Positions 1-64,000 of a DNA stretch of 64,000 nucleotides are shown piece after piece. Location of the stretch: positions 9,079,147 through 9,143,146 of the forward strand of contig OZ038457.1 in the NCBI GenBank assembly GCA_964036195.1, given 5' to 3'. A program made the translations under genes and the position numbers. The notes beneath the pieces were generated by a model. That model did not search any database and was not told the DNA's origin. It was given only the letters and a program-made list of their open reading frames with translations. Source of the DNA: Sphaerolaimus hirsutus (Eukaryota > Nematoda > Chromadorea > Monhysterida > Sphaerolaimidae). Every line of letters begins with the position of its first letter. Position 1 is the first letter of the stretch.

Positions 1-282
1 ACACTGCCAGTGTGGAATATACGAGTTTATTTTGTAGAAGCTCCCAATAGACATCTCGTACATCATTTAGTGAGACAGTCTGTTACTTGTTTTGCGTTTA
101 TAGTGTCCTTCCTAATAAATACGAGGCCATTCTTTGGTGGAATGTATTTGAACAACTGTTCGAATGTTTTTACAATCGCTCACGGGGTTCGGTGAATTTC
201 GGGGTGGGTGAGGGGTGTCTATACATTGATTTTATTTCCGGTAGATAACAATTTTAAACATTGAACAACCCCCCCCCCTCAG

Positions 283-3200
283 TTGTTCCCCAAAGACAAG
301 CGACCGCACTTGTCGCTGTCGTTGTCGATGCTGGTCAAGCTGTCGGCGGTGGCCGCGTGCGCCGTGTCCATGGGCGACGAATTGTTCATTTGGCTCGCCG
401 ACGGCTGGCTGCATCGCATGACTTGGGCCGGCCAGCCGCTGCAGCAGTATGCAGTGCATGTTGGCACCATCCCATTTACGTATGACCAACAGCAGTCGAA
501 GCGTCGGTTTGGGGAGTGGTTAAAACGGATCCCGATGCCGGATCCCGAAATTTTTTGGTCCTGATCCCGACGTTCCAATCCCGATCCGGAGATCTCAAAA
601 ATAACAATCCCGATCCCGAAATCTAAAAAAACACTCGATCCCGAAAAATCAATCCCGTTCGAACCCTATTGGGGGTCAATTTTATTTGTGTGTACACTAG
701 GGTTTCAAGCTGCAACGATATCTTATTTTCGCGTTCGATATCTGGTATTACTCAAAAATTTCGATGCAGAGATAAAAAATTCTCGATATTAGATAGCACC
801 TGTGCCGGAAATTGTGTCCTAAAAAGCGTCCTCCCTTTTCAGCGGAGCACCTGCCGCCAGGTGTTCACGTGCTGCACGCAGCTTACTCACCGTTAATCGG
901 CGGTTTTTCTTTGGTGTTGTCCAATGGGCGCGCTGCGCTGTTGCTCAGCCAAAGTGCCACATTTGCACCCGACGAATTATTGGCCGTTTGGGCCGCTGGG
1001 GTGGATCAGGTGAAGTGCACGGCTGTGAATCATAGATATAGGTGCGTGGGTACGTCTGTGAAACTGTTTAGGTAAATGTTCCGGGTGGCACGGCCGTTTT
1101 TGCTGCCAGGAGACATGTGAACACAATGGGCATATAAAGGAATGTGGACCTTATTCAACTTTTGCTCACAAATCTTTGCACCTATTTAGCGTTCATAATT
1201 ATGCATGAGTACAATGTTCGCGTTTGATGTCTCAAGCCACACTGTCACAGTGGCGGGGGCAATTTAGACCAACGCTTTAGATTTTGAATTACTCGACACT
1301 GGGTGGTAGGATAACAGTCAAAATTCAGGTGAACATTAAAAACTGAAATGGAAAAGCCCCGGGAATAGGAAATGATCGGGATTGGGGTCCCGGGGCCGGG
1401 ATTGCGATCGGGATAAGGAAATCGGCGGGCGCTTTCCTAATTGGTGGCCGTAAATGTTTGCTTGAATAACCTGTGAACGAGTGCAGCTATCGCAGCCATA
1501 TTTTGTGGAAACCTTTCCTATTCAGTTTTTAATGTTCACCTAAACTTTGACATTCATCAGACCACTAGGGTTCAAACGGGACCAGTTTTTCGGACCGGGA
1601 CCGGGACCAGAAATTTTCTAATGTCGGGACCGGGACCGGGACCGGGACCGGGACTGGGTGGTCCGGACCGGGACCGGGACCGGGACTGGCTTTTTTCAAT
1701 TGTCGGGACCGGGACCGGGACCGGGACTGGGGGGTCGGGACCGGGACTGGGATTTGCCGAACCAGGTACCAGGACCGGGGTCTCGTTTGAACCCTATTGG
1801 TACGTAATATCCAGCCAATGTTGTTCCACGCACCTCCATTGTGTGAAGAAACACTCTCAATGTATTAGCCTTTTCTTATAACATTATTCAAGCACTATTC
1901 CAATCCCATCTTCACTTGAAGTCATGGAAAAACGATGTATTTATGTTACAAGTTACACAAGATACTGTAATAACACCTAAAATAGATTTTTTTGGCAAAA
2001 ATCACCACTTATAATACTACAACATCGCTCCAAAGCCATTGTATTGCCATATAGACATCATAAGATACTGCTATTTGTCAGACATATTTACAAGTACATG
2101 TTGACCACATAGTAACTATATTTGGGAGCCGTTGAGAAAAACATTTTATGAAAAAAACATATTTCTTTAAACCCAGGTCATTGAAAAATACGTTTCTTTC
2201 CATCCCTTGTCGGGACCGCTATAAAATTCCGGGACCGGGACCGGGACCGGGACTGGGTGGTCGGGACCGGGACCGGGACCGGGACTGGCTTTTTGTAAAT
2301 GTCGGGACCGGGACCGGGACCGGGACTGGGGTGTCGGGACCGGGACCGGGACCGCCCCAGTCCCGACTTTTTGCCGAACCATGTACCGGGACCGCGGTCC
2401 CGTTTGAACCCTACAGACCACCCAGTGTCAAGTTATTCTAAATCTAAAGCGGTGGTCTAAATAGCCGCGCCCTGTATTTATATCAATTACCCAACCAAAA
2501 AAACTGCTAAAAAACTGATCGCAGACTAGTCGCTTACGGGCTGTCAAGCGGCCACCTAGCAGCGCACCAAATCGACGAGACCACGGGCGCCTTGACGCTG
2601 GTGTACCGCGTCACGCTGCACTGCCCCGACGAGCCGCAGTTGATGCAATCGGCCACTTTGGGCAGGGTCACCTGCCTCCAGTGGTACCCCTATGGGCAGG
2701 CGATTGCCGTTGCGTGGAAAGGCGGCCCCTTGGCTTTGTTTAGCGTCTTTGGCGCGCAGTTGTGGTCCGTTTTTGGTTTTGGTGCTGGAAGGCTTGGGGC
2801 ACCTAAATATTATCGTTTTTATATTGGCCTTTTACTTGGAACGAATAACTAACAACGTAGTACAGTGGTTCAAAGTTTTGTGGCGCCTAGCAAAATAAAC
2901 GAAATCCACTGAATCCCTACTTAATAGTGTAGATTTCAGTAAATTTCAGTAACTGATTTCCCCGATTTACTCTCCTACCCCATTACCATAAATAGTTACA
3001 AATGCGCAGGTATTCTGGCGGCGACATAAGCAGCCCAAAACGCAGCTTAGATTGGGGTCCCGAAGGACATGTATTGTGGACCGCGGGCGCCATCGATGGA
3101 CTCAAGGTGCACCAGTTTGTGAGAACGGCTACCTTGAATAATCCCTCATCGGTGAGCGCAACTTTCTTACCGAATGTCACCTAATTTGACACCCCCACTT

Positions 3201-6200
3201 TGCTTCAGCAGAGCCGCATGGCCGGTGTGTGTCTGCTGTCGGCGGACACGGTGTACTTGTCGCCGGTGCGCGCCTTGGAGCAGCACGCGTCCGCGCCGCA
3301 CGCCGTGTGGAAACGCATCAAACCGCCATTCCATTACATGGCTACGTCATGGCCTTTGAGGGTTCGTTTCATTGGATTTCCGGTTTGCATTAACCACTCA
3401 GGTTTTTAAGCTCCAGAACTACCGAAATACCCCCACGGGGTTTAGTTTTTAGAGTAAAAAGTTTGAGGTGGGTATTTCGAGGTGATGGTTACGCCAGAAA
3501 TTTCGAGGGGGGTATTGTTTCCTCAACTCGTTTTAACTTGGGGGTATTTCGAGGGGGGGGGTTAATTCAAGGGAGTATTTCGAGGAAATACGGTAGCTCC
3601 AGTAAACCGAACAAAAACATGGCGTACACGCAGTTCTGCGCGGCGGACACTTTCGGCAGCACCGTGTGCGTGGCGGGCGGGCGCGGCCTGGCCCGGTACA
3701 CGGCGCGCAGCGGCACCGTGGGCAAGTGGTCGTTGTTCGGCAACGAGTCGCACGAGCAGCGCATGGTCGTCACCGGGGGGTTGGCGCTGTGGGATGACTT
3801 TGCTGTTTGCGCCTGTTACGATATGGATTTGGAAGGCGAGCAGTTAAGGTGGGTGCCCGCCAGGGACGTAGCCAGGATTTTTGAGCGGGGGGGGGGCGGA
3901 TTGTATACGGAGCCCGGCGAACGGGGGGGGGGGGGGGGGCGGCGCCCCCCCCCCCCCTAAAATGTTACCCCTGTAGTGGGGGAATGACGCCATGGCGCTG
4001 GCGCCATTCGTAGGCGCCACGCCATGGCGCCACTGACGTTGGCACTGGCGCCAAAACAGCAGTATACGCTGTATTTTACAGCCATATAGAGCGACATGGA
4101 CAGGAATTGGGTCCATTTTTACTGGAGTTCAGGCCGCGGGGACCGGTCAGCCGAAAATATATGTTGTGAAGGGAACATGCGCGCAAAATTTTTTCAAACT
4201 GTTGACAAAATCGCCTTCTGAAAGTGCCTTTTTTGGTCCGGCCTGGGAAGGGGGGGGGGGCGGCCGCCCCCCCCCCCGCCCCCCCCCTGGCTACGTCCTT
4301 GGTGTCCGCTTGTGTTCGTGAAGTTCTTTTTCTCGAAGAAATCGTTGTGTGGCTTTATGATAAGGGTTGGAGTTATTTATTGATTGATATTTTTTAAATT
4401 TCGATGTTTGAACAATATTTTTTAAATCTCACTTAAATAAATATTTGAAATACAAAATATTTATTGACAACAATATAAATACAACCTCATTCAAAAACCG
4501 TCAGATTCTACCCGCACTCGTCGCCATTGGACAATCGCTACTGCACTCAGTTTAATCTCCAAGCACAGGTGCTACTCATGAATGCCAATGATGATGCATT
4601 AGTCACCTTTGATGTGCACCAGAGTGCTATTATTTATTTACTGCGTCGCGAGTTCGACGAGGCCACTCAGGTGAGCCTGTGATTTTACGATTTTTATCAA
4701 AACATTGATATTTATGGAATTTCTGACACGGTAGTCCCTATTAAAAGTTAAATCCCCTAAATTTAACGACACTGTGCCGGTGCATATGTAGACCCACGCA
4801 CATGTAAATCTACCCACTACACATGTATACCTACTTGTTACACATCTATGTGGGTATACATGTGCCATGGGCGGATAGTGCATGTGTTGCGGTAGTGCTG
4901 TATGTGGGGTGGGGTGCAGTGGTGCCTTTTGAAACTTTGTTCACTGACTTTGTTTCAAAACGCACCGCTACCCCCACATACTGCACAGCTGCAACACAAG
5001 ATCTACCTGCCCACTGCAAATGTATACACTCATAGATGTGTAACGGGTATACATGTGCAGCGGGTCAACATTCGCACCATGGTTTACATGAATCGAATGT
5101 TTTGAATTTCTAAAATTAAATCAATCAAGTAATCATTTCAACATGCAATTATCTCCAATTTTCCCCCTCTTCGCACAGCTGCCGTTCGTGTCGATCGCCC
5201 AGTGCGCCGAGGTGCGCACCACGGATCTGGCGCCGCACCCCGCCTGCGTGGTCGGCATACAGGTCACCTCCCTCGATCACCAACATGGGGGGCGATTTTC
5301 GAACAAGTACGACTCGCTGCTGTTCAATGTCAGCGGGCGGCTGCAGTTGTTGAGCCCGCAGAGTGGCGAACAGGGAAAGGAGAAAAAAGGTGAGCGGAGT
5401 TGAGGTTTTTTTGGTTTGGTCCAAAAAAAGTTTCGCGAGTGTTCAGTGTGTTTGTATCACATCATGTATTTATATCATGGATGAATGCAAAACATTCACT
5501 GAAAATTACAGTTCATCATTCCTCCAAACAACTGATGCCATGCGCAGGCGACAGCCAGCCGCACCAGCTGCAGGCGCCGCTGCCAGTCGCCTCGTTCGTG
5601 GAGGAGATGTTCCACCTGCGGCATTGCGCCGCCGCCGCCGCCAAACAGCCGCACTTGTCCCGCGCCCTGTGGCTCGTCTGCGGCTGCAAAGGCACCAAGG
5701 TCTGGATGCCACTCTTTCCCGAGCGACAGTCGTGAGTTCTGGTGGTTTTTAAACCTAATAAAAATAGGAGTGATGGGGTCAAGCGCTTTCCCTGTGTTGG
5801 ACGGAAGATATAAATTTTATTTTGAAACTCGTATACCTAAAAGTTTGAAGAAAAAAATCTATAATTGAATAAAACAGGTTTTTTATTCTAATAAATTTGT
5901 TTGAAAAAGGCCGGGTAGTGATAAAAATTATTCAAATTATTCATCCTTCAAAAGCAATTTTTCACAAATTTTGCTGGACAATTTTGCAAATTTTTCCTCT
6001 TAAGTCACATATTGACCGCAAGCTATTCGTTATTAGGGATGGCCAAGGTTTTTTTCAAAGGTTTTTTAAATAACAAAACGTTTTATTTATTAAAAAAAAC
6101 CTTACCATCGAAACCGTTCTTTTTAAACCTTATCCAAAAAATTAAGTACCAAGCACTAGGTATTTTGCAATTTTTTTGCGCGCAAGCGCCCAATTTCACA

Positions 6201-9200
6201 TGCACATTACCCTTGGTGGTGGTGTTCATTGGTTTTGAGGCATTTTTAGTGTAAAAGCCTCCATTTGTTTGTGCTATTTATTGTTTAAGCACTATTCCAT
6301 GCCCAACTTCACTTGAAGTCACGAATATTCGACAAAAGGCGATATACCTCACGAGTCACGAGTCGACATAAAAATGGATATTTTTGACAGAATTCACCAC
6401 TTATATTGCTGTGCCATGGCTCCACAGCTTTTCATTGACTATATATAACACCACAAAGTCCTACCACCTGTCTGATATACCTGTATATGTTGACTTTATA
6501 TCATATCTGGGAGCTTTTGGAGAAAAAAACGTTATTCGGCCATCCCTATTCCTTACTAAGCTGTTTACTGTTTAATTTTCGCCTAATTTTCCACAGCGAC
6601 CTATTTTTATTTTCTGAACAATATGTTTCTTTGACATTTTATACCTCTGTATTGTTTCCAACGATGGGTAAGTTCTCCAAAAATAACACTTTCTGTGTTT
6701 TGAGTTTTACAAAAATGAATACCTGTGTTTTGAGTTTTTTTCTCAAAAAAAACTTGAGTAACTCTGTTTTTATTTGTGTTTTTTGTAAAAACTCGAGTTT
6801 TTTAGTTTTTTTCTAAAAAACTCAGGGGTTTTTCCAAAAAATTCGAGTTTTCCCCCAAAAAATTTCGATTTACAGCATTTTGATCTGGAAACAGTGGTTT
6901 TCTTATAAAATATTGGTTTTACACATGTTTTAACCCCACATAACATTTGTGTATTCATTCAAGTGTCAAAAAAGTCCATAAAAATGTCCACAACGAGGAC
7001 ATCAACATCACAACACCAGCAACAAAATGCCCAGAAACGACAATTTACGCAGTACTCCAAAATTCTTCAATGGATGTGCACTGTATGGAAGACTACGGAA
7101 TTGATTTGAACTACAAGTATCATTTACCTCGAAATACCCCCATGGGGGTTTATTATTTCATCAGAAAGTTTTGTAAGGATCATAGAAAATAGTAGGCATT
7201 TACGTACCCAAAACAGGTTATAAATGCGTACAAACAGGATATATTTGAAATAAACATGTAGATAGCTACACAACCTAGTACAGTCTATGTGTAGCTGCGA
7301 TGCAAATTAGTAGTAATAAATACATCATGTACATTGGATACATGATGTACATCATCCCGGAGGGGGCTATTTCAAGGGGGGGGGGCTTATTTTTTCACCA
7401 GACCATTTTGAGGGGGGTTAATTCATAGGGGGGTTTATTCGAGGTAATAAGCTATACTTAAATGTTGAAACTTAAATTGTCAAATCCACCATGAGCATGA
7501 TGTGCATGCCATCTTGAATTTCTTTTTTGTACCATTCTAAAATATGAATACATTGGCGCTCCACACGGTGGTTGACGCTACTTTTTAGAAGTCGATTGAG
7601 TCAACTCAGAGTCAACTGTTTTAAGTATAACTATTTTTAATTTTTTACCTGTGTTGATAAAGAAATATTGAGAAATCGATTGATGTAGAATGAAAGAAGG
7701 GGATTTTTTGGATACATATTGTAAATGGCTCAGAGTCAATTGAATTTTTGACCAGTTGACTCTGAGTTGACGCTAATTTTGGCGTCAACTGGCGTGTGTG
7801 GGGCCATTATGTACATATTTACATACTATACATGCTTATCTTATCTTGTTTAGTTTAACTGAATTAATGTGCATTCAACCGCCTCGCTGGAAAAAAACAC
7901 AAAAACTCAACAAAAAAACTTTTCTGTGTTTCTGTGTTCTCCAAAAAAAAACTCATTTGAGTTTTGAGTTTTTCAAAATTTATGAGTTTCCGTGTTTCTG
8001 TGTAAAACAAAAACACAGAAACTCAATGAGTTTCTGTGTTCAATTTCTGTGTTTTTCCATCGTTGATTGTTTCAGCCCATCAGACTGGGCAACTGGGCGA
8101 CTGGATCCGACGGCGGCGGCGCTGTGGCGCAATGATGAAAGTTTGAATCGATCGGCGTTCATATCGAAGCGCATCATGTTGCCATTCGATTTGGGCTTGT
8201 ATCCATTAGGTCCGTTTTTACATAATCCGCTTTCGATGTGCTGCAATTTTGTTGGTAAATCCCTCAATATGTAAGTACTAGCAGGATTCTCTCCGACCTT
8301 CTGTCGGGTTTTGTGGTTCTCTACAATTAATACCATTGGAGGAAATATGATAGTTTAGTTAAGTTTGCCCACATGCTAGGCATGTGTTTTGAAATGTGGT
8401 ATGTAATGTACGAACAATAACAAGACCAATACCAAAGATGCAATGTTTTGGAATGGATATTTGTAAACTTCCGTAAAATGGTTGGACATGAAACTCGGTA
8501 GTAAAATGTGGACAGTTTGCGATTTGGTATGATGGTGTGCAGTGTGCATTCTGTGTGGTATAGGTTTTGTGATATGATAGTGTGGTTTTTGCAAGGTGTC
8601 AAACTTTGTTGTTATCTTAAATTGGTTACATTTGTGCTTTGCTGTTCTTTTTGTGTTTGTAAATCCTTGTGGTATTAATTGTAGAGAACCACAAAACCAA
8701 ACTGAAGGTTGGAGAAAATCCTGCTATAGGTACCCACTACTCAGAGGCTTGCAAAAACTGACACCCCAGTGGGGACCCCCTCCAAATGGCACCCCCGGGG
8801 AACCCCCCAAAAGTGGCACCCCCTGGAAACTGCCCAAAAATGGGACCCCCTAGGGCCCCACAAATATGGCACCCCCTGAGGACCACCAAAAAATGGCACC
8901 CCTTAGGGACCCCCCAAAAATGGCACCCCCTAGGGACCCCCCAAAAATGGCACCCCCTGGGGACCCCCCAAACATGGCACCCCCTAGGAACCCCCACAAA
9001 AATGGCACCCCCTGGGGACCCACCCAAAGTTGGCTCCCCCTGGGGACTCTCCAAAAATGGCACCCCCCTGGGGACCCACCCCCCCCCCCCAAAAGGCACC
9101 CCCTATGGACCCCCATGCAAAAAAATATGGCACCCCTCTGAAGACCACCAAAAAATGGCACCCCTGGGACCACCCAAAAAATGGCATCCCATGGGGACCC

Positions 9201-12200
9201 CCTTGAAATGGCACCCCCATATGTACCACCAAAAAATGGCACACCCTGGAGACCCCCCAAAAATGGCACCCCATGGGGACCCCCTCTAAATCCTGTAAAC
9301 ACAGCCCCTAGTTTGGAAACTCCTGTAAACTCAGCCCCTAATTTGGAAACTCCTATAAACTCAGCCCCTAACTTGCAAACTTGCGTAAACTCAGCCCCTA
9401 ACTTGCAAACTCAGCCCCTAAATTGTAAGCTTCCATAAACTCAGCCTCTAATTTGAAAAGTACCATTAACTCAGCCCCTGATTTGAAAACTCCCATAAAC
9501 TCAGCCCCTAATATAGAAACAACCATAAACTCAGCCCCTAATTTGGAAACTCCCTTAAACTCAGCCCCTAATTTGGATACTCCCATAAACTCAGCCCTAA
9601 TTTGGAAACTCCCATAAACTCAGTCCCTTATTTGGAAACTCCCGTAAACTCATTTTCAGGTTTATGGTAATGTAGTGTCAAAATGGAATGAATATTTCAA
9701 ATAATCGCTATCATCAATCCACAAATGCATCAATTCACAATTTTCAATTTTTTAGCCCCAGGGGTTAGACTTAAAGGTTATGGTAATGTGGAGTAGAAAT
9801 GGAGTGCACATCTCAAATCACTGCAAAAAAAAACCCAAAAATGCATCATTTCACAAATTGAAAGTTTTTGGGCGCAGGGGTTCATTATCAGGGTTTTAGT
9901 AATGTGGTGTAAAAATAGAGTGTATATATGAAATTGCTACGATCAGAAACCCACAAACACATCAACACATTGAAAATTTTTAGCCCTGGGGGTTCATTTT
10001 CAGGGTTATGGTAATGTAGTGTCAAAATGAAGTGCATATTTCAAATCAAGGCAATCAAAAAGCCACAAATGCATCATTTCACAATTTCTAATTTATTAGC
10101 CCCAGGGGTTCAATTTAAGGCTTACAGTAATGTAGAGTTGAAATTGAGTCATTTCAAATCAGTGCAATTAGAAACCTGCAAAATGCATCATTTCACAATT
10201 TTAAATTTTTGGGTCTAGAGGTTCAATTTCAGGGTTTTAGTAATGTAGTGTCAAAATGGAGTGCATATTTGAAATCGCTACAATCAGAAACCCACAAATG
10301 CGTCATTTTATGATTTGAAAGTTTTTGGCCCAGGGGGTTCATTTTTGGGGTTATGGTAATGTAGTGTCAAAATGAAGTGCATATTTCAAATGAGTGCAAT
10401 CAGAAACCCGAAAATGAATGATTTCACAAATTGAAAGTTTTTGGCTCCAGAGGTTCATTTTCAGGGTTATGGTTATGTAGTTTTCAGGGTTATGTAGTGT
10501 CAAAATGGAGTGCATATTTCAAATCAGTGCAATTAGAAACCCACATTGAATCATTTCACAATTTCTAATTTTTTAAGCCCTGGGCATATTTGAAATTGCT
10601 ACACTCAGAAACCCACAAATACATCATTTTATGATTTGGAAGTTTTTGGCCCAGGGGGTTCATTTTTAGGGTTATGGTAATGTAGTGTCAAAATGAAGTG
10701 CATATTTCAAATGAGTGCTATCAGAGACCTGAAAATGCATCCTTTCTCAAATTGAAAGTATTTGCCCCCAGTGGTTCATTTTCAGAGTTATGGTAATGTA
10801 GTGTCAAAATGGAGTGCATTATATATCAAATCAGTGCAATTAGAAACCCACAATGCATCATTTCACAATTTGAAAGCTTTGGCCCCAGGGGTTCAATTTC
10901 AGGGTTATGGTAAAGTACTGTCAGAATGGAGTGCATATTTCAAATCATTGTAATCAGTAACCCACAAATGCATCATATCACAATTTATATTTTTTAGCCC
11001 TGGGGGCCTCACTTAAGGATTATGGTAATGTTATTGTTAACTCCCATAAACTCAGGCCCTAATTTGGCAAACACCCATCAACTCAACTCCCATAAACTCA
11101 GCCTCTTATTTGTAAACTTGTGTCAACAACCCCCTTATTTTTAACTTCTGTCAACTCAACCCTAATTTATAAACACCCATCAACTCAACCCTGAATTGTA
11201 AACTCAGCCCCTAAAAACTCAAGTCAACCCCCTCTACATGTGCAATTGCATTCTTGGGAAGCAACTTTGCCATCTACTAACCCTGTTTGTCAAGATTGTA
11301 ACGTGTTTGTAAAGGGCACTTTGTACTAATAAATAGTGACTGCATTGTGTGCAAAAACACACACGAATCGGGCAAAAATGAGGCTGTGATTGTGCCTCCT
11401 ATCTTTTGCATTGGGCATACTTTGCATGCAGTTCACTCAGAAATATATATGTTCTAATGTACTGGAGCGGAGAACAAGGAATCATGTTTAAGCAGTTCAA
11501 GCTTTCTTTCTATAAAAAAAAACTAAAAAATGTAAATTATGAAAGAAAAATATGATCCCTAGGTCAAGGAATGAACTGTCAAGCAGAATGACCACTCTTT
11601 CAATCACACTCTTTTTTTCGATTCCAGTGATCTCCCCGTCCGAATGCGTCGCCCTGGGCGTGGAACGCGAGCAGACCGGCCGCTCAGCTGGCGGCGTGCA
11701 GCGGCGCAGCGAAGTGTTCCTGCAGCACGTGCTCAGGCAGTTGCTCAAGCGCAATTTGGGACTGTATGCGCTGCAGATTGCCGCCACCTGCAGGTTGGCG
11801 GGCTCGTTTCTTTTTAAATAAATATTGATAGGTTTGTTATCTGCGCACGGACAACCGCAAATAAAATTGGCACGGTTTTCGCACAAGCTTGTGCAAACAG
11901 CTTCCGCGGGCCAAACAGCATTCAAAAAGCGGACAATGGAGTAATATTTTTTCTACACTCGGCGGACATCACACTTAGTATAGAAACCTAACATGACCCA
12001 TCTGATAAAGGAACCAAGAACTATACCGTTTTTCATAATAATATTTCATTTTTACTATTGAATAATTAATTACGAAATTTATCACACGATTTTATTCATT
12101 AAAGTATGGTAGGATTCTGCACATACTTTGCGGTCCGCCGCGTATACTCTACCACATTTTTCCATAAAGAGAAGAGCATACGGTCTAATTTCGTTTCCTT

Positions 12201-15200
12201 TTATGCACCTACCTGTTGCCCCTCAGGGGTGTTCTAGATTTTGACCCTCCGGGGGGTTGGATGGATAGCAAATCGCTCCTCCCGTGGGATAGATAGCTGA
12301 GCTTTTTTTGGGTGGGTCGCGGCTTTTCAATATATAGGCTTTTTCAAGGTGTATAAGGAAGAAAAGTGAGAAGATGCGCTAAAAGGTAACCACCCCCAAC
12401 CCCCCCTCCCTTCCTACCCCTGTCACCAAACCCCGCAGGCACTTGGCGCACTTTGGACACGCGCTGGAACTGCTGCTGCACGCCGTCTTAGAGGAGGAGG
12501 CGACCAGCTCGGAGCCGATCCCCGACCCGCTCCTGCCGCGCGTGATCGCTTTTGTCCAGGAATTTCCAGAGTTTCTCCGCACTGTGGCCCACTGTGCTAG
12601 AAAAACTGAATTGGCACTTTGGGGGCATTTATTTGGTTACGCCGGCAGTCCTAGGGAATTGTTTGAGGTTGATTGAGATGGTTGTCATGGTTGTCTAGAT
12701 CTTGTATATTCCGCTACACCTAAAGGGCCCTTTACACGGATTTCTCGTGACGACAACGACAACACATGAAAAAGTTCCATATGTCAAGTGAAAAGTTCCA
12801 TATTCGTGTTAAAATGTGGTGGAGTGCTCATGTTACTTAGGCGCACACGCAAGCGAAACAGCAGATAATTCCTCGTAGACAAAGTTATAAAATTTTGAAA
12901 ACTTCATCGGTTATCAGTACAACGACAATCGATTGTAATTTTTTAAAGTATATTACTTTACTGCAACTATGAGAAATTGTCTGCTATTTAGCATGTGTGT
13001 GCGCCTAAGTACCTAAGTGCTTCACCTGTTATCACATGAATATGGAACTTTTCACTTTAGATATGGAACTTATTCATGTGTTGTCGTTGTCGTCACGAGA
13101 AATCCATCTAAACGCTCCTTTAATTTCTCTGGCAATTCTCAATTCCACGCGCACCGCTGCAGGCGTGCATCGCATCGGACAGCCTGGAAACCGCTGCCAG
13201 CTTCCTAATAGTGCTGCAGAACATGGAGGCGCACGCGTACAGCGAGACGCAGGCGCTGCACCTGCTGCACGTGTGTCTGCAGCGCGGCCGTTTCCCCATC
13301 GCCCGCGACATTGTGCGCTTTCTGCGCGCCATCGATCCGCACGACTTGCACAGTCCCGCCACCACGCCGCATTTGAAGCTGCAGCAGCAACAGCATCCGG
13401 TTTGGTGGTTTTTGTGAGGCGACTGAACGGTGGAATCCTAATGACTGCGGTGCAGGAGTCTCTAGGGTTTAACCCTCGAGGAGGCTCGGACAGATAGGAA
13501 CGCGTTCCTATGGAACGATATCTAGCTGGAAAAATTTCGATGGGGGGGGCTCAGAAAGTACCGCAAATCCACGATTTTCGTCACAGTTTTTGAGAGAGGG
13601 GAGTATTTAAAGGGTGGCGTCAGAAGGGTCAGGAAAACATGGAACTGTCCCATGCTTAGTTTTTTCCCCGTGCCTCAGCATTATTTGTCCATTAATTTTG
13701 TGTGTATTCAGGCATTTTGCTCACGAAACATCCTATAATTCACATCAGCCTGCAAAATGCAACTTCTCATTCTGTTGCTTTTTTCAGAAACGCTCCGTGC
13801 CCCAGGTAAACCAAGGTGATCCGAATGTGGACAGCTTCGTCTACGCATCATACGGTCGGTTTTTCTGCCACAATTATCTTTTTCTGTGTTTTGCTCTCCA
13901 CTAAACACTGCTAATAGTGCAGTTCACTGTGGTTGTTTTTCGCAAGAAATAAAACATTTCCGGAAACGGAATCCTTGGGTTGACATTTCTATACAGTGTC
14001 ATTTTTTATCGTCTTTATATAAAACGTCTTTAAAAACGACACAAACGTCCCACAACATTAACATCCTGCACCATTAACATAATGTTCCCTCCAAAAGGTC
14101 TGCCGCCGTCGCACCAGAAACCCATGAGCCAGCAACAACAACATCAACAACACAACCGCCACAACAGCGGGCGGAAGCAGCCGCCGCGCCAGCGAGTCGC
14201 CTCTGTGAGCGCCGTGTCGCCCTGCGCCGCCAGCGGCAGCAACTTGCAGCACGTGAGCGGGCGCGCCGCCAGCCCCCCGCCCGCCGGCATGCAGTATCAG
14301 TCGGCCGCGCTGGTTGGAAGGAGGACTTTGACTAAGGTGCAGTTTGGGGGCTTTTTGGGAGCTTTTTTTAAAAAAATGGGGTTGTTGAAAAAGAATTTTT
14401 CAACCTTACGTCATTGGTCATTTTTTGGGGGGTTTGGGAAGTGTTTTCATAAAAATGGACTCGTTCTTGAGGAGTTGTTTTCATACTTTCATACTGCATA
14501 TGTAAATACCACATCGAACACTGAAACAAACGTGTGGTTTTGAAGCCACAGCCTTTGCTTGCTGCATAGGATGAACGCTGATTAAAAAAACTTTGGTAAT
14601 CTTTCAAACAGTAAAAAAATTTCACAATTTTTCCAGACCCCATCCGCCGGCGACGCGCACGGTTTGATGCACACGCCGGGCAGCGCGGACAGCGAGAACG
14701 CAGTGCTTTTAAAAGTGCACGAAACACTTGACGCATTTGCTGTGACTTTGTTGAAAGAGGCCAGAATAGCCGAACTTGGTTGGTGCGGGTGTAATTGCAG
14801 ACAGTCGGGGAAAATTCTTATCATGATTTGGGTCCGAGGTATTTATTTTACAACAAATTTTGATTCGCATGGTAATGGCTGTGCACATCGAGTGTATCGT
14901 TCGTGGTAAATGATTAAAATTGTTTTTGATTATCCTTCAAATATGGACAGAAGAGATTTTTTATGGTCGGTCATTATTCGGCTAGCGGCCTGCAAAAGTT
15001 CACCCAACACGGTTCACATCAATCTAGCACTCTATCCATTGTCAGGCGCGTTCAGTGCGCACCTAGATTTCCACCTAGTGCTGTGGCTTTGCCGTGAACG
15101 GGACCGGGCTGCCCGCGTCCAAGATCCTGTTGCAGCTTTGCGTCGACTACACTCGGATTTCTCGTGGCCGTATCCTATTAATAATCACAAAGTTTGTGGG

Positions 15201-18200
15201 TTGTGTTCTCTGTATACTCGGCGGACCGCAAAGTATTTGCAAAATCCTACCATAATTTAATTAATAAAATCGTGTGATTAATTTGGTGATTAATTATTCC
15301 ATGGTAAAAACTAAATGTTATGATGAAAAAACTGTATAATTTTTGGTTCACTATTCAGATGGGTTACGGTAGGTTTCCATACTAAGTGTGATGTCCGTCG
15401 AGTATATCACATTAAAAGTCTTTGGAGGGGATAGCCACATCAAAATTCAATGTCTATTCGCAAGTGTCTTGTTATACGCCATGATTTTTCCAACGTTTTT
15501 TTGCCACGCTTCACGTCACAATCAAGCTCGCCCACATCATCTACAACACAGGTAGTAGAGGACCTATCCGCCGCCACGGCCACAGCAGCCGCCGCCGCGG
15601 CACAAAACTGCGCGCCTGCGTCCACGGCGGCAAGTTACCGCCGGCCGCGCCCCTTGACCATCATCACGGCGGCCAAGGGGAACAGCGTGGCCGACTCGGG
15701 CTACGACGGCGCCGGCACCATCGCGGCTGGAACCGCTGAAAGGGACAACGTGCCCGATGAGGCTGCCACGAGGAGATTGCTCATGTTGTTGGTGGGGGTT
15801 GCGATGTTTGAGTTTGGTTTGTTCCTGGCTAGATGGGGGTATATACGCCGTGCAAAATGAATCGTGGCGCGTGCATTTATGCGGCACGAGACTGCTTTCG
15901 GTGTAGGGGAGAAATTGCGCCACTTGACCCAAATCTTCAAACTTTGCCCAAATGTCGCACAAACTTTCATGGTCAAATGGTAGACCCAAACTTGAGCCAA
16001 TTGTGCCAAAATCGCTATAAATGCACTCAATGGTGTGCTTTTGTGCTGTATTTATATGTATATTCTCATACATATGCAGTGTTCCATGGCGTTGGCGCCA
16101 GCGCCATGGCGCCATTCCGCCACTCTGAAGGTAAAATTTTATTAGGGGGGGCTGAGCCCCCCCCCGTTTGCCGGCCCCCGTAAACAAGCAGCCCCCCCCG
16201 CTCAAAAATCCTGGATACGTCCCAGGGCGAAGTAATGTAGCCCCTGGGGGTATTTCAAGGTAATACAGTACCTAAACTACAAAATACGTTCCACCACTGT
16301 ATCAGTTGCGGTCATAATCCGTTTAAGTTGTAAATATCTGGTCGTTTTTTCTTGGAATTTTTTTTCTTGAAATTTCATCAAAAATCGTAAGCAATTTGTT
16401 ATAACATGCAGGCAAAGTCAACGACAGTGCGCGAGTACAGAAGGTGCGACAACACCTGAAAGTGCGCCGAATGGCGAGGAGACAGAAGCTGGAACGCTAG
16501 CTTCCGGGGTTCGACGGGTCACGCTCGCAGCCGTGTCCAGTCCGGTTCAGGGTTCGTGCTTTTTGACTGTGTTTTTTTCGACCACAATCAGCATTTTAAA
16601 AATTAGGGGGATATAACAAAAAATATAAGGAAGTGATCACCTTTTTATATTTTCTTCGGGGGTTTCCAGATAGATAAAATTATTATTTCTTATTGAGAGA
16701 TTTTCTGAGATAATGTCTATTTATTGATATTTATTGTTTGTAATCTACCCATCTTGGAACGCTAACCACATTAAAAAATTTTTCGCGTTGGATTCTACAG
16801 AAGGCTCATGCTTGGGTGTTGTCCTTATTTCACCTCGTCTAATGTATGAGTTTCTCACCCGCAGCCCCCGGCGAAACAGCGACAGTAACATCACCAACAT
16901 TGAGTAATAATGGGGAGCCAGTATTCGGTCTCCACGATTACTATGCGGAGGCAACTTTGGATACTTTGGCGCATGTCGACGCAGCGGCTGTGATGGGTCT
17001 GTACCAGTTTTGTATGGCACAATAGTTTTTAATCTTCCGTAACTGATTCGTTTCTTTGAAAGTGCTACCACAAAGTATTTATGCACTAATTATTTACTAA
17101 TTAATTTTCCATAATGTCGTCAAATGTGAGCCCCCTTAGGGATGGCACTCAATTTTTACTGATATTTGTTCGTCGGTCAATCTGATTTTTTTGAATAAAT
17201 GATTTTCTGTATTAGTTCAGTATAGGTAAATATTTCATAAAGTTTCATATACAGATTAATATTGGAGGCTTTTTAAATTGGTTTTGGTTTCTTTTAGTGG
17301 CAAACCATCCATTTCTGCTAGCTACAATGTTTTTGACAAAAAAAATGGATTTTTAGATCGAAATCAACGGTTAAACGTTCTAATTGCAGACAATGGGCGC
17401 GCCAGCTGCCAGCTGCGTTTCATGCAGCAGCTCATGCTGGAGGCGGCCTGCCTGGAGTGGTCGGCGCTGCTGTGCGTGCTGCTGCGCGACCCGGTCGCCC
17501 TCGGCCGCGCCGTCAACGCGCGCTCGCTGGCTACCGTCGGCCAGCACACCGCCGACAGGCTGCACAGGCTCGCCGCCGAGTTGTGTCTCTGGGCTGATAG
17601 GGAGTGGTTGGTCTGCTTGTGGTGTCACATGAGTTTGGCGAAGAATGTAATGGCGTTCTTTTTTCTATAACTGGCTTTTTGGACGAAAATTCCTTCATTA
17701 AATGTATGATACGTTCAGTTATCAGCACACACATGAAGTATCCCTTTTACTTCACACCCATTTCCAAAAATTTCCAGCCCCGGCTACAAGCCCATGCTGG
17801 ACGTGCTTCAGCGGCATTTGACCGCCGTGGCGCCAGTTGCCGCGGCGCCTGCAGCCGACTGCACAACGCCGCCGCACGCGATGCGCCGACCGCTGGCGCT
17901 GCCGATGGCTAGGCACCGGGAGACGGACTCTGCCCTACCGGAGAGCAGTCAGGATGCCAGTCCGCCGATCCCGGCGCCGTCGCAGAAACAGCACAGACGC
18001 AGCAGCGACGGCAGCGCGCCGCGTGTCGCCGCCGGCGATGAGATGCGCGACCGCTCCAGCAGCGCCACTGTGAGTACGGACTGGAATTAGTGAATCTGTG
18101 CAATTTAATACTGATACACTCAACCCTGACATGCAGCGTTTTCAATGAAACTTGTATGTTTTCAATAATGTTCACTTTAGGGTTCAAACGGGACCGCGGT

Positions 18201-19850
18201 CCCGGTACATGGTTCGGCAAATAGTCGGGACTGGGGCGGTCCCGGTCCCGGTCCCGACGCCCCAGTGCCGGTCCCGGTCTCGGTCCCGACAATCGAAAAA
18301 GCCAGTCCCGGTCCCGACCACCCAGTCCCGGTCCCGGATGATGGATGGAAAAAAAGCGTTTTTTTCATCCATTCTACAAATTTTTTCCCACGCTTCTAAA
18401 TATAGTCGCGAGGCAACAAATACAGGTATATTAAGCAAGCCGTAGTACCTTTTGACGTTATGTATAGCATTAAAAGTGTTGATTTCTGCCGCAAAATCCG
18501 TTTCTGACGACCCAGTCCCAGTCCCGCTCCCGACAAATCCCAGTCCCGGGTCCGACACCCCAGTCCCGGTCCCGGTCCCGACAATCAAAAAATGCCAGTC
18601 CCGGTCCCGACACCCCAGTCCCGGTCCCGGTCCCGACACCCCACTCCCGGTCCCGGTCCCGACATTAGATAATTTTTGGTCCCGGTCCCGGTCCGGAAAA
18701 CTGGTCCCGATTGAACCCTAGACTTCACTTGCATGATGGTGTTTATTGGGGGTGCAAGAGTTGTCGGACCGTTATGATTTTGCGCATCTGGTTTTGCATC
18801 TGCACATTTTCATGAGCCGTTCGTTTACGTTATCTTACGGCGCTGAGCCGGTGCGCAAGTAAAACCGGTGCCCAAGTACGCCCGATGCCCAAGTATAATT
18901 TCCGGTGCCCAAGTACGCCCGGTGCCCAAGTAAAGTGTCCGTACTTGGGCGCCGGGCGGCTCTTTACTTGGGCACCGGGCGGATGTTTACTTGTGCATAC
19001 ACCTTGAAAACTATTTTTCCATCGTTTTCTCATGGAAAAACATACGTTGTGCTGAACTCGCGTGAAAAAGTGACCACTTTTACATATTTTATGAAGAAAA
19101 GTACTCGTTTCTAAGTTTTGGGGACTTGGACTCGACATTTTTTTCGGGTCGTAAATATGAGCGCTAGTCGACTAGTGCTCATATTTACGACCCGAAAAAA
19201 TGTTGAGTGCAATTTCGGGTCGTTTTACAGGGCATTCTCCATGACTTTTGACACTTCGCATGACATTTGACATTTTACAGGGCATTTTCCATGACTTTTG
19301 ACACTTCGCATGCCATTTGCCATTTGACATTTTACAGGGCAAGTATCGCTCCCATACTTGTGCACCGGGCAGGGCGCTTGCACCTGCCCGGTACCCAAGT
19401 AAACATCCGCCCGGTGCACAAGTAAATAGCCGCCCGGTGCCCAAGTACGGGCACTTTATTTGGGCACCGGGCATACTTGGGCACCGGTCTTTATACTTGG
19501 GCACCGGGCGTACTTGGGCACCGACCCACGCCCGTTATCTTACTACGCGCAACACTTGCACCAGTTCTTGCCATCAACCTTTGAGCGAATGATGCCACCA
19601 TTTCGTTACTGCGGCTAAGCCCTGATTCAATTCACAAAGTCTCTTGATTTAAAAAACACATTACCGCATTGCCCCCACGCCGCAGCCGCCGCGGCAAACT
19701 TCAAACATGGGTACCGCGTCATCAGCCGCGACAGCCGGTTCTGACGGCGGGATGCAGCGCACGCGGCGGCGCTCGTCGCCCGGCGCCCAGCAGCACCTCG
19801 TGTCCACCGTCAGTCCAATTGGAAGGGACCAAAATTGCAGCCTCATGTGA
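283..19850 (+). CDS. RIC1: RIC1 (RAB6A-GEF complex subunit), 5'-truncated, 23 exons
   Basis: RIC1 pairs with RGP1 as the guanine-nucleotide exchange factor for RAB6 at the Golgi. Exons inferred from GT/AG and phase: 283-502, 843-1041, 2525-~2761, 3010-3151, 3209-3361, 3634-3848, 4505-4670, 5179-5389, 5548-5731, 8076-8254, 11628-11793, 12439-12667, 13163-13399, 13788-13854, 14098-14336, 14637-14778, 15046-15191, 15552-15784, 16412-16551, 16865-16996, 17390-17606, 17778-18069, 19686-19850 (TGA). About 1436 codons. The first part carries the WD40/beta-propeller region ([41 protein letters not shown]). The RIC1 domain follows, with the near-invariant [17 protein letters not shown] and [11 protein letters not shown] (exon at 12439), then [13 protein letters not shown] and PGYKP. 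The low-complexity exons (13788-14336, 15552-16996, and the tail) are the least certain. The ends of the exons at 2525 and 15552 are also approximate. Roughly the first 150 residues lie outside the window. Confidence 0.93.
540..672. repeat. Degenerate CCCGAT-rich fragment of the TAGGGTTC family
   Basis: Repeats of gatcccga end in CCCGTTCGAACCCTA, the diverged right end of the family seen at 1566-2413. It starts just past the exon at 283-502 in a RIC1 intron. Confidence 0.5.
1248..2474. mobile_element. Tc1/mariner-type MITE (CAGGGTG family), split by a nested element
   Basis: Left arm 1248-1557 and right arm 2422-2474 match the intact copy at 26720-27266: GGCAATTTAGACC near one end, and GGTCTAAAT...CCCTG followed by TA at the other. 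It lies in a RIC1 intron, its right end 50 bp before the acceptor of the exon at 2525, and is interrupted by the element at 1566-2413. Confidence 0.7.
1566..2413. mobile_element. hAT-type element with CCGGGA arrays, 8-bp target duplication
   Basis: Both ends carry TAGGGTTCAAACGGGACC (inverted), and both sides are flanked by CAGACCAC (1558-1565 and 2414-2421). Arrays of GGGACC hexamers occupy each end. The 400-bp core resembles 6290-6520. There is no transposase frame. Open frames in the arrays are repeat artefacts. Confidence 0.8.
3420..3595. mobile_element. MITE, TACCG...TCGAGG family
   Basis: Inverted ends TACCGAAATACCCCC and GAGGAAATACGGTA enclose G-run repeats (gggggtatttcgag). It sits in the RIC1 intron 38 bp before the acceptor of the exon at 3634. 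The family recurs at 7126, 22391, 24060, 37005, 37982 and 53323. Confidence 0.65.
3864..4298. mobile_element. MITE with GGACGTAGCCAGG inverted ends
   Basis: GGACGTAGCCAGG at the left is mirrored by CCTGGCTACGTCC at the right, with long G or C runs just inside and a GGCGCC-rich palindromic insert at about 3985-4110. Shorter relatives are at 16140-16225 and 53431-53512. Confidence 0.7.
4780..5060. repeat. Palindromic repeat of ACATGTATACC units
   Basis: Variants of acatgtatacc and its complement recur on both flanks of a central GC-rich palindrome, within a RIC1 intron. It is probably a non-autonomous element; exact ends are not clear. Confidence 0.4.
6033..6547. mobile_element. hAT-like element, AGGGATGGCC ends
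   Basis: AGGGATGGCC at the left and GGCCATCCCT at the right are flanked by ATTCGTTA and ATTCCTTA, a 7-of-8 match consistent with an aged 8-bp target duplication. The inner part resembles the core of the 1566-2413 element. Confidence 0.6.
7126..7449. mobile_element. MITE, TACC...TCGAGGTAAT family, nested in hAT element
   Basis: Starts TACCTCGAAATACCCCC and ends GGTTTATTCGAGGTAAT, with G-runs inside. It belongs to the same family as 37005-37402. Confidence 0.6.
7555..7806. mobile_element. 250-bp MITE (CCACACGGTGGTTGACGC family), nested
   Basis: Near-complete match in reverse to 34719-34969: GGCGCTCCACACGGTGG at one end, GCGTCAACTGGCGTGTG at the other, with TTGACTCTGAGTTGACGC subterminal repeats. 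Confidence 0.8.
8760..9292. repeat. 27-bp minisatellite (GGCACCCCCTGGGGACC unit)
   Basis: About 20 tandem units of a C-rich 27-mer (ggcaccccctggggaccccc plus caaaaat). The period is a multiple of three, so it holds long but meaningless open frames on both strands. The partner array is 32290-32820. Confidence 0.9.
9296..9658. repeat. 30-bp minisatellite (AACTCAGCCCCTAATTTGGA unit)
   Basis: About a dozen tandem 30-bp units (aactcagcccctaatttgga plus aactcccata). The partner is 31615-32285. A few further units follow at 11030-11220. Confidence 0.9.
9659..11040. repeat. ~115-bp tandem array inside Helitron copy 1
   Basis: Around twelve diverged units, each with GGTTATGGTAATGTAGTGTC, AAATGGAGTGCATATTTCAA and AATGCATCATTTCACAATTT. 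Some units are shortened or fused. The matching array in copy 2 is 30260-31610. Confidence 0.88.
11953..12146. mobile_element. ~195-bp MITE, TATACTCGGCGGAC family
   Basis: Ends TACACTCGGCGGACATCACA and TTTGCGGTCCGCCGCGTATA. Relatives at 15213-15406, 28147-28337, 40471-40734 and 50503-50696 share the AATAATTAATTACGAAAT core. Confidence 0.8.
12230..12420. repeat. Repeat with ATAGATAGCTGA / AATATATAGGCTTTTTCA segments
   Basis: Shares gggatagatagctgagc, aatatataggctttttca and flanking G or C runs with 57230-57690. It lies just upstream of the acceptor of the RIC1 exon at 12439. Confidence 0.5.
12722..13122. mobile_element. ~400-bp palindromic MITE, GGATTTCTCGTGACGACAAC ends
   Basis: Long inverted ends (ggatttctcgtgacgacaac and its complement), with a second inverted pair around GGCGCACACGCA / TGTGTGCGCC inside. 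A related element is at 36178-36600 (shared AAAGTTCCATA segments). It ends about 40 bp before the acceptor of the RIC1 exon at 13163. Confidence 0.7.
15213..15406. mobile_element. ~195-bp MITE, TATACTCGGCGGAC family
   Basis: Starts TATACTCGGCGGACCGCAAA and ends AAGTGTGATGTCCGTCGAG then TATA. Inverted relative to 11953-12146. Confidence 0.8.
16075..16225. repeat. GGCGCC palindrome plus CCAGGATTTTTGAGCG fragment
   Basis: ggcgttggcgccagcgccatggcgcc is followed by G/C runs and ctcaaaaatcctggatacgt, the end of the 3864-4298 family. Probably two overlapping element remnants. Confidence 0.4.
18178..18720. mobile_element. TAGGGTTCAAACGGG-family element with GGTCCC arrays
   Basis: Left end TAGGGTTCAAACGGGACC, right end CCCGATTGAACCCTA, with GGTCCC/GTCCCGAC arrays at both ends. 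Flanks GTTCACTT and CTTCACTT are similar (offset by 2 nt). It lies in the last RIC1 intron, 108 bp after the donor. Confidence 0.65.
18835..19540. mobile_element. Array of GGTGCCCAAGTA units around a perfect palindrome
   Basis: GGTGCCCAAGTACGCCC-type units occur in both orientations at both ends (18840-19000, 19350-19535). The middle has a palindrome centred near 19171 (ttttttcgggtcgtaaatat...) and CATGACTTTTGACACTT repeats. Coding capacity not seen. Confidence 0.55.
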
Positions 19851-20885
19851 TGCGGTGTGGAAATGTCGTTACCGTATTGCGTTGAATATAAATGTGTGTA
19901 AATTACGGTAGTCATGGAGACGGAGACATTGGTAGAGTGGTGTGCGCAGATTTTGGAATTTTTCTAATCAAGAAGTTGCCCTTTCTGTTTCTTTTAGGGG
20001 GGCCTCTGTGATGATTTAAAAGTTGATGTTGATTATTTTTAATATTTATCAAATTTTCTTGCATTCAGTCAACTCAATTCAAGTGTATGAATATCACGTG
20101 TGTACATCGTGAATGTACACACTAACATTTTATGAGGCCTTTTTTATCGAGAATGTCTGTTAAACGGCCATTGGGTTTCTAAATAATTCAACATTATGCT
20201 ATGACGTTTGGTTGCTAATGATACATTTTTTTGGCAATTTCTATTTGCTACGTTCCGAAATTTCATACGAATTTTCACTCAAAACGATATCAACAGCAAT
20301 TTTATTTCAGGTTTTCAGGTGGCTACTCTTCAATTCCGGAACAAAACAAATATGGTATTGATTTTGCTAGCCTTTTACTTGGTTTGGTGGCATGAATATC
20401 TATTTATTCCAGATGCACGTATTCATTGGTGCACACTGCTTCTGCTTGTTTAGCTTATCTTATTTATGTAAATTATCATTTATATGTACCTATTTAATAA
20501 CTTATTCCCAAACGATGTGCATTTTTCACGCAGATTTTTTTTTATTGTTAATATAATAATATCGATTATATTTAGATAATCATGACGTTGTGTTCAGATG
20601 CTCATTGGTTGTCGTTTGTTCCGCAGTGATACATTTAAAGGAGTTTGTTTTTAAAACATTTATTGTGGAAAATATTATGATAAAGTATGTTGGTAACTTC
20701 ATCTCGCAGTGAAAATCTCAAATTTCTAATTTTGTCTGCTTGACAGTCGCCTCGATTGAAAGCGCAAACTTTGAATGAAACACTTTTTTGCCCACCAATA
20801 GTGAATTGATTATAAAGAAATGAAATCGCAATATTTAGCAGTAGGGGAGCGGTCTGTTTGCAAACAATGAACTATTGTAAAATAG

Positions 20886-21090
20886 CAGGGGGCCGTTCCT
20901 CAAATTGAGAATTGATGAGTAAAATGGCAAATGCTAAGTAAAATGGCAAATGCGAAGTGAATTGAGAAGGAAATCGTCAAAAGCGAAGGCAAATTACTTT
21001 TTATATTTTTCACTTCGCTTTTGCCAATTTTCTTCTCAATTCACTTCGCATTTGCCATTTTACTTCTCAATTTGCGGAACTGGCACCAGT
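20886..21090. mobile_element. ~200-bp MITE, GCGGAACTGGC family
   Basis: Inverted arms of AAATGGCAAATGCGAAGTGA meet in the middle. The right end is TTTGCGGAACTGGCACCAG. It is in the spacer after RIC1. Relatives are at about 23610-23815, 34252-35284, 41735-41930, 46478-46545 and 46855-47073. Confidence 0.65.
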
Positions 21091-21126
21091 TCTGCAACTT
21101 GTCGAATAATGAGAAAACGATTTTGG

Positions 21127-21379
21127 TATACTCCAGTTACTTTACCTACACCCTGCACGCGCGGTTCCCGCTGGAAGCGTGCCAACGGGTTTTTTACGAT
21201 GCGATTTTCATAGAAAGTTGAAAAATGTAATCATTGTTATAATGCTAAACGTTCACTTGTTCACAACAATGATTTTTTTCATCTTTTATACAAAAATCGC
21301 ACGCTAAATCATCATTGGCACGCTTCCAACGTGACACATAAATGAGTGCGAGGGCAGAGCATCATGTCCGCCGAGTATA
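21127..21379. mobile_element. ~250-bp MITE, TATACTCCAGTTACTTTAC family (copy a)
   Basis: Starts TATACTCCAGTTACTTTACC and ends CATGTCCGCCGAGTATA. Forms a head-to-head pair with 21384-21634, four bases away. Confidence 0.75.
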
Positions 21380-21383
21380 ATTG

Positions 21384-21634
21384 ATATACTCGGCGTACGT
21401 GATACTCTGCCCTCGCACTGATTTATGTCTCGTGTTGGAAGCGTGCGAATGATTATTAAATCATGCGATTTCCGTAAAAATATGAAAGAAATTCATCTAT
21501 GTGAATATGTTAATGAATAACATTATAACAACAATCAATTTTGTCATCTTTTTATGAAACTCGGACGCGTTAACCATCGTTGGCACACTTCCAGCGGGAA
21601 CCACGCGTGCAGGGTGTAAAGTAACCGGAGTATA
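21384..21634. mobile_element. ~250-bp MITE, same family, inverted (copy b)
   Basis: Starts TATACTCGGCGTACGTGATA and ends GTGTAAAGTAACCGGAGTATA. Mirror of copy a, giving a 500-bp palindrome in the RIC1-tetraspanin spacer. Confidence 0.75.
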
Positions 21635-22149
21635 ACTAAGATGGTTATTTTAGTTAACTTTTCGGTAAAATTGTTTACAATTTTTTTGTCACCGGCGCAG
21701 AATTGGCCCCACGTTTGATAAATGGATGGATAATGGTCGACGTAAATATTCAAACAGCTTTGCATCTTTTTTGCAAAGACCACATCGCCTTGATTATTAC
21801 ATATAATAAAAATATTGAGATTATCACAATGTTAGAACGTGCAAAGTGACTTCTCTTTTGATCGGCCGATCTGCACTGTTTGCTTGAAAGCATGTTTGCC
21901 CAACTGCAGCTATAAACCGAACATAACACAGAATTATTTATAAAAATATGTACACAGCAAAAAATACACATGCACGAGCACATGCGAAGCCATGGGCATG
22001 TGAACGCGCGACATGTACGCTATCAATACGCTTTACACCGTTACCATGCAACTTTCTGTTCCTATCCATTGAAAGTTGTAGCCGATGCCTTTCGGCTTCT
22101 GTGGTAAAATTTCTCCGTGTTAAAACAGCAAAAGTGCGTTGTTTTGAAG

Positions 22150-25100
22150 ATGGGCTGCGGCATGGGGTGCATCAAGGTGGTGCTGGTCACCTGCAATGTA
22201 CTCACTTGCGTAAGTGTCCTGTTTTTGTGTAGCTGAATTTATTCTTTCGCGGCTGGCTGGGTCAGTTTGGTGTATTTTTAGGCGGTTTCCTTTTAACATG
22301 GACACTGCCAGCATGAATCGATGTTATCTACTGAAGGCATTTGCACGCCGAAACTGCCAAACGATGAGTCCTTATACCTTCATTTAAAGATACCTTATAT
22401 CCTCGAATAAGACCCCACCCTCTAATAACCCTCCCCTTGAATAACTCCCCCTCTGGGTGGAAAAGATGCATAAATCTTATATGCATGTATTTTACAAAAA
22501 TGATCGATGAAAATACACAACATGTACGCAGTGTATACCTAGATGACTGTATAGCTGGATTACATGAGTTGACAGAATGAATTCATACAATGAATTAAGT
22601 CTTGTTTTCTGAGGAAGAATAACTCCCTCCCTTGAATAACTCCCCCCTCAAAAAGTCTGACGAAAGAACAACTCGCCTGGGGTCTTATTCGAGGACATAC
22701 GGTAATCATATGTCAGATTCTCGGTCTGGTGGTGTGCATCGGGGCGGCGGTGGGCGCGACGGAGAGCGAGGCGCTCCTGGAGAAGCTGGCCGAGGTGGCC
22801 GCGCAGGAGGGTGTCAGCATCGCTACCATCGACGCTGTGAGTGTGCACGTTCAACTGCGAGTCACTGCAGTCTAGTGCGACCACGCACATTGTACACCGT
22901 CGAAAGTTGGAAACTCATAAATCTATTTTGAATGCATTTGAGTTCACCACAATGAATTATTTTTGATTGCAGTGAACAGTAGTTGACAGATTCCTCATTG
23001 TGTTAAACTCGATTGTGTACAAAACAGAGTTTATCAAATTTCGTGGTGTAGAAGTAGCGCTGTTGTGGTGCAAAGTGTGGCTGGCAGGATCACATCACCA
23101 TTTTCACCATGGTGCTGTTGTCTCCCTTTATTGTTAGTCCCGAATTTCGAGGTGACGTACGCGATGTGGGGCTTGTGTGCGTTCGGCGCCATCATTTTCC
23201 TGGTCGGCCTGCTTGGCTGCATCGGCACGTGGGCTGAAAGTCGAATTATGCTCGGAATTGTGAGTTGCAACAGATTTGTGGTTTCTTTGATTTAGGGAGA
23301 ATTGTTGGCCGATTGACTATTTTACACGATTCTAACCATTTTGAATTTTGGTGTAACAACTAAGTGGAAACAATTTTTTGTGGCTGTTAGGCCGGAATTA
23401 GAGCTCAGCGTCGATTCGACGTGAAATGATGACGTGAAATGTTTTCGTGAAATTAATTACACGAGTGTGGATCATGCTACGGGTCTACAATTTTCTAAGG
23501 ATAATATATGAATCAATACCTTAATCGTGTCCAATACTGAGTGTTATCAGCCACAACTAGAGCGAATTGAAAAATTCAATTTTTATCATTTCACGTCATC
23601 ATCATTTCAAGTCACAGTGTCAGGGAACAACTTGACATTTCATAAAAAAGTGAATTGGGAAGTGAAATGGCAAAAGCGAAAGAGAAATGAATGTCTTTTT
23701 TCTACTTCGCTTTTGACAATTCACTTGCCGTTTCACTTCGCCTTTGCGCTTTTACTTCGACTTTGCCATTTCACTTGTCACTTCTCATTTTGCGGAACTG
23801 GCCCCCAATTTCTGACATGTTTCCAAATAATCCACCAAAATCAATATCAATCGCAGTACATCAGCGTGATATTCTTCCTCGCGTGTATCGTGTTTTTCTT
23901 GGCCGTGGGGTTGATCAGCGCCAGGCCGGCGCTCGAGCCCGAGATCGACAAAGTGCTCGACAACGCCATCCACGGAGACAACAAGACGAATGAAGAGCTG
24001 CTGAAACGACTCGAAGATAAAGTGCGCTTCTTCTGGATAAAGTGTTTTCTTGTTGTATTTACCGTATATCCTCAAATAAGACCCCCTCGAATAACTCCCC
24101 TCCTTTGAAAAACTCCTCCTCAAAAACTCCCGACGAAAAAATAACTCCCCTCTCGAATAACTCCCCATCTTTGTATAACCCCTCCTCAAAAACTCCCGAC
24201 GAAAAAATAAGTCCCCCTCGAATAACTCCCCTCCTTTGAATAACTCCTCCTCGAAAACTCCAGACGAAAAAAAACTCCCCCCTCGAATAACTCCCCCTCT
24301 TAAATAACTCCCCCTTGAATCACTCCCCCCTCAAAAGTTCTATCGAAAAAATACCCCCGGGGTCTTATTCGAGAATATACGGTATTCACTTTTTGTATGG
24401 ATTTGGATACATGACTGGTGGAATTATGACTGCAGACGACGGTGAAAAAAACTGCTCGGTAATGGTAACCCAGATGAATATAAATTTTGTAAATGTGTAT
24501 TTAGGTATCACAAAATGTTCCCCAATATACATTTCCCGTGCAATCAAATCGGCCAACATCAACTAAATACAAACCTCACCGAATGCCTCACAAAAAAGTC
24601 AGCAGACAAAAAACCCTAAAAATCCGCCCGCCCACCCAGCTGGACTGCTGCGGCTCTACCGGATGGGAAAAGCAATGCTTCGAGAATCTGGACGAGCACG
24701 GGGGACACAAAGATGGGTGCAACGAAGCCGTGTGGAGGGTCGTGTCCAGGTGCCAATCCCAGACCCTGTCAAATGCCCTGTCAAATGTCAAATGTCGTGC
24801 AAAGTGTCAAAAGTCGTGTAAAATGCCTTTTCCCTTTTCCAGGCCATTTTACATGACTTTTGATATACTCGGCGGACATGATACTCTGCCATCGCACTTA
24901 TTTATGACTCACGTTGGAACTGTGCCAATGATGATAAAAGCATGTGATTTTTGTGTAAAGAAGAAGAAAATGATTGTTGTGAATGAGTTAACGTATAGCG
25001 TGATAACAGCGATCACTTTTTCAACTTTTTGTGAAAACCGCATGCATAAAAAATCGTTGGCACGCTTCCAGCGGGAACCACGCGTGCAGGGTGTAAAGTA

Positions 25101-25677
25101 ACTGGAGTATACTTTGCATGACATTTTACAGGTCAGTTTAAAGGGTCCGGGACTGCCCCCAGGGCCGTGGGCCTGCTCAGCGTCGCCTGCATGGTGCTCG
25201 TGTTCGTGCAGGTGGGTGTGCAAATGGGTGTTCTGCAAATGCAAGTTAGGGAAGTGTAGTTGATGTGGAGATGGTGGTTACCAACCAAGTTGATGCGAAT
25301 GGCGACGACAAACAAAAATTCGAAAGTATTCTTGGGTAATAGTAGAAGTATTCTAAAAGAAGAGCGCTGTTCTATTTTTTCGTCAACTTTTTTACCTGCC
25401 GTTCTATTGGAGGTGCCGTTCTAATGGAGGCTACCGCTCTATTATTTTCGTGTGTGCTAAAATGTGCCTAAACCTGCCGTTATATTGGAGGTGCCGTTCT
25501 ATTGGAGGTATGCCGTTCTATTAGAAGAAATACGGTATTTAAAATCTAAATATGTCTGAGATAACCAATTTTTTTGGACGCATTTCCACGTTGTTACAGA
25601 TGCTGGGAATCATACTGGCTTGTCAGTTCTATTCGATGGCTGGAAGCAAGAACGCAGAATATCAGAAAGTTCAGTGA
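22150..25677 (+). CDS. Tetraspanin, complete, 7 exons, 229 aa
   Basis: Four-pass membrane organiser protein. Exons: 22150-22209, 22717-22836, 23152-23259, 23857-24021, 24640-24749, 25163-25211, 25600-25677. Phases agree and the total is exactly 230 codons. It begins MGCGMGCIKVVLV, a Cys-rich juxtamembrane start typical of palmoylated tetraspanins (palmitoylated cysteines), followed by TM1. TM2 ends with the family hallmark FLVGLLGCIGTWAESR. TM3 is in the exon at 23857. The large extracellular loop has the diagnostic CCG (LDCCGSTGW) and only two further cysteines, so it is a four-cysteine loop. TM4 spans the last two exons. The exon-3 start was set at 23152 because the AG at 23137 breaks phase. 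A polyA signal lies 106 bp past the stop. The subfamily is not assigned. Introns 2-5 hold MITEs, and intron 5 is essentially one transposon. Confidence 0.92.
22391..22704. mobile_element. MITE, TACCGTAT-CCTCGAATAA family, next to an acceptor
   Basis: TACCTTATATCCTCGAATAA and TTATTCGAGGACATACGGTA ends. The right end is about 10 bp from the AG of tetraspanin exon 2. Confidence 0.75.
22884..23050. mobile_element. Palindromic MITE with AAACTCATAAAT...GAGTTCACCA arms
   Basis: Inverted arms around CACAATGAATTATTT/AATTGTGTTAAACTC in tetraspanin intron 2. Similar to 28440-28505, 44201-44395 and 61085-61210. Confidence 0.5.
23610..23815. mobile_element. MITE of the GCGGAACTGGC family
   Basis: AAGTGAAATGGCAAAAGCGA arms face TCGCTTTTGACAATTCACTT arms. 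The right end CATTTTGCGGAACTGGCCCC is about 40 bp before tetraspanin exon 4. The left end is unclear. Confidence 0.55.
24060..24384. mobile_element. MITE of CTCGAATAACTCCCC repeats
   Basis: Ends TACCGTATATCCTC and GAGAATATACGGTA enclose tandem AATAACTCCCC / AAACTCCCGACGAAAAA units in tetraspanin intron 4. Confidence 0.75.
24750..25162. mobile_element. Transposon coinciding with tetraspanin intron 5
   Basis: The intron starts GTGCCAATCCCAGACCCTG and ends GGGTCCGGGACTGCCCCCAG. These are the inverted ends of a family also at 38538-38725, 51560-51748, 57920-59041 and 60062-60217. Inside are CAAATGTCGTGCAAAGTGTC repeats and a nested 250-bp MITE (24864-25111). Confidence 0.7.
24864..25111. mobile_element. 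~250-bp MITE, TATACTC family, nested
   Basis: TATACTCGGCGGACATGATA at one end, AAGTAACTGGAGTATA at the other. Interrupts the CATGACTTTTGACACTTTGC repeat of the host element. Confidence 0.8.
25340..25536. repeat. CCGTTCTATTGGAGG repeats, element remnant
   Basis: Four or five units of gccgttctattggaggt end in AAATACGGTA, the terminus of the TACCGTAT family. It lies in the last tetraspanin intron. Confidence 0.5.
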
Positions 25678-25782
25678 GACTTTGCGAAAACAGACAGCGT
25701 TTGATTTTTTGATTCCTGAACATTGTTGATTTATACCTGAACCTGATTTTTTGCAATCGCACGGTGCACAAAAAAAGGACAG

Positions 25783-25788
25783 GAATAA
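25783..25788 (+). promoter_or_regulatory. Polyadenylation signal AATAAA of the tetraspanin gene
   Basis: A canonical AATAAA lies about 106 bp downstream of the tetraspanin stop codon, in an otherwise gene-free stretch before the protease gene. Confidence 0.6.
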
Positions 25789-26131
25789 AACGGTAAAAAC
25801 TGTGAAAGTAAGATATCTTTGTGAGGTACCAATTCAGCTTCTCGTTTCAGCCAAAATTTTCAGTAGTATTCAATGATAAATTTACATAGGTATTTTGAGT
25901 TTTTTTAATGTTTTCTGCAATCGCACGGGAAACGTCTGCAATGAAACAATGCGAACAGTGAGAATGTCTTCGCGAAGTCTGGGAATTGTTTTCGAAGTTC
26001 TATCGAAAACAGCATATCTTTTGCATGTGTAAATTACCGACTGCTGTAGCAAATGTTGTCAGACATGTGAACAGGGCTCGCATAACGACATAAAATGAAT
26101 TAATGGATTGTAGTTTTTAAGAGTTCAACAA

Positions 26132-26138
26132 TATAAAT
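26132..26138 (+). promoter_or_regulatory. Possible TATA box upstream of the protease gene
   Basis: TATAAAT stands about 270 bp upstream of the protease start codon, in the 0.7-kb spacer after the tetraspanin gene. Position and sequence fit a TATA box, but AT-rich spacers give such matches by chance and no initiator is clear. Confidence 0.25.
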
Positions 26139-26405
26139 ACAATCTGACACGTTCAAGTGCATCACTTGTTTGGGTGCATATTTCTCCCGTTTTAGTCAAA
26201 ATTCGAGCTTCAGTCAGCCGCCTAAGACAGCTAAATTGAGCCGGCATTTTTTTTACCCCCGCACAGCCAAATCTGTTGGCATTGTTTTATTTAAAATGAA
26301 CAGTCACCAAACGGATGGGAACGGCAGCGGAGTTCAGTCTGACTGGCTATTATGAATCCGTTTTTCTGATACAAATGGCTTGAAAAAATAAAAATATCTG
26401 ACAAA

Positions 26406-29400
26406 ATGCTAAAAATTTGTTTTCGTGCCACTTTGCTTTCTGTGGTGGCACTCCTGTGCGTGCAGTGCACCGCCAAAGAATATAAAAACCATCCAGGTAT
26501 AGTCCATCAACAGCGCCGTTTACCTACATTTGAATCCGCCATAGCTCGTCTGAATATAGAAGCAAAAATTTACAAAACAGCCATTTACTCTTGTCTCATT
26601 ACATTACACCACATTACTTGCTCGTAATATTGGGTGAATTCAGCGCACAATTTTTCGAGTGACTTTAATCATAAAAATACGGTAACATTCTTAGAAAAGC
26701 GTTCATTCCGCTGAATATACAGGGTGAGGCAATTTAGACCTACGCTCTGGATTTCGTATAACTTGTCACTGGGTGGTGGGATTCACATCAAATTTTAGGT
26801 CAACATTAACAACTAGATAAGAAAAGATCCCTGAAAACATGGCTGCGATAGCTCCACTCGTTCTCAAGTTACTCTTGCAAACGCGTAATTGTCACTTTAC
26901 CACCACCCCGTGATAGGTTTCAAATGGGATCCACTTTTCGGGACCCGGATCGGGATTGGAGTTGTTTTTTCTCATTTTATTTTCGCAGCAGCATACCAAA
27001 ATGCGTGCGCGCGCCCACTAATCCCTTTTGCCGATAAGGAAAGCGGCAGACGCTTGCGTAATTGGTTGTAAAGCAAGGTGGTAGTAAAGCGACAATTATT
27101 GGCGTTTGCATGAATAACTTGAGAACAAGTGGTACTATTTCTTCCATATTTTCAGAAATCCTTTCCTATTTAGCTGTATATGTTGACCTAAAATTTGACG
27201 TTAATCCGACAGCCCAGTGACAAGTTATTCGAAATCTAGAGCGCAGGTCTAAATTGCCGCACCCTGTATGTGCATGCTCCTATCTGGGGCGGTTGTGTGC
27301 GCCACAGACAATATTCAGAACAGAACAAGCACCTTTTTCCGAATCCGAACTTAGACCAACTTCTCAAAATGACTACTATACAGAATGTGGAAAACAGCAT
27401 GAACTCTTTACGAGATTATACGCAGCTAAGACAGATGAGCAGAGAAAAGCATTGATAAAAGGTTTGTTTTAGTTGATAGAAAGAGTGCATATATTTATCT
27501 AATACTGTCTGTGCTAAAATAATCTAAATTTTAACCACTCACCATTCTTCATGTCAGAATATCACGCAAACCCGGATAAATACAAGAATATAAGACGATT
27601 CCCATGGATGGTATGATTCTGCATTATGTTTTTATCCACTTTTTAGAAACATTCGAGTTGCTATTTTTACATAGGTGGGTATAATTCTGCGGAATGAAAC
27701 AATCCACTAAACTCGCAGTGGCCATTCTAACAATGGAATGGATTCAATCGTCCAATTTTAGATACAGAAGATATCCCAATGTCTCTCAACTGCTACAAAA
27801 TTGTATGGAAATAAGTCACTCAAGCTTATTCACAAATCTGGAACAGAAGAGCACCCAGTTTTCCATCACTCTTCCAACTTATCATAAAGTATCAAAAAAT
27901 GTTCTACTTCCCACAAAATTGATCAACCCAAAAACAGGTGCAAATAAAAATGAAGCTGGCACAGGATCGGTACATTAGGTCGCCCGCATGCAAAGGGTGT
28001 AAAGCGGAAACCCAGTTTGAAATAGAAGAAGACCCAGCGAACCCAGTGAAGGATGAGTCGACTTGCGGAGGGGTGCTCATTTCGGAGAAATATGTGTTAA
28101 CTGCGATGCACTGCTTTATCAAGTGGGTCATTGGGTTTTTTCCAGGTATACTCGACGGACATCAAACTTAGTATGGTAACCTACCATAACCCATCTGAAT
28201 GATGAACCAAAAATTTTACAGTTTTTTATCATAATATTTTGTTTTTACCATGGAAAAATTAATTACGTATTTAACACAAGATTTTATTCATTAATTTATG
28301 GTAGGATTCTGCGCATACTTTGCGGTCAGCCGAGTATGCGTTCCATCGCTTGATGCATCGGTCCGAACGTCCGGCATAGACTACCTAGATTATAACTTCA
28401 AATAGTTTCTAGGTACCTGGGTATTTGGAATTTCTACAGAAATTAAAAATGTTTCGAAAGCTCATAAATCAGTTTTGAACGCTTTTGAGTTTACTGAAAT
28501 GTGAATAATGAGTTACCGTAATTTTTTACATTTGGGTTTAAACACCTTCATCATTCATATTAGCGTTTTCATTGATCTTCTTATACTTGTTGCAATTATT
28601 TCCAGTGATCAGGAGCGGTTTCAAGCGTGCAATCGCAAAGACATGGAGTACTCAGATTGTTGTTGGAAATTACATTGGTACTTTGAAAGTGGAAAAATTA
28701 CACTGGGCATTGATAAGAACGAAGATCCAACATCAGCCAAGAGGGTAAAACACTTTTGATCTAATGACCGCCAATTTTACAGTGAAATCTGACACATAAA
28801 AGCTGAACGAACATAATGTTTACATTTTTACTCATCAGTTTTCTTTAATAAAATTTGAACATTTTCATTGATTAAGAGAAACGTGGATCAAAATTACAAT
28901 CGTTCAATCCTTAACTAAATAACAATTACAGACTTGTAAAATCGGCTGGGAGCACCTGATTTTTCCAGCGACAATAGCAAAGGTCGCCGGTTCTTTGGGC
29001 GAGCAAAACAGCGGTAGTTGTTTGAAAGATATCGCTATGATCGACATACGGCACTGCTTTGTAAAGGGTGGAGGATCTGGGGATAAAAAAGGGCCACTCA
29101 AAATAGATGATAGCATCAGGTAAGCTGTTTTATTCTTTTGTGAAGGGAGATTTGCATTCATTATGTTTACAATTCTTCATTAAATAAAAGTGCACATCAC
29201 TAGGGTGTCAACAAATTCGTTTTACGGAAAACGGAAACGGAATTTTTTTGCACTTGCCGGAAAACGGAAACGGAAAAATATTTGCACTTGCCGGAAAAGG
29301 GAACGGAAAAAAATTTGCCTGCGCAAAGCCAAAAATGAAAAGAATTTTGCCTGCGGAAAAGCGGAAACGGAAAAAATTTTGCACTTGCCGGAAAACGGAG

Positions 29401-32400
29401 CAGAAAACGGAAATTTGACACCCTACACACCACCAATAGAACGGCACCTACATAGAAGAGGCAGTTTTCATAGTAGCTAGTTGCCAACAAAACAAAAACA
29501 TCTCGATCAATGTGTAACCGAAAAAACCCCTACAAAATACATATTTTTCGCACCACCACAGGCCAATCTGCTTGCCGAAAACAACGGATGATTTCAGGCA
29601 CACACCTGGGCAAAAAGTCACTGTTATTGGCTGGGGCAAGAATGGTGCGTTTCTAGTAATGATGTAAATGAGCCATTGGCGGTGGAGCTGGGAAACGCGC
29701 CATGGCGGTTTGGACTTTGGCGCTTTTACTAGGTCTTTTGGGAATTCAAAATATACTCCCGTCCCAATTTGACATGAATGACGTTCCATTGCATAAATAG
29801 GCATACCATAGCTGTTATGGCGTTAAAAATTATGAGAATTAGAACATATATATTTTTGAGAGAACTGCATGCAAAGTATGCCCAATGCAAAACATAGGAC
29901 ACAATGAAATTCCTGTCTGTAAAGGACTGTGCTAATAAATAGTGACTGCATTGTGTGCAAAAACACACACGAATCGGGCAAAAAATGAGGCGTGTGATTG
30001 TGCCTGTGTGTGTCTCATCCCTTATGATCTTGACAAACAGGGTTAGTAGATGGCAAAGTTGCTTCCCAAGAATGCAATTGCACATGTATAGGGGGTTGAC
30101 TTGAGTTTGTAGAAGCTGAGTTTGCCAGTCAGGGTTGAGTTGATGGGTGTTTATAAATTAGGTTGAGTTGACAGAAGTTTAAAAATAAGGGGCTGTTGAC
30201 ACAAGTTTACAAATTAGAGGCTGAGTTTATGGGAGTTGAGTTGATGGGTGTTTGCCAAATTAGGTGCTGAGTTTATGGAAATTGACAATAACATTACCAT
30301 AACCCTTAAGTGAGGCCCCTGGGGCTAAAAAATATAAATTGTTATATGATGCATTTGTGGGTTACTGATTACAATGATTTGAAATATGCACTCCATTCTG
30401 ACAGTACATTACCATAACCCAGAAATTGAACCCCTGGGGCCAAAACCTTCAAATTGTGAAATGATGCATTGTGGGTTTCCAATTGCACTGATTTGATATA
30501 TAATGCACCATTTTGACACTACATTACCATAACCCTGAAAATAAACCACTGGGGCCAAAAACTTTCAATTTGTGAAATGATGCATTTTTGGGTTTCTGAT
30601 TGCACTGATTTCAAATTTGGGTTTCTGATTGCACTGATTTGAGATATGCACTCCATTTTGATACTACATTACCATAACCCTAAAAATGAACCCATGGGGC
30701 CAAATACTTTCAATTTGAGAAATTATGCATTTTCAGGTTTCTGATTGCACTCATCTGAAATATTCACTTCATTTTGACACTACATAACCATAACCCTAAA
30801 AATGAACCACTGGAGCCAAAATCTTTAAATTTGTGAAATCATTCATTTTTGGGTTTCTGATTGCACTGATTTCAAATTTGGGTTTCTGATTGCACTGATT
30901 TGAGAAATGCACTCCATTTTGACACTACATTACCATAACCCTAAAAATGAACCCATGGGGACAAATACTTTCAATTTGAGAAATTATGCATTTTCGGGTT
31001 TCTGATTGCACTCATCTGGAATATGCACTTCATTTTGACACTACATTACCATAACCCTAAGAATGAACCCCCTGGGCCAAAAACTTTCAAAATGATGCAT
31101 TTGTGGGTTTCTGATTGTAGCGATTTCAAATATGCACTTCATTTTGACACTACATTAATAATGCTAATAAATTAAAAATTGTGAAATGATGCATTTGTGG
31201 CTTTTTTATTGCGTTGATTTGAAATATGCACTTCATTTTGACACTACATTACCATAACCCTGAAAATGAACCTCCAGGGCCAAAAATTTTCAATTTGTGA
31301 AATGATGCATATGTGGGTTTCTGATTGTAGCGATTTCAAATATGCACTCCATTTTGACACCACATTACTAAAACCGTTATAATGAACCCCTGGGCCCAAA
31401 AACTTTCAATTTGTGAAATGACGCATTTGTGCGTTTTTTATTGCAGTGATTTGAGATGTGCACTCCATTTTTACTCTACATTACTATAACCTTTAAGTCT
31501 AAACCCCGGGGCAAAAAAATTGAAGATTGTGAATTGATGCATTTGTGGATTGATGATAGCAATGACTTGAAATATTCATTCCAGTTTGACACTACATTAC
31601 CATAAACCTGAAAATGAGTTTACAGGGGTTTCCAAATGAGGGACTGAGTTTATGGGAGTTTCCAAATTAGGGACTGAGTTTATGGGAGTTTCCAAATTAG
31701 GGGCTGGGTTTAAGGGAGTTTCCAAATTAGGGGCTGAGTTTATGGGAGTTTCTAAATTAGGGGCTGAGTTTATGGGAGTTTCCAAATTAGGGGCTGAGTT
31801 TACAGCAGTTTCCAAAATATGGGTTGAGTTTATGGGAGTTTCCAAATTAGGGGCTGAGTTTACAGGAGTTTACAAATTAGGGGCTGAGTTTATGGGAGTT
31901 TTCAAATTAGAGGCTCTGTTTATGGGAGCTTACAAATTAGGGGCTGAGTTTATGGGAGTTTGCAAGTTAGGGGCTGAGTTTACAGGAGTTTGCAAGTTAG
32001 GGGCTGAGTTTACACGGGTTTCCAAATTAGGGGCTGAGTTTATGGGAGTTTCCAAATTAGGGGCTGAGTTTACAGGAGTTTCCAAATTAGGGGCTGAGTT
32101 TATGGGAGTTTTCAAATTAGAGGCTGAGTTTATGGGAGCTTACAAATTAGGGGCTGAGTTAACAGGGGTTTCCAAATTAGGGGCTGAGTCTACAGAAGTT
32201 TCCAAATTAGGGGCTGAGTTTATGGGAGTTTACAAATTAGGGGCTGAGTTTACAGGAGTTTCCAAACTAGGTGCTGCATTTACAGGATTTAGAGGGGGTC
32301 CCCATGGGGTGCCATTTTTGGGGGGTCTCCAGGGGGTGCCATTTTTTGGAGGTACATATGGGGGTGCCATTTCAAGGGAGTCCCCATGGGATGCCATTTT

Positions 32401-35400
32401 TTGGGTGGTCCCCACAGGGGCCATTTTTTGGTGGTCCTTAAGGGGGTGCTATTTGTTTTTGGGGGGGTCCATAGGGGGTGGCATTTGGGGGGGGGGTCCC
32501 AGGGGGGTGCCATTTTTGGAGTCTCCAGGAGGGCCATCTTCGGGTGGGTACCCATGGGGTGCCATTTTTGTGGGGGTTCCAAGGTGGTGCCATTTTTGGG
32601 TGTCCTCAGGGGGGTGCCATTTCTGTGGGGTCCCTAGGGGGTCCCATTTTTGGCGGATCCCTAGGGGGTGCCATTTTTTGGTGGTCCTCAGGGGGGTGCC
32701 ATTTCTGTGGGGTCCTGAGGGGGTCCCTTTTTTGTGCAGTTCCCAGGGGGTGCCATTTTTGGGTGGTTCCCTGGGGGTGCCATTTGGAGGGGGCTCCCCA
32801 CTGGGGTGTCAGTTTTTGCAAGCCTCTGAGTAGTGGGTTTTGTGGTTCTCTACAATTAATACCACAAGGATTTAGAAACACAAAAAGAACAGCAAAGCAC
32901 AAATGTAACCAATTTAAGATTACAACAAAGTTTGACACCTTGCATAAACCACACTATCATATCACAAAACCTATACCACACAGAATGCACACTGCACACC
33001 ATCATACCAAATCGCAAACTGTCCACATTTTACTACCGAGTTTCATGCCCAACCATTTTACGGAAGTTTACAAAAATCCATTCCAAAAGTTGCATCCTTG
33101 GTATTGGTCTTGTTATTGTTGGTTCATTACATACTGCATTTCAAAACACGTGCCTAGCATGTGGGCAAACTTAACTAAAGTATCATATTTTCTCCAATGA
33201 CAGAGGACCCATATATTTTTTCACCACCTCTTTACCCACCTTTCCATCAAAGACACCAGTCTAGACTTTAAGCCATATTATAGGAAATACACCACTCTAA
33301 TTAAGGTTGCCTACATGCTAGCCATGTATTTTGATATGTGGTATGTAATGTACCAACAATAACAAGACCAATACCAAAGATGCAATCTTTTGGAATAGAT
33401 TTTTGTATAGTTCCTTAAAATGGTTGGGCATGAAACTCAATGGTAAAATGTGGACAGTTTGCAATTTGGTATGATGGTGTGCAGTGTGCATTCTGTGTGG
33501 TATAGGTTTTGTGATATGATAGTGTGGTTTTTGCAAGGTGTCAAACTTTGTTGTGATCTTAATTGGTTATGTTTATGTTTTGCTGTTCTTTTTGTGTTTG
33601 TAAATCCTTGTGGTATTAATTGTAGAGAACCACAAAACCCGACCGAAGGTCGGAGAGAATCCTGCTAGTGTTGAATAATCTTACAATCTGAAAGCAATGA
33701 TATTCTATAGCAATGATTACTCAGTTAGAAAAGTTGTCGCCCTCAAAAATTTTAAGTACAATGTGGCGTTTTGGTGGCTCAGAGGTCCCGCTTCTAGGTA
33801 GTTTCTAGGTAAATATGTTGACCTAAATATTTACTCATTCTTTCCTACATTTACAGAGTCGGACGGTCATCAGCCGAAGAAATTAATGCAAGTATCTTTG
33901 GACCTTTGGGACACAGATAGCTGCAGGAAAAATTATGCCAAATACCAAAAAGAAAAGAATCATGCAAACTGCGCAGAACTAGCACCTCAGGAAAGGGAGA
34001 AGCACAGTTAAATTGTTTATTTGACCTCTATCAATGTGTACAAGAGTCAAGAGGTTGCCACGAATGGTGGCCCACACATTAGTTGACAGATTTGTGTCAA
34101 CTGGTCGTGTCAACTCAGATTGCGGCTTCACGTGTCGCACAGCGATCTCCAATGCACTTGACATAATATTTATTTTTCAACATTGCTGCATGTGCATTAG
34201 GAGATCGCTTTGCGACCCGTGAAGCCGAAATCTGTCGGAGTTGAGACAGACGGGGCCAGTTCCGCAAGTGGACAAGTTAAGAGTTAAAAGTTAAGAGTTG
34301 AGTAAAATGACAAATGGCGAGTTAAGAGTAAAGTTTAAGTTTAAGAGAAAAGTTAAAGTTTAAGAGAAAAGTTAAAATTTAAGAGTTGAGTTAAAAGTTG
34401 AGTTAAATGTTAAGAGTTGAGTTAAAGGTTGAGTTAAATGTTAAGAGTTGAGTTAAAGGTTAAAAGTTGAGTTAAAGAGTTGAGTTAAATGTTAAAAGGT
34501 GAGTTAAAAGTTGATTTAAAAGACAAATGGGGGAAAAATGTAATAAAAAATAATTAAAAAAATTAAAAAAATGAATTTGGATTTTGAGAGCATTAGATTT
34601 GAAACAACGTTCTGCGATTTTTTCGTTTTTTAGCGATAATTTTTTTGGATACATTGTTTTCAAATGACGTGCATACAACATTGGCATCATGCCAGCGAAC
34701 AGCTGTATCGATACCAATGGCCCCACACACGCTAGTTGATGCCAAAATTAGCGTCAACTCAGAGTCAACTGGTCAAAAATTCAATTGACTCTGAGCCATT
34801 TACAATATGTATCCAAAAAATCCCCTTCTTTCATTCTACATCAATCGACTTCTCAATATTTCTTAATCAACACAGGTAAAAAATTAAAAATAGTTATACT
34901 TAAAACAGTTGACTCTGAGTTGACTCAATCGACTTCTAAAAAGTAGCGTCAACCACCGTGTGGAGCGCCTATTTCACATTTTTATTTTTTATATTTTTTT
35001 ACCACCATTTTCCACTTGTCTCTTAACTCTCAACTCTTAACTCAACTCTTAACTCTTAACTCAACTTTTAACCTTTAACTCAACTCTTAACATTTAACTC
35101 AACCTTTAACTCAACTCTTAACATTTAACTCAACTTTTAACTCAACTCTTAAATTTTAACTTTTCTCTTTAACTTTAACTTTTCTCTTAAACTTTAACTT
35201 TACTCTTAACTCGCCATTTGTCATTTTACTCAACTCTTAACTTTTAACTCTAAACTTGTCCACTTGCGGAACCGGCACCAGTCGACGCACATGTGTCAAG
35301 TAGTGTGCCAATATATTCTACCTTCGTTCAACCTACCTAGGTATATTGTAAGTCTACGAAACGATTGCACATGTTGAAACTATCAACCATATCCCATTTG

Positions 35401-36726
35401 AATGGCGAGCAAAAATATTACTTTTTCTTCTCAAGAGTACCTACATTGCTTTCACTCTGGCTACTTTAGCACAAAATTTATGTCACTTAAGATAGTCCAA
35501 AAATTATGGCGACATCCTGTGAAAGGCATTTTGTCAGCTCAGTACATCCACAAACAGTCACTGCGATTTTTTTCGCTAACGCCAGAAATCACGAACACCT
35601 GCAGACTGGAACGAGGCGGACAGCAAATGTCCGCTCAGCTGCACTTTGCGCGACAAATTCTCAATTTGCGATCATCACATCTGCGCCAACAGGAAGTGCG
35701 ACAAGCCAGAGCTCAAAGCCAAAAACATCACCGCGTGCGACGCTTGTCAGGTGAGAAATTTGAATTTAGAAAGCTCAGTGTTCTAGATATGTGAAGGCTA
35801 AAATTGAGATCGGCTTGTCTTAGTGATTTAATGTTTTTTCCCTGTTGCACCGCCGTTTTATATGGCACCAAAAACGCTGCCATCCAATGGCACCCAGTGT
35901 ATTTGGCGTCATTTTTCGGCACTTTACGATCTTGATAAAGGCACTGCCTTTAGGCAGAAGTGGGGAAATTAGTCAGTGATCAAATGATCACTCTCCAATT
36001 TCAATAGATCAGCAAACGGAATGTCCATTATAAATAAATGATGGATTTAATAGTTATCCATTCAAAATTCAGGGTGACTCGGGTGGACCGCTCATAATCC
36101 GGCAGCCAAATAATATCTTCACACTTGCTGGCATCGTGTCACTGGGGTGCGTTTCTATAGTAATAAAAAATCGTAAAGCCACGTCTACACTGCATTTTGC
36201 GCCGACAAAATAACTAATAAGAAGTGAAAAAGTTCCATAATTCCGTGATAAAGTTCCACATCTGCAACAAAAAGGAGTGATGCATACTTAATATTTACTT
36301 GAGTGTACACACATGCCAATTTGCAGGTAATTAGTGCATTTCATTCAAGTTTGAAAACGAATTTCAGTTGTCGGTTTAGTTTCAAAACAAAAACCGAACC
36401 AACAATTGAAATTCGTCTTCAAATGCTTATCAGTCTTGAACGACAGGCTCAAATTATCTGCAAATCGGCATGTCTGTACGCTTAACTAGTGAACGCACTT
36501 CACTGCCTTTTCTTGCAGATATGGAACTTAAGTCCGTAATTATGGAACTTTATCACTTATTTTTTTATCAGCACACGAAACCGTGTAAATGCTGCTTAAA
36601 CGAACTTGAATAAATATATCGACCACTTTCAGCAAGGGCTGCGGCGAACTGGAGTATCCGGGCGTCTACACCCATGTTCCTTCTGTGATGAAATGGATCG
36701 TTGCTGTCACGGATACTTTGGGATAA
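26406..36726 (+). CDS. Secreted S1-family (trypsin-like) serine protease
   Basis: Probable exons: 26406-26496, 27324-27461, 27558-27610, 27965-28122, 28606-28744, 28932-29119, 29562-29644, 33857-34006, 35605-35750, 36073-36146, 36633-36726 (TAA). These give about 437 aa. The first exon is a signal peptide (hydrophobic core ATLLSVVALLCVQC). Catalytic His sits in CGGVLISEKYVLTAMHC, with Met where most family members have Ala. Asp is in DIAMIDI and Ser in DACQGDSGGP; the Asp six residues before Ser predicts trypsin-like cleavage after Arg/Lys. Other landmarks are ICLP, VIGWG and PGVYTHV. The domain opens near RRFPWM. The 53-bp exon joins 27965 in phase, but the residue expected after FPWM is missing, so that junction is uncertain. 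A Cys-rich segment precedes GDSGGP. Intron 7 (about 4.2 kb) holds a Helitron-like element. The role (digestion, clotting or immunity) cannot be told. Confidence 0.88.
26720..27266. mobile_element. Tc1/mariner-type MITE, CAGGGTG ends, TA duplication
   Basis: CAGGGTGAGGCAATTTAGACC is mirrored by GGTCTAAATTGCCGCACCCTG, with TA on both sides (26718-26719, 27267-27268). A degenerate CGGGACCCGGATCGGG segment is nested near 26930. It fills most of protease intron 1. Confidence 0.82.
28147..28337. mobile_element. ~190-bp MITE, TATACTCGGCGGAC family
   Basis: TATACTCGACGGACATCA start and GCGGTCAGCCGAGTAT end, with the AAATTAATTACGTATTTA core. In protease intron 4. Confidence 0.75.
29201..29425. mobile_element. 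hAT-like element of GGAAAACGGAAACGG units
   Basis: TAGGGTGTCAA and TTGACACCCTA ends, flanked by CACATCAC and CACACCAC (7 of 8). The interior is a tandem array of ttgcacttgccggaaaacgg. In protease intron 6. Confidence 0.65.
30260..31610. repeat. ~115-bp tandem array inside Helitron copy 2
   Basis: Units carry GACACTACATTACCATAACC, TTGTGAAATGATGCATTTGT and TCTGATTGCACTGATTT, the complement of the copy-1 array. Several units have local duplications of the last segment. Confidence 0.88.
31615..32285. repeat. 30-bp minisatellite, expanded in copy 2
   Basis: About 22 units of TTTATGGGAGTTTCCAAATT plus AGGGGCTGAG, nearly twice the copy-1 array. The in-frame period encodes a repeating [10 protein letters not shown] decapeptide that is an artefact. 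Confidence 0.9.
32290..32820. repeat. 27-bp minisatellite in copy 2
   Basis: About 20 units of GGGGGTGCCATTTTTGGGGG type, complement of 8760-9292. Confidence 0.9.
34252..35284. mobile_element. ~1-kb element of GTTAAAGAGTTGAG repeats, GGCCAGTTCCGC ends
   Basis: GGGGCCAGTTCCGCAAGTGGAC at the left is mirrored by GTCCACTTGCGGAACCGGCAC at the right. Both arms are long arrays of AAGAGTTGAGTTAAA variants. The MITE 34719-34969 is nested inside. In protease intron 8. Confidence 0.78.
34719..34969. mobile_element. 250-bp MITE, second copy of the 7555-7806 family
   Basis: GGCCCCACACACGCTAGTTG start and AACCACCGTGTGGAGCGCC end. Very close to the reverse of 7555-7806, so both probably moved recently. 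Confidence 0.8.
36178..36600. mobile_element. Palindromic MITE related to 12722-13122
   Basis: Shares AAAAAGTTCCATA and its inverted partner TATGGAACTTTATCACTTAT with the RIC1 intron copy. Contains an inner CTGAAATTCGT palindrome. In the last protease intron. Confidence 0.6.
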
Positions 36727-37004
36727 AACTGAAACAGCACAATCGCTGCTGATATTCTGATATGATTTTTACGATTTTTTTTTGCACCTCCATGTACTAT
36801 GTAACCCAAAACATAATTTCCATATGTTCCCGATCCCGAACAGGCCCCCTCAAAAAATTCTCTTGACGTCCCTACACGAAGCATAAAAGATGATATTCTG
36901 CAACTTCCGTTTTACATATGCAAATGTACGATCTTGCATACGCACGTCGACTGATAAGACACTGAAAATACGCGGCCACTGAAACTTATTAAAGTACCGT
37001 ATTA

Positions 37005-37402
37005 CCTCGAAATACCCCCAGGAGGTTTATTATTTCGCCAGCAAATTTTGAGGGGGTGATAATTCGAGGGGGGTTATTCGAGGGGGGGTCTATTATTTCG
37101 CCAGAAATTTTCTGAAATTCCCCATACGCAGACGTAGAAAAATCAAACATTTACATATATGTATATGTGTTTTTAGGCATACCTATATAACTGTATAAAC
37201 ACATAAACCCTTCCCTAACATCACTTAATCATCAGTTTTAACGTGTGTTCTGCATTGTACAGATCACAAACTGCAATATTCGTCATGTACGTTCTCTTTA
37301 CACTCAATCTTAGGAGGGGTATTTCGAGGGGGGGTTATCATTTCCTCAGCCGAATTTTAGGGGGGTTAATTCAAGGGGGGGTTTATCCAAGGTAATACGG
37401 TA
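37005..37402. mobile_element. MITE, TACCGTATTACCTCGAAATA family
   Basis: TACCGTATTACCTCGAAATA at the left, CCAAGGTAATACGGTA at the right, G-run repeats (gagggggg) inside. It lies 160 bp before the start codon of the otopetrin-like gene. Confidence 0.75.
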
Positions 37403-37564
37403 TCCTTGTGCATACCTCAAAAAATATTTTTGTAAGTATTACCATACGTGGAAATTAGTCTGATAAGAAAAACGTGCGACACTTGCACCGACCGCACACA
37501 AATTTCCCGAAACAAACCACCAAACACTTTGTCGTGACACTCGCAACAAATAAAATTGAATAAA

Positions 37565-40500
37565 ATGTCTAGTAGTCGCACGCCGAATCAACTAAAAGGC
37601 GCTTCCGATAACTCGATCGATTTGCTACAGCCGCAAACGTCAGATGACGCAAATGCACCACCTAAAAATGGGCAGTCATTCGAGTTTGGCCACATAAAAT
37701 CGTCTATTGATGCTACCTTGGATCAAATTGGTAAAGGGGATAACGTGGTCGGTTGAGGGTTACGAAACAAAGTTTACCGAATAACAGGTCAATTGTCAAA
37801 GTGACAAATTTTTTAATTTTGTCGACGGAAAACCTTATTTATTCAACCTGCTGTCTCAAAAAATCGGTATATAAAAAAATTCTGTGGCAATATCTGTAAA
37901 GATAGAAATAAAAAAATACATGTTTTATATTTTCTTACATAAAAATTACTCCCGAGATTTTTTGAAATGCTTACCGCAACATACCGCATCTCCTCGAAAT
38001 ACCCCCAGGGGGGTTATTTTTCAGGGTGTAAATTTTGAGGGGATATTTCGACGAGGGCTTAAAGAAGCGTCGAAAAAATAGTCTTTTACCTACCCGGGGG
38101 GTATTTCGAGGGGGTAATTCAAGGGGGTAGTCCGAGGAAATACGGTAATCTAGTACCCCACTGCCACGCAGCGACACTGGGCCACCGAGGTGTTCGTCTA
38201 CTTGCTGTACATGGTGGCGGCGGCCGGCGCCCTATTCAACGTGGCCATGGTGGTGCCGCACGCGCTCGACCTGCACCACATGTTCGCCAGGAAGTACGAC
38301 GCTCTGCTCTGCGTACCGTTGATAGGTCGGTGGGGGAGGCCAAGTCTCTTTTGATGAATTTGTTGACATTTTCACACTTCATCGGTGTCAACTTCCATTT
38401 TCTGCACATATGTAGATATGTATTTTTATGAAATTTCACAAAGTAAATATGTCTGCAGTGTTTTTTGGAAAGAATTATAGTTGTAGTAGCCAAACAAACA
38501 TTGTTGACCAGCCAGATTCCCATCCAACGACATGGCCTGGTGGCAATCCGGCGCCCTGTAAAGTGTCAAATGTCAAGTAGAATGTCATACAAATTTTACA
38601 AATGTAATGCTAAATGTCCAAAGTTCAGTAAAAAATTTTCCTTCATTTTTCATTAAAAATAACACTGCATGACACCTGAAACTTTACAGGGTCACTCACA
38701 CTTGACAGGGTGCGAGACTGCCCCAGTCGGCCGATTTATAAAAAAATGCATTTCAAATAGGCAGTATTCTCAAGTAAAGCATCCACATTTTAATATGGGC
38801 GGATTGGGAGCGGGTCGGCGTTTTCAATAAACAAACAAGCTATAATACCCGACAAACGGGTGGTGATTAATCGCGTTTGATTCAGTGCCAAAAAACTGTG
38901 TCTACTCACAATGCAGGCTCCCAACTCCTGGCGCTGTGCTACCTGCTGGAGCGGCGGAACTACGTGATGCGGCGGCAGCAGCCGGTGCCCGTGTCCGCCG
39001 CCCAGCTCGTCATGATCGGCTTCCTGACCATGGTCACCTTCGGCGGCATCGTGCTCTACCTGATACCCTATCAGTTTATGTTCTGGCACTGCGACGGTGT
39101 GCTCAAAACGCACTCAGCCGCTGAAAAATGGATAGACGTGGTGTGGTATGCGAGTACAGGTGGGTATTTATGAACTATTTACACTTATTATAGGTAATAA
39201 AAAATGGTTCTAAGTGTTCTTGGATCTATTGAAAAGCTTCAATGCAAATAAACATTCTAGAAAGAGTAATGATGGCAACCCCTTCAAACACTCAAACCCG
39301 TCAAATTTCAAACACTTCAAAATTGACATGGGATGTTCGAAAGGAATGTTGATAATGAGCAACTTAAAAAGTTAAAAGTTGAAGAGTTAAAGAGATGTGG
39401 AGCCTTACCTCTTGCGAGGTTGCGCTCCTCTCCAATGCCTACCGCTCGCTATCGAACAAGTGTTAACCATATAGACATTTTCGTATCATTACATCGCACT
39501 GTTTACGATTGATTTATACCTAACTTTATAACTTTGATTTATACCCACGTCCCATACCTAGGCTACTTGTCATTATTACCTAGGTTTCCCAGGAATTCTA
39601 GACATTCTCGTAATGTCAAATAACTTAATAATTTACAACGCGCTTCAGTCTCTAGAAAGTAGGTAAATTGCATCGCGAATCTGCAAAACCCGCAAACGCA
39701 ATCCACACACTCAAAAACATCCAAAAAAAACCCACAGCCAGCTTTCTGGTCACCATCGTGCTGTATTCGCTGCAGCGGGCCGGCCTCCAATCAGACAAGG
39801 AACAAGGTGCAGCGCATACATTCGAACGAATCATAAAGGAACTTGTGGCCGTCACAATCGCGCTACTTTTTGTGAAGATCGTTTGTCACAAGGTATATGG
39901 CGTGTACTATGGCATGGTGTGTCCTCACGCTATTCAGGAAAATGGGACTACTGTGATTGAATTGGGTGGGTTTTAAAATTTTGATGTTGATAGAATGGAT
40001 AAATGCTACTAAATGACATGTTAAACACCAGAGAAAATACTGCCATTGATATCAAAGGCATTTTTGCCAATGGTACACCGATTTAAAACAAAGTTTGAGA
40101 GAATACTTTAAAAAATCAACGTATTTAAGAAACCGTACCAAATAATATCCCACCTGTGAGGAACAGTACCCACTTGCTTCAATGGACAGGTGTCTGCGAT
40201 ACTCTACGCTCGCACGAGTACCAGTGCAGCCCCTCGCGGAACTTGACGGACACGGCGCAGTTCTGGTACACGTTGGACAAGAACCTGGCCAGGCCGTTCA
40301 CGTTGGCACTGGGCGCCGAGCTGTTGCCGCTCTTGTTTTGTCTGCACAGGTTTGATGGGGCCGAGAAAATGTCTTCAAACTAGAGTAAAGTCAAAAATGA
40401 AAACAATTTTTCATTGACCACGAGACATGTTTCATGTTTCCAAGCACTATTCATTTTTCATATTTCTAGTTATACTCGGTGGACCGCATGCCATGCTTTT

Positions 40501-43500
40501 TTCTGTAGGAAACACTCCATCATGACGTCATCGTTAATAAAATCAAATTTGTTCCAGCAAAAAAAAGAAAAATCGTTTCAGGAAAAAACATTCGTCGCTG
40601 ATCCGCGACTCCGCCTTTTTCTTCTTAAAATATTTTTTTTTTTTGTGAAAGTGCATACATAAGTATCTTGTTTGTGCGTTATCGACTAGGACATATATAA
40701 TTTTGGGCGCATACTTTGCGGTCCACCGAGTATACGCCAATAAACATGACATTAAAAACAAGTCAGTACAAAGAATTCTATTAACAATCGCTGCCTCACC
40801 GTCCAGGGCCACTTCGTCACACCACCACATGAAAGTCCGTCCGGAGGCGCCGGTGGCCCGTTTCGTGTTTCCCAGGCAAAGTACGACATTGGTCATGTCC
40901 GTGTACAGGCCGCTCGCCGCCGCGCCGCTGCCACTGGCCGTGCTCATTGTGGCATATAGAATGTAAGGGATAGGTTGTGTGTGACGAAATGATAGAGTGA
41001 CCTAATATGTGACGGAAAAAAATGTGACGAAGTTGGGTCACAAAAAATCTCCGTTTTATCGATAAACGTTGGTGAGAAAAATAGAGACAATTTCAGTAAC
41101 ATAAGCTACACATCCTGCCAGTGGCATTGCAAGTAGATGCACCAATGATGCGTAACCAACCAAGTGCGTAACCAAGTGATGGGGAATGGGCCCTAGCTGT
41201 CTATACTCCTTTGACCTTACCCTTGCACACGTGGTTCCTGCTAGCTCTGTGCCAAAGATATTCAACCGATGTGATTTTCATAAAAAAATCGTAACGCAAA
41301 TTGCCGCTATAACGTTATGCGTTAACGTATACACAATAATGATTTTTCCATATTAAAATAAACTCACATCCTTTAATTATCATTGGCACACTTCCAAAGT
41401 GGGACATACATAACTGCGAGAGCAGAGGCCGAGTATAACTATATCCACTCGCAGGTACGTTACGGGGGTGGACGTGGAAAAGCCCATGCCCAACCAGCTG
41501 CACTACCGGGCGGAACTGGAAGCAGCCCACAGTGTTCTAGCATTGTTGCTGACTGCAATTTACGCCATCGTGTATGGGCGCGTGTTCTGGAAGGAGCCGA
41601 GAAGGTACATGTTGCCCAAACGGTGGTTGTGGTGGAGGAGACCTTTGAGGAAGACCTATCGGTCTGTTTTCGTCATTGCGGGGGATCGATGACCTGTGAC
41701 GGGCACCAGTCACTGGTAGGCGACACTAAGGGGCCAGTTCAGTAGGTGGAGAAGTAACAAACAGTTTGAGAAGTGAGAAGTATTTAAAATGAAAAGTGAA
41801 AGGGCAAGTTAAAAGTTAAGTAAAATGAGAAGTGAAATAAGAAGTAAAAAGTTTACCTGCTTTTAACTTTTTACGTGCCATTCCACTTCCCACTTCTCAT
41901 TTTACTAGCTCCGCACAAACACTTCTTACTTCTCAAATGGTTGTTCACTTTTTCACTTAACTGGCATATGATCTTTTATTTTTACATATTTACCGCATTG
42001 TAGAATTTATCATTATGAAAAACATAAGTTTTTAAAGGGCAGAGAATAGTAATTTTTTATTCACAAAAGTTCAAAAAATCTTTCAACAAAATTCCGTTAG
42101 GTAAATGTTTTAGCTCCGCACAAACACAAACACTATCTCCCACAAAACTCACCCTCACCCAGCACCCTGCACGTCGAGCACGCCATTTTCGACTCAATGC
42201 TCCTCTTATCGACGGCCACGTTGAAGACGCTGCTCACGTGCGGAAACACTGCGCTGTGCGCTGCCACGGGCACCTGCGGCGTGGCCAACGTGGCCGAGGT
42301 GTTGCAGCTGGCCGCCATGCTGCTGCAGTGGGCCGTGCTAAGAAATATGCTCATTTTGAATGACTCTGAGGTTTGGTGGGGGTCGTGGAGATGGGTATAG
42401 GTATGTAACGTGGGGAACTAGGTTTATGTGCGCAAAAAGGTGTGAAGTCCTTATCACAAGTTGCCTAGTTCGATTGCAACTGGATATTTGGGTCGCGTTA
42501 ATCGGTTCGTTGGTTGCAATCACTTTACTGTAAGCCAGTTATCAATTCAGTTATGGAATTGCTCGCCACCTGTTTTGGTTTAGAACAGGAACTAAATTTC
42601 AGTTATTTCAGTTGACAAAATGAGCAATGCAAATTGAGAAATTTTATTTCTGAGTTGTTGGTGCTCAAAATAGACTGAGAAAAACTGTCCCAGAATTGGG
42701 TAAAGAGGAAAAATGCAAAAAAATGTAAAAAAACAAATCCTTGTACGTCAGAGGTTGATATTCAAGCACAAATAAATAAAATGAGATGAAGTATATTGAG
42801 ATGCACTAATCTCAAACAATAAAACAGTAGTTTCAATATCAAATAAAATCAAGATATTTTTATAATTGTGTTCATATATAGTGTAGAGTGTGTGCCACTG
42901 CTAAATCTTGCCCTTTTATATCCCTTCCCAAGCACAGTTGATGATTCACCATTAGTTGACAGCCTACTATTTTGATAAATATGCACTATAATATGCTAAA
43001 ATGTGTATAACAAGCCCTATTTCTAGTGAACCACCTGTTGACAGTTGCTAACAGTTGCTAACTTTCCACAACATTCTACACTGTTATGGTCAAATGTTTA
43101 TACAAAACCTTTACATTTGGTTAGCCACCTGTTGGCAGTTGTCAACAGTTGCTATATAAAACCTTTACTTCTGGTTAACCACCTGTTAGCAGTCGTTAAC
43201 AGTTGCTAACTTTTGAGAAACATTGTTTACTTTAATGGTCAAATGTGTATACAAAACCTCTAATTTGACCAGTGATTCACTCCTACCAACTGTAAATTTA
43301 GTAATAAAATAGCCTTCTAATGCACAGCTGCACCTTAATTCTATGTGTACTTCACTGAATACTTTCCCAAAATGACATCACTTTATATAATTAAATGATG
43401 TCACTGGATGACATCATTTGGACTACCATAAAAGTTGGCACACTTTGTACTGTGTTGAATTTGGCAATCAATAAATTCCACCCTCTGTGCTTTCTCACCA

Positions 43501-46500
43501 CTGTCATCTATCAAGGTATTCAGCGCTTTTTGGGATTACCACTTTAGCAGGTTACAGGTAGATAAATTCTGCCGCCAATCACTGTTCCAAATTGTTATAG
43601 CCTGGTCCAGTCTGTAAAGTCACGCCCTGTATTTAACAGACAAAATTTGTCAAATATTACGTTAACTTGAAATATTTACCGGGGCAGGCCTGATACGCAC
43701 ACGTGCCCGATACGCACATATGCCCGTTTTTTTCACTTGACACTTTTTCAAGTGATTTTCAGATATGAGTAAAGTGGAAAAAAGTTGCGCAATGAACTTT
43801 AGTGAACTTTTTTCACTTCACTCATATCTGAAAATCACTTGAAAAAGTGTCAAGTGAAAAACAGTGAAAAATGGCTATTTTTCACTGTTTTTTTCACTTG
43901 ACACATTTTCAAGTGATTTTCAGATTTGAGTGAAGTGAAAAAAGTTCACTGATGTCATCGCGCAACTTTTTTTGACATTACTCATATCTGAAAATCACTT
44001 GAAAAAGTGTCAAGTGAAAAAAACGGGCATATGTGCGTATCGGGCACGTGTGCGTATCAGTGCACGCCCATATTTACCTACCTAGTGAAAAGGGAAAAAA
44101 TTCACCGGGCATTTTACATTTGCCAAATTTTTGACGCTTTACAAGTTACAGGATTCGGGATATTGCCCAATCAGCTTCGCTCAGTACGACATTCGGATTG
44201 TGCCTGCGCACACTAGTTTTCACACGAAATTTCAAAAACTCATAAATGATCTTAGAACGCATTTGAGTTTTCTACAATGAGGCGGTCGTCAACTACAGTT
44301 GACGGAAATTAAAAATGACTCATCGTGAAACACTCAAACACGTTCAAAGTTCATGTATGAGATTTCGAAATTTGGTGTGAAAACTAGTGTGCGCTGGGCC
44401 ATTGAGAGTGATCCAAAACACCTGATGTCACACAAATGACGGCAGAACGCCACATGGGTATTAGCACCAGTTCAGCAAAGTTACAAAAATTTCCCCGCCA
44501 TGTGGACCTGATAGCACGATCACTTGCGCATAATATCAGGTTTACAGACACTCCAAAATTTTGCAACCGTCTCGCTTCGCAGCTGAACGGGTTCCCGCTA
44601 AACACGGCGCGGCAGTTCCGCTCGTTCGGCCTCGGCCCCACCATGGCGCTCACTGGTGCCGGAGTGTCGTTTTTGACATTTATCGAACAATTTGTCGAGT
44701 ATTTGGCTGTGAAGATGGCGCTCGCGCAGGCTGCAGGTTTCCTTTTCAGAGCTTCTGGATATTTTTGCATCGTCAATTCGAATTCTAGCAAGCGCAACAG
44801 AATTGTCGTCGTTTTTCATAGAAAGAATCGCAAAAAATGCCTCCAATTTACCCAAGAAAGACGCCACAAACTCAAATCACTCTGAACAAAAGGGTTGATC
44901 ACTATGCCGCGCCGCACACTGAAATTTTGCATTCAGCGTTCGAACGTTTTTGCACGCTGAACTACAAATGCTGAAATCAAAATCTCAAGAACCTAACATT
45001 TTTGAAGCGTAAAACAATTCGGAATTTGCAATATTCGCGTAATTGTCATGCGAGCCGCATTTTTACGCTTTAAAAACGCATTGTTCTGTAGATTTTGATT
45101 TAAGCGTTTGTAGTTCAGCGTGCAAAAACGTTCGAACGCTGAACGCAAAATTTCAGTGTGCGGTGCGCCATTAAGCCCCCCAAACTGCAGGCAGACAACC
45201 GGTGAGCTTCGAACTGCTGGTGGCGGTGCTGATGAACGAGACGATGCACTGGGGCGTCATGCTGTACTACTTCACCGCCGGCGTGTGCTGGCTCGAGCTG
45301 ATTCACAGGTTCGGAAGTTTGAAGTTTTCACAGCGAAAAAAATCCGCAGCCATAGCCGCGGCGGTAGTCTTAGAATACACTGGAGGGAGAGGAGATAAAT
45401 ATTAGGTTGTAAACTAAATAACCTTAATTTTTTGCGATTTCACATTCATGCATCCCATTCTGTTGTACATTGGCGGATAATTATGTCGTTCCAGTATGTT
45501 GGGCTTTGGGGTTGGGGCGATGACGAAATCTTTTTGTTTCCTCGAATAAATCCCCAGTCCCGAGATAACTGGGGTCTATAAAAACGTGGTCATTTTGAAT
45601 GGCTGATCTGGATGTTGGATGGATCTTTGAAGCTGCACACATCAGCCATTTCTGGGCTGATTTGGGTCGATCAATGCTTAAAATGATCACAATAACCTAG
45701 AGATTCCATTGTGATCTTCAGATCATCTGTACATTTAATTAGATTTCCTGTACAAGAAAATATTGCGAACTCTTGTATGAAATTATCATTTGAAAATGCA
45801 TTGAGATAACCTGAGATATCATTTTAATCAAAATTTCATTGGTGAAAATTGGCTGAGAAACGCTCGAGAGTTTTGACGTTGCACACATCATTCTTCATGT
45901 GGTTATTTATGTGGATGGGAGGCTAAAGTTTGAAGTGCTATAACTTTTGATTGGAAATAGATATTGAACTCATTCTTTTGGTATACAACTTCATGTGGTC
46001 TAAAGTATACGATAGCATGTTCAGATAAATTTATTTTACGTGTTTAAAAACCGGGTCAGATCGGCATAAGGAATTTAGACATCACTAATACGACCTCAAA
46101 AATGGAATCTGACGGTTGTCCCGATCATTTTAAGTGTTGAACGGTCCAAATCGGCCTAGAAATGACTGAGTTATTAAGCTTCTAACTCAATCAGCAAGAT
46201 CGGCAATGCAAAATGACCACGTTTTTATAGACAACCCTTATCTCAGGACTGGGGGATTATTCAAGGAAACAAGATCATTCCGTCAAAGCCGCAACCCCAA
46301 AACCCAACATACTCAAACGGCATTAATATCCGCCAATGTACAAGAGAATGGGATGCATGAATGTGAAATCGCAAAAAAATTAAGGTTATTTAGTTTACAA
46401 CCTAATACAATGAATGCTACCATATTTACGCGAAAAATTGTGCACCGAACTCACCCAAAGTGGAAGCAAGGTGAGAGAAAGCCAGTTCACTTCGCCTTTG

Positions 46501-46734
46501 CTCTTTCACTACTAACTTATCATTTTGCGGAACTGGCGTACTATAAGAAAATGGTTTTTATGTATCTTCGTTTTTTTCCGATGGAAGATGCTAGATTTCA
46601 TTGTAAGGTGTCCTATCCGTAGACTTTTAAATTAATTTTTCTGCAGATACCACGTGATGGGCGCATTTTCCATCGGCGAGCCATTCGAGACCAAGTCGCG
46701 CAGGGGAATGAGCTACCAGCCGCAGATGCTGTAG
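37565..46734 (+). CDS. Multipass membrane protein, probable divergent otopetrin proton channel, 11 exons, 613 aa
   Basis: Exons: 37565-37747, 38172-38325, 38917-39159, 39738-39965, 40190-40349, 40807-40962, 41455-41604, 42163-42370, 44583-44736, 45191-45308, 46647-46734 (TAG). They total 614 codons with every phase consistent. About 60 polar N-terminal residues are followed by roughly ten to twelve hydrophobic segments, including GGIVLYLIPYQFMFW, TIALLFVKIVC, LPLLFCL and VLALLLTAIYAIVYG. The otopetrin guess rests on remembered family patterns in the second half: a Cys loop then ARPFTLALGAELLPLL, a segment starting FDSMLLLSTATLKTLL, VLQLAAMLLQWAVL, and a final PVSFELL...LYYFTAGVCWLELIHR helix resembling the otopetrin C-terminus. 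Otopetrins are proton-selective channels of the plasma membrane. The match is weak in the first half, so another multipass family is possible. The exon at 40807 is the least convincing. Confidence 0.6.
37982..38147. mobile_element. MITE, TACCGCATCTCCTCGAAATA, beside an acceptor
   Basis: The right end, CCGAGGAAATACGGTA, is about 23 bp from the acceptor of the exon at 38172. Same family as above. Confidence 0.7.
38538..38725. mobile_element. MITE of the GTGCCAATCCC...GGGACTGCCCC family
   Basis: Left TGGTGGCAATCCGGCGCCC, right GGGTGCGAGACTGCCCCAG, GTGTCAAATGTCAAG repeats inside. In intron 2 of the otopetrin-like gene, not at its splice sites. Confidence 0.65.
40471..40734. mobile_element. ~265-bp MITE, TATACTCGGTGGACCGCATG ends
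   Basis: TATACTCGGTGGACCGCATG and TTTGCGGTCCACCGAGTATA. A longer relative of the 11953 family, matched by the outer arms of 50340-50777. Confidence 0.75.
41212..41437. mobile_element. ~225-bp MITE, TATACTCC family, beside an acceptor
   Basis: TATACTCCTTTGACCTTACC start and GAGCAGAGGCCGAGTATA end. The right end is about 15 bp before the AG of the exon at 41455. Confidence 0.65.
41735..41930. mobile_element. MITE of the GGGGCCAGTTC family
   Basis: AAGGGGCCAGTTCAGTAGGTG then AAAATGAGAAGTGAAA arms facing CACTTCCCACTTCTCATTTT. Confidence 0.55.
42960..43310. repeat. ~100-bp tandem repeat, CCACCTGTTGACAGTTGCTA units
   Basis: Three to four imperfect units with CAGTTGCTAACAGTTGCTAA and TATACAAAACCTTTAC. 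In intron 8 (2.2 kb) of the otopetrin-like gene. The host element was not delimited. Confidence 0.65.
43681..44069. mobile_element. Element of nested palindromes, GATACGCACACGTGCCC ends
   Basis: GATACGCACACGTGCCCGAT is mirrored at 44040-44060. Inside, CACTTGACACTTTTTCAAGTG palindromes alternate with their complements. Confidence 0.65.
44201..44395. mobile_element. ~190-bp palindromic MITE, GCGCACACTAGTTTTCACAC ends
   Basis: GCGCACACTAGTTTTCACAC and its complement at the two ends, with AAACTCATAAATGATC-type inner arms shared with 22884-23050 and 61085-61210. Confidence 0.7.
44903..45174. mobile_element. ~270-bp MITE with ~75-bp inverted ends, beside an acceptor
   Basis: GCCGCACACTGAAATTTTGC is mirrored by GCAAAATTTCAGTGTGCGGT. 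The right end is about 15 bp before the AG of the exon at 45191. Confidence 0.75.
45402..46405. mobile_element. Non-autonomous mariner-like element, 1004 bp
   Basis: TTAGGTTGTAAACTAAATAA and its exact mirror at the right end, with TA on both sides (45400-45401, 46406-46407). Inverted repeats are about 195 bp. The TTAGGTTG tip is the classic mariner terminus. The 600-bp middle has no transposase frame. It nearly fills the last intron of the otopetrin-like gene. Confidence 0.85.
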
Positions 46735-46854
46735 GCTGCGTGTGTCCGTAGACATTCTCGTATTTATGATTTTATCAGCTTCAAGGTTCAGATGTAATAA
46801 CGTAATGTTGAAAAGTAAGCAAGCGCGACAAAAACAATTGAACATTTTTTTTCT

Positions 46855-47073
46855 GGTACCGGTTCCACTAGAGGCACAGTTAAATGATCAGAGTAAAGTT
46901 AAAAGTTTATTTCAAGTAAAATAAAAGTTAAGAGACAAATGGAAAATGATTAGAACATGTACCAAAATAAGTATTTATAATAAAGTAAAAAGAAAAACAT
47001 TAATCTGAAGTCTGAACTTTACTTTACTCTAAACTTGTGATTTGTCTTGCCGCATCTAGCGGAACTGGGCCCC
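46855..47073. mobile_element. MITE of the GCGGAACTGG family
   Basis: GGTACCGGTTCCACTAGAGG faces CGCATCTAGCGGAACTGGGC, with AAAGTTAAAAGTTT arms. In the spacer between convergent genes. Confidence 0.6.
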
Positions 47074-47201
47074 CGGAAGAAGTTTTATTTTTCTGGAAGG
47101 ACTTCTAAGGAAACTGGAGTTGTGTAATTTTTCTTCGGGAGAACTCGGCGCGAAACGAGAAAAGCTCATGGCAGTTCATGTTCCTTTCAACTTTCAAGCG
47201 G

Positions 47202-47449
47202 TATACTCCAGTGACGTGACACTCTGCACGCGCAGTTAGTGATGTCTCACGTTGGAAGCGTGCCAATCACATCAAAGCATGGGATTTTTGCGAAACGATG
47301 AAACGATTGACTGCAGTAAATACGTTAACGTAAAACGTTACACGAGCAATAAAATTTGTCATCTTTTTACGAAAATCGCATGCATTAAATATCGTTGGCA
47401 CGCGGCCAGCGTGAACCACGCGTGCAATGCGTAAAGTCACTGGAGTATA
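47202..47449. mobile_element. 248-bp MITE, TATACTCCAGTGAC family, clean copy
   Basis: TATACTCCAGTGACGTGACA and GTAAAGTCACTGGAGTATA ends, with a CGTTAACGTAAAACGTTA centre. The clearest member of the family seen at 21127, 21384, 24864, 41212 and 63458. Confidence 0.82.
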
Positions 47450-48044
47450 GGTATAACATTTACTATTCACAATTAAGACGTGATCTCCCACGTGGCGTTC
47501 TTTGCGAAAAACAACAGAAGACATCCAACCACAGGTTTCAGCAGCCACACTACAGGCCGGCGATGGGATTAAAACGCTACAGTAATGCAATGGAACAAAA
47601 AGACTGTGATATAGTGATGGCTAAATATAAATATACTATGTGAACATCTGTCCAAAGTTTAAGTTACATAAAAAATACATATTTACATTTAAATAAATAA
47701 AAAATTTAAACGGACAACTAATATTATTGATGGTGTTTTTGCATTTTACACTTTCAATGAGAAAGGATCAAACAAAATTGAAATAAAATAATGACACTGA
47801 AAGCTAAGTGTGAAAAAATCGATGAGTGTTGGATGACAGCTCGAGCAAATATTTTACAAAATCTATTTCCAGAAGAATTTTGAAGTCAAGATAAAATGAC
47901 AAAAACGCACTTTCATATTGTGACCTACTGGCACGGTTTAAAGCAGAATGGCACATAGCTGAATTAATTCAGTGACCAGAATGTCCAATTGACATTTTCG
48001 AATGCATTATAAGAATTAAAATCGAAATAAAAAAACATGCGCAA

Positions 48045-51000
48045 TCAATTCGGGGAGAACGTCGTCTGGCCCACCTCGTAAAAATCATCGTACGTGCGGA
48101 TGACCTTCGAAAAATTACAAAAATGTTCGAGAATTTAGAAAAAAAATTCTTCGCAACATGAAGAACAAACAGTTGCCATGGGCTTGCGGGGTTCCATATC
48201 ATAGCCAATGTGCTCAGAGGAGGCGTGCAGGTGCTTTACCAGCGATGGGTCGGGCGACCTGTGAAACATGAGCACGATTGACATGACGAAAATAACGTGA
48301 CAAAATTGACAATTTTTACGCACTTGACAGCGACAAGCGATGGGAGTGAACCATTCATGGTGTGCCTGTGGCCATTTTGCAACACAGCGCCATTGCCATA
48401 CTGTTTACTGCCTTCGTGCAGCCCGGAAATTTTATCCCTTTCCATCCTGCGGCGGTGTTTTAAGAAATATTGAATGAATGGATGAATGAATAATGAGTGA
48501 TGGTAGGTGATGAATAATGAATGAATGATGTAGGCACGTGCATGTGAAGGGTGTGCTTCTAAAAGTACCGATCTACAAATTTTTCAAATTTGAGTTAGGA
48601 CCATTTTTGGGGTCCCCATAAAAATGCGCTTCAAAAATATATATAATATTTATGTGGGGGGTGCGAAATTCAATTTTGAGATATGGGGGGTCGAAAAAAG
48701 CAAAAAAATCGCAAATTACAGTTTTTGAAATTTTAAAAGTACCGATCTACAAGCTTTTTCAGCTTTTGTGTCTTTAAAAGTACCGATCTACACACTTTTT
48801 TCAAAATTGTTCTTTGAAATGTACCGATCTGCACATTATTTTTTGTGCTTCTAAAAGTACCGATGTCAGATCGGCGTCCGCTTGCGCAAAAACTCATTTT
48901 GTGCTTTTTTATTATGGGTAAAAGTACCGATCTACAGCTTTCTGATTTTGTGCTTCAAAAAATACCGATCTACACGCTATTACCAATTTGTTCCTTTAAA
49001 ATGTACTGTACTACAAAAATACAATTCCCTAAATTTTATATAGCTAGTGTTATGTGTATAATCAATGATTATACCCATGCATGTGGATACCCAACAATAT
49101 GGCCGAAATACCCTTACCCAAAATTCCCATACCCAATACCCATGTATGGGTATTGCATGCTCCAAACTTTCAATCGCGATTATCTCAAAATCGATTTTTT
49201 GTAGATCGGTACTTTTAGAAGCACACCCTTCATGTGCACGTGAACCCGGCGCGCATTTTATCTATACCCGGTATGCAGGGAGAGGGACCCGCCACTCCAT
49301 GCACACCGAACCTACATGCACAGCGGGTAAACATGCACAGACGCACAGCCTCGAATGAATGAATGATGAATGAATAAAACTTTTGTAGCACAAATCCATC
49401 AAAACGCACCTCAATTCAAACTCCCTTCTCCTCTGTTCAACAATATCCCTCTCTATGGCAATTTCCACCGCCTTGGCGTCGGGTGGCGGCGTGCTGCAGG
49501 CGGCGGGCGGCGGCGTGCTGCTGTCTAGCTCGATGTGCGTCAACAACTGCGACCTGGACACCGCCGGGTACTGGTCGTGAGAGCGTGGAGTGTCCACCGT
49601 GTGATCGGGGTCGCCGTGCATTACGCGGTCTAAGGAACCGGATCGGCGCCTGTTTTGGGAGAGGGAGGTTTGGTCGTAGCGGAAAGTTATGTCCATGCAG
49701 ATTATAATGTAGAAAGGAGATGTCGATGTGGGCAAAATGGTGACTCAGATTTTCACATGTACCATACAGAATACATAAATGCCGTCGGCGCAGTGCGAAA
49801 AAAACATAAATAAGTGTTTTGGAGCCAATCCAGCACCCTGAAGCATGCCAGACAAAGTTTTCGTGTCATGTAAAATCCTAAATGCAATTTACCGCAAAGA
49901 TTACATCGTTTATGAGACTTCACTTATCTGACAATGTACATGCATTTACAGGGTGAACGGAACGGTTCCGAGACAAAGTACCCAGAAACACGGCACCCCA
50001 AACAAACGGGACACCGTGTACAGCGGCGTGTCTGCCAGTCCAGGTGCCGCCTGCAGCTGCGGCGGGCGGCTGGCAGTCCATTCTGGCGCACTGGTCCAAG
50101 TATACGAGCTGGTCCATTTGTTGCTGCGGCCGGTCGCCACTGGACATGCTGCGCAGGGGCGGCATACTCCTGCCCCGGTGGCCGTCGCCCGCGCGCCAGA
50201 ATTCTATCGCGTCCTATATTTGTGTAAGGCGGGTGAGCGTTTGAGTTGTAATGTATGGGATACATGATCAGATATCTTCAGAATCAGTGTCAAAGGTTTG
50301 ATGGGCTCCGGGTTGCCAACGATAACCAACGGTGCGGCGCATTTCGCAGTTTGATACATACGGCGAACCGCATGCTTTGCATTCTTCTGAAGAAAACACC
50401 ATCCCGACGTCATTTGAAGTGAAAGAAATTTTTTTCCAAAAAAAAACATTTCAGGAAGATAACATTCCAAAACATTTGAAATATTCTCTTTTTGTCAAGT
50501 GCGTATATTTGGCGGACATCACACTTAGTATGGAAACCTACCATAACCCATCTGAATAAATAACCAAAAAAAATTCAGTTTTTTCGGCATAATATCTCGT
50601 TTTTACTATGGAATAATTAATTACGAAATTATCACAAGATTTTTTTCATCAAACTATGGTAAGTTTTCAAACTAGGTGTGCTGTCCGCCGAGTATGCATA
50701 AGTATCGTGCTCGCGCGCGATCGACCAAGACATAGGAAAGTAATTTAGGACGCATACAGTGCGGTCCGCCGAGTATAACAAAAGATAATGAAAGCATTAC
50801 CGAAAAAATTTCACATTGCTGACGGTTACATATTGGCCATGGGCACCGTTTCGTTCGTAACAGTGGTAATCACATTCACAAAAATCTCCCAAAATTCACC
50901 TCAATCTGCGGCAAGCCGAGGGCATCGCGTTGCTGCCGCAGTTCCTGTTCGCGGCGGCGCAGTTCGCGGATTTCCATCGCAATGTTGAACTCGCTGGCGT

Positions 51001-54000
51001 TGATGAAATTTCGCGCGTCCAGGTCCTGTTTTTTGTTGTTGTTTTTTGTGCAGGTGTGAAGAGTGCGGCAAATTCCACCACAGAAAATTCTGTGGTGAAA
51101 ACCACGTCTCAAGTCGAAGACCGTAGAAAGAAAACACCCAAAACAACACCTCTGGTGGGGCTTTTCTATTCTCGGGCACCAGAATTTGCGGCCTATGTTG
51201 CAGTCTAGTGGCGCTGTCGACCGACTGCCGTCTCAGCGCGGCGGCGGCGGCACACGCAGTTGCCCTGTGCGCCGTGCCCGCCAACGAACTGGGGCCGCAT
51301 GGATTTTTGACGTAGCGACGCCCCGCGCGCCGGCCGAATGAGTCTGCAGCGGGGGATGGAATTTTTGAACAATTGGGTTTGCATTTAGGATTGAAACAGC
51401 CAATAGAAATCAAAAAGGTGATGGGAACGACAGGGAAGAATGAAAACGCAGTAAAAGATCATCGCACTCAAATGTGTCAATAAGCTATATAAAAAACTTG
51501 GGATCCACAGAAAGGTGACAAGGTCACCTGTCGCACACAAGCTTTAATTTTTATAGTGCTCCTGGGACCAGTCCCACGCTCTGTAAATTGTCAAATTTCA
51601 TCTAAAATGCCAATCGAAAAAGAAAAGATTTTATTACTGAACTTTGCATGACAATTGACACTTCACTTCACATTTGTCATGACAATTGCCACGTTGCATG
51701 ACAGATTTACATGACATTTGACACCTTACAGGGTCTGGAATTGGCATCAGGAACCGCCACACCAGAAAACCCCCGCAATAAACACAATAACACAAACCCA
51801 ACCCACCAGTCATATCCCTCCTATTGTTGACGTGCTGCTGCAAGTGCTGCGGCGGCGGCAACCTGCAGCCGTTGAAGTTAGCCGGCCAGCGGCGCGTGGA
51901 ATCCCTGTAGCGCAGGTCCACCGGGGGCACGTCGGGGCCGAGGCAGTGCAGCAGGTGTCTGATGCTCGGCGACAGCTCGAGACCTGTGATGGCGCCCGGA
52001 TTGGGCAGGTGGTCATTGTAGGGGTTTGAATTACGGCATCGTACACTATGTTTATTGGTTATTTGGTGTTGGAAAAGCGTCAGAACAAAGAGTCCATCGC
52101 CAATGGCGCCATGGCGCCTTTTGGAAAAGTAGATTGCCACAGAAAGATGGTGCAAAGCGCACGTAGTCATAGCGCAGCGCCCTCAAATGGCGGGGAAAAA
52201 TTCCGAAAAAATGATCCTTCCGAAAAGCGTAACCTAGACTTTTGACGACATTTGGATGCCAGTGGAAATAGGCGAGCAGCATTTCCTTCTGCTGTTCCGT
52301 GGCCAAATCAGTGGGAGCATAGCCGCCGGAAACTTCTGCTTCACGTTTTTGCTCGGCGGCAATTGACGCCAAAGCACGTCGAGCCCTGAAAGAGAGAAAA
52401 ATCTATATGGACACTTCTTTGGGTATTCCACTAAACTCAGTGATTGGCTTTTTTGGAATGTTGCCAATTCAAAAAAATTCATATGGAGTGGGTGTAAGAG
52501 TCACCTGACGAGCTAAATTAGTCTGGAAGTCGGTTGGAAAATTGGGAAGCTAATCGAATGAAGTTAAGTTACACACCTGTAAGAAGATTCTCTGCGCTGA
52601 AACTCAGCAATATCCTTCTGTATTATATTCAGACCATCGCACACATTGCCGAGCAGCTCTTCACGATCTGTGCATCGCCACAACATTAACATAAAAATGA
52701 AAAATAAGCTCTAGTAGGGATGTCAGAAATCGCTTTTATTGCCGATATTAATTGAACTTGAAACGCTTTTAAGTGCCAAAAGTCGAACTAGATACCTTAA
52801 GTACCAGCCTGCGGTTGACAAATTTCTAACATGATTGAAACAAAATTGCCACTCAAAAATGTACATCTAGAGTCTTATTTGAAGCCCCATAAAAACTCAC
52901 TGGCCCTAGGCGCAACCCTGGCGGCGCCCCTCGAATCCAAGGTGTACTGCCTGTACTCGTCCATGGTCACCAGCGGCACGGGCACCGGCAAGCACTCGGT
53001 GCTCTCGTAGCGCTGCCGCAGCGGCGGGGCGTAACTGCCCGCGATGTAATTGCCGCTCGGAGGCAAACCCGCCGCCGCGGCTGCCAGACTGTTCTGATTG
53101 TGGTAGTGATCGTGCCGTGCGAGCGCCGCGTCGGGCGTCTCGTAGAGGTCGTCGGATTGGTTGAACAGGGCGCCGGTGGACCACGAACGCCGGGTGGGTG
53201 AGAGTGACTGCGCGCGTTACAATGACTATGCAAGTCGATCGAAGTAGTCTATCGTATCGATGGTATCTTACCGGACAACTATTTATGATCGTATTCTTAT
53301 TCGATATAGCATACGCAAATTTATACCGTATTTGCTTGAATAAATCCCCGTTTGAATAACTCCCCCTCAAGAATAAATTCGCCCAATAGGACGAGAGACA
53401 ATTCCCCTCTTGAATAAATCCCCCTCAAAAGGGACGTATACAGGATTTTTGATCGGGGGGGGGGGCGGATTGTATCCGGAGCCCGGCGAACGCCCCCTCC
53501 CCTGGCTACGTCATTGCTTCAAGTTGTATGATCAATTTCTCATGTACAATTTTAACAAAAATAGCATGTTGTTGCATTTTTTAAAGCATATTTTGTGAAA
53601 TGACTTGATAGAAAAATGGTCGAAAATTTTGACAAAATAATATATTAATTACTTTTATTATTTCCCCCTGAAAAGTGACGAAAAGTTAATTCCTAAGGGG
53701 AATTATTCAAGCAAACACGGTATCTATAAACACGAGTTTGAGAACGCACTACCGACCACTTCCCACGACCTCTCAGACCCAACTTTCCTCACCTGAAAAG
53801 GACGCAATCCAAAAGCGCACTGCGCTAGTTGAACGTGTCGCCGCCGGTCAGCCAACTGCTCAACTGGCTGCGAGCGGCCGTCGTCCTCGACGCACACGAC
53901 GGTGGTCTGCGGCGCGGCGGCGTGCTCGTGCTGCGGCGCGGCCGAGTCGTCGTTGCTGCTGCTGTTGCTGATGCTGTTCGCGTTGGGCACCACCACGTCG

Positions 54001-57000
54001 GCCACGCGCACCCAGTCTGCGAGGGTTGGGTGAGAGTTTGTGGGAATTAGGCACAATTACGAAGGAAATCATGCGTGTATTTTAGCAAGTTGATTTCTAA
54101 GTGAAAAGTTGAATCTGCAATAAAGTAACTGTGCAAAGACGATAGAAAACTTATAAGAGCGAATAACTTTGGTGCGCTGCTTTAATTTTGTAAATGCTTC
54201 AATATGCAAAAGTATGTAAAAGTTTGCGCTGCGATCGAGTGAGTGAGTTCCCTAAAAACTTTTGGTAAGCCAATAAGCTACCTCTAAGCTGAATAAGCTA
54301 AAAAAGACAAAAAAAGCAAAAGACATTAAGAAAAAACAATACTGATCCAGAAAAATATACATACATATTTACATTCAAAAAGTGAACATCCTGCGCCATA
54401 GATTTGAGAGTAGACCCTGTCATGACATGAATATTCATAGTATGCGAAGAATTTTAAATTGAAAATTGACACGCGTGGTTGCAGCTGAAAATCTAGACAT
54501 ACGTAAATGCAAATTGAAAACGCGCTGCGGTGTCAAATGATAAATGGTCATGTGATATCCGCAAGTGGCAAGGTTGCCCAGGAGGATTACGCGTGATTTT
54601 GCATGTGGGTATCATGAGAATCAGAGAAAGTCATCTATGCAGTGGAATGAAATATAAAAATCTGATCGTTTAATGGAATGTGTTGTGCTCGTAGAGAGTT
54701 CTAAAAATAATGAACATGGAATATTTAGAAAAGACCATCTGTTTAGGCGTTTGACATTTCCTTTCGTTTGGCGTTTCCTCATTTAGTGGATCGGCAATAT
54801 AAATAAGGGTGGACCGCATGCAATCTCCGTTCGTTTAGAACATTGGCGGGAAATTCGCTAAGCATTTTTTGGACACATCTGTAAGTATCGAACAGCTCAG
54901 CATGTAGCAGCACGCGGCATAAAATGCCAAGCTGGAATCTAAATATTATATAACTAAGCACTTTCAGAACAACAATATCTTGACTTTCCAAAAATGTTTC
55001 ATTTTTGGTAATACAAAACTACGCAGAAATACACAGCACACCCACAAAAAAGTGCACATCAGCATTTTCTGCCAGTGATTCAATCCTTGCGAATGCGCGC
55101 GGTCATCCGAATCAAGGAAATGTAAACAAATGCGACCACAACAACTAAATATGATACCAGCGCCAAAATTGTCGGAGGGGGGGGCCTTGGCAACCAAATT
55201 TTCAACAAGATTATGTTAGAGACAGTTAGGAATGTAAAATTTGTTCCCCAACACGTATTTTGTTTATGTAACTGAATGACAGTGATTTATTAATCCGATG
55301 GAACAAAATACTTCAGGGGCAAATTCCGAGTGATGAGAAAAGTGAGTCGTAAGTGCCAAGTGTATTTTAAATGAACATGCTTGACTGATGCAACGCTTGA
55401 CGACACATTTTTCACTTTCATGTCACTTGACAGCCTGCATAATTGCCACTAGATGGATGTAAATGCCAGGCCACTCAAGCCACAACTATCAGCCGCTGGG
55501 CAGTAATTTTTTTATGAGTGTTGACTGCAAAATATTGACGCTAAGCGCAAAGTACAAACTTCTCTGGAGCCACGGCACCATTCTGTTTGGCATGTTGCCA
55601 ACACTAAGGTTGCCCACCAACCAACCTGCTAAGGTTGCTAAGGTTAACAACAGAGTTGCAAAAGCATATTTACGCTTACCCGAAATACCCAGGTAAATGG
55701 GTATTTATTTATACTTACGCTTACGCTTACGCTTTCATAAAATACCTGTACGCTTTTTTACGCTTTCCCGGCCAAAATACCTGGGTACTAAAAGCGTAAA
55801 AAAGGTTTTCACACAGTTTAGTTTTACACCTTTGAAAAAGCATAAAACCACAAAAAAAAGAGTGAACGAGACTACGTACCAAAAAAAAGACTGCATGTGT
55901 GCAGTAATTCACTGGGAATAGTAGCACATGTACAAGTTGTGTCGCGATATGAATGTTAATACTGTGTCATCGATCAAAATCGTGGTTTCAGATTAGAAAT
56001 TTTGTTGCTGAAAATGGATCACGCACGACGACAATTTTATTGCCGTCAACAGCACTAACTCCACGTTAGAAGATGAGGATGACATAAGTGTTGCTGCCGA
56101 TGAATAACAAACAAAATATGACGGCAGACTACACTAAGACTACACTACATCTGTGAGAGCTTGATTTGGAAAGAATTCACTGAGCAAAAAGCCTCTAAAA
56201 ATTTTTTACGCTTACACTTTTATTTATGCTTTCCTAGGTATTTTAAAAATACCTTACACTTTCAGTATCCATACTCAAGATTTGGAAAGTGTATTTACGC
56301 TTACGCTTACGCTTTCCAAAAATACCGGTATTTTAACAACTCTGGTTAACAACCAACACCAAGCGCCAACCCCAATGAACAAGCCAATGCGCGAGAGATC
56401 TATCGCCACAAATATCGACAATGTTCAATTGCGATGAAAGTGTGGCTTGACAAAATTTGAAACAAATTGATTTCCAACGCCCCGAATTTTTCCGCAATAT
56501 TATTCTTTTGCAGTAAAATGAAACTTATTTAGTTTACACCCTAATATTTATATGTATTTATGTATTTATATTTATACCTATTTTACTTTGATGACACCGC
56601 TGACGTGTACACTTTAGCTTTAAGTGCAACATGAAAGAATATAAACTATGTGAATAATTAAATCCATGAAGTCAATAACAAAAATGCATTATTGAATAGA
56701 TCGAGGTAAAGAAACCACTTGAAACTGGTAGTAACAGACGAGCTAACACATGGCGCATGTCACAAGACTGCCTACTGAGTAAAAAAGGGCTCTAAAACTA
56801 GCGTGATTCACAAAATGAAAATATTGTGATAAAACAGGAAAACTCCTACTGGCACAGGATGGAACAGTCATGCATCCTGACGGAAACTAGGTATTCAAAT
56901 AAACTAAATCGTAAATACAAACGATAGTCTCAGAATAAATCAAACAGATATTTTTTGTCATGTAAATGTATTTTTCATAAAAATGTTTGTCCGCGCAATT

Positions 57001-60000
57001 ACATTACACGGTGGTTGATACAAGTTATTTGACACAGGTCATTGCACAATTTGAAAAAAAACACCCAAGAATAACGTCACGAATTATGAGTCACAACACA
57101 AAAAAATCAATGTAAATATCGTTGAAAATAAAATACTTCATAACGATCAGCTAATATATTAAGCTGATGCGCACAGATGCATACACAACAAATCGGCGTT
57201 GAAAGTGCAGTCATGTATACTCTAGGGATCTCCACAATTTTGGCCCTCGCGTTGTACAGATAGCTGAAAATTTTTCTGAGGGGGGGCTGGGGGGCTTGGG
57301 GGGCTCACGCGGGCAAAATATATAGGCTTTTTCAGTGCATAAAGGCAGAAAGGGGAAAAATCGCTAAAAAAGTTAAAAGTAGCCAAAAACATTTAAAAAT
57401 AGGTAGATAAACATGGGTATAGGCGAAAGCCCCGATTTTGAAGGTGAAACACTATAAAATGGTATGAAAATAACCGATTTCGAGCGAAAATTGGGCCAAA
57501 ATTTCTCAAAAATAACTCCAGATAGGTAGGTAGCTGAGTGATTTGGGGGGGGGGGGGGCTCAGGTGTAGTAGCCAAAAATGTTGTCTCGGGATAGATGAT
57601 AGCTGAGCAGCGTCCGGGATAGATAGATAGCTGGCGGATTTGGGGGGTGGGCAACCCCCCCCCCCCCTAGGAGACCCCTGCATACATCAGTATTTATAAT
57701 CTAGCTACCGCCTGAGCAACTGCCAATTTTTTTAACTTCAAAGTGATCAGTTTGGGGCAATTTTTGAAGCGATCCTGTACGGATCATAAAATGGAATCGC
57801 GACAGGTCATAAAATGGGATCTATGATGTAACTGTGCTGAAATCGAAGCTAGGTAAAAGCCGAGCTTTCGCCAGCATCTGTTGCATCGAACCAGCCGTCA
57901 CGCCGGTCTAAAAGCACCCAGGGGGCAGTCCCAGAGCCTGTAAAATGCCCTGTAAAATGTCAAATGTCATGCAAAGTGTCAAAAGTCATGTAAAATGTCA
58001 TGGTGGTGTACTATTGCGCGCAACGCCATTTAACGATGGGCACGTATTTTGTTTCCCAAACACGACACACAAGCAACGATGGAAAAAACACAGAAATTGA
58101 ACACAGAAACTCATTGAGTTTCTGTGTTTTTGTTTTACACAGAAACACGGAAACTCACAAATTTTGAAAAACTCAAAACTCAAATGAGTTTTTATTTGGA
58201 GAGCACAGAAACACAGAAACACGGAAACACAGAAAAGTTTTTCGAGTTTTTGAGGGGTTTTTTCCAGCGTTTTCACACATTTTCAGAACGCACATGAACT
58301 CAGTTAAACTAAACAAGATAAGATATGCATGCATAGCATGTAAATATGTAATTACATAATGTATTCATATTTTATGATGGAACAAAAAATAAATTAAAGA
58401 TGGCATGCACATCTCCTGGTTGACATGTTTAAATATAGTTGTAGTTCAAATCAATTCTGTAGTCTTCCATACAGTGCACATCCATTGGATTGTCATTTGG
58501 AAAATTTTGGAGTACTGCGTAAATTGTCATTTGTGAGCATTTTGTTGATGCTGGTGTTGTGATGTGGGTGGATGTCCTCATTGAGGACATTTTTATGGAC
58601 TTTTTCGACACTTGAATGAATACACATATGTGATGTGGGGTTACAACATGTGCAAAACCAATATTTTATAAGAAAACCGTTGTTTCCACATCAAAGATTC
58701 AAAATGCTGTAAATCAGAATTTTTGGGGAGAAAACTCGAGCTTTTTGGACAAAAACTCGAGTTTTTTAGAAGAAAAAAACTAAAACAAGTCGAGTTTTAA
58801 CAAAATACACAGAAATAAAAACAGAGTTACACAAGTTTTTTTCGATAAAAAACTCAAAACACAGGTATTCATTTTTGAAAAACTCAAAACACAGAATGTT
58901 TCTTTGGAGAACTTACCCATCGTTGCACACAAGTCAAAAGTCGTGTCATGTAAAACGCGTTTGCCATTTTACAGGGCATTTTAAATGGCTTTTGACACTT
59001 TGCATCACATTTGACATTTTACAGGGTCTGGTACTGGCACTAGCTCCGCAAGTCGCATATGAATGCGCACAAACATTATTTTTATTACTAAAGCGACGCT
59101 AATATCTTATTACGCAAACACATCAAAACGCCTTCGTAAATAAATAAATATTTTACTACCAGTGCTGGGAAAATTTGCCGGTAGAAAATTTTCCGACTTG
59201 GGGGAAAACGCCACGGCTATGGCGCCTGGCGTCATTTTTGTGGCGTTCTAGGCGGACTGGTGTAAAAAGGTTCCATGGCGTTACTAGTTATCGATACAAT
59301 AATAATAATAAGTTATGTCAAGTTTTGCGTTAAATAGTTCTTAATTATAGAGATTGTGAAATTCGGCGCTAAATATATATAATACTATAACCGATAGTTA
59401 AAATATCTAAGAGTATGTAAAATATTCAGAAAAACTGAGAATCGAACTCTATTGCAAAACAAAACGGCAACAACCGAACAAACTCTTCAAATTATTTGCG
59501 AAAGCACAAAAGGAGTGCAAATAAATGCAGTTTGCCCTGCCCTACTTTACATTTCAATGCATTCTTGTTGCTCGCGGGAACATGAAAAATGCTTAATTTT
59601 GTCATAAAACCGCACACTAAGAACATACACCGAAAGGATAAAAAAACAACCAAAACACATAGCACCCAAAACCAACCGTCGTCCCGCTGTACACCATTAT
59701 GCAACCAATCAGTTTCTCGCTTTTCAGAGCACCCACACTCGTTTGGCAGCTGTCCAACATGTTGTCGATCGCGGTGCTGTTCATGCTGCACGGGTTCAGC
59801 GTGCTCGTCGATCAGTTCAACGTCGCCAGTGTGTAACTGCAGTACCATCACCATGCTTAAGGAGTGTCTGGGTATGGGTAAATACATAGGTAGATTGTAC
59901 ACAGCCAATGCATTTTCGCCAAAACTGGTATAAAGCATGAAATATAAAAAGGTTATTCTATGAGCGAACTTCGATATCTCACGGAAAAATTCTATGTTCT

Positions 60001-62544
60001 GGTTTGGAATTTATTTCTATAGGGTGGCAACAAAGTCACGATAGAGAACGATAACCTCCATAGGCAGTCCCGAACTCTTCTAAGTCAAGTGTCAAAGGTC
60101 GTGTAAAATGTCAATCAAGTCAAAAAGAAAAGATTTTCTTACTGAACTTTGCATTACGATTGACAAATTTTTATGACATTTGACACTTAACTTTTTACAG
60201 GGCTTGGGACTGGCATCAGAGTGATGAGCGTAAAAAGGTGAAGTGTGTGTCTGATGAGGTGTGTAAAAAAGGAAAGAAATCCCGTTAAAGTATGTTTTGG
60301 CCATCTAAAACCAGTCTAGAAAGTTCCACCGTTCCGAACACAACAACACGACAAAATAAACAAACACAAACCTCAAACAGAAACGGCTAATCCACTAAAC
60401 AACCAATTCCACTAACTCAAAACTTAGATAAGCTGAAGTCCGACGGCGCGCAGCGGCAGGTGCGCGGCAGATTTCCAAAATCCGCGCGGCACAAAGCCGC
60501 ATTCAGCGGCGAAAATCCCAAACAATCAGCTTAGAGCACCATTGTCGCAGCTGGAGCGCACGTGCCGCGCGCACACAAAGTTCAAGTGGCCGCCAGCTAT
60601 GTGCTTAGACCTTCCAGTAGACTTTGGTGTGTAAAACGAGCTGTGCAAAATTATAGCCGCAACGCAGGGGCATTTCGCCGATCGAAAGCTTTGAAGCTCA
60701 ATGAATCGGCTCCAAAAATAACTCAACAAATACGATTTTGCATAGATACAGAATACAAAAGTAGCTCCTAAATTGTATACCTGTTTATGTGCAGTTCAGT
60801 CAACAGATCTGTAAATAGGCAGGCCAGTGCGCGTGAAATGTTCGACAGCCATTTTCGGCGAGTCAAGGCAGACGCGGCAACAAAGCGGGGGGGGGGGGAG
60901 GGGGGCTGGGCGAATATTTTTATGTGGCGTCCTCCGAAAAATTTGTCAAATCAGCGGTGTCAATTTGATTGTGAACATTCGACCAATTTCTAGTGTAGTC
61001 CGACCTAGGTCATGCGCATCATGTGAAGGTGGCCACAGCAAACTGCACATTGTGGCCAGGCACAGAAGTACACCGACAAAATTTATGAAACTCGTAGATA
61101 TGTTTTGAACACATCTGAGTTTACCATAATGTATAGTTGACAGATTCACTCTGGTAAACTCAAATGTTGTTCTAAAGATAATTGAGTTCTCCAAATTTTG
61201 GTGTACTATTGCGAGCAACGCCATTTAACGGCGAGCAGTGGCACGTGTTTTTGTTTCCCAAACGCGACCCACAAGTCTGGCGTTAAATAAATGCGTAGAT
61301 TCCAAAGGCGGCCAGACAAATAGAAAATGGCCATTTTGGTGGTACCTACAGCACATCACGACACTCACAATCAATTGTTGATGCTACTGTTACATTTGAA
61401 AATGCCGCCCGCGGCAGTTTGTTAGTGTTTATAACGATCAACTGCAGATTGTAGTTTACACATTCATCCAATCAGTGAGAAATACCGGTGGAAGTAAATA
61501 TACATGATTGATTTCTTTTGTACAACTTTATAAATAGAGCGGGTTGCAAAAAACACACATATATCATATTGAAGCGTACACGAATTATGATCGAAGTCAC
61601 AGCGGCCATGCATAACTAAAAATCTGGAGAAGAAAAACGAGTAAGCACGGACACATTGGAACATTGAAAATTATCACGCAGAGATAGGGTTCAAACGTTT
61701 CCCGGCGCCGTTCAAATTTTTCATTCACCGCAACAAGGACTAAGGAGTTTGAACCTTACGCATGGACGCATCCAAGGCAAAGCTTGAGTGTCAAACGCCG
61801 GACCAAGATTAAGTACAAAATGTAATGGAAAACGCGAGAAAAGGACTGCAAAACCATTGTGAATTACTCCTTAAGTTGCTCCGGTAATGCGCCCCAACTT
61901 TTCCGAATACGCCCATGCAACGCCAACAGCAAGCACCGAAAGCACGGAATCACCCTTCAGACCATCACAGTACAGTGTCCAACACGTTGTCCATGAAGCA
62001 CTTCAGCATGCGCGGCTTACTCGTCACCGTCATCGTCATAATTAGGCTGGTTTTCGTTTTCATTAAACAAAGACATGATGTATGATATCCATCGAGGGGG
62101 TCTGTGTCGCATTACCACGAGGTCGATTTGAATGCGTCGGATCTGTCGCGCCCGAGGTAGTACCCAACTGCGCGGGGGGCGTTATGAGTAGTGATGGAAT
62201 GGCGCGATGGTTCTTGCGCTCTTTAATGGTGACAGCGCCAGTGGCGCCTAGAGCCAATTTTTCAAATGGTGCCATTGTATGCGGCGCCCGGCACCATTTT
62301 CCCTAGTTGCGAGCAAACCACATATCGCAAAAGACACTGACACGGATAGTGAATTTTTCAGGGGTGGGAAAGGGGGGTTGGGGAGGGGTAACCCACGCGC
62401 GGGGTAACAACTCAGTGTCAAAAACCAACAAGTGCAAAAAAGTGGACGTGAGCAGCAGGGCGGCCACGGCGGGCTTGCGCAGCGACTCGCCGTCCGTCGC
62501 CAGCGCCAGGGCGTCCGACGCGCACACAGCCCCCGACATGCCAC
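48045..62544 (-). CDS. Unrecognised multi-exon gene with coiled-coil motifs (5' limit uncertain)
   Basis: Exons in coding order: 62393-62544 (tentative), 60540-60621, 53793-54016, 52901-53207, 52577-52667, 52234-52385, 51807-51983, 51180-51343, 50900-51025, ~50030-50213, 49410-49649, 48324-48446, 48171-48258, 48045-48104 (TGA). Phases agree across all junctions except the end of the exon at 50213. The tentative first exon has one hydrophobic segment (AVAALLLTSTFLHLLVF), which may be a signal anchor. The rest is mostly soluble, rich in Ser, Pro, Gln and Arg. Two related charged motifs, EIRELRRREQELRQQR and EIAIERDIVEQRRREFELR, resemble the short helical motif of MISP/AKAP2 C-terminal regions. 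That is only a suggestion. The protein ends ...DDFYEVGQTTFSPN. Exons have high G/C at third positions. The gene converges on the otopetrin-like gene. Confidence 0.65.
48535..49242. mobile_element. ~700-bp element of AAAAGTACCGATCTACA repeats
   Basis: CACGTGCATGTGAAGGGTGTG and its mirror mark the ends. AAAGTACCGATCTACA recurs at least seven times inside and once inverted, with a second CCCATGCATGTGGGTAT palindrome. Flanked by ATGAATGAATG microsatellites. Lies in an intron of the minus-strand gene. Confidence 0.7.
50340..50777. mobile_element. TATACTCGGCGGAC-family elements, one nested in another
   Basis: The inner 50503-50696 matches 11953-12146. The outer arms match 40471-40734 (GCGGTCCGCCGAGTATA at the right). 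Confidence 0.65.
51560..51748. mobile_element. MITE of the GGGACCAGTCCC...CTGGAATTGGCA family
   Basis: CTGGGACCAGTCCCACGCTC then TGTCAAATTTCATC repeats to ACAGGGTCTGGAATTGGCA. In an intron of the minus-strand gene. Confidence 0.65.
53323..53722. mobile_element. MITE, TACCGTATTTGCTTGAATAA family, with nested insert
   Basis: TACCGTATTTGCTTGAATAA and TTATTCAAGCAAACACGGTA ends. A short GGACGTATACAGGATTTTTG...CTGGCTACGTC element (53431-53512) is nested. Confidence 0.75.
55651..56344. mobile_element. 694-bp hAT-type element of TTACGC repeats
   Basis: CAGAGTTGCAAAA and TTTTAACAACTCTG ends, flanked by perfect GTTAACAA (55643-55650, 56345-56352). Arms are arrays of TTACGCTTACGCTTACGCTT. No transposase. 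Confidence 0.82.
57230..57690. repeat. Repeat with ATAGATAGCTG units and G/C runs
   Basis: Gatagatagctg units, runs of G or C, and a segment shared with 12230-12420. The ends are not defined. Confidence 0.5.
57920..59041. mobile_element. GGCAGTCCCAGAGCCTG-family MITE interrupted by a hAT element
   Basis: Left GGGGGCAGTCCCAGAGCCTG, right CAGGGTCTGGTACTGGCAC. Interrupted by other repeats, including 58074-58925. Confidence 0.6.
58074..58925. mobile_element. hAT-type element, CAACGATGG ends, second copy
   Basis: CAACGATGGAAAAAACACAG and ACTTACCCATCGTTG ends with perfect CACACAAG flanks (58066-58073, 58926-58933). Reverse of 6659-8065, without the two MITEs nested there. Confidence 0.9.
59728..59836 (+). 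CDS. Possible plus-strand exon with a hydrophobic helix
   Basis: After a pyrimidine-rich acceptor (tttctcgcttttcag) an open frame reads WQLSNMLSIAVLFMLHGF and ends in TAA at 59834, with almost all codons ending in G or C, as in the real exons here. It lies in a large intron of the minus-strand gene. No partner exon was found on the plus strand. A donor (GTGTAA) overlaps the stop, so it could be internal. It may be the last exon of a nested gene, or a decayed one. Confidence 0.3.
60062..60217. mobile_element. ~155-bp MITE of the GGCAGTCCC family
   Basis: AGGCAGTCCCGAACTCTTC start, ACAGGGCTTGGGACTGGCA end, GTGTCAAAGGTCGTG repeats. Closely similar to 51560-51748. Confidence 0.65.
60426..60530. 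other. GC-rich patch next to a minus-strand exon, unassigned
   Basis: A 100-bp stretch with exon-like base composition lies just beyond the donor of the 60540-60621 exon. Plus strand: an open frame ending at TAG (SDGAQRQVRGRFPKSARH). Minus strand: an open Cys-containing frame (NLPRTCRCAPSDFSLSK). Neither joins a neighbour in phase. It could be an alternative exon or a regulatory element. Confidence 0.2.
61085..61210. mobile_element. Palindromic MITE with GAGTTTACCATAATG arms
   Basis: Arms GAACACATCTGAGTTTACCA and TGGTAAACTCAAATGTTGTTC. Relative of 22884-23050. Followed by a GTACTATTGCGAGCAACGCC segment that also occurs at 58008. Confidence 0.55.
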
Positions 62545-62743
62545 CTGCTAGTGACCGAGTCAACTCGGGTGAATTTGCGAAGACATTGACTTGTTGATGT
62601 AGTGGAGAAATTCCTCCCAGAGAGTCCAAACGACCAAAATCAGCACGATTCACGCCACGCTCAGTTTTCAACATTCATTCACGATACAAATTATCAATTC
62701 AAATTTAATCAATCAAATCAATCGATAGAACAATCACAATCAA

Positions 62744-63990
62744 TCAATCCCACTTCGTGTTTCGTTTTCTGGCTTCATCGAGCCGGGCGCCGCGCTGCTG
62801 GGCCCACTGCATGTACTGGGCGCTGCGCTGCTTGCGGAATTGTTCGAATGTGGAGTCGTCGATTGCAATGTCGCCGTCACCCTCGCCGGCTTGCTCGGAT
62901 GCGGATTGGCTGAATTCTGTGAAGTAAGTATTTTTTTTGGTCATTCACTCATTTCGCAAAAAGTGCGTGGGTGCGGCGGGGTCCCCATCCCTTGCCAACT
63001 TTTTAATATTTTTCAACTTCGTTTTTACAATTCAAATTTGAGATGCTTTTTGAGTTGGAGAGGTGGATGGTCACGATTAGTTTACCAGTCCAGGCAAGTA
63101 AATACTTGCCGTTTGTCTAACTTTCGGTGGACAAAAACACCTGATTTCGGCATAATTGCTGTCTAAAGCTATCAACAATGTGAAACTAATTATCAATCGA
63201 ACCTGTTGCCCACTGAAGGTGAACTTGTCCAAAGCAGATGGTTTTGATAAAAAGATTTAGAAATAAGCAAGGCCAACGTCAAAACCAACGTGCGCGGCGG
63301 GGCATTTCGCCCGGTTCCATTGGAGCTGCGTGTACAGCCACCGGCCGCTCGGGAGTCGCGCTCCTGAAATTCACAAAAGAATCCGTATTCCATAGATCTT
63401 CGCGTAAATACGACAACTACGTTTCATATGTATGCATTTCCTTTCATTTCGACAATATACGCCAGTGACTTGCACGCGTGGTTCACATTGGATGGAACCG
63501 TGCCAACGCATGCGATTTCAACATGCGCGTGCCCATAACTTTTTACTGTATTCACTGCATTGATGTTATAATCTACTGTACTGTGTTACTGTATTGATGT
63601 AATAACTTTTAGTGTTTTTTTTCCAATGTGTTCACAAAAATATATTTTATATTTTATCGAAAATATATAGCATGCTTTTACATCATTGGCTTCCAACGTG
63701 AGACATAAGTAACTGCGCGTGCAGAGTGTCATGTCACTGAAGAATACATAGCAAACGTAATCAAACATAATAATTTCAAACAGTACACACACATCCTTCT
63801 CAAAACCACCCTAAATCAACCACGGTGCCCAGCGCCAACCTGGACCTCGTCCCATTCCTCGACTTGGACCTCGACCTCGACTTTGAGCGGCTGCGCGACC
63901 GACTGCCGCTGGAGGACCGACTGCGGCTGCGACTGTTGCTGCGCTCGCTGCCCGCCGTCTTGGCGTCGGCTACCGCGTGAGCCTTTTCTT
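62744..63990 (-). CDS. 3' end of a gene, possibly an SR-type RNA-binding protein (partial)
   Basis: The terminal exon at 62744-62916 follows a clean acceptor (tacttcacag) and encodes an acidic then charged tail (DDSTFEQFRKQRSAQYMQW, ending RKRNTKWD, TGA), with G/C-rich third positions. Upstream on the same strand, about 63830-63975 reads in one frame as Arg/Ser dipeptides (SRSRSRSSSGSRSRSRSK), as in splicing-factor RS domains. The join between the two is not resolved: the RS frame gives no donor in the phase the last exon needs, while a second frame of the same stretch (acidic, Gln/Val-rich) does. The gene runs off the right edge. I do not recognise the family. Confidence 0.45.
63458..63745. 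mobile_element. Diverged MITE of the TATACTCC family
   Basis: ATATACGCCAGTGACTTGCA at one end, GAGTGTCATGTCACTGAAGAA at the other, with CACGCGTGGTTCACATTGG as in 47202-47449. Confidence 0.5.
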
Positions 63991-64000
63991 TGAAGTATTC

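Follow-up and report, generated by a model that had tools for sequence, protein, structure and literature searches.

Intron 5 of a tetraspanin gene of Sphaerolaimus hirsutus consists of a transposon and one copy of its CAG target duplication. It is very probable that this non-autonomous MITE, a member of an introner family, made the intron, which would then be a spliced, lineage-specific gain. The gene lies in a 64,000-nucleotide stretch of contig OZ038457.1 (positions 9,079,147 to 9,143,146), the whole of which was analysed and is called the window. Introners are a known kind of system, to which the present family belongs. The first-pass annotation had proposed an introner-like DNA transposon as a whole intron of an animal gene. 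The window supports this, and the family across the genome does so more strongly.

Tetraspanin gene and intron 5

The gene model was identified as a tetraspanin on the joined protein (Pfam PF00335, E 1.1e-25). The last base of exon 5 (24749) is followed by GTGCCAATCCCAGACCCTG at 24750, and GGGACTGCCCCCAG closes the intron at 25162, directly before 25163, giving the GT...AG ends of a U2 intron. The ordinary introns of the gene also look mostly GT-AG. By reading, other repeats within its introns stop short of the splice sites.

Joining of the exons across 24750-25162 gives a gapless junction against the two entries for CD81, with scores of 36.7 and 40.4 bits. The junction is also gapless against TSPAN7, in a weak stretch that is not significant alone (9.2 bits), and the CD9 alignment carries a 3-residue gap there. 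When intron 5 is left in, the reading frame meets a stop ending at 25101. The phase-2 position is unlike the nine ancestral tetraspanin introns, which are phase-0 in the part of PMC2650405 consulted. A search of tetraspanin paralogues for an uninterrupted exon over the intron 5 codon gave none, a result neutral on gain.

Table 1. Positions of the tetraspanin exons, intron 5, its component parts and the other family copies in the window.
Feature	Position	Strand	Basis
Exon 5 of the tetraspanin gene (large extracellular loop); last bases ...GTGTCCAG	24640..24749	+	PF00335 on joined protein, exon list
Left copy of CAG target-site duplication, exonic	24747..24749	+	CNG duplications on genome copies; window anatomy
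Intron 5, made up of element and right CAG; phase 2, length 413 nt	24750..25162	+	
Outer transposon (MITE, NuwaI-like), ~160 bp minus nested insert; starts GTGCCA, ends GGGACTGCCCC	24750..25159	+	
Left terminal inverted repeat; GT donor is its first two bases	24750..24768	+	
Second inverted-repeat element, nested in the first; TA duplication at 24864-24865 / 25110-25111	24866..25109	+	
Right terminal inverted repeat; C-rich end ahead of acceptor	25141..25159	+	
Right copy of CAG duplication, source of AG acceptor	25160..25162	+	
Exon 6 of the tetraspanin gene, with the beginning of the fourth membrane helix	25163..25211	+	
Tetraspanin last exon	25600..25677	+	PF00335, exon list
Family copy with one clear end; limit on the right approximate	38540..38690	+	
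Family copy with two ends, flanked by CTG / CAG	51565..51747	-	
Family copy, one end, CAG just before; right limit approximate	57922..58002	+	
Family copy with one end; its far limit is approximate	58950..59040	-	
Family copy, two ends, more diverged	60061..60216	+	

Anatomy of the inserted element

Comparison with genome copies fixes the element at 24750-25159 with a 3-bp CAG duplication. A 5-bp duplication CCAGG, read at first from the window alone, was rejected as the genome copies show a 3-bp CNG duplication and an element start of GTGCC. The earlier statement that a whole intron is a transposon is exact once the nested insert and one CAG copy are included. The companion statement that the element ends supply both GT and AG holds for the GT, the first bases of the element, and fails for the AG, which comes from the duplicated CAG target.

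Transposons within introns are common, and other repeats in this gene lie inside its introns away from the splice sites; the element could accordingly have entered an older ordinary intron, its ends falling near the splice sites by chance. This is very improbable on the element borders fixed here, as the element and one CAG leave zero older intron bases on either side, the true ends not lying well inside the intron, and the same exactness is found at 11 Pfam-spanned junctions in other genes. For five of these 11, the alignment to a solved structure has no gap either.

The 5' terminus occurs three times in the window at up to 3 mismatches, against 0.02 expected. The copies reported previously at 38538, 51560, 57920 and 60062 were all recovered, with an additional one at 59040 (Table 1); the duplications of the two other two-ended window copies are imperfect. 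The nested element 24866-25109, overlooked previously, has a 99% identical copy elsewhere, and it also lies within two genome copies of the family (L022 and L024), in opposite orientation or at a different place in the outer element. The three cases look like separate nestings rather than one composite. The insertion was earlier called recent; this is not borne out, since the outer element is ~10% diverged from the family consensus, although the nested element has so close a copy.

Family across the genome

The genome searched comprises 348 Mb in 762 contigs; animal genes are present in it, for example an Abd-B homeodomain. The L end of the element gave 2220 + 2087 = 4307 matches at no more than 1 mismatch and 0 + 0 for the controls, the figure counting ends, so that a copy with two L-type ends is counted twice. 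The termini of the family are GTGCCAGTCCC. A sample of 100 copies was formed from the first zero-mismatch matches listed, all on contig 1, which favours intact copies and fixes the first 25 bases by the search; both ends were present in 90 of them, and the median distance of copies from the consensus is 8.7%. Identical 3-bp flanks were seen in 61 of the 90 two-ended copies against a chance of ~6%, an agreement inflated by choosing the right end from four offsets to fit the left trinucleotide. The flanks were CNG, mostly CAG or CTG, in 60 of those 61. Three duplicates (L044, L068, L108) are inside the 90 and the first frame test, and were removed from the lists and from the 87-copy test described below.

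Terminal inverted repeats are present, and 56 of the 90 copies have CAG/CAG or CTG/CTG pairs, i.e. the 3-bp 5'-CWG-3' duplication of NuwaI. Autonomous NuwaI members would have a DDE transposase and a Myb/SANT protein between the same termini. DDE_Tnp_4 occurs abundantly in this genome, but two partial transposase stretches revealed no autonomous partner, the first having no terminus-like site and the second a one-mismatch 11-base match with the rest of the terminus absent. A search for relatives in viral contigs and phages yielded none.

The right flank is CAG in 873 cases and CTG in 510 genome-wide, compared to 1053 and 889 for the left flank (p 2.9e-7). Mixed pairs among the 90 copies are CTG/CAG in nine cases and CAG/CTG in one. 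The excess of CAG on the right-hand side appears as if selected.

Copies in coding exons

Coding-like flanks on both sides were detected for 16 of 87 copies as against 19 of 1740 control positions, with the same frame across the join in 14 of the 16 and sense orientation in all 14. At the laxest threshold of the 87-copy test one of 17 is antisense, and in the first frame test with a 45-nt window three of 15 same-frame calls are antisense. One copy (L121) has a codon score of 12.4 antisense and 3.4 sense, with no Pfam match. Scoring was leave-one-out, and the loci used to train the codon model had been assigned to the sense strand by eye; the other coding labels were also given by eye.

A codon score above -4 was obtained for 61 of the 87 copies; 11 judged weak were omitted, and the remaining 50 joined loci were submitted to Pfam, L101 with its longer sense frame. 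Matches above the cut-off were found for 13 of the 50, all 13 on the strand with GTGCCA as the 5' end, and the match spans the junction in 11 of the 13, in unrelated genes with the same element ends. The matches of L041 and L073 extend beyond the linker into the antisense part, and those of L036 and L055 reach only a few residues beyond the junction. Below the cut-off and uncounted are nec1 (L043), PTH2 (L090), TUDOR (L130) and some second families. Removal of the element and one duplication gives a gapless PDB alignment at all five junctions compared (AMPK-gamma, ATRX, BCKDHA, Abd-B and SLC23A1). Other introns bounded by the family, which the first-pass annotation had proposed to look for, are represented by these putative introns in coding exons of other genes.

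Frame and orientation suggest that the copies are spliced. A MITE of ~160-190 bp with a CWG-type 3-bp target duplication, as in NuwaI (PIF/Harbinger-like), would have entered a CAG of the tetraspanin exon, converting CAG to CAG^GTGCCA...GCCCC-CAG^ (^, proposed splice border). The donor would be the exonic CAG with the GT of the element and the acceptor the duplicated CAG, so that splicing would bring back the original reading frame. Many copies lie in coding exons, with GTGCCA pointing toward the gene's 5' end in the homology-confirmed sample. The element consensus has a hairpin of -158 kcal/mol, and window intron 5 has a folding z of -9.9. A near-perfect hairpin whose foot leaves both splice sites exposed may aid splicing.

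Two explanations dispense with RNA splicing. The copies may be unspliced exon insertions that stay in the RNA and disrupt the genes, as pseudogenes or harmful alleles; many copies lack an AG, and the GTGCCA donor is weak past position +3 relative to the donor consensus. This is improbable, as 13 of 13 sense orientations in homology-confirmed exons would be unexpected were splicing irrelevant, and the copies are not new, yet the five compared joins, including AMPK-gamma, ATRX and Abd-B, are open and conserved. Somatic removal of DNA, like that of internal eliminated sequences, would act exactly between short direct repeats and need no AG. It is scarcely credible, since DNA excision should be indifferent to gene orientation, but the homology-confirmed loci are all sense, and it gives no reason for the right-side CAG excess.

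3' ends without AG

Copies with exact CTG/CTG and CGG/CGG flanks lack the AG expected under a plain GT-AG model. CTG or CGG, not AG, ends eight of the 11 homology-confirmed junctions, so GT...AG at the frame-preserving border is not a property of the whole family, and CTG, CGG or CCG ends 15 of the 43 copies labelled coding by eye. The eight junctions imply either GT-TG and GT-GG introns or the use of an AG further inside, with 3-7 extra residues. Most of the sampled copies have an ACAG 16 nt upstream of the end of the element.

There is about an even chance that the 3' splice site is whichever trinucleotide was duplicated (CAG, CTG, CGG or CCG). GT-TG and GT-GG introns would then be spliced at large scale, with an element-long hairpin joining the ends and hiding the inner AG, followed by slow selection of the intronic copy to CAG. 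Splicing of the CTG- and CGG-flanked copies at an AG inside the element is possible but rather unlikely; the AG would mostly be that of TTTTACAG, paired with a GC donor that starts after the first two bases of the element (GT^GCCAGT), and 7 in-frame residues would be gained. Within the insertion, with GT or GC donors and AG acceptors enumerated, a stop-free GC-AG alternative exists in seven of the eight homology-confirmed non-AG copies, and stop-free GT-AG alternatives include L055 (6 residues added) and L095 (3 residues). Human TG 3' sites, moreover, are never the sole site in the part of PMC2374985 consulted. Inner-AG splicing would, however, add residues to conserved cores (ATRX helicase, AMPK-gamma CBS, BCKDHA), and the right-side excess of CAG, seen genome-wide and in the mixed pairs, suggests that the terminal trinucleotide is the acceptor. 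As the element ends are largely fixed, the coincidence of the GC-AG frame is one event and not seven.

Comparison with known systems

In the consulted passages of a survey (PMC9860276), introners among animals and land plants occur in only two groups, both animals, and rare 5' sites (GC, GA) are reported but non-AG 3' ends are not. The introners described there resemble the present family as related introns derived from DNA transposons, with inverted repeats, target duplication, splice sites partly from the duplication, mostly unchanged mRNA length and GC-rich coding targets. The differences are the thousands of ends of one family in one animal and the coding copies that end in CTG, CGG or CCG. 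The NuwaI group of PHIS (PIF/Harbinger-like), as described in the part of PMC4482050 consulted, shares the 3-bp 5'-CWG-3' duplication, the inverted repeats and a mainly animal distribution, whereas the copies seen here are all short and non-autonomous, no transposase was linked to their termini, and CGG and CCG duplications occur as well.

TG 3' splice sites of 36 human genes are always alternative to a nearby AG in the sections of PMC2374985 used; CTG as intron end and a nearby AG (here ACAG) are common to both, but in the present family CTG would be the frame-preserving end of many new introns. In tunicate genomes ~95% of introns are non-GT/AG, and weak-site introners are named as a possible source of splice-site divergence, according to the portion of PMC13326754 consulted. 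Both cases concern animal genomes with many non-GT/AG introns, putative ones in the present genome, although the ordinary introns of the window gene mostly look GT-AG.

Implications

Large-scale intron gain is regarded as rare among animals, and how it comes about has long been debated. In this genome a single short family, whose ends and target choice make donor and acceptor ready, provides insertions by the thousand, and the empty sites are readable through protein conservation. The family appears to generate new introns in large numbers, some of them with highly unusual ends. Should the CTG-ended copies be spliced in their present form, they would break the rule from human genes that TG is never the sole 3' splice site, and would offer a natural CTG-to-CAG series for studying the choice and improvement of 3' splice sites.

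Intron 5 of the tetraspanin gene

Reading of the window confirms the borders claimed for intron 5 by the first-pass annotation, GTGCCAATCCCAGACCCTG at the start and GGGACTGCCCCCAG at the end, and the two ends are inverted repeats. The further window copies that it had noted are also present. Its statement that the element ends supply both GT and AG holds for the GT, which is the element's own, but not for the AG, which comes from the duplicated CAG target, as evident from the duplications around genome copies. Comparison of the copies, suggested earlier for defining the termini, fixes the element borders (GTGCC at the start and GCCCC at the end in sampled genome copies) and a 3-bp CNG duplication. 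The outer element measures about 160 bp without its nested insert. The window copy differs from the consensus by 10.1% outside the searched end against a family median of 8.7%, and is therefore not especially young.

Coordinates of the features in the window
Feature	Position	Strand	Remark
Tetraspanin gene	22150-25677	+	PF00335, 1.1e-25 on joined protein
Intron 5	24750-25162	+	413 nt, phase 2; between exon 5 (end 24749) and exon 6 (start 25163)
Outer element	24750-25159	+	borders set from genome copies
CAG target duplication	24747-24749 and 25160-25162		
Nested inverted-repeat element	24866-25109		TA duplication; interrupts outer element
Relatives of nested element	21126-21379, 21381-21634, 47202-47449, 41202-41427		
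Copies of outer element noted earlier	38540, 51565-51747, 57922, 60061-60216		confirmed
Additional copy of outer element	59040		

The nested element belongs to a second inverted-repeat family with at least 37 further genome places (89-99% identity over about 230-260 bp), its best copy elsewhere being 99% identical. Within the outer element it is present in at least two further genome copies (L022 and L024), in another orientation or place, and two window copies of its family adjoin back to back.

When intron 5 is spliced out, the protein junction is gapless against both CD81 entries; it is also gapless against TSPAN7, but in a weak stretch (9.2 bits), and the CD9 alignment has a 3-residue gap there. 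With the intron retained, the frame stops at 25101. All nine ancestral introns of animal tetraspanins are of phase 0 (PMC2650405), and intron 5, being of phase 2, is thus not among them.

Elsewhere in the gene, introns 1 and 4 (22380-22710, 24061-24383) contain a repeat whose units resemble CCTCGAATAACTCCCC; it ends in GGGGTCTTATTCGAG close to TACGGTA and, by reading, stops short of the splice sites. At the exon 2/3 join (22836-23140), the tetraspanin frame needs the donor GTGA/GTGTGC (cut at the stroke) or another unusual border. Long open frames built of short repeats at 8730-9410 and 31652-33200 read as the same repeat protein on opposite strands. At 18820-19530, inverted repeats made up of units of the ACTTGGGCACCGGGC type enclose tandemly arranged fragments of the inner part of the introner (19231-19342).

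Genome copies and target duplication

The genome (348,482,957 bases, 762 contigs) was searched with the L end, the 5' terminus of the element. At one mismatch or fewer, 2220 + 2087 matches were recorded, as compared to 0 + 0 for the reversed control pattern. The sample comprised the first 100 listed places with zero mismatch, all on contig 1 and selected for intact 5' ends; 90 copies were two-ended and 10 were not, the right end being sought within 750 bases, and three of the 90 duplicate others. Flanking trinucleotides (left/right, n=90) were CAG/CAG in 32, CTG/CTG in 24, CTG/CAG in 9 and CGG/CGG in 3 copies, with TAG/CAG, CCG/CAG, CGG/CAG and CAG/CCC in 2 each and fourteen other pairs once each. 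From these flanks the duplicated target reads CNG, in most cases CWG.

CAG is favoured as the last exon bases at donors. In the proposed mechanism, the CAG target would form the exon end and the element would contribute the GT donor, while the duplicated CAG, behind a short C run, would serve as acceptor. The 186-nt consensus, built from 77 sampled copies plus the window copy (78 elements in all), gives one near-perfect predicted hairpin with four bases unpaired at each foot, and the predicted fold of the window intron is much more stable than that of shuffled sequences (z -9.9). Such a hairpin would draw the splice sites together and bury an inner AG.

Insertion into coding exons

The 60-nt flanks have a mean GC of 0.56, compared with 0.415 for a background of 988 stretches; flank GC is at least 0.55 in 49 of the 87 distinct copies, against 8.7% of background. 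A codon score derived from labelled loci, with leave-one-out scoring (75-nt flanks, threshold 3), marks both flanks as coding-like at 16/87 copies against 19/1740 control positions; in 13 of these 19 the two flanks have the same frame, as inside exons. Independently called frames agree at 14 of the 16 copies, all 14 in sense, i.e. on the strand where GTGCCA is the element's 5' end. Agreement is 17/25 at threshold 2 (16 sense) and 15/22 with 45-nt flanks (12 sense, 3 antisense). As a rough guess, the exon share of copies may be 16/87 by the strict test or 49/87 by GC alone.

Joined flanks, the locus after removal of the element and one target duplication, were scanned against Pfam for 50 loci, each in two reading frames, a sense and an antisense one. 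Matches above the family cut-off were obtained at 13 loci, all 13 in sense (p 0.0002, two-sided): LRR_6, Oscp1, CHGN, CBS, Cadherin_FAT4_N, 7TM_GPCR_Srx, E1_dh, Xan_ur_permease, calpain domains (two loci), Helicase_C, AMP-binding and Homeodomain. The match crosses the junction in 11 of the 13, in L036 and L055 by a few residues only. The best alignments to solved structures are gapless across all five junctions compared, namely AMPK-gamma-1 (L055), ATRX (L097), BCKDHA (L072), Abd-B (L106) and SLC23A1 (L073). The search for other introns bounded by the family, proposed in the first-pass annotation, yields these 11 junction-spanning loci as putative introns. In a second tetraspanin gene (L134, G000:C3:27627500-27628900), a copy flanked by CAG duplications likewise forms a whole putative intron, whose removal joins ...LGLAIAIMSGQ to SGMESLVTDAL at a codon differing from that of the window gene.

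Copies without terminal AG

By their flanks, the 11 loci are CAG/CAG (2), CTG/CAG (1), CTG/CTG (7) and CGG/CGG (1); in 8 of them the protein-preserving cut from the element's GT ends in TG or GG. These copies may instead, though less probably, be spliced at an inner AG, adding residues: the AG in TTTTACAG (ATTTACAG in L072), with a GC donor two bases in, would give seven extra in-frame residues at 7/8 loci, and GT-AG alternatives would add 6 residues in L055 and 3 in L095, longer ones also existing. However, such splicing would place the extra residues in conserved cores, and the bias of the right-hand trinucleotide to CAG also counts against it. Over the whole genome, exact counts of unpaired, intact ends give CAG 1053 and CTG 889 times on the left, as against 873 and 510 times, respectively, on the right (Fisher test, odds ratio 1.45, p 2.9e-7). 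Among sampled pairs, CTG/CAG occurs 9 times against one CAG/CTG (p 0.02), and non-CAG to CAG 15 times against 6 for CAG to non-CAG of any kind (p 0.08). The inner AG is lost in some AG-ended coding copies (L058, L080, L090, L091 and L099), and also in the CTG/CTG copy L079; these losses are too few to decide the matter. In human, TG 3' sites are described solely as alternatives where an AG lies close by (PMC2374985). Large-scale non-canonical splicing is known from tunicates (PMC13326754).

Relation to known systems

The CWG duplication of the S. hirsutus element fits the NuwaI group of PIF/Harbinger-like elements (PMC4482050). A transposase with the element's termini was not found in the two short transposase stretches read. 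DDE_Tnp_4 is abundant in the genome (163 matches), and most among the matches listed form a highly uniform family in which the match contains four TGA; an intron within the transposase may account for this. No paper on this element family was found in the open-licence literature; a later, wider introner survey reportedly exists, in which S. hirsutus introners may already be listed.

Introners can recruit splice sites from the target duplication, and among animals and land plants they are recorded in only two groups, both animals, in the survey of PMC9860276. The introner reading of the first-pass annotation is supported, as the element and one copy of its CAG duplication make up the intron and 11 similar Pfam-spanned junctions occur elsewhere. 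The family works like an introner family and qualifies as one on the sequence criteria applied.
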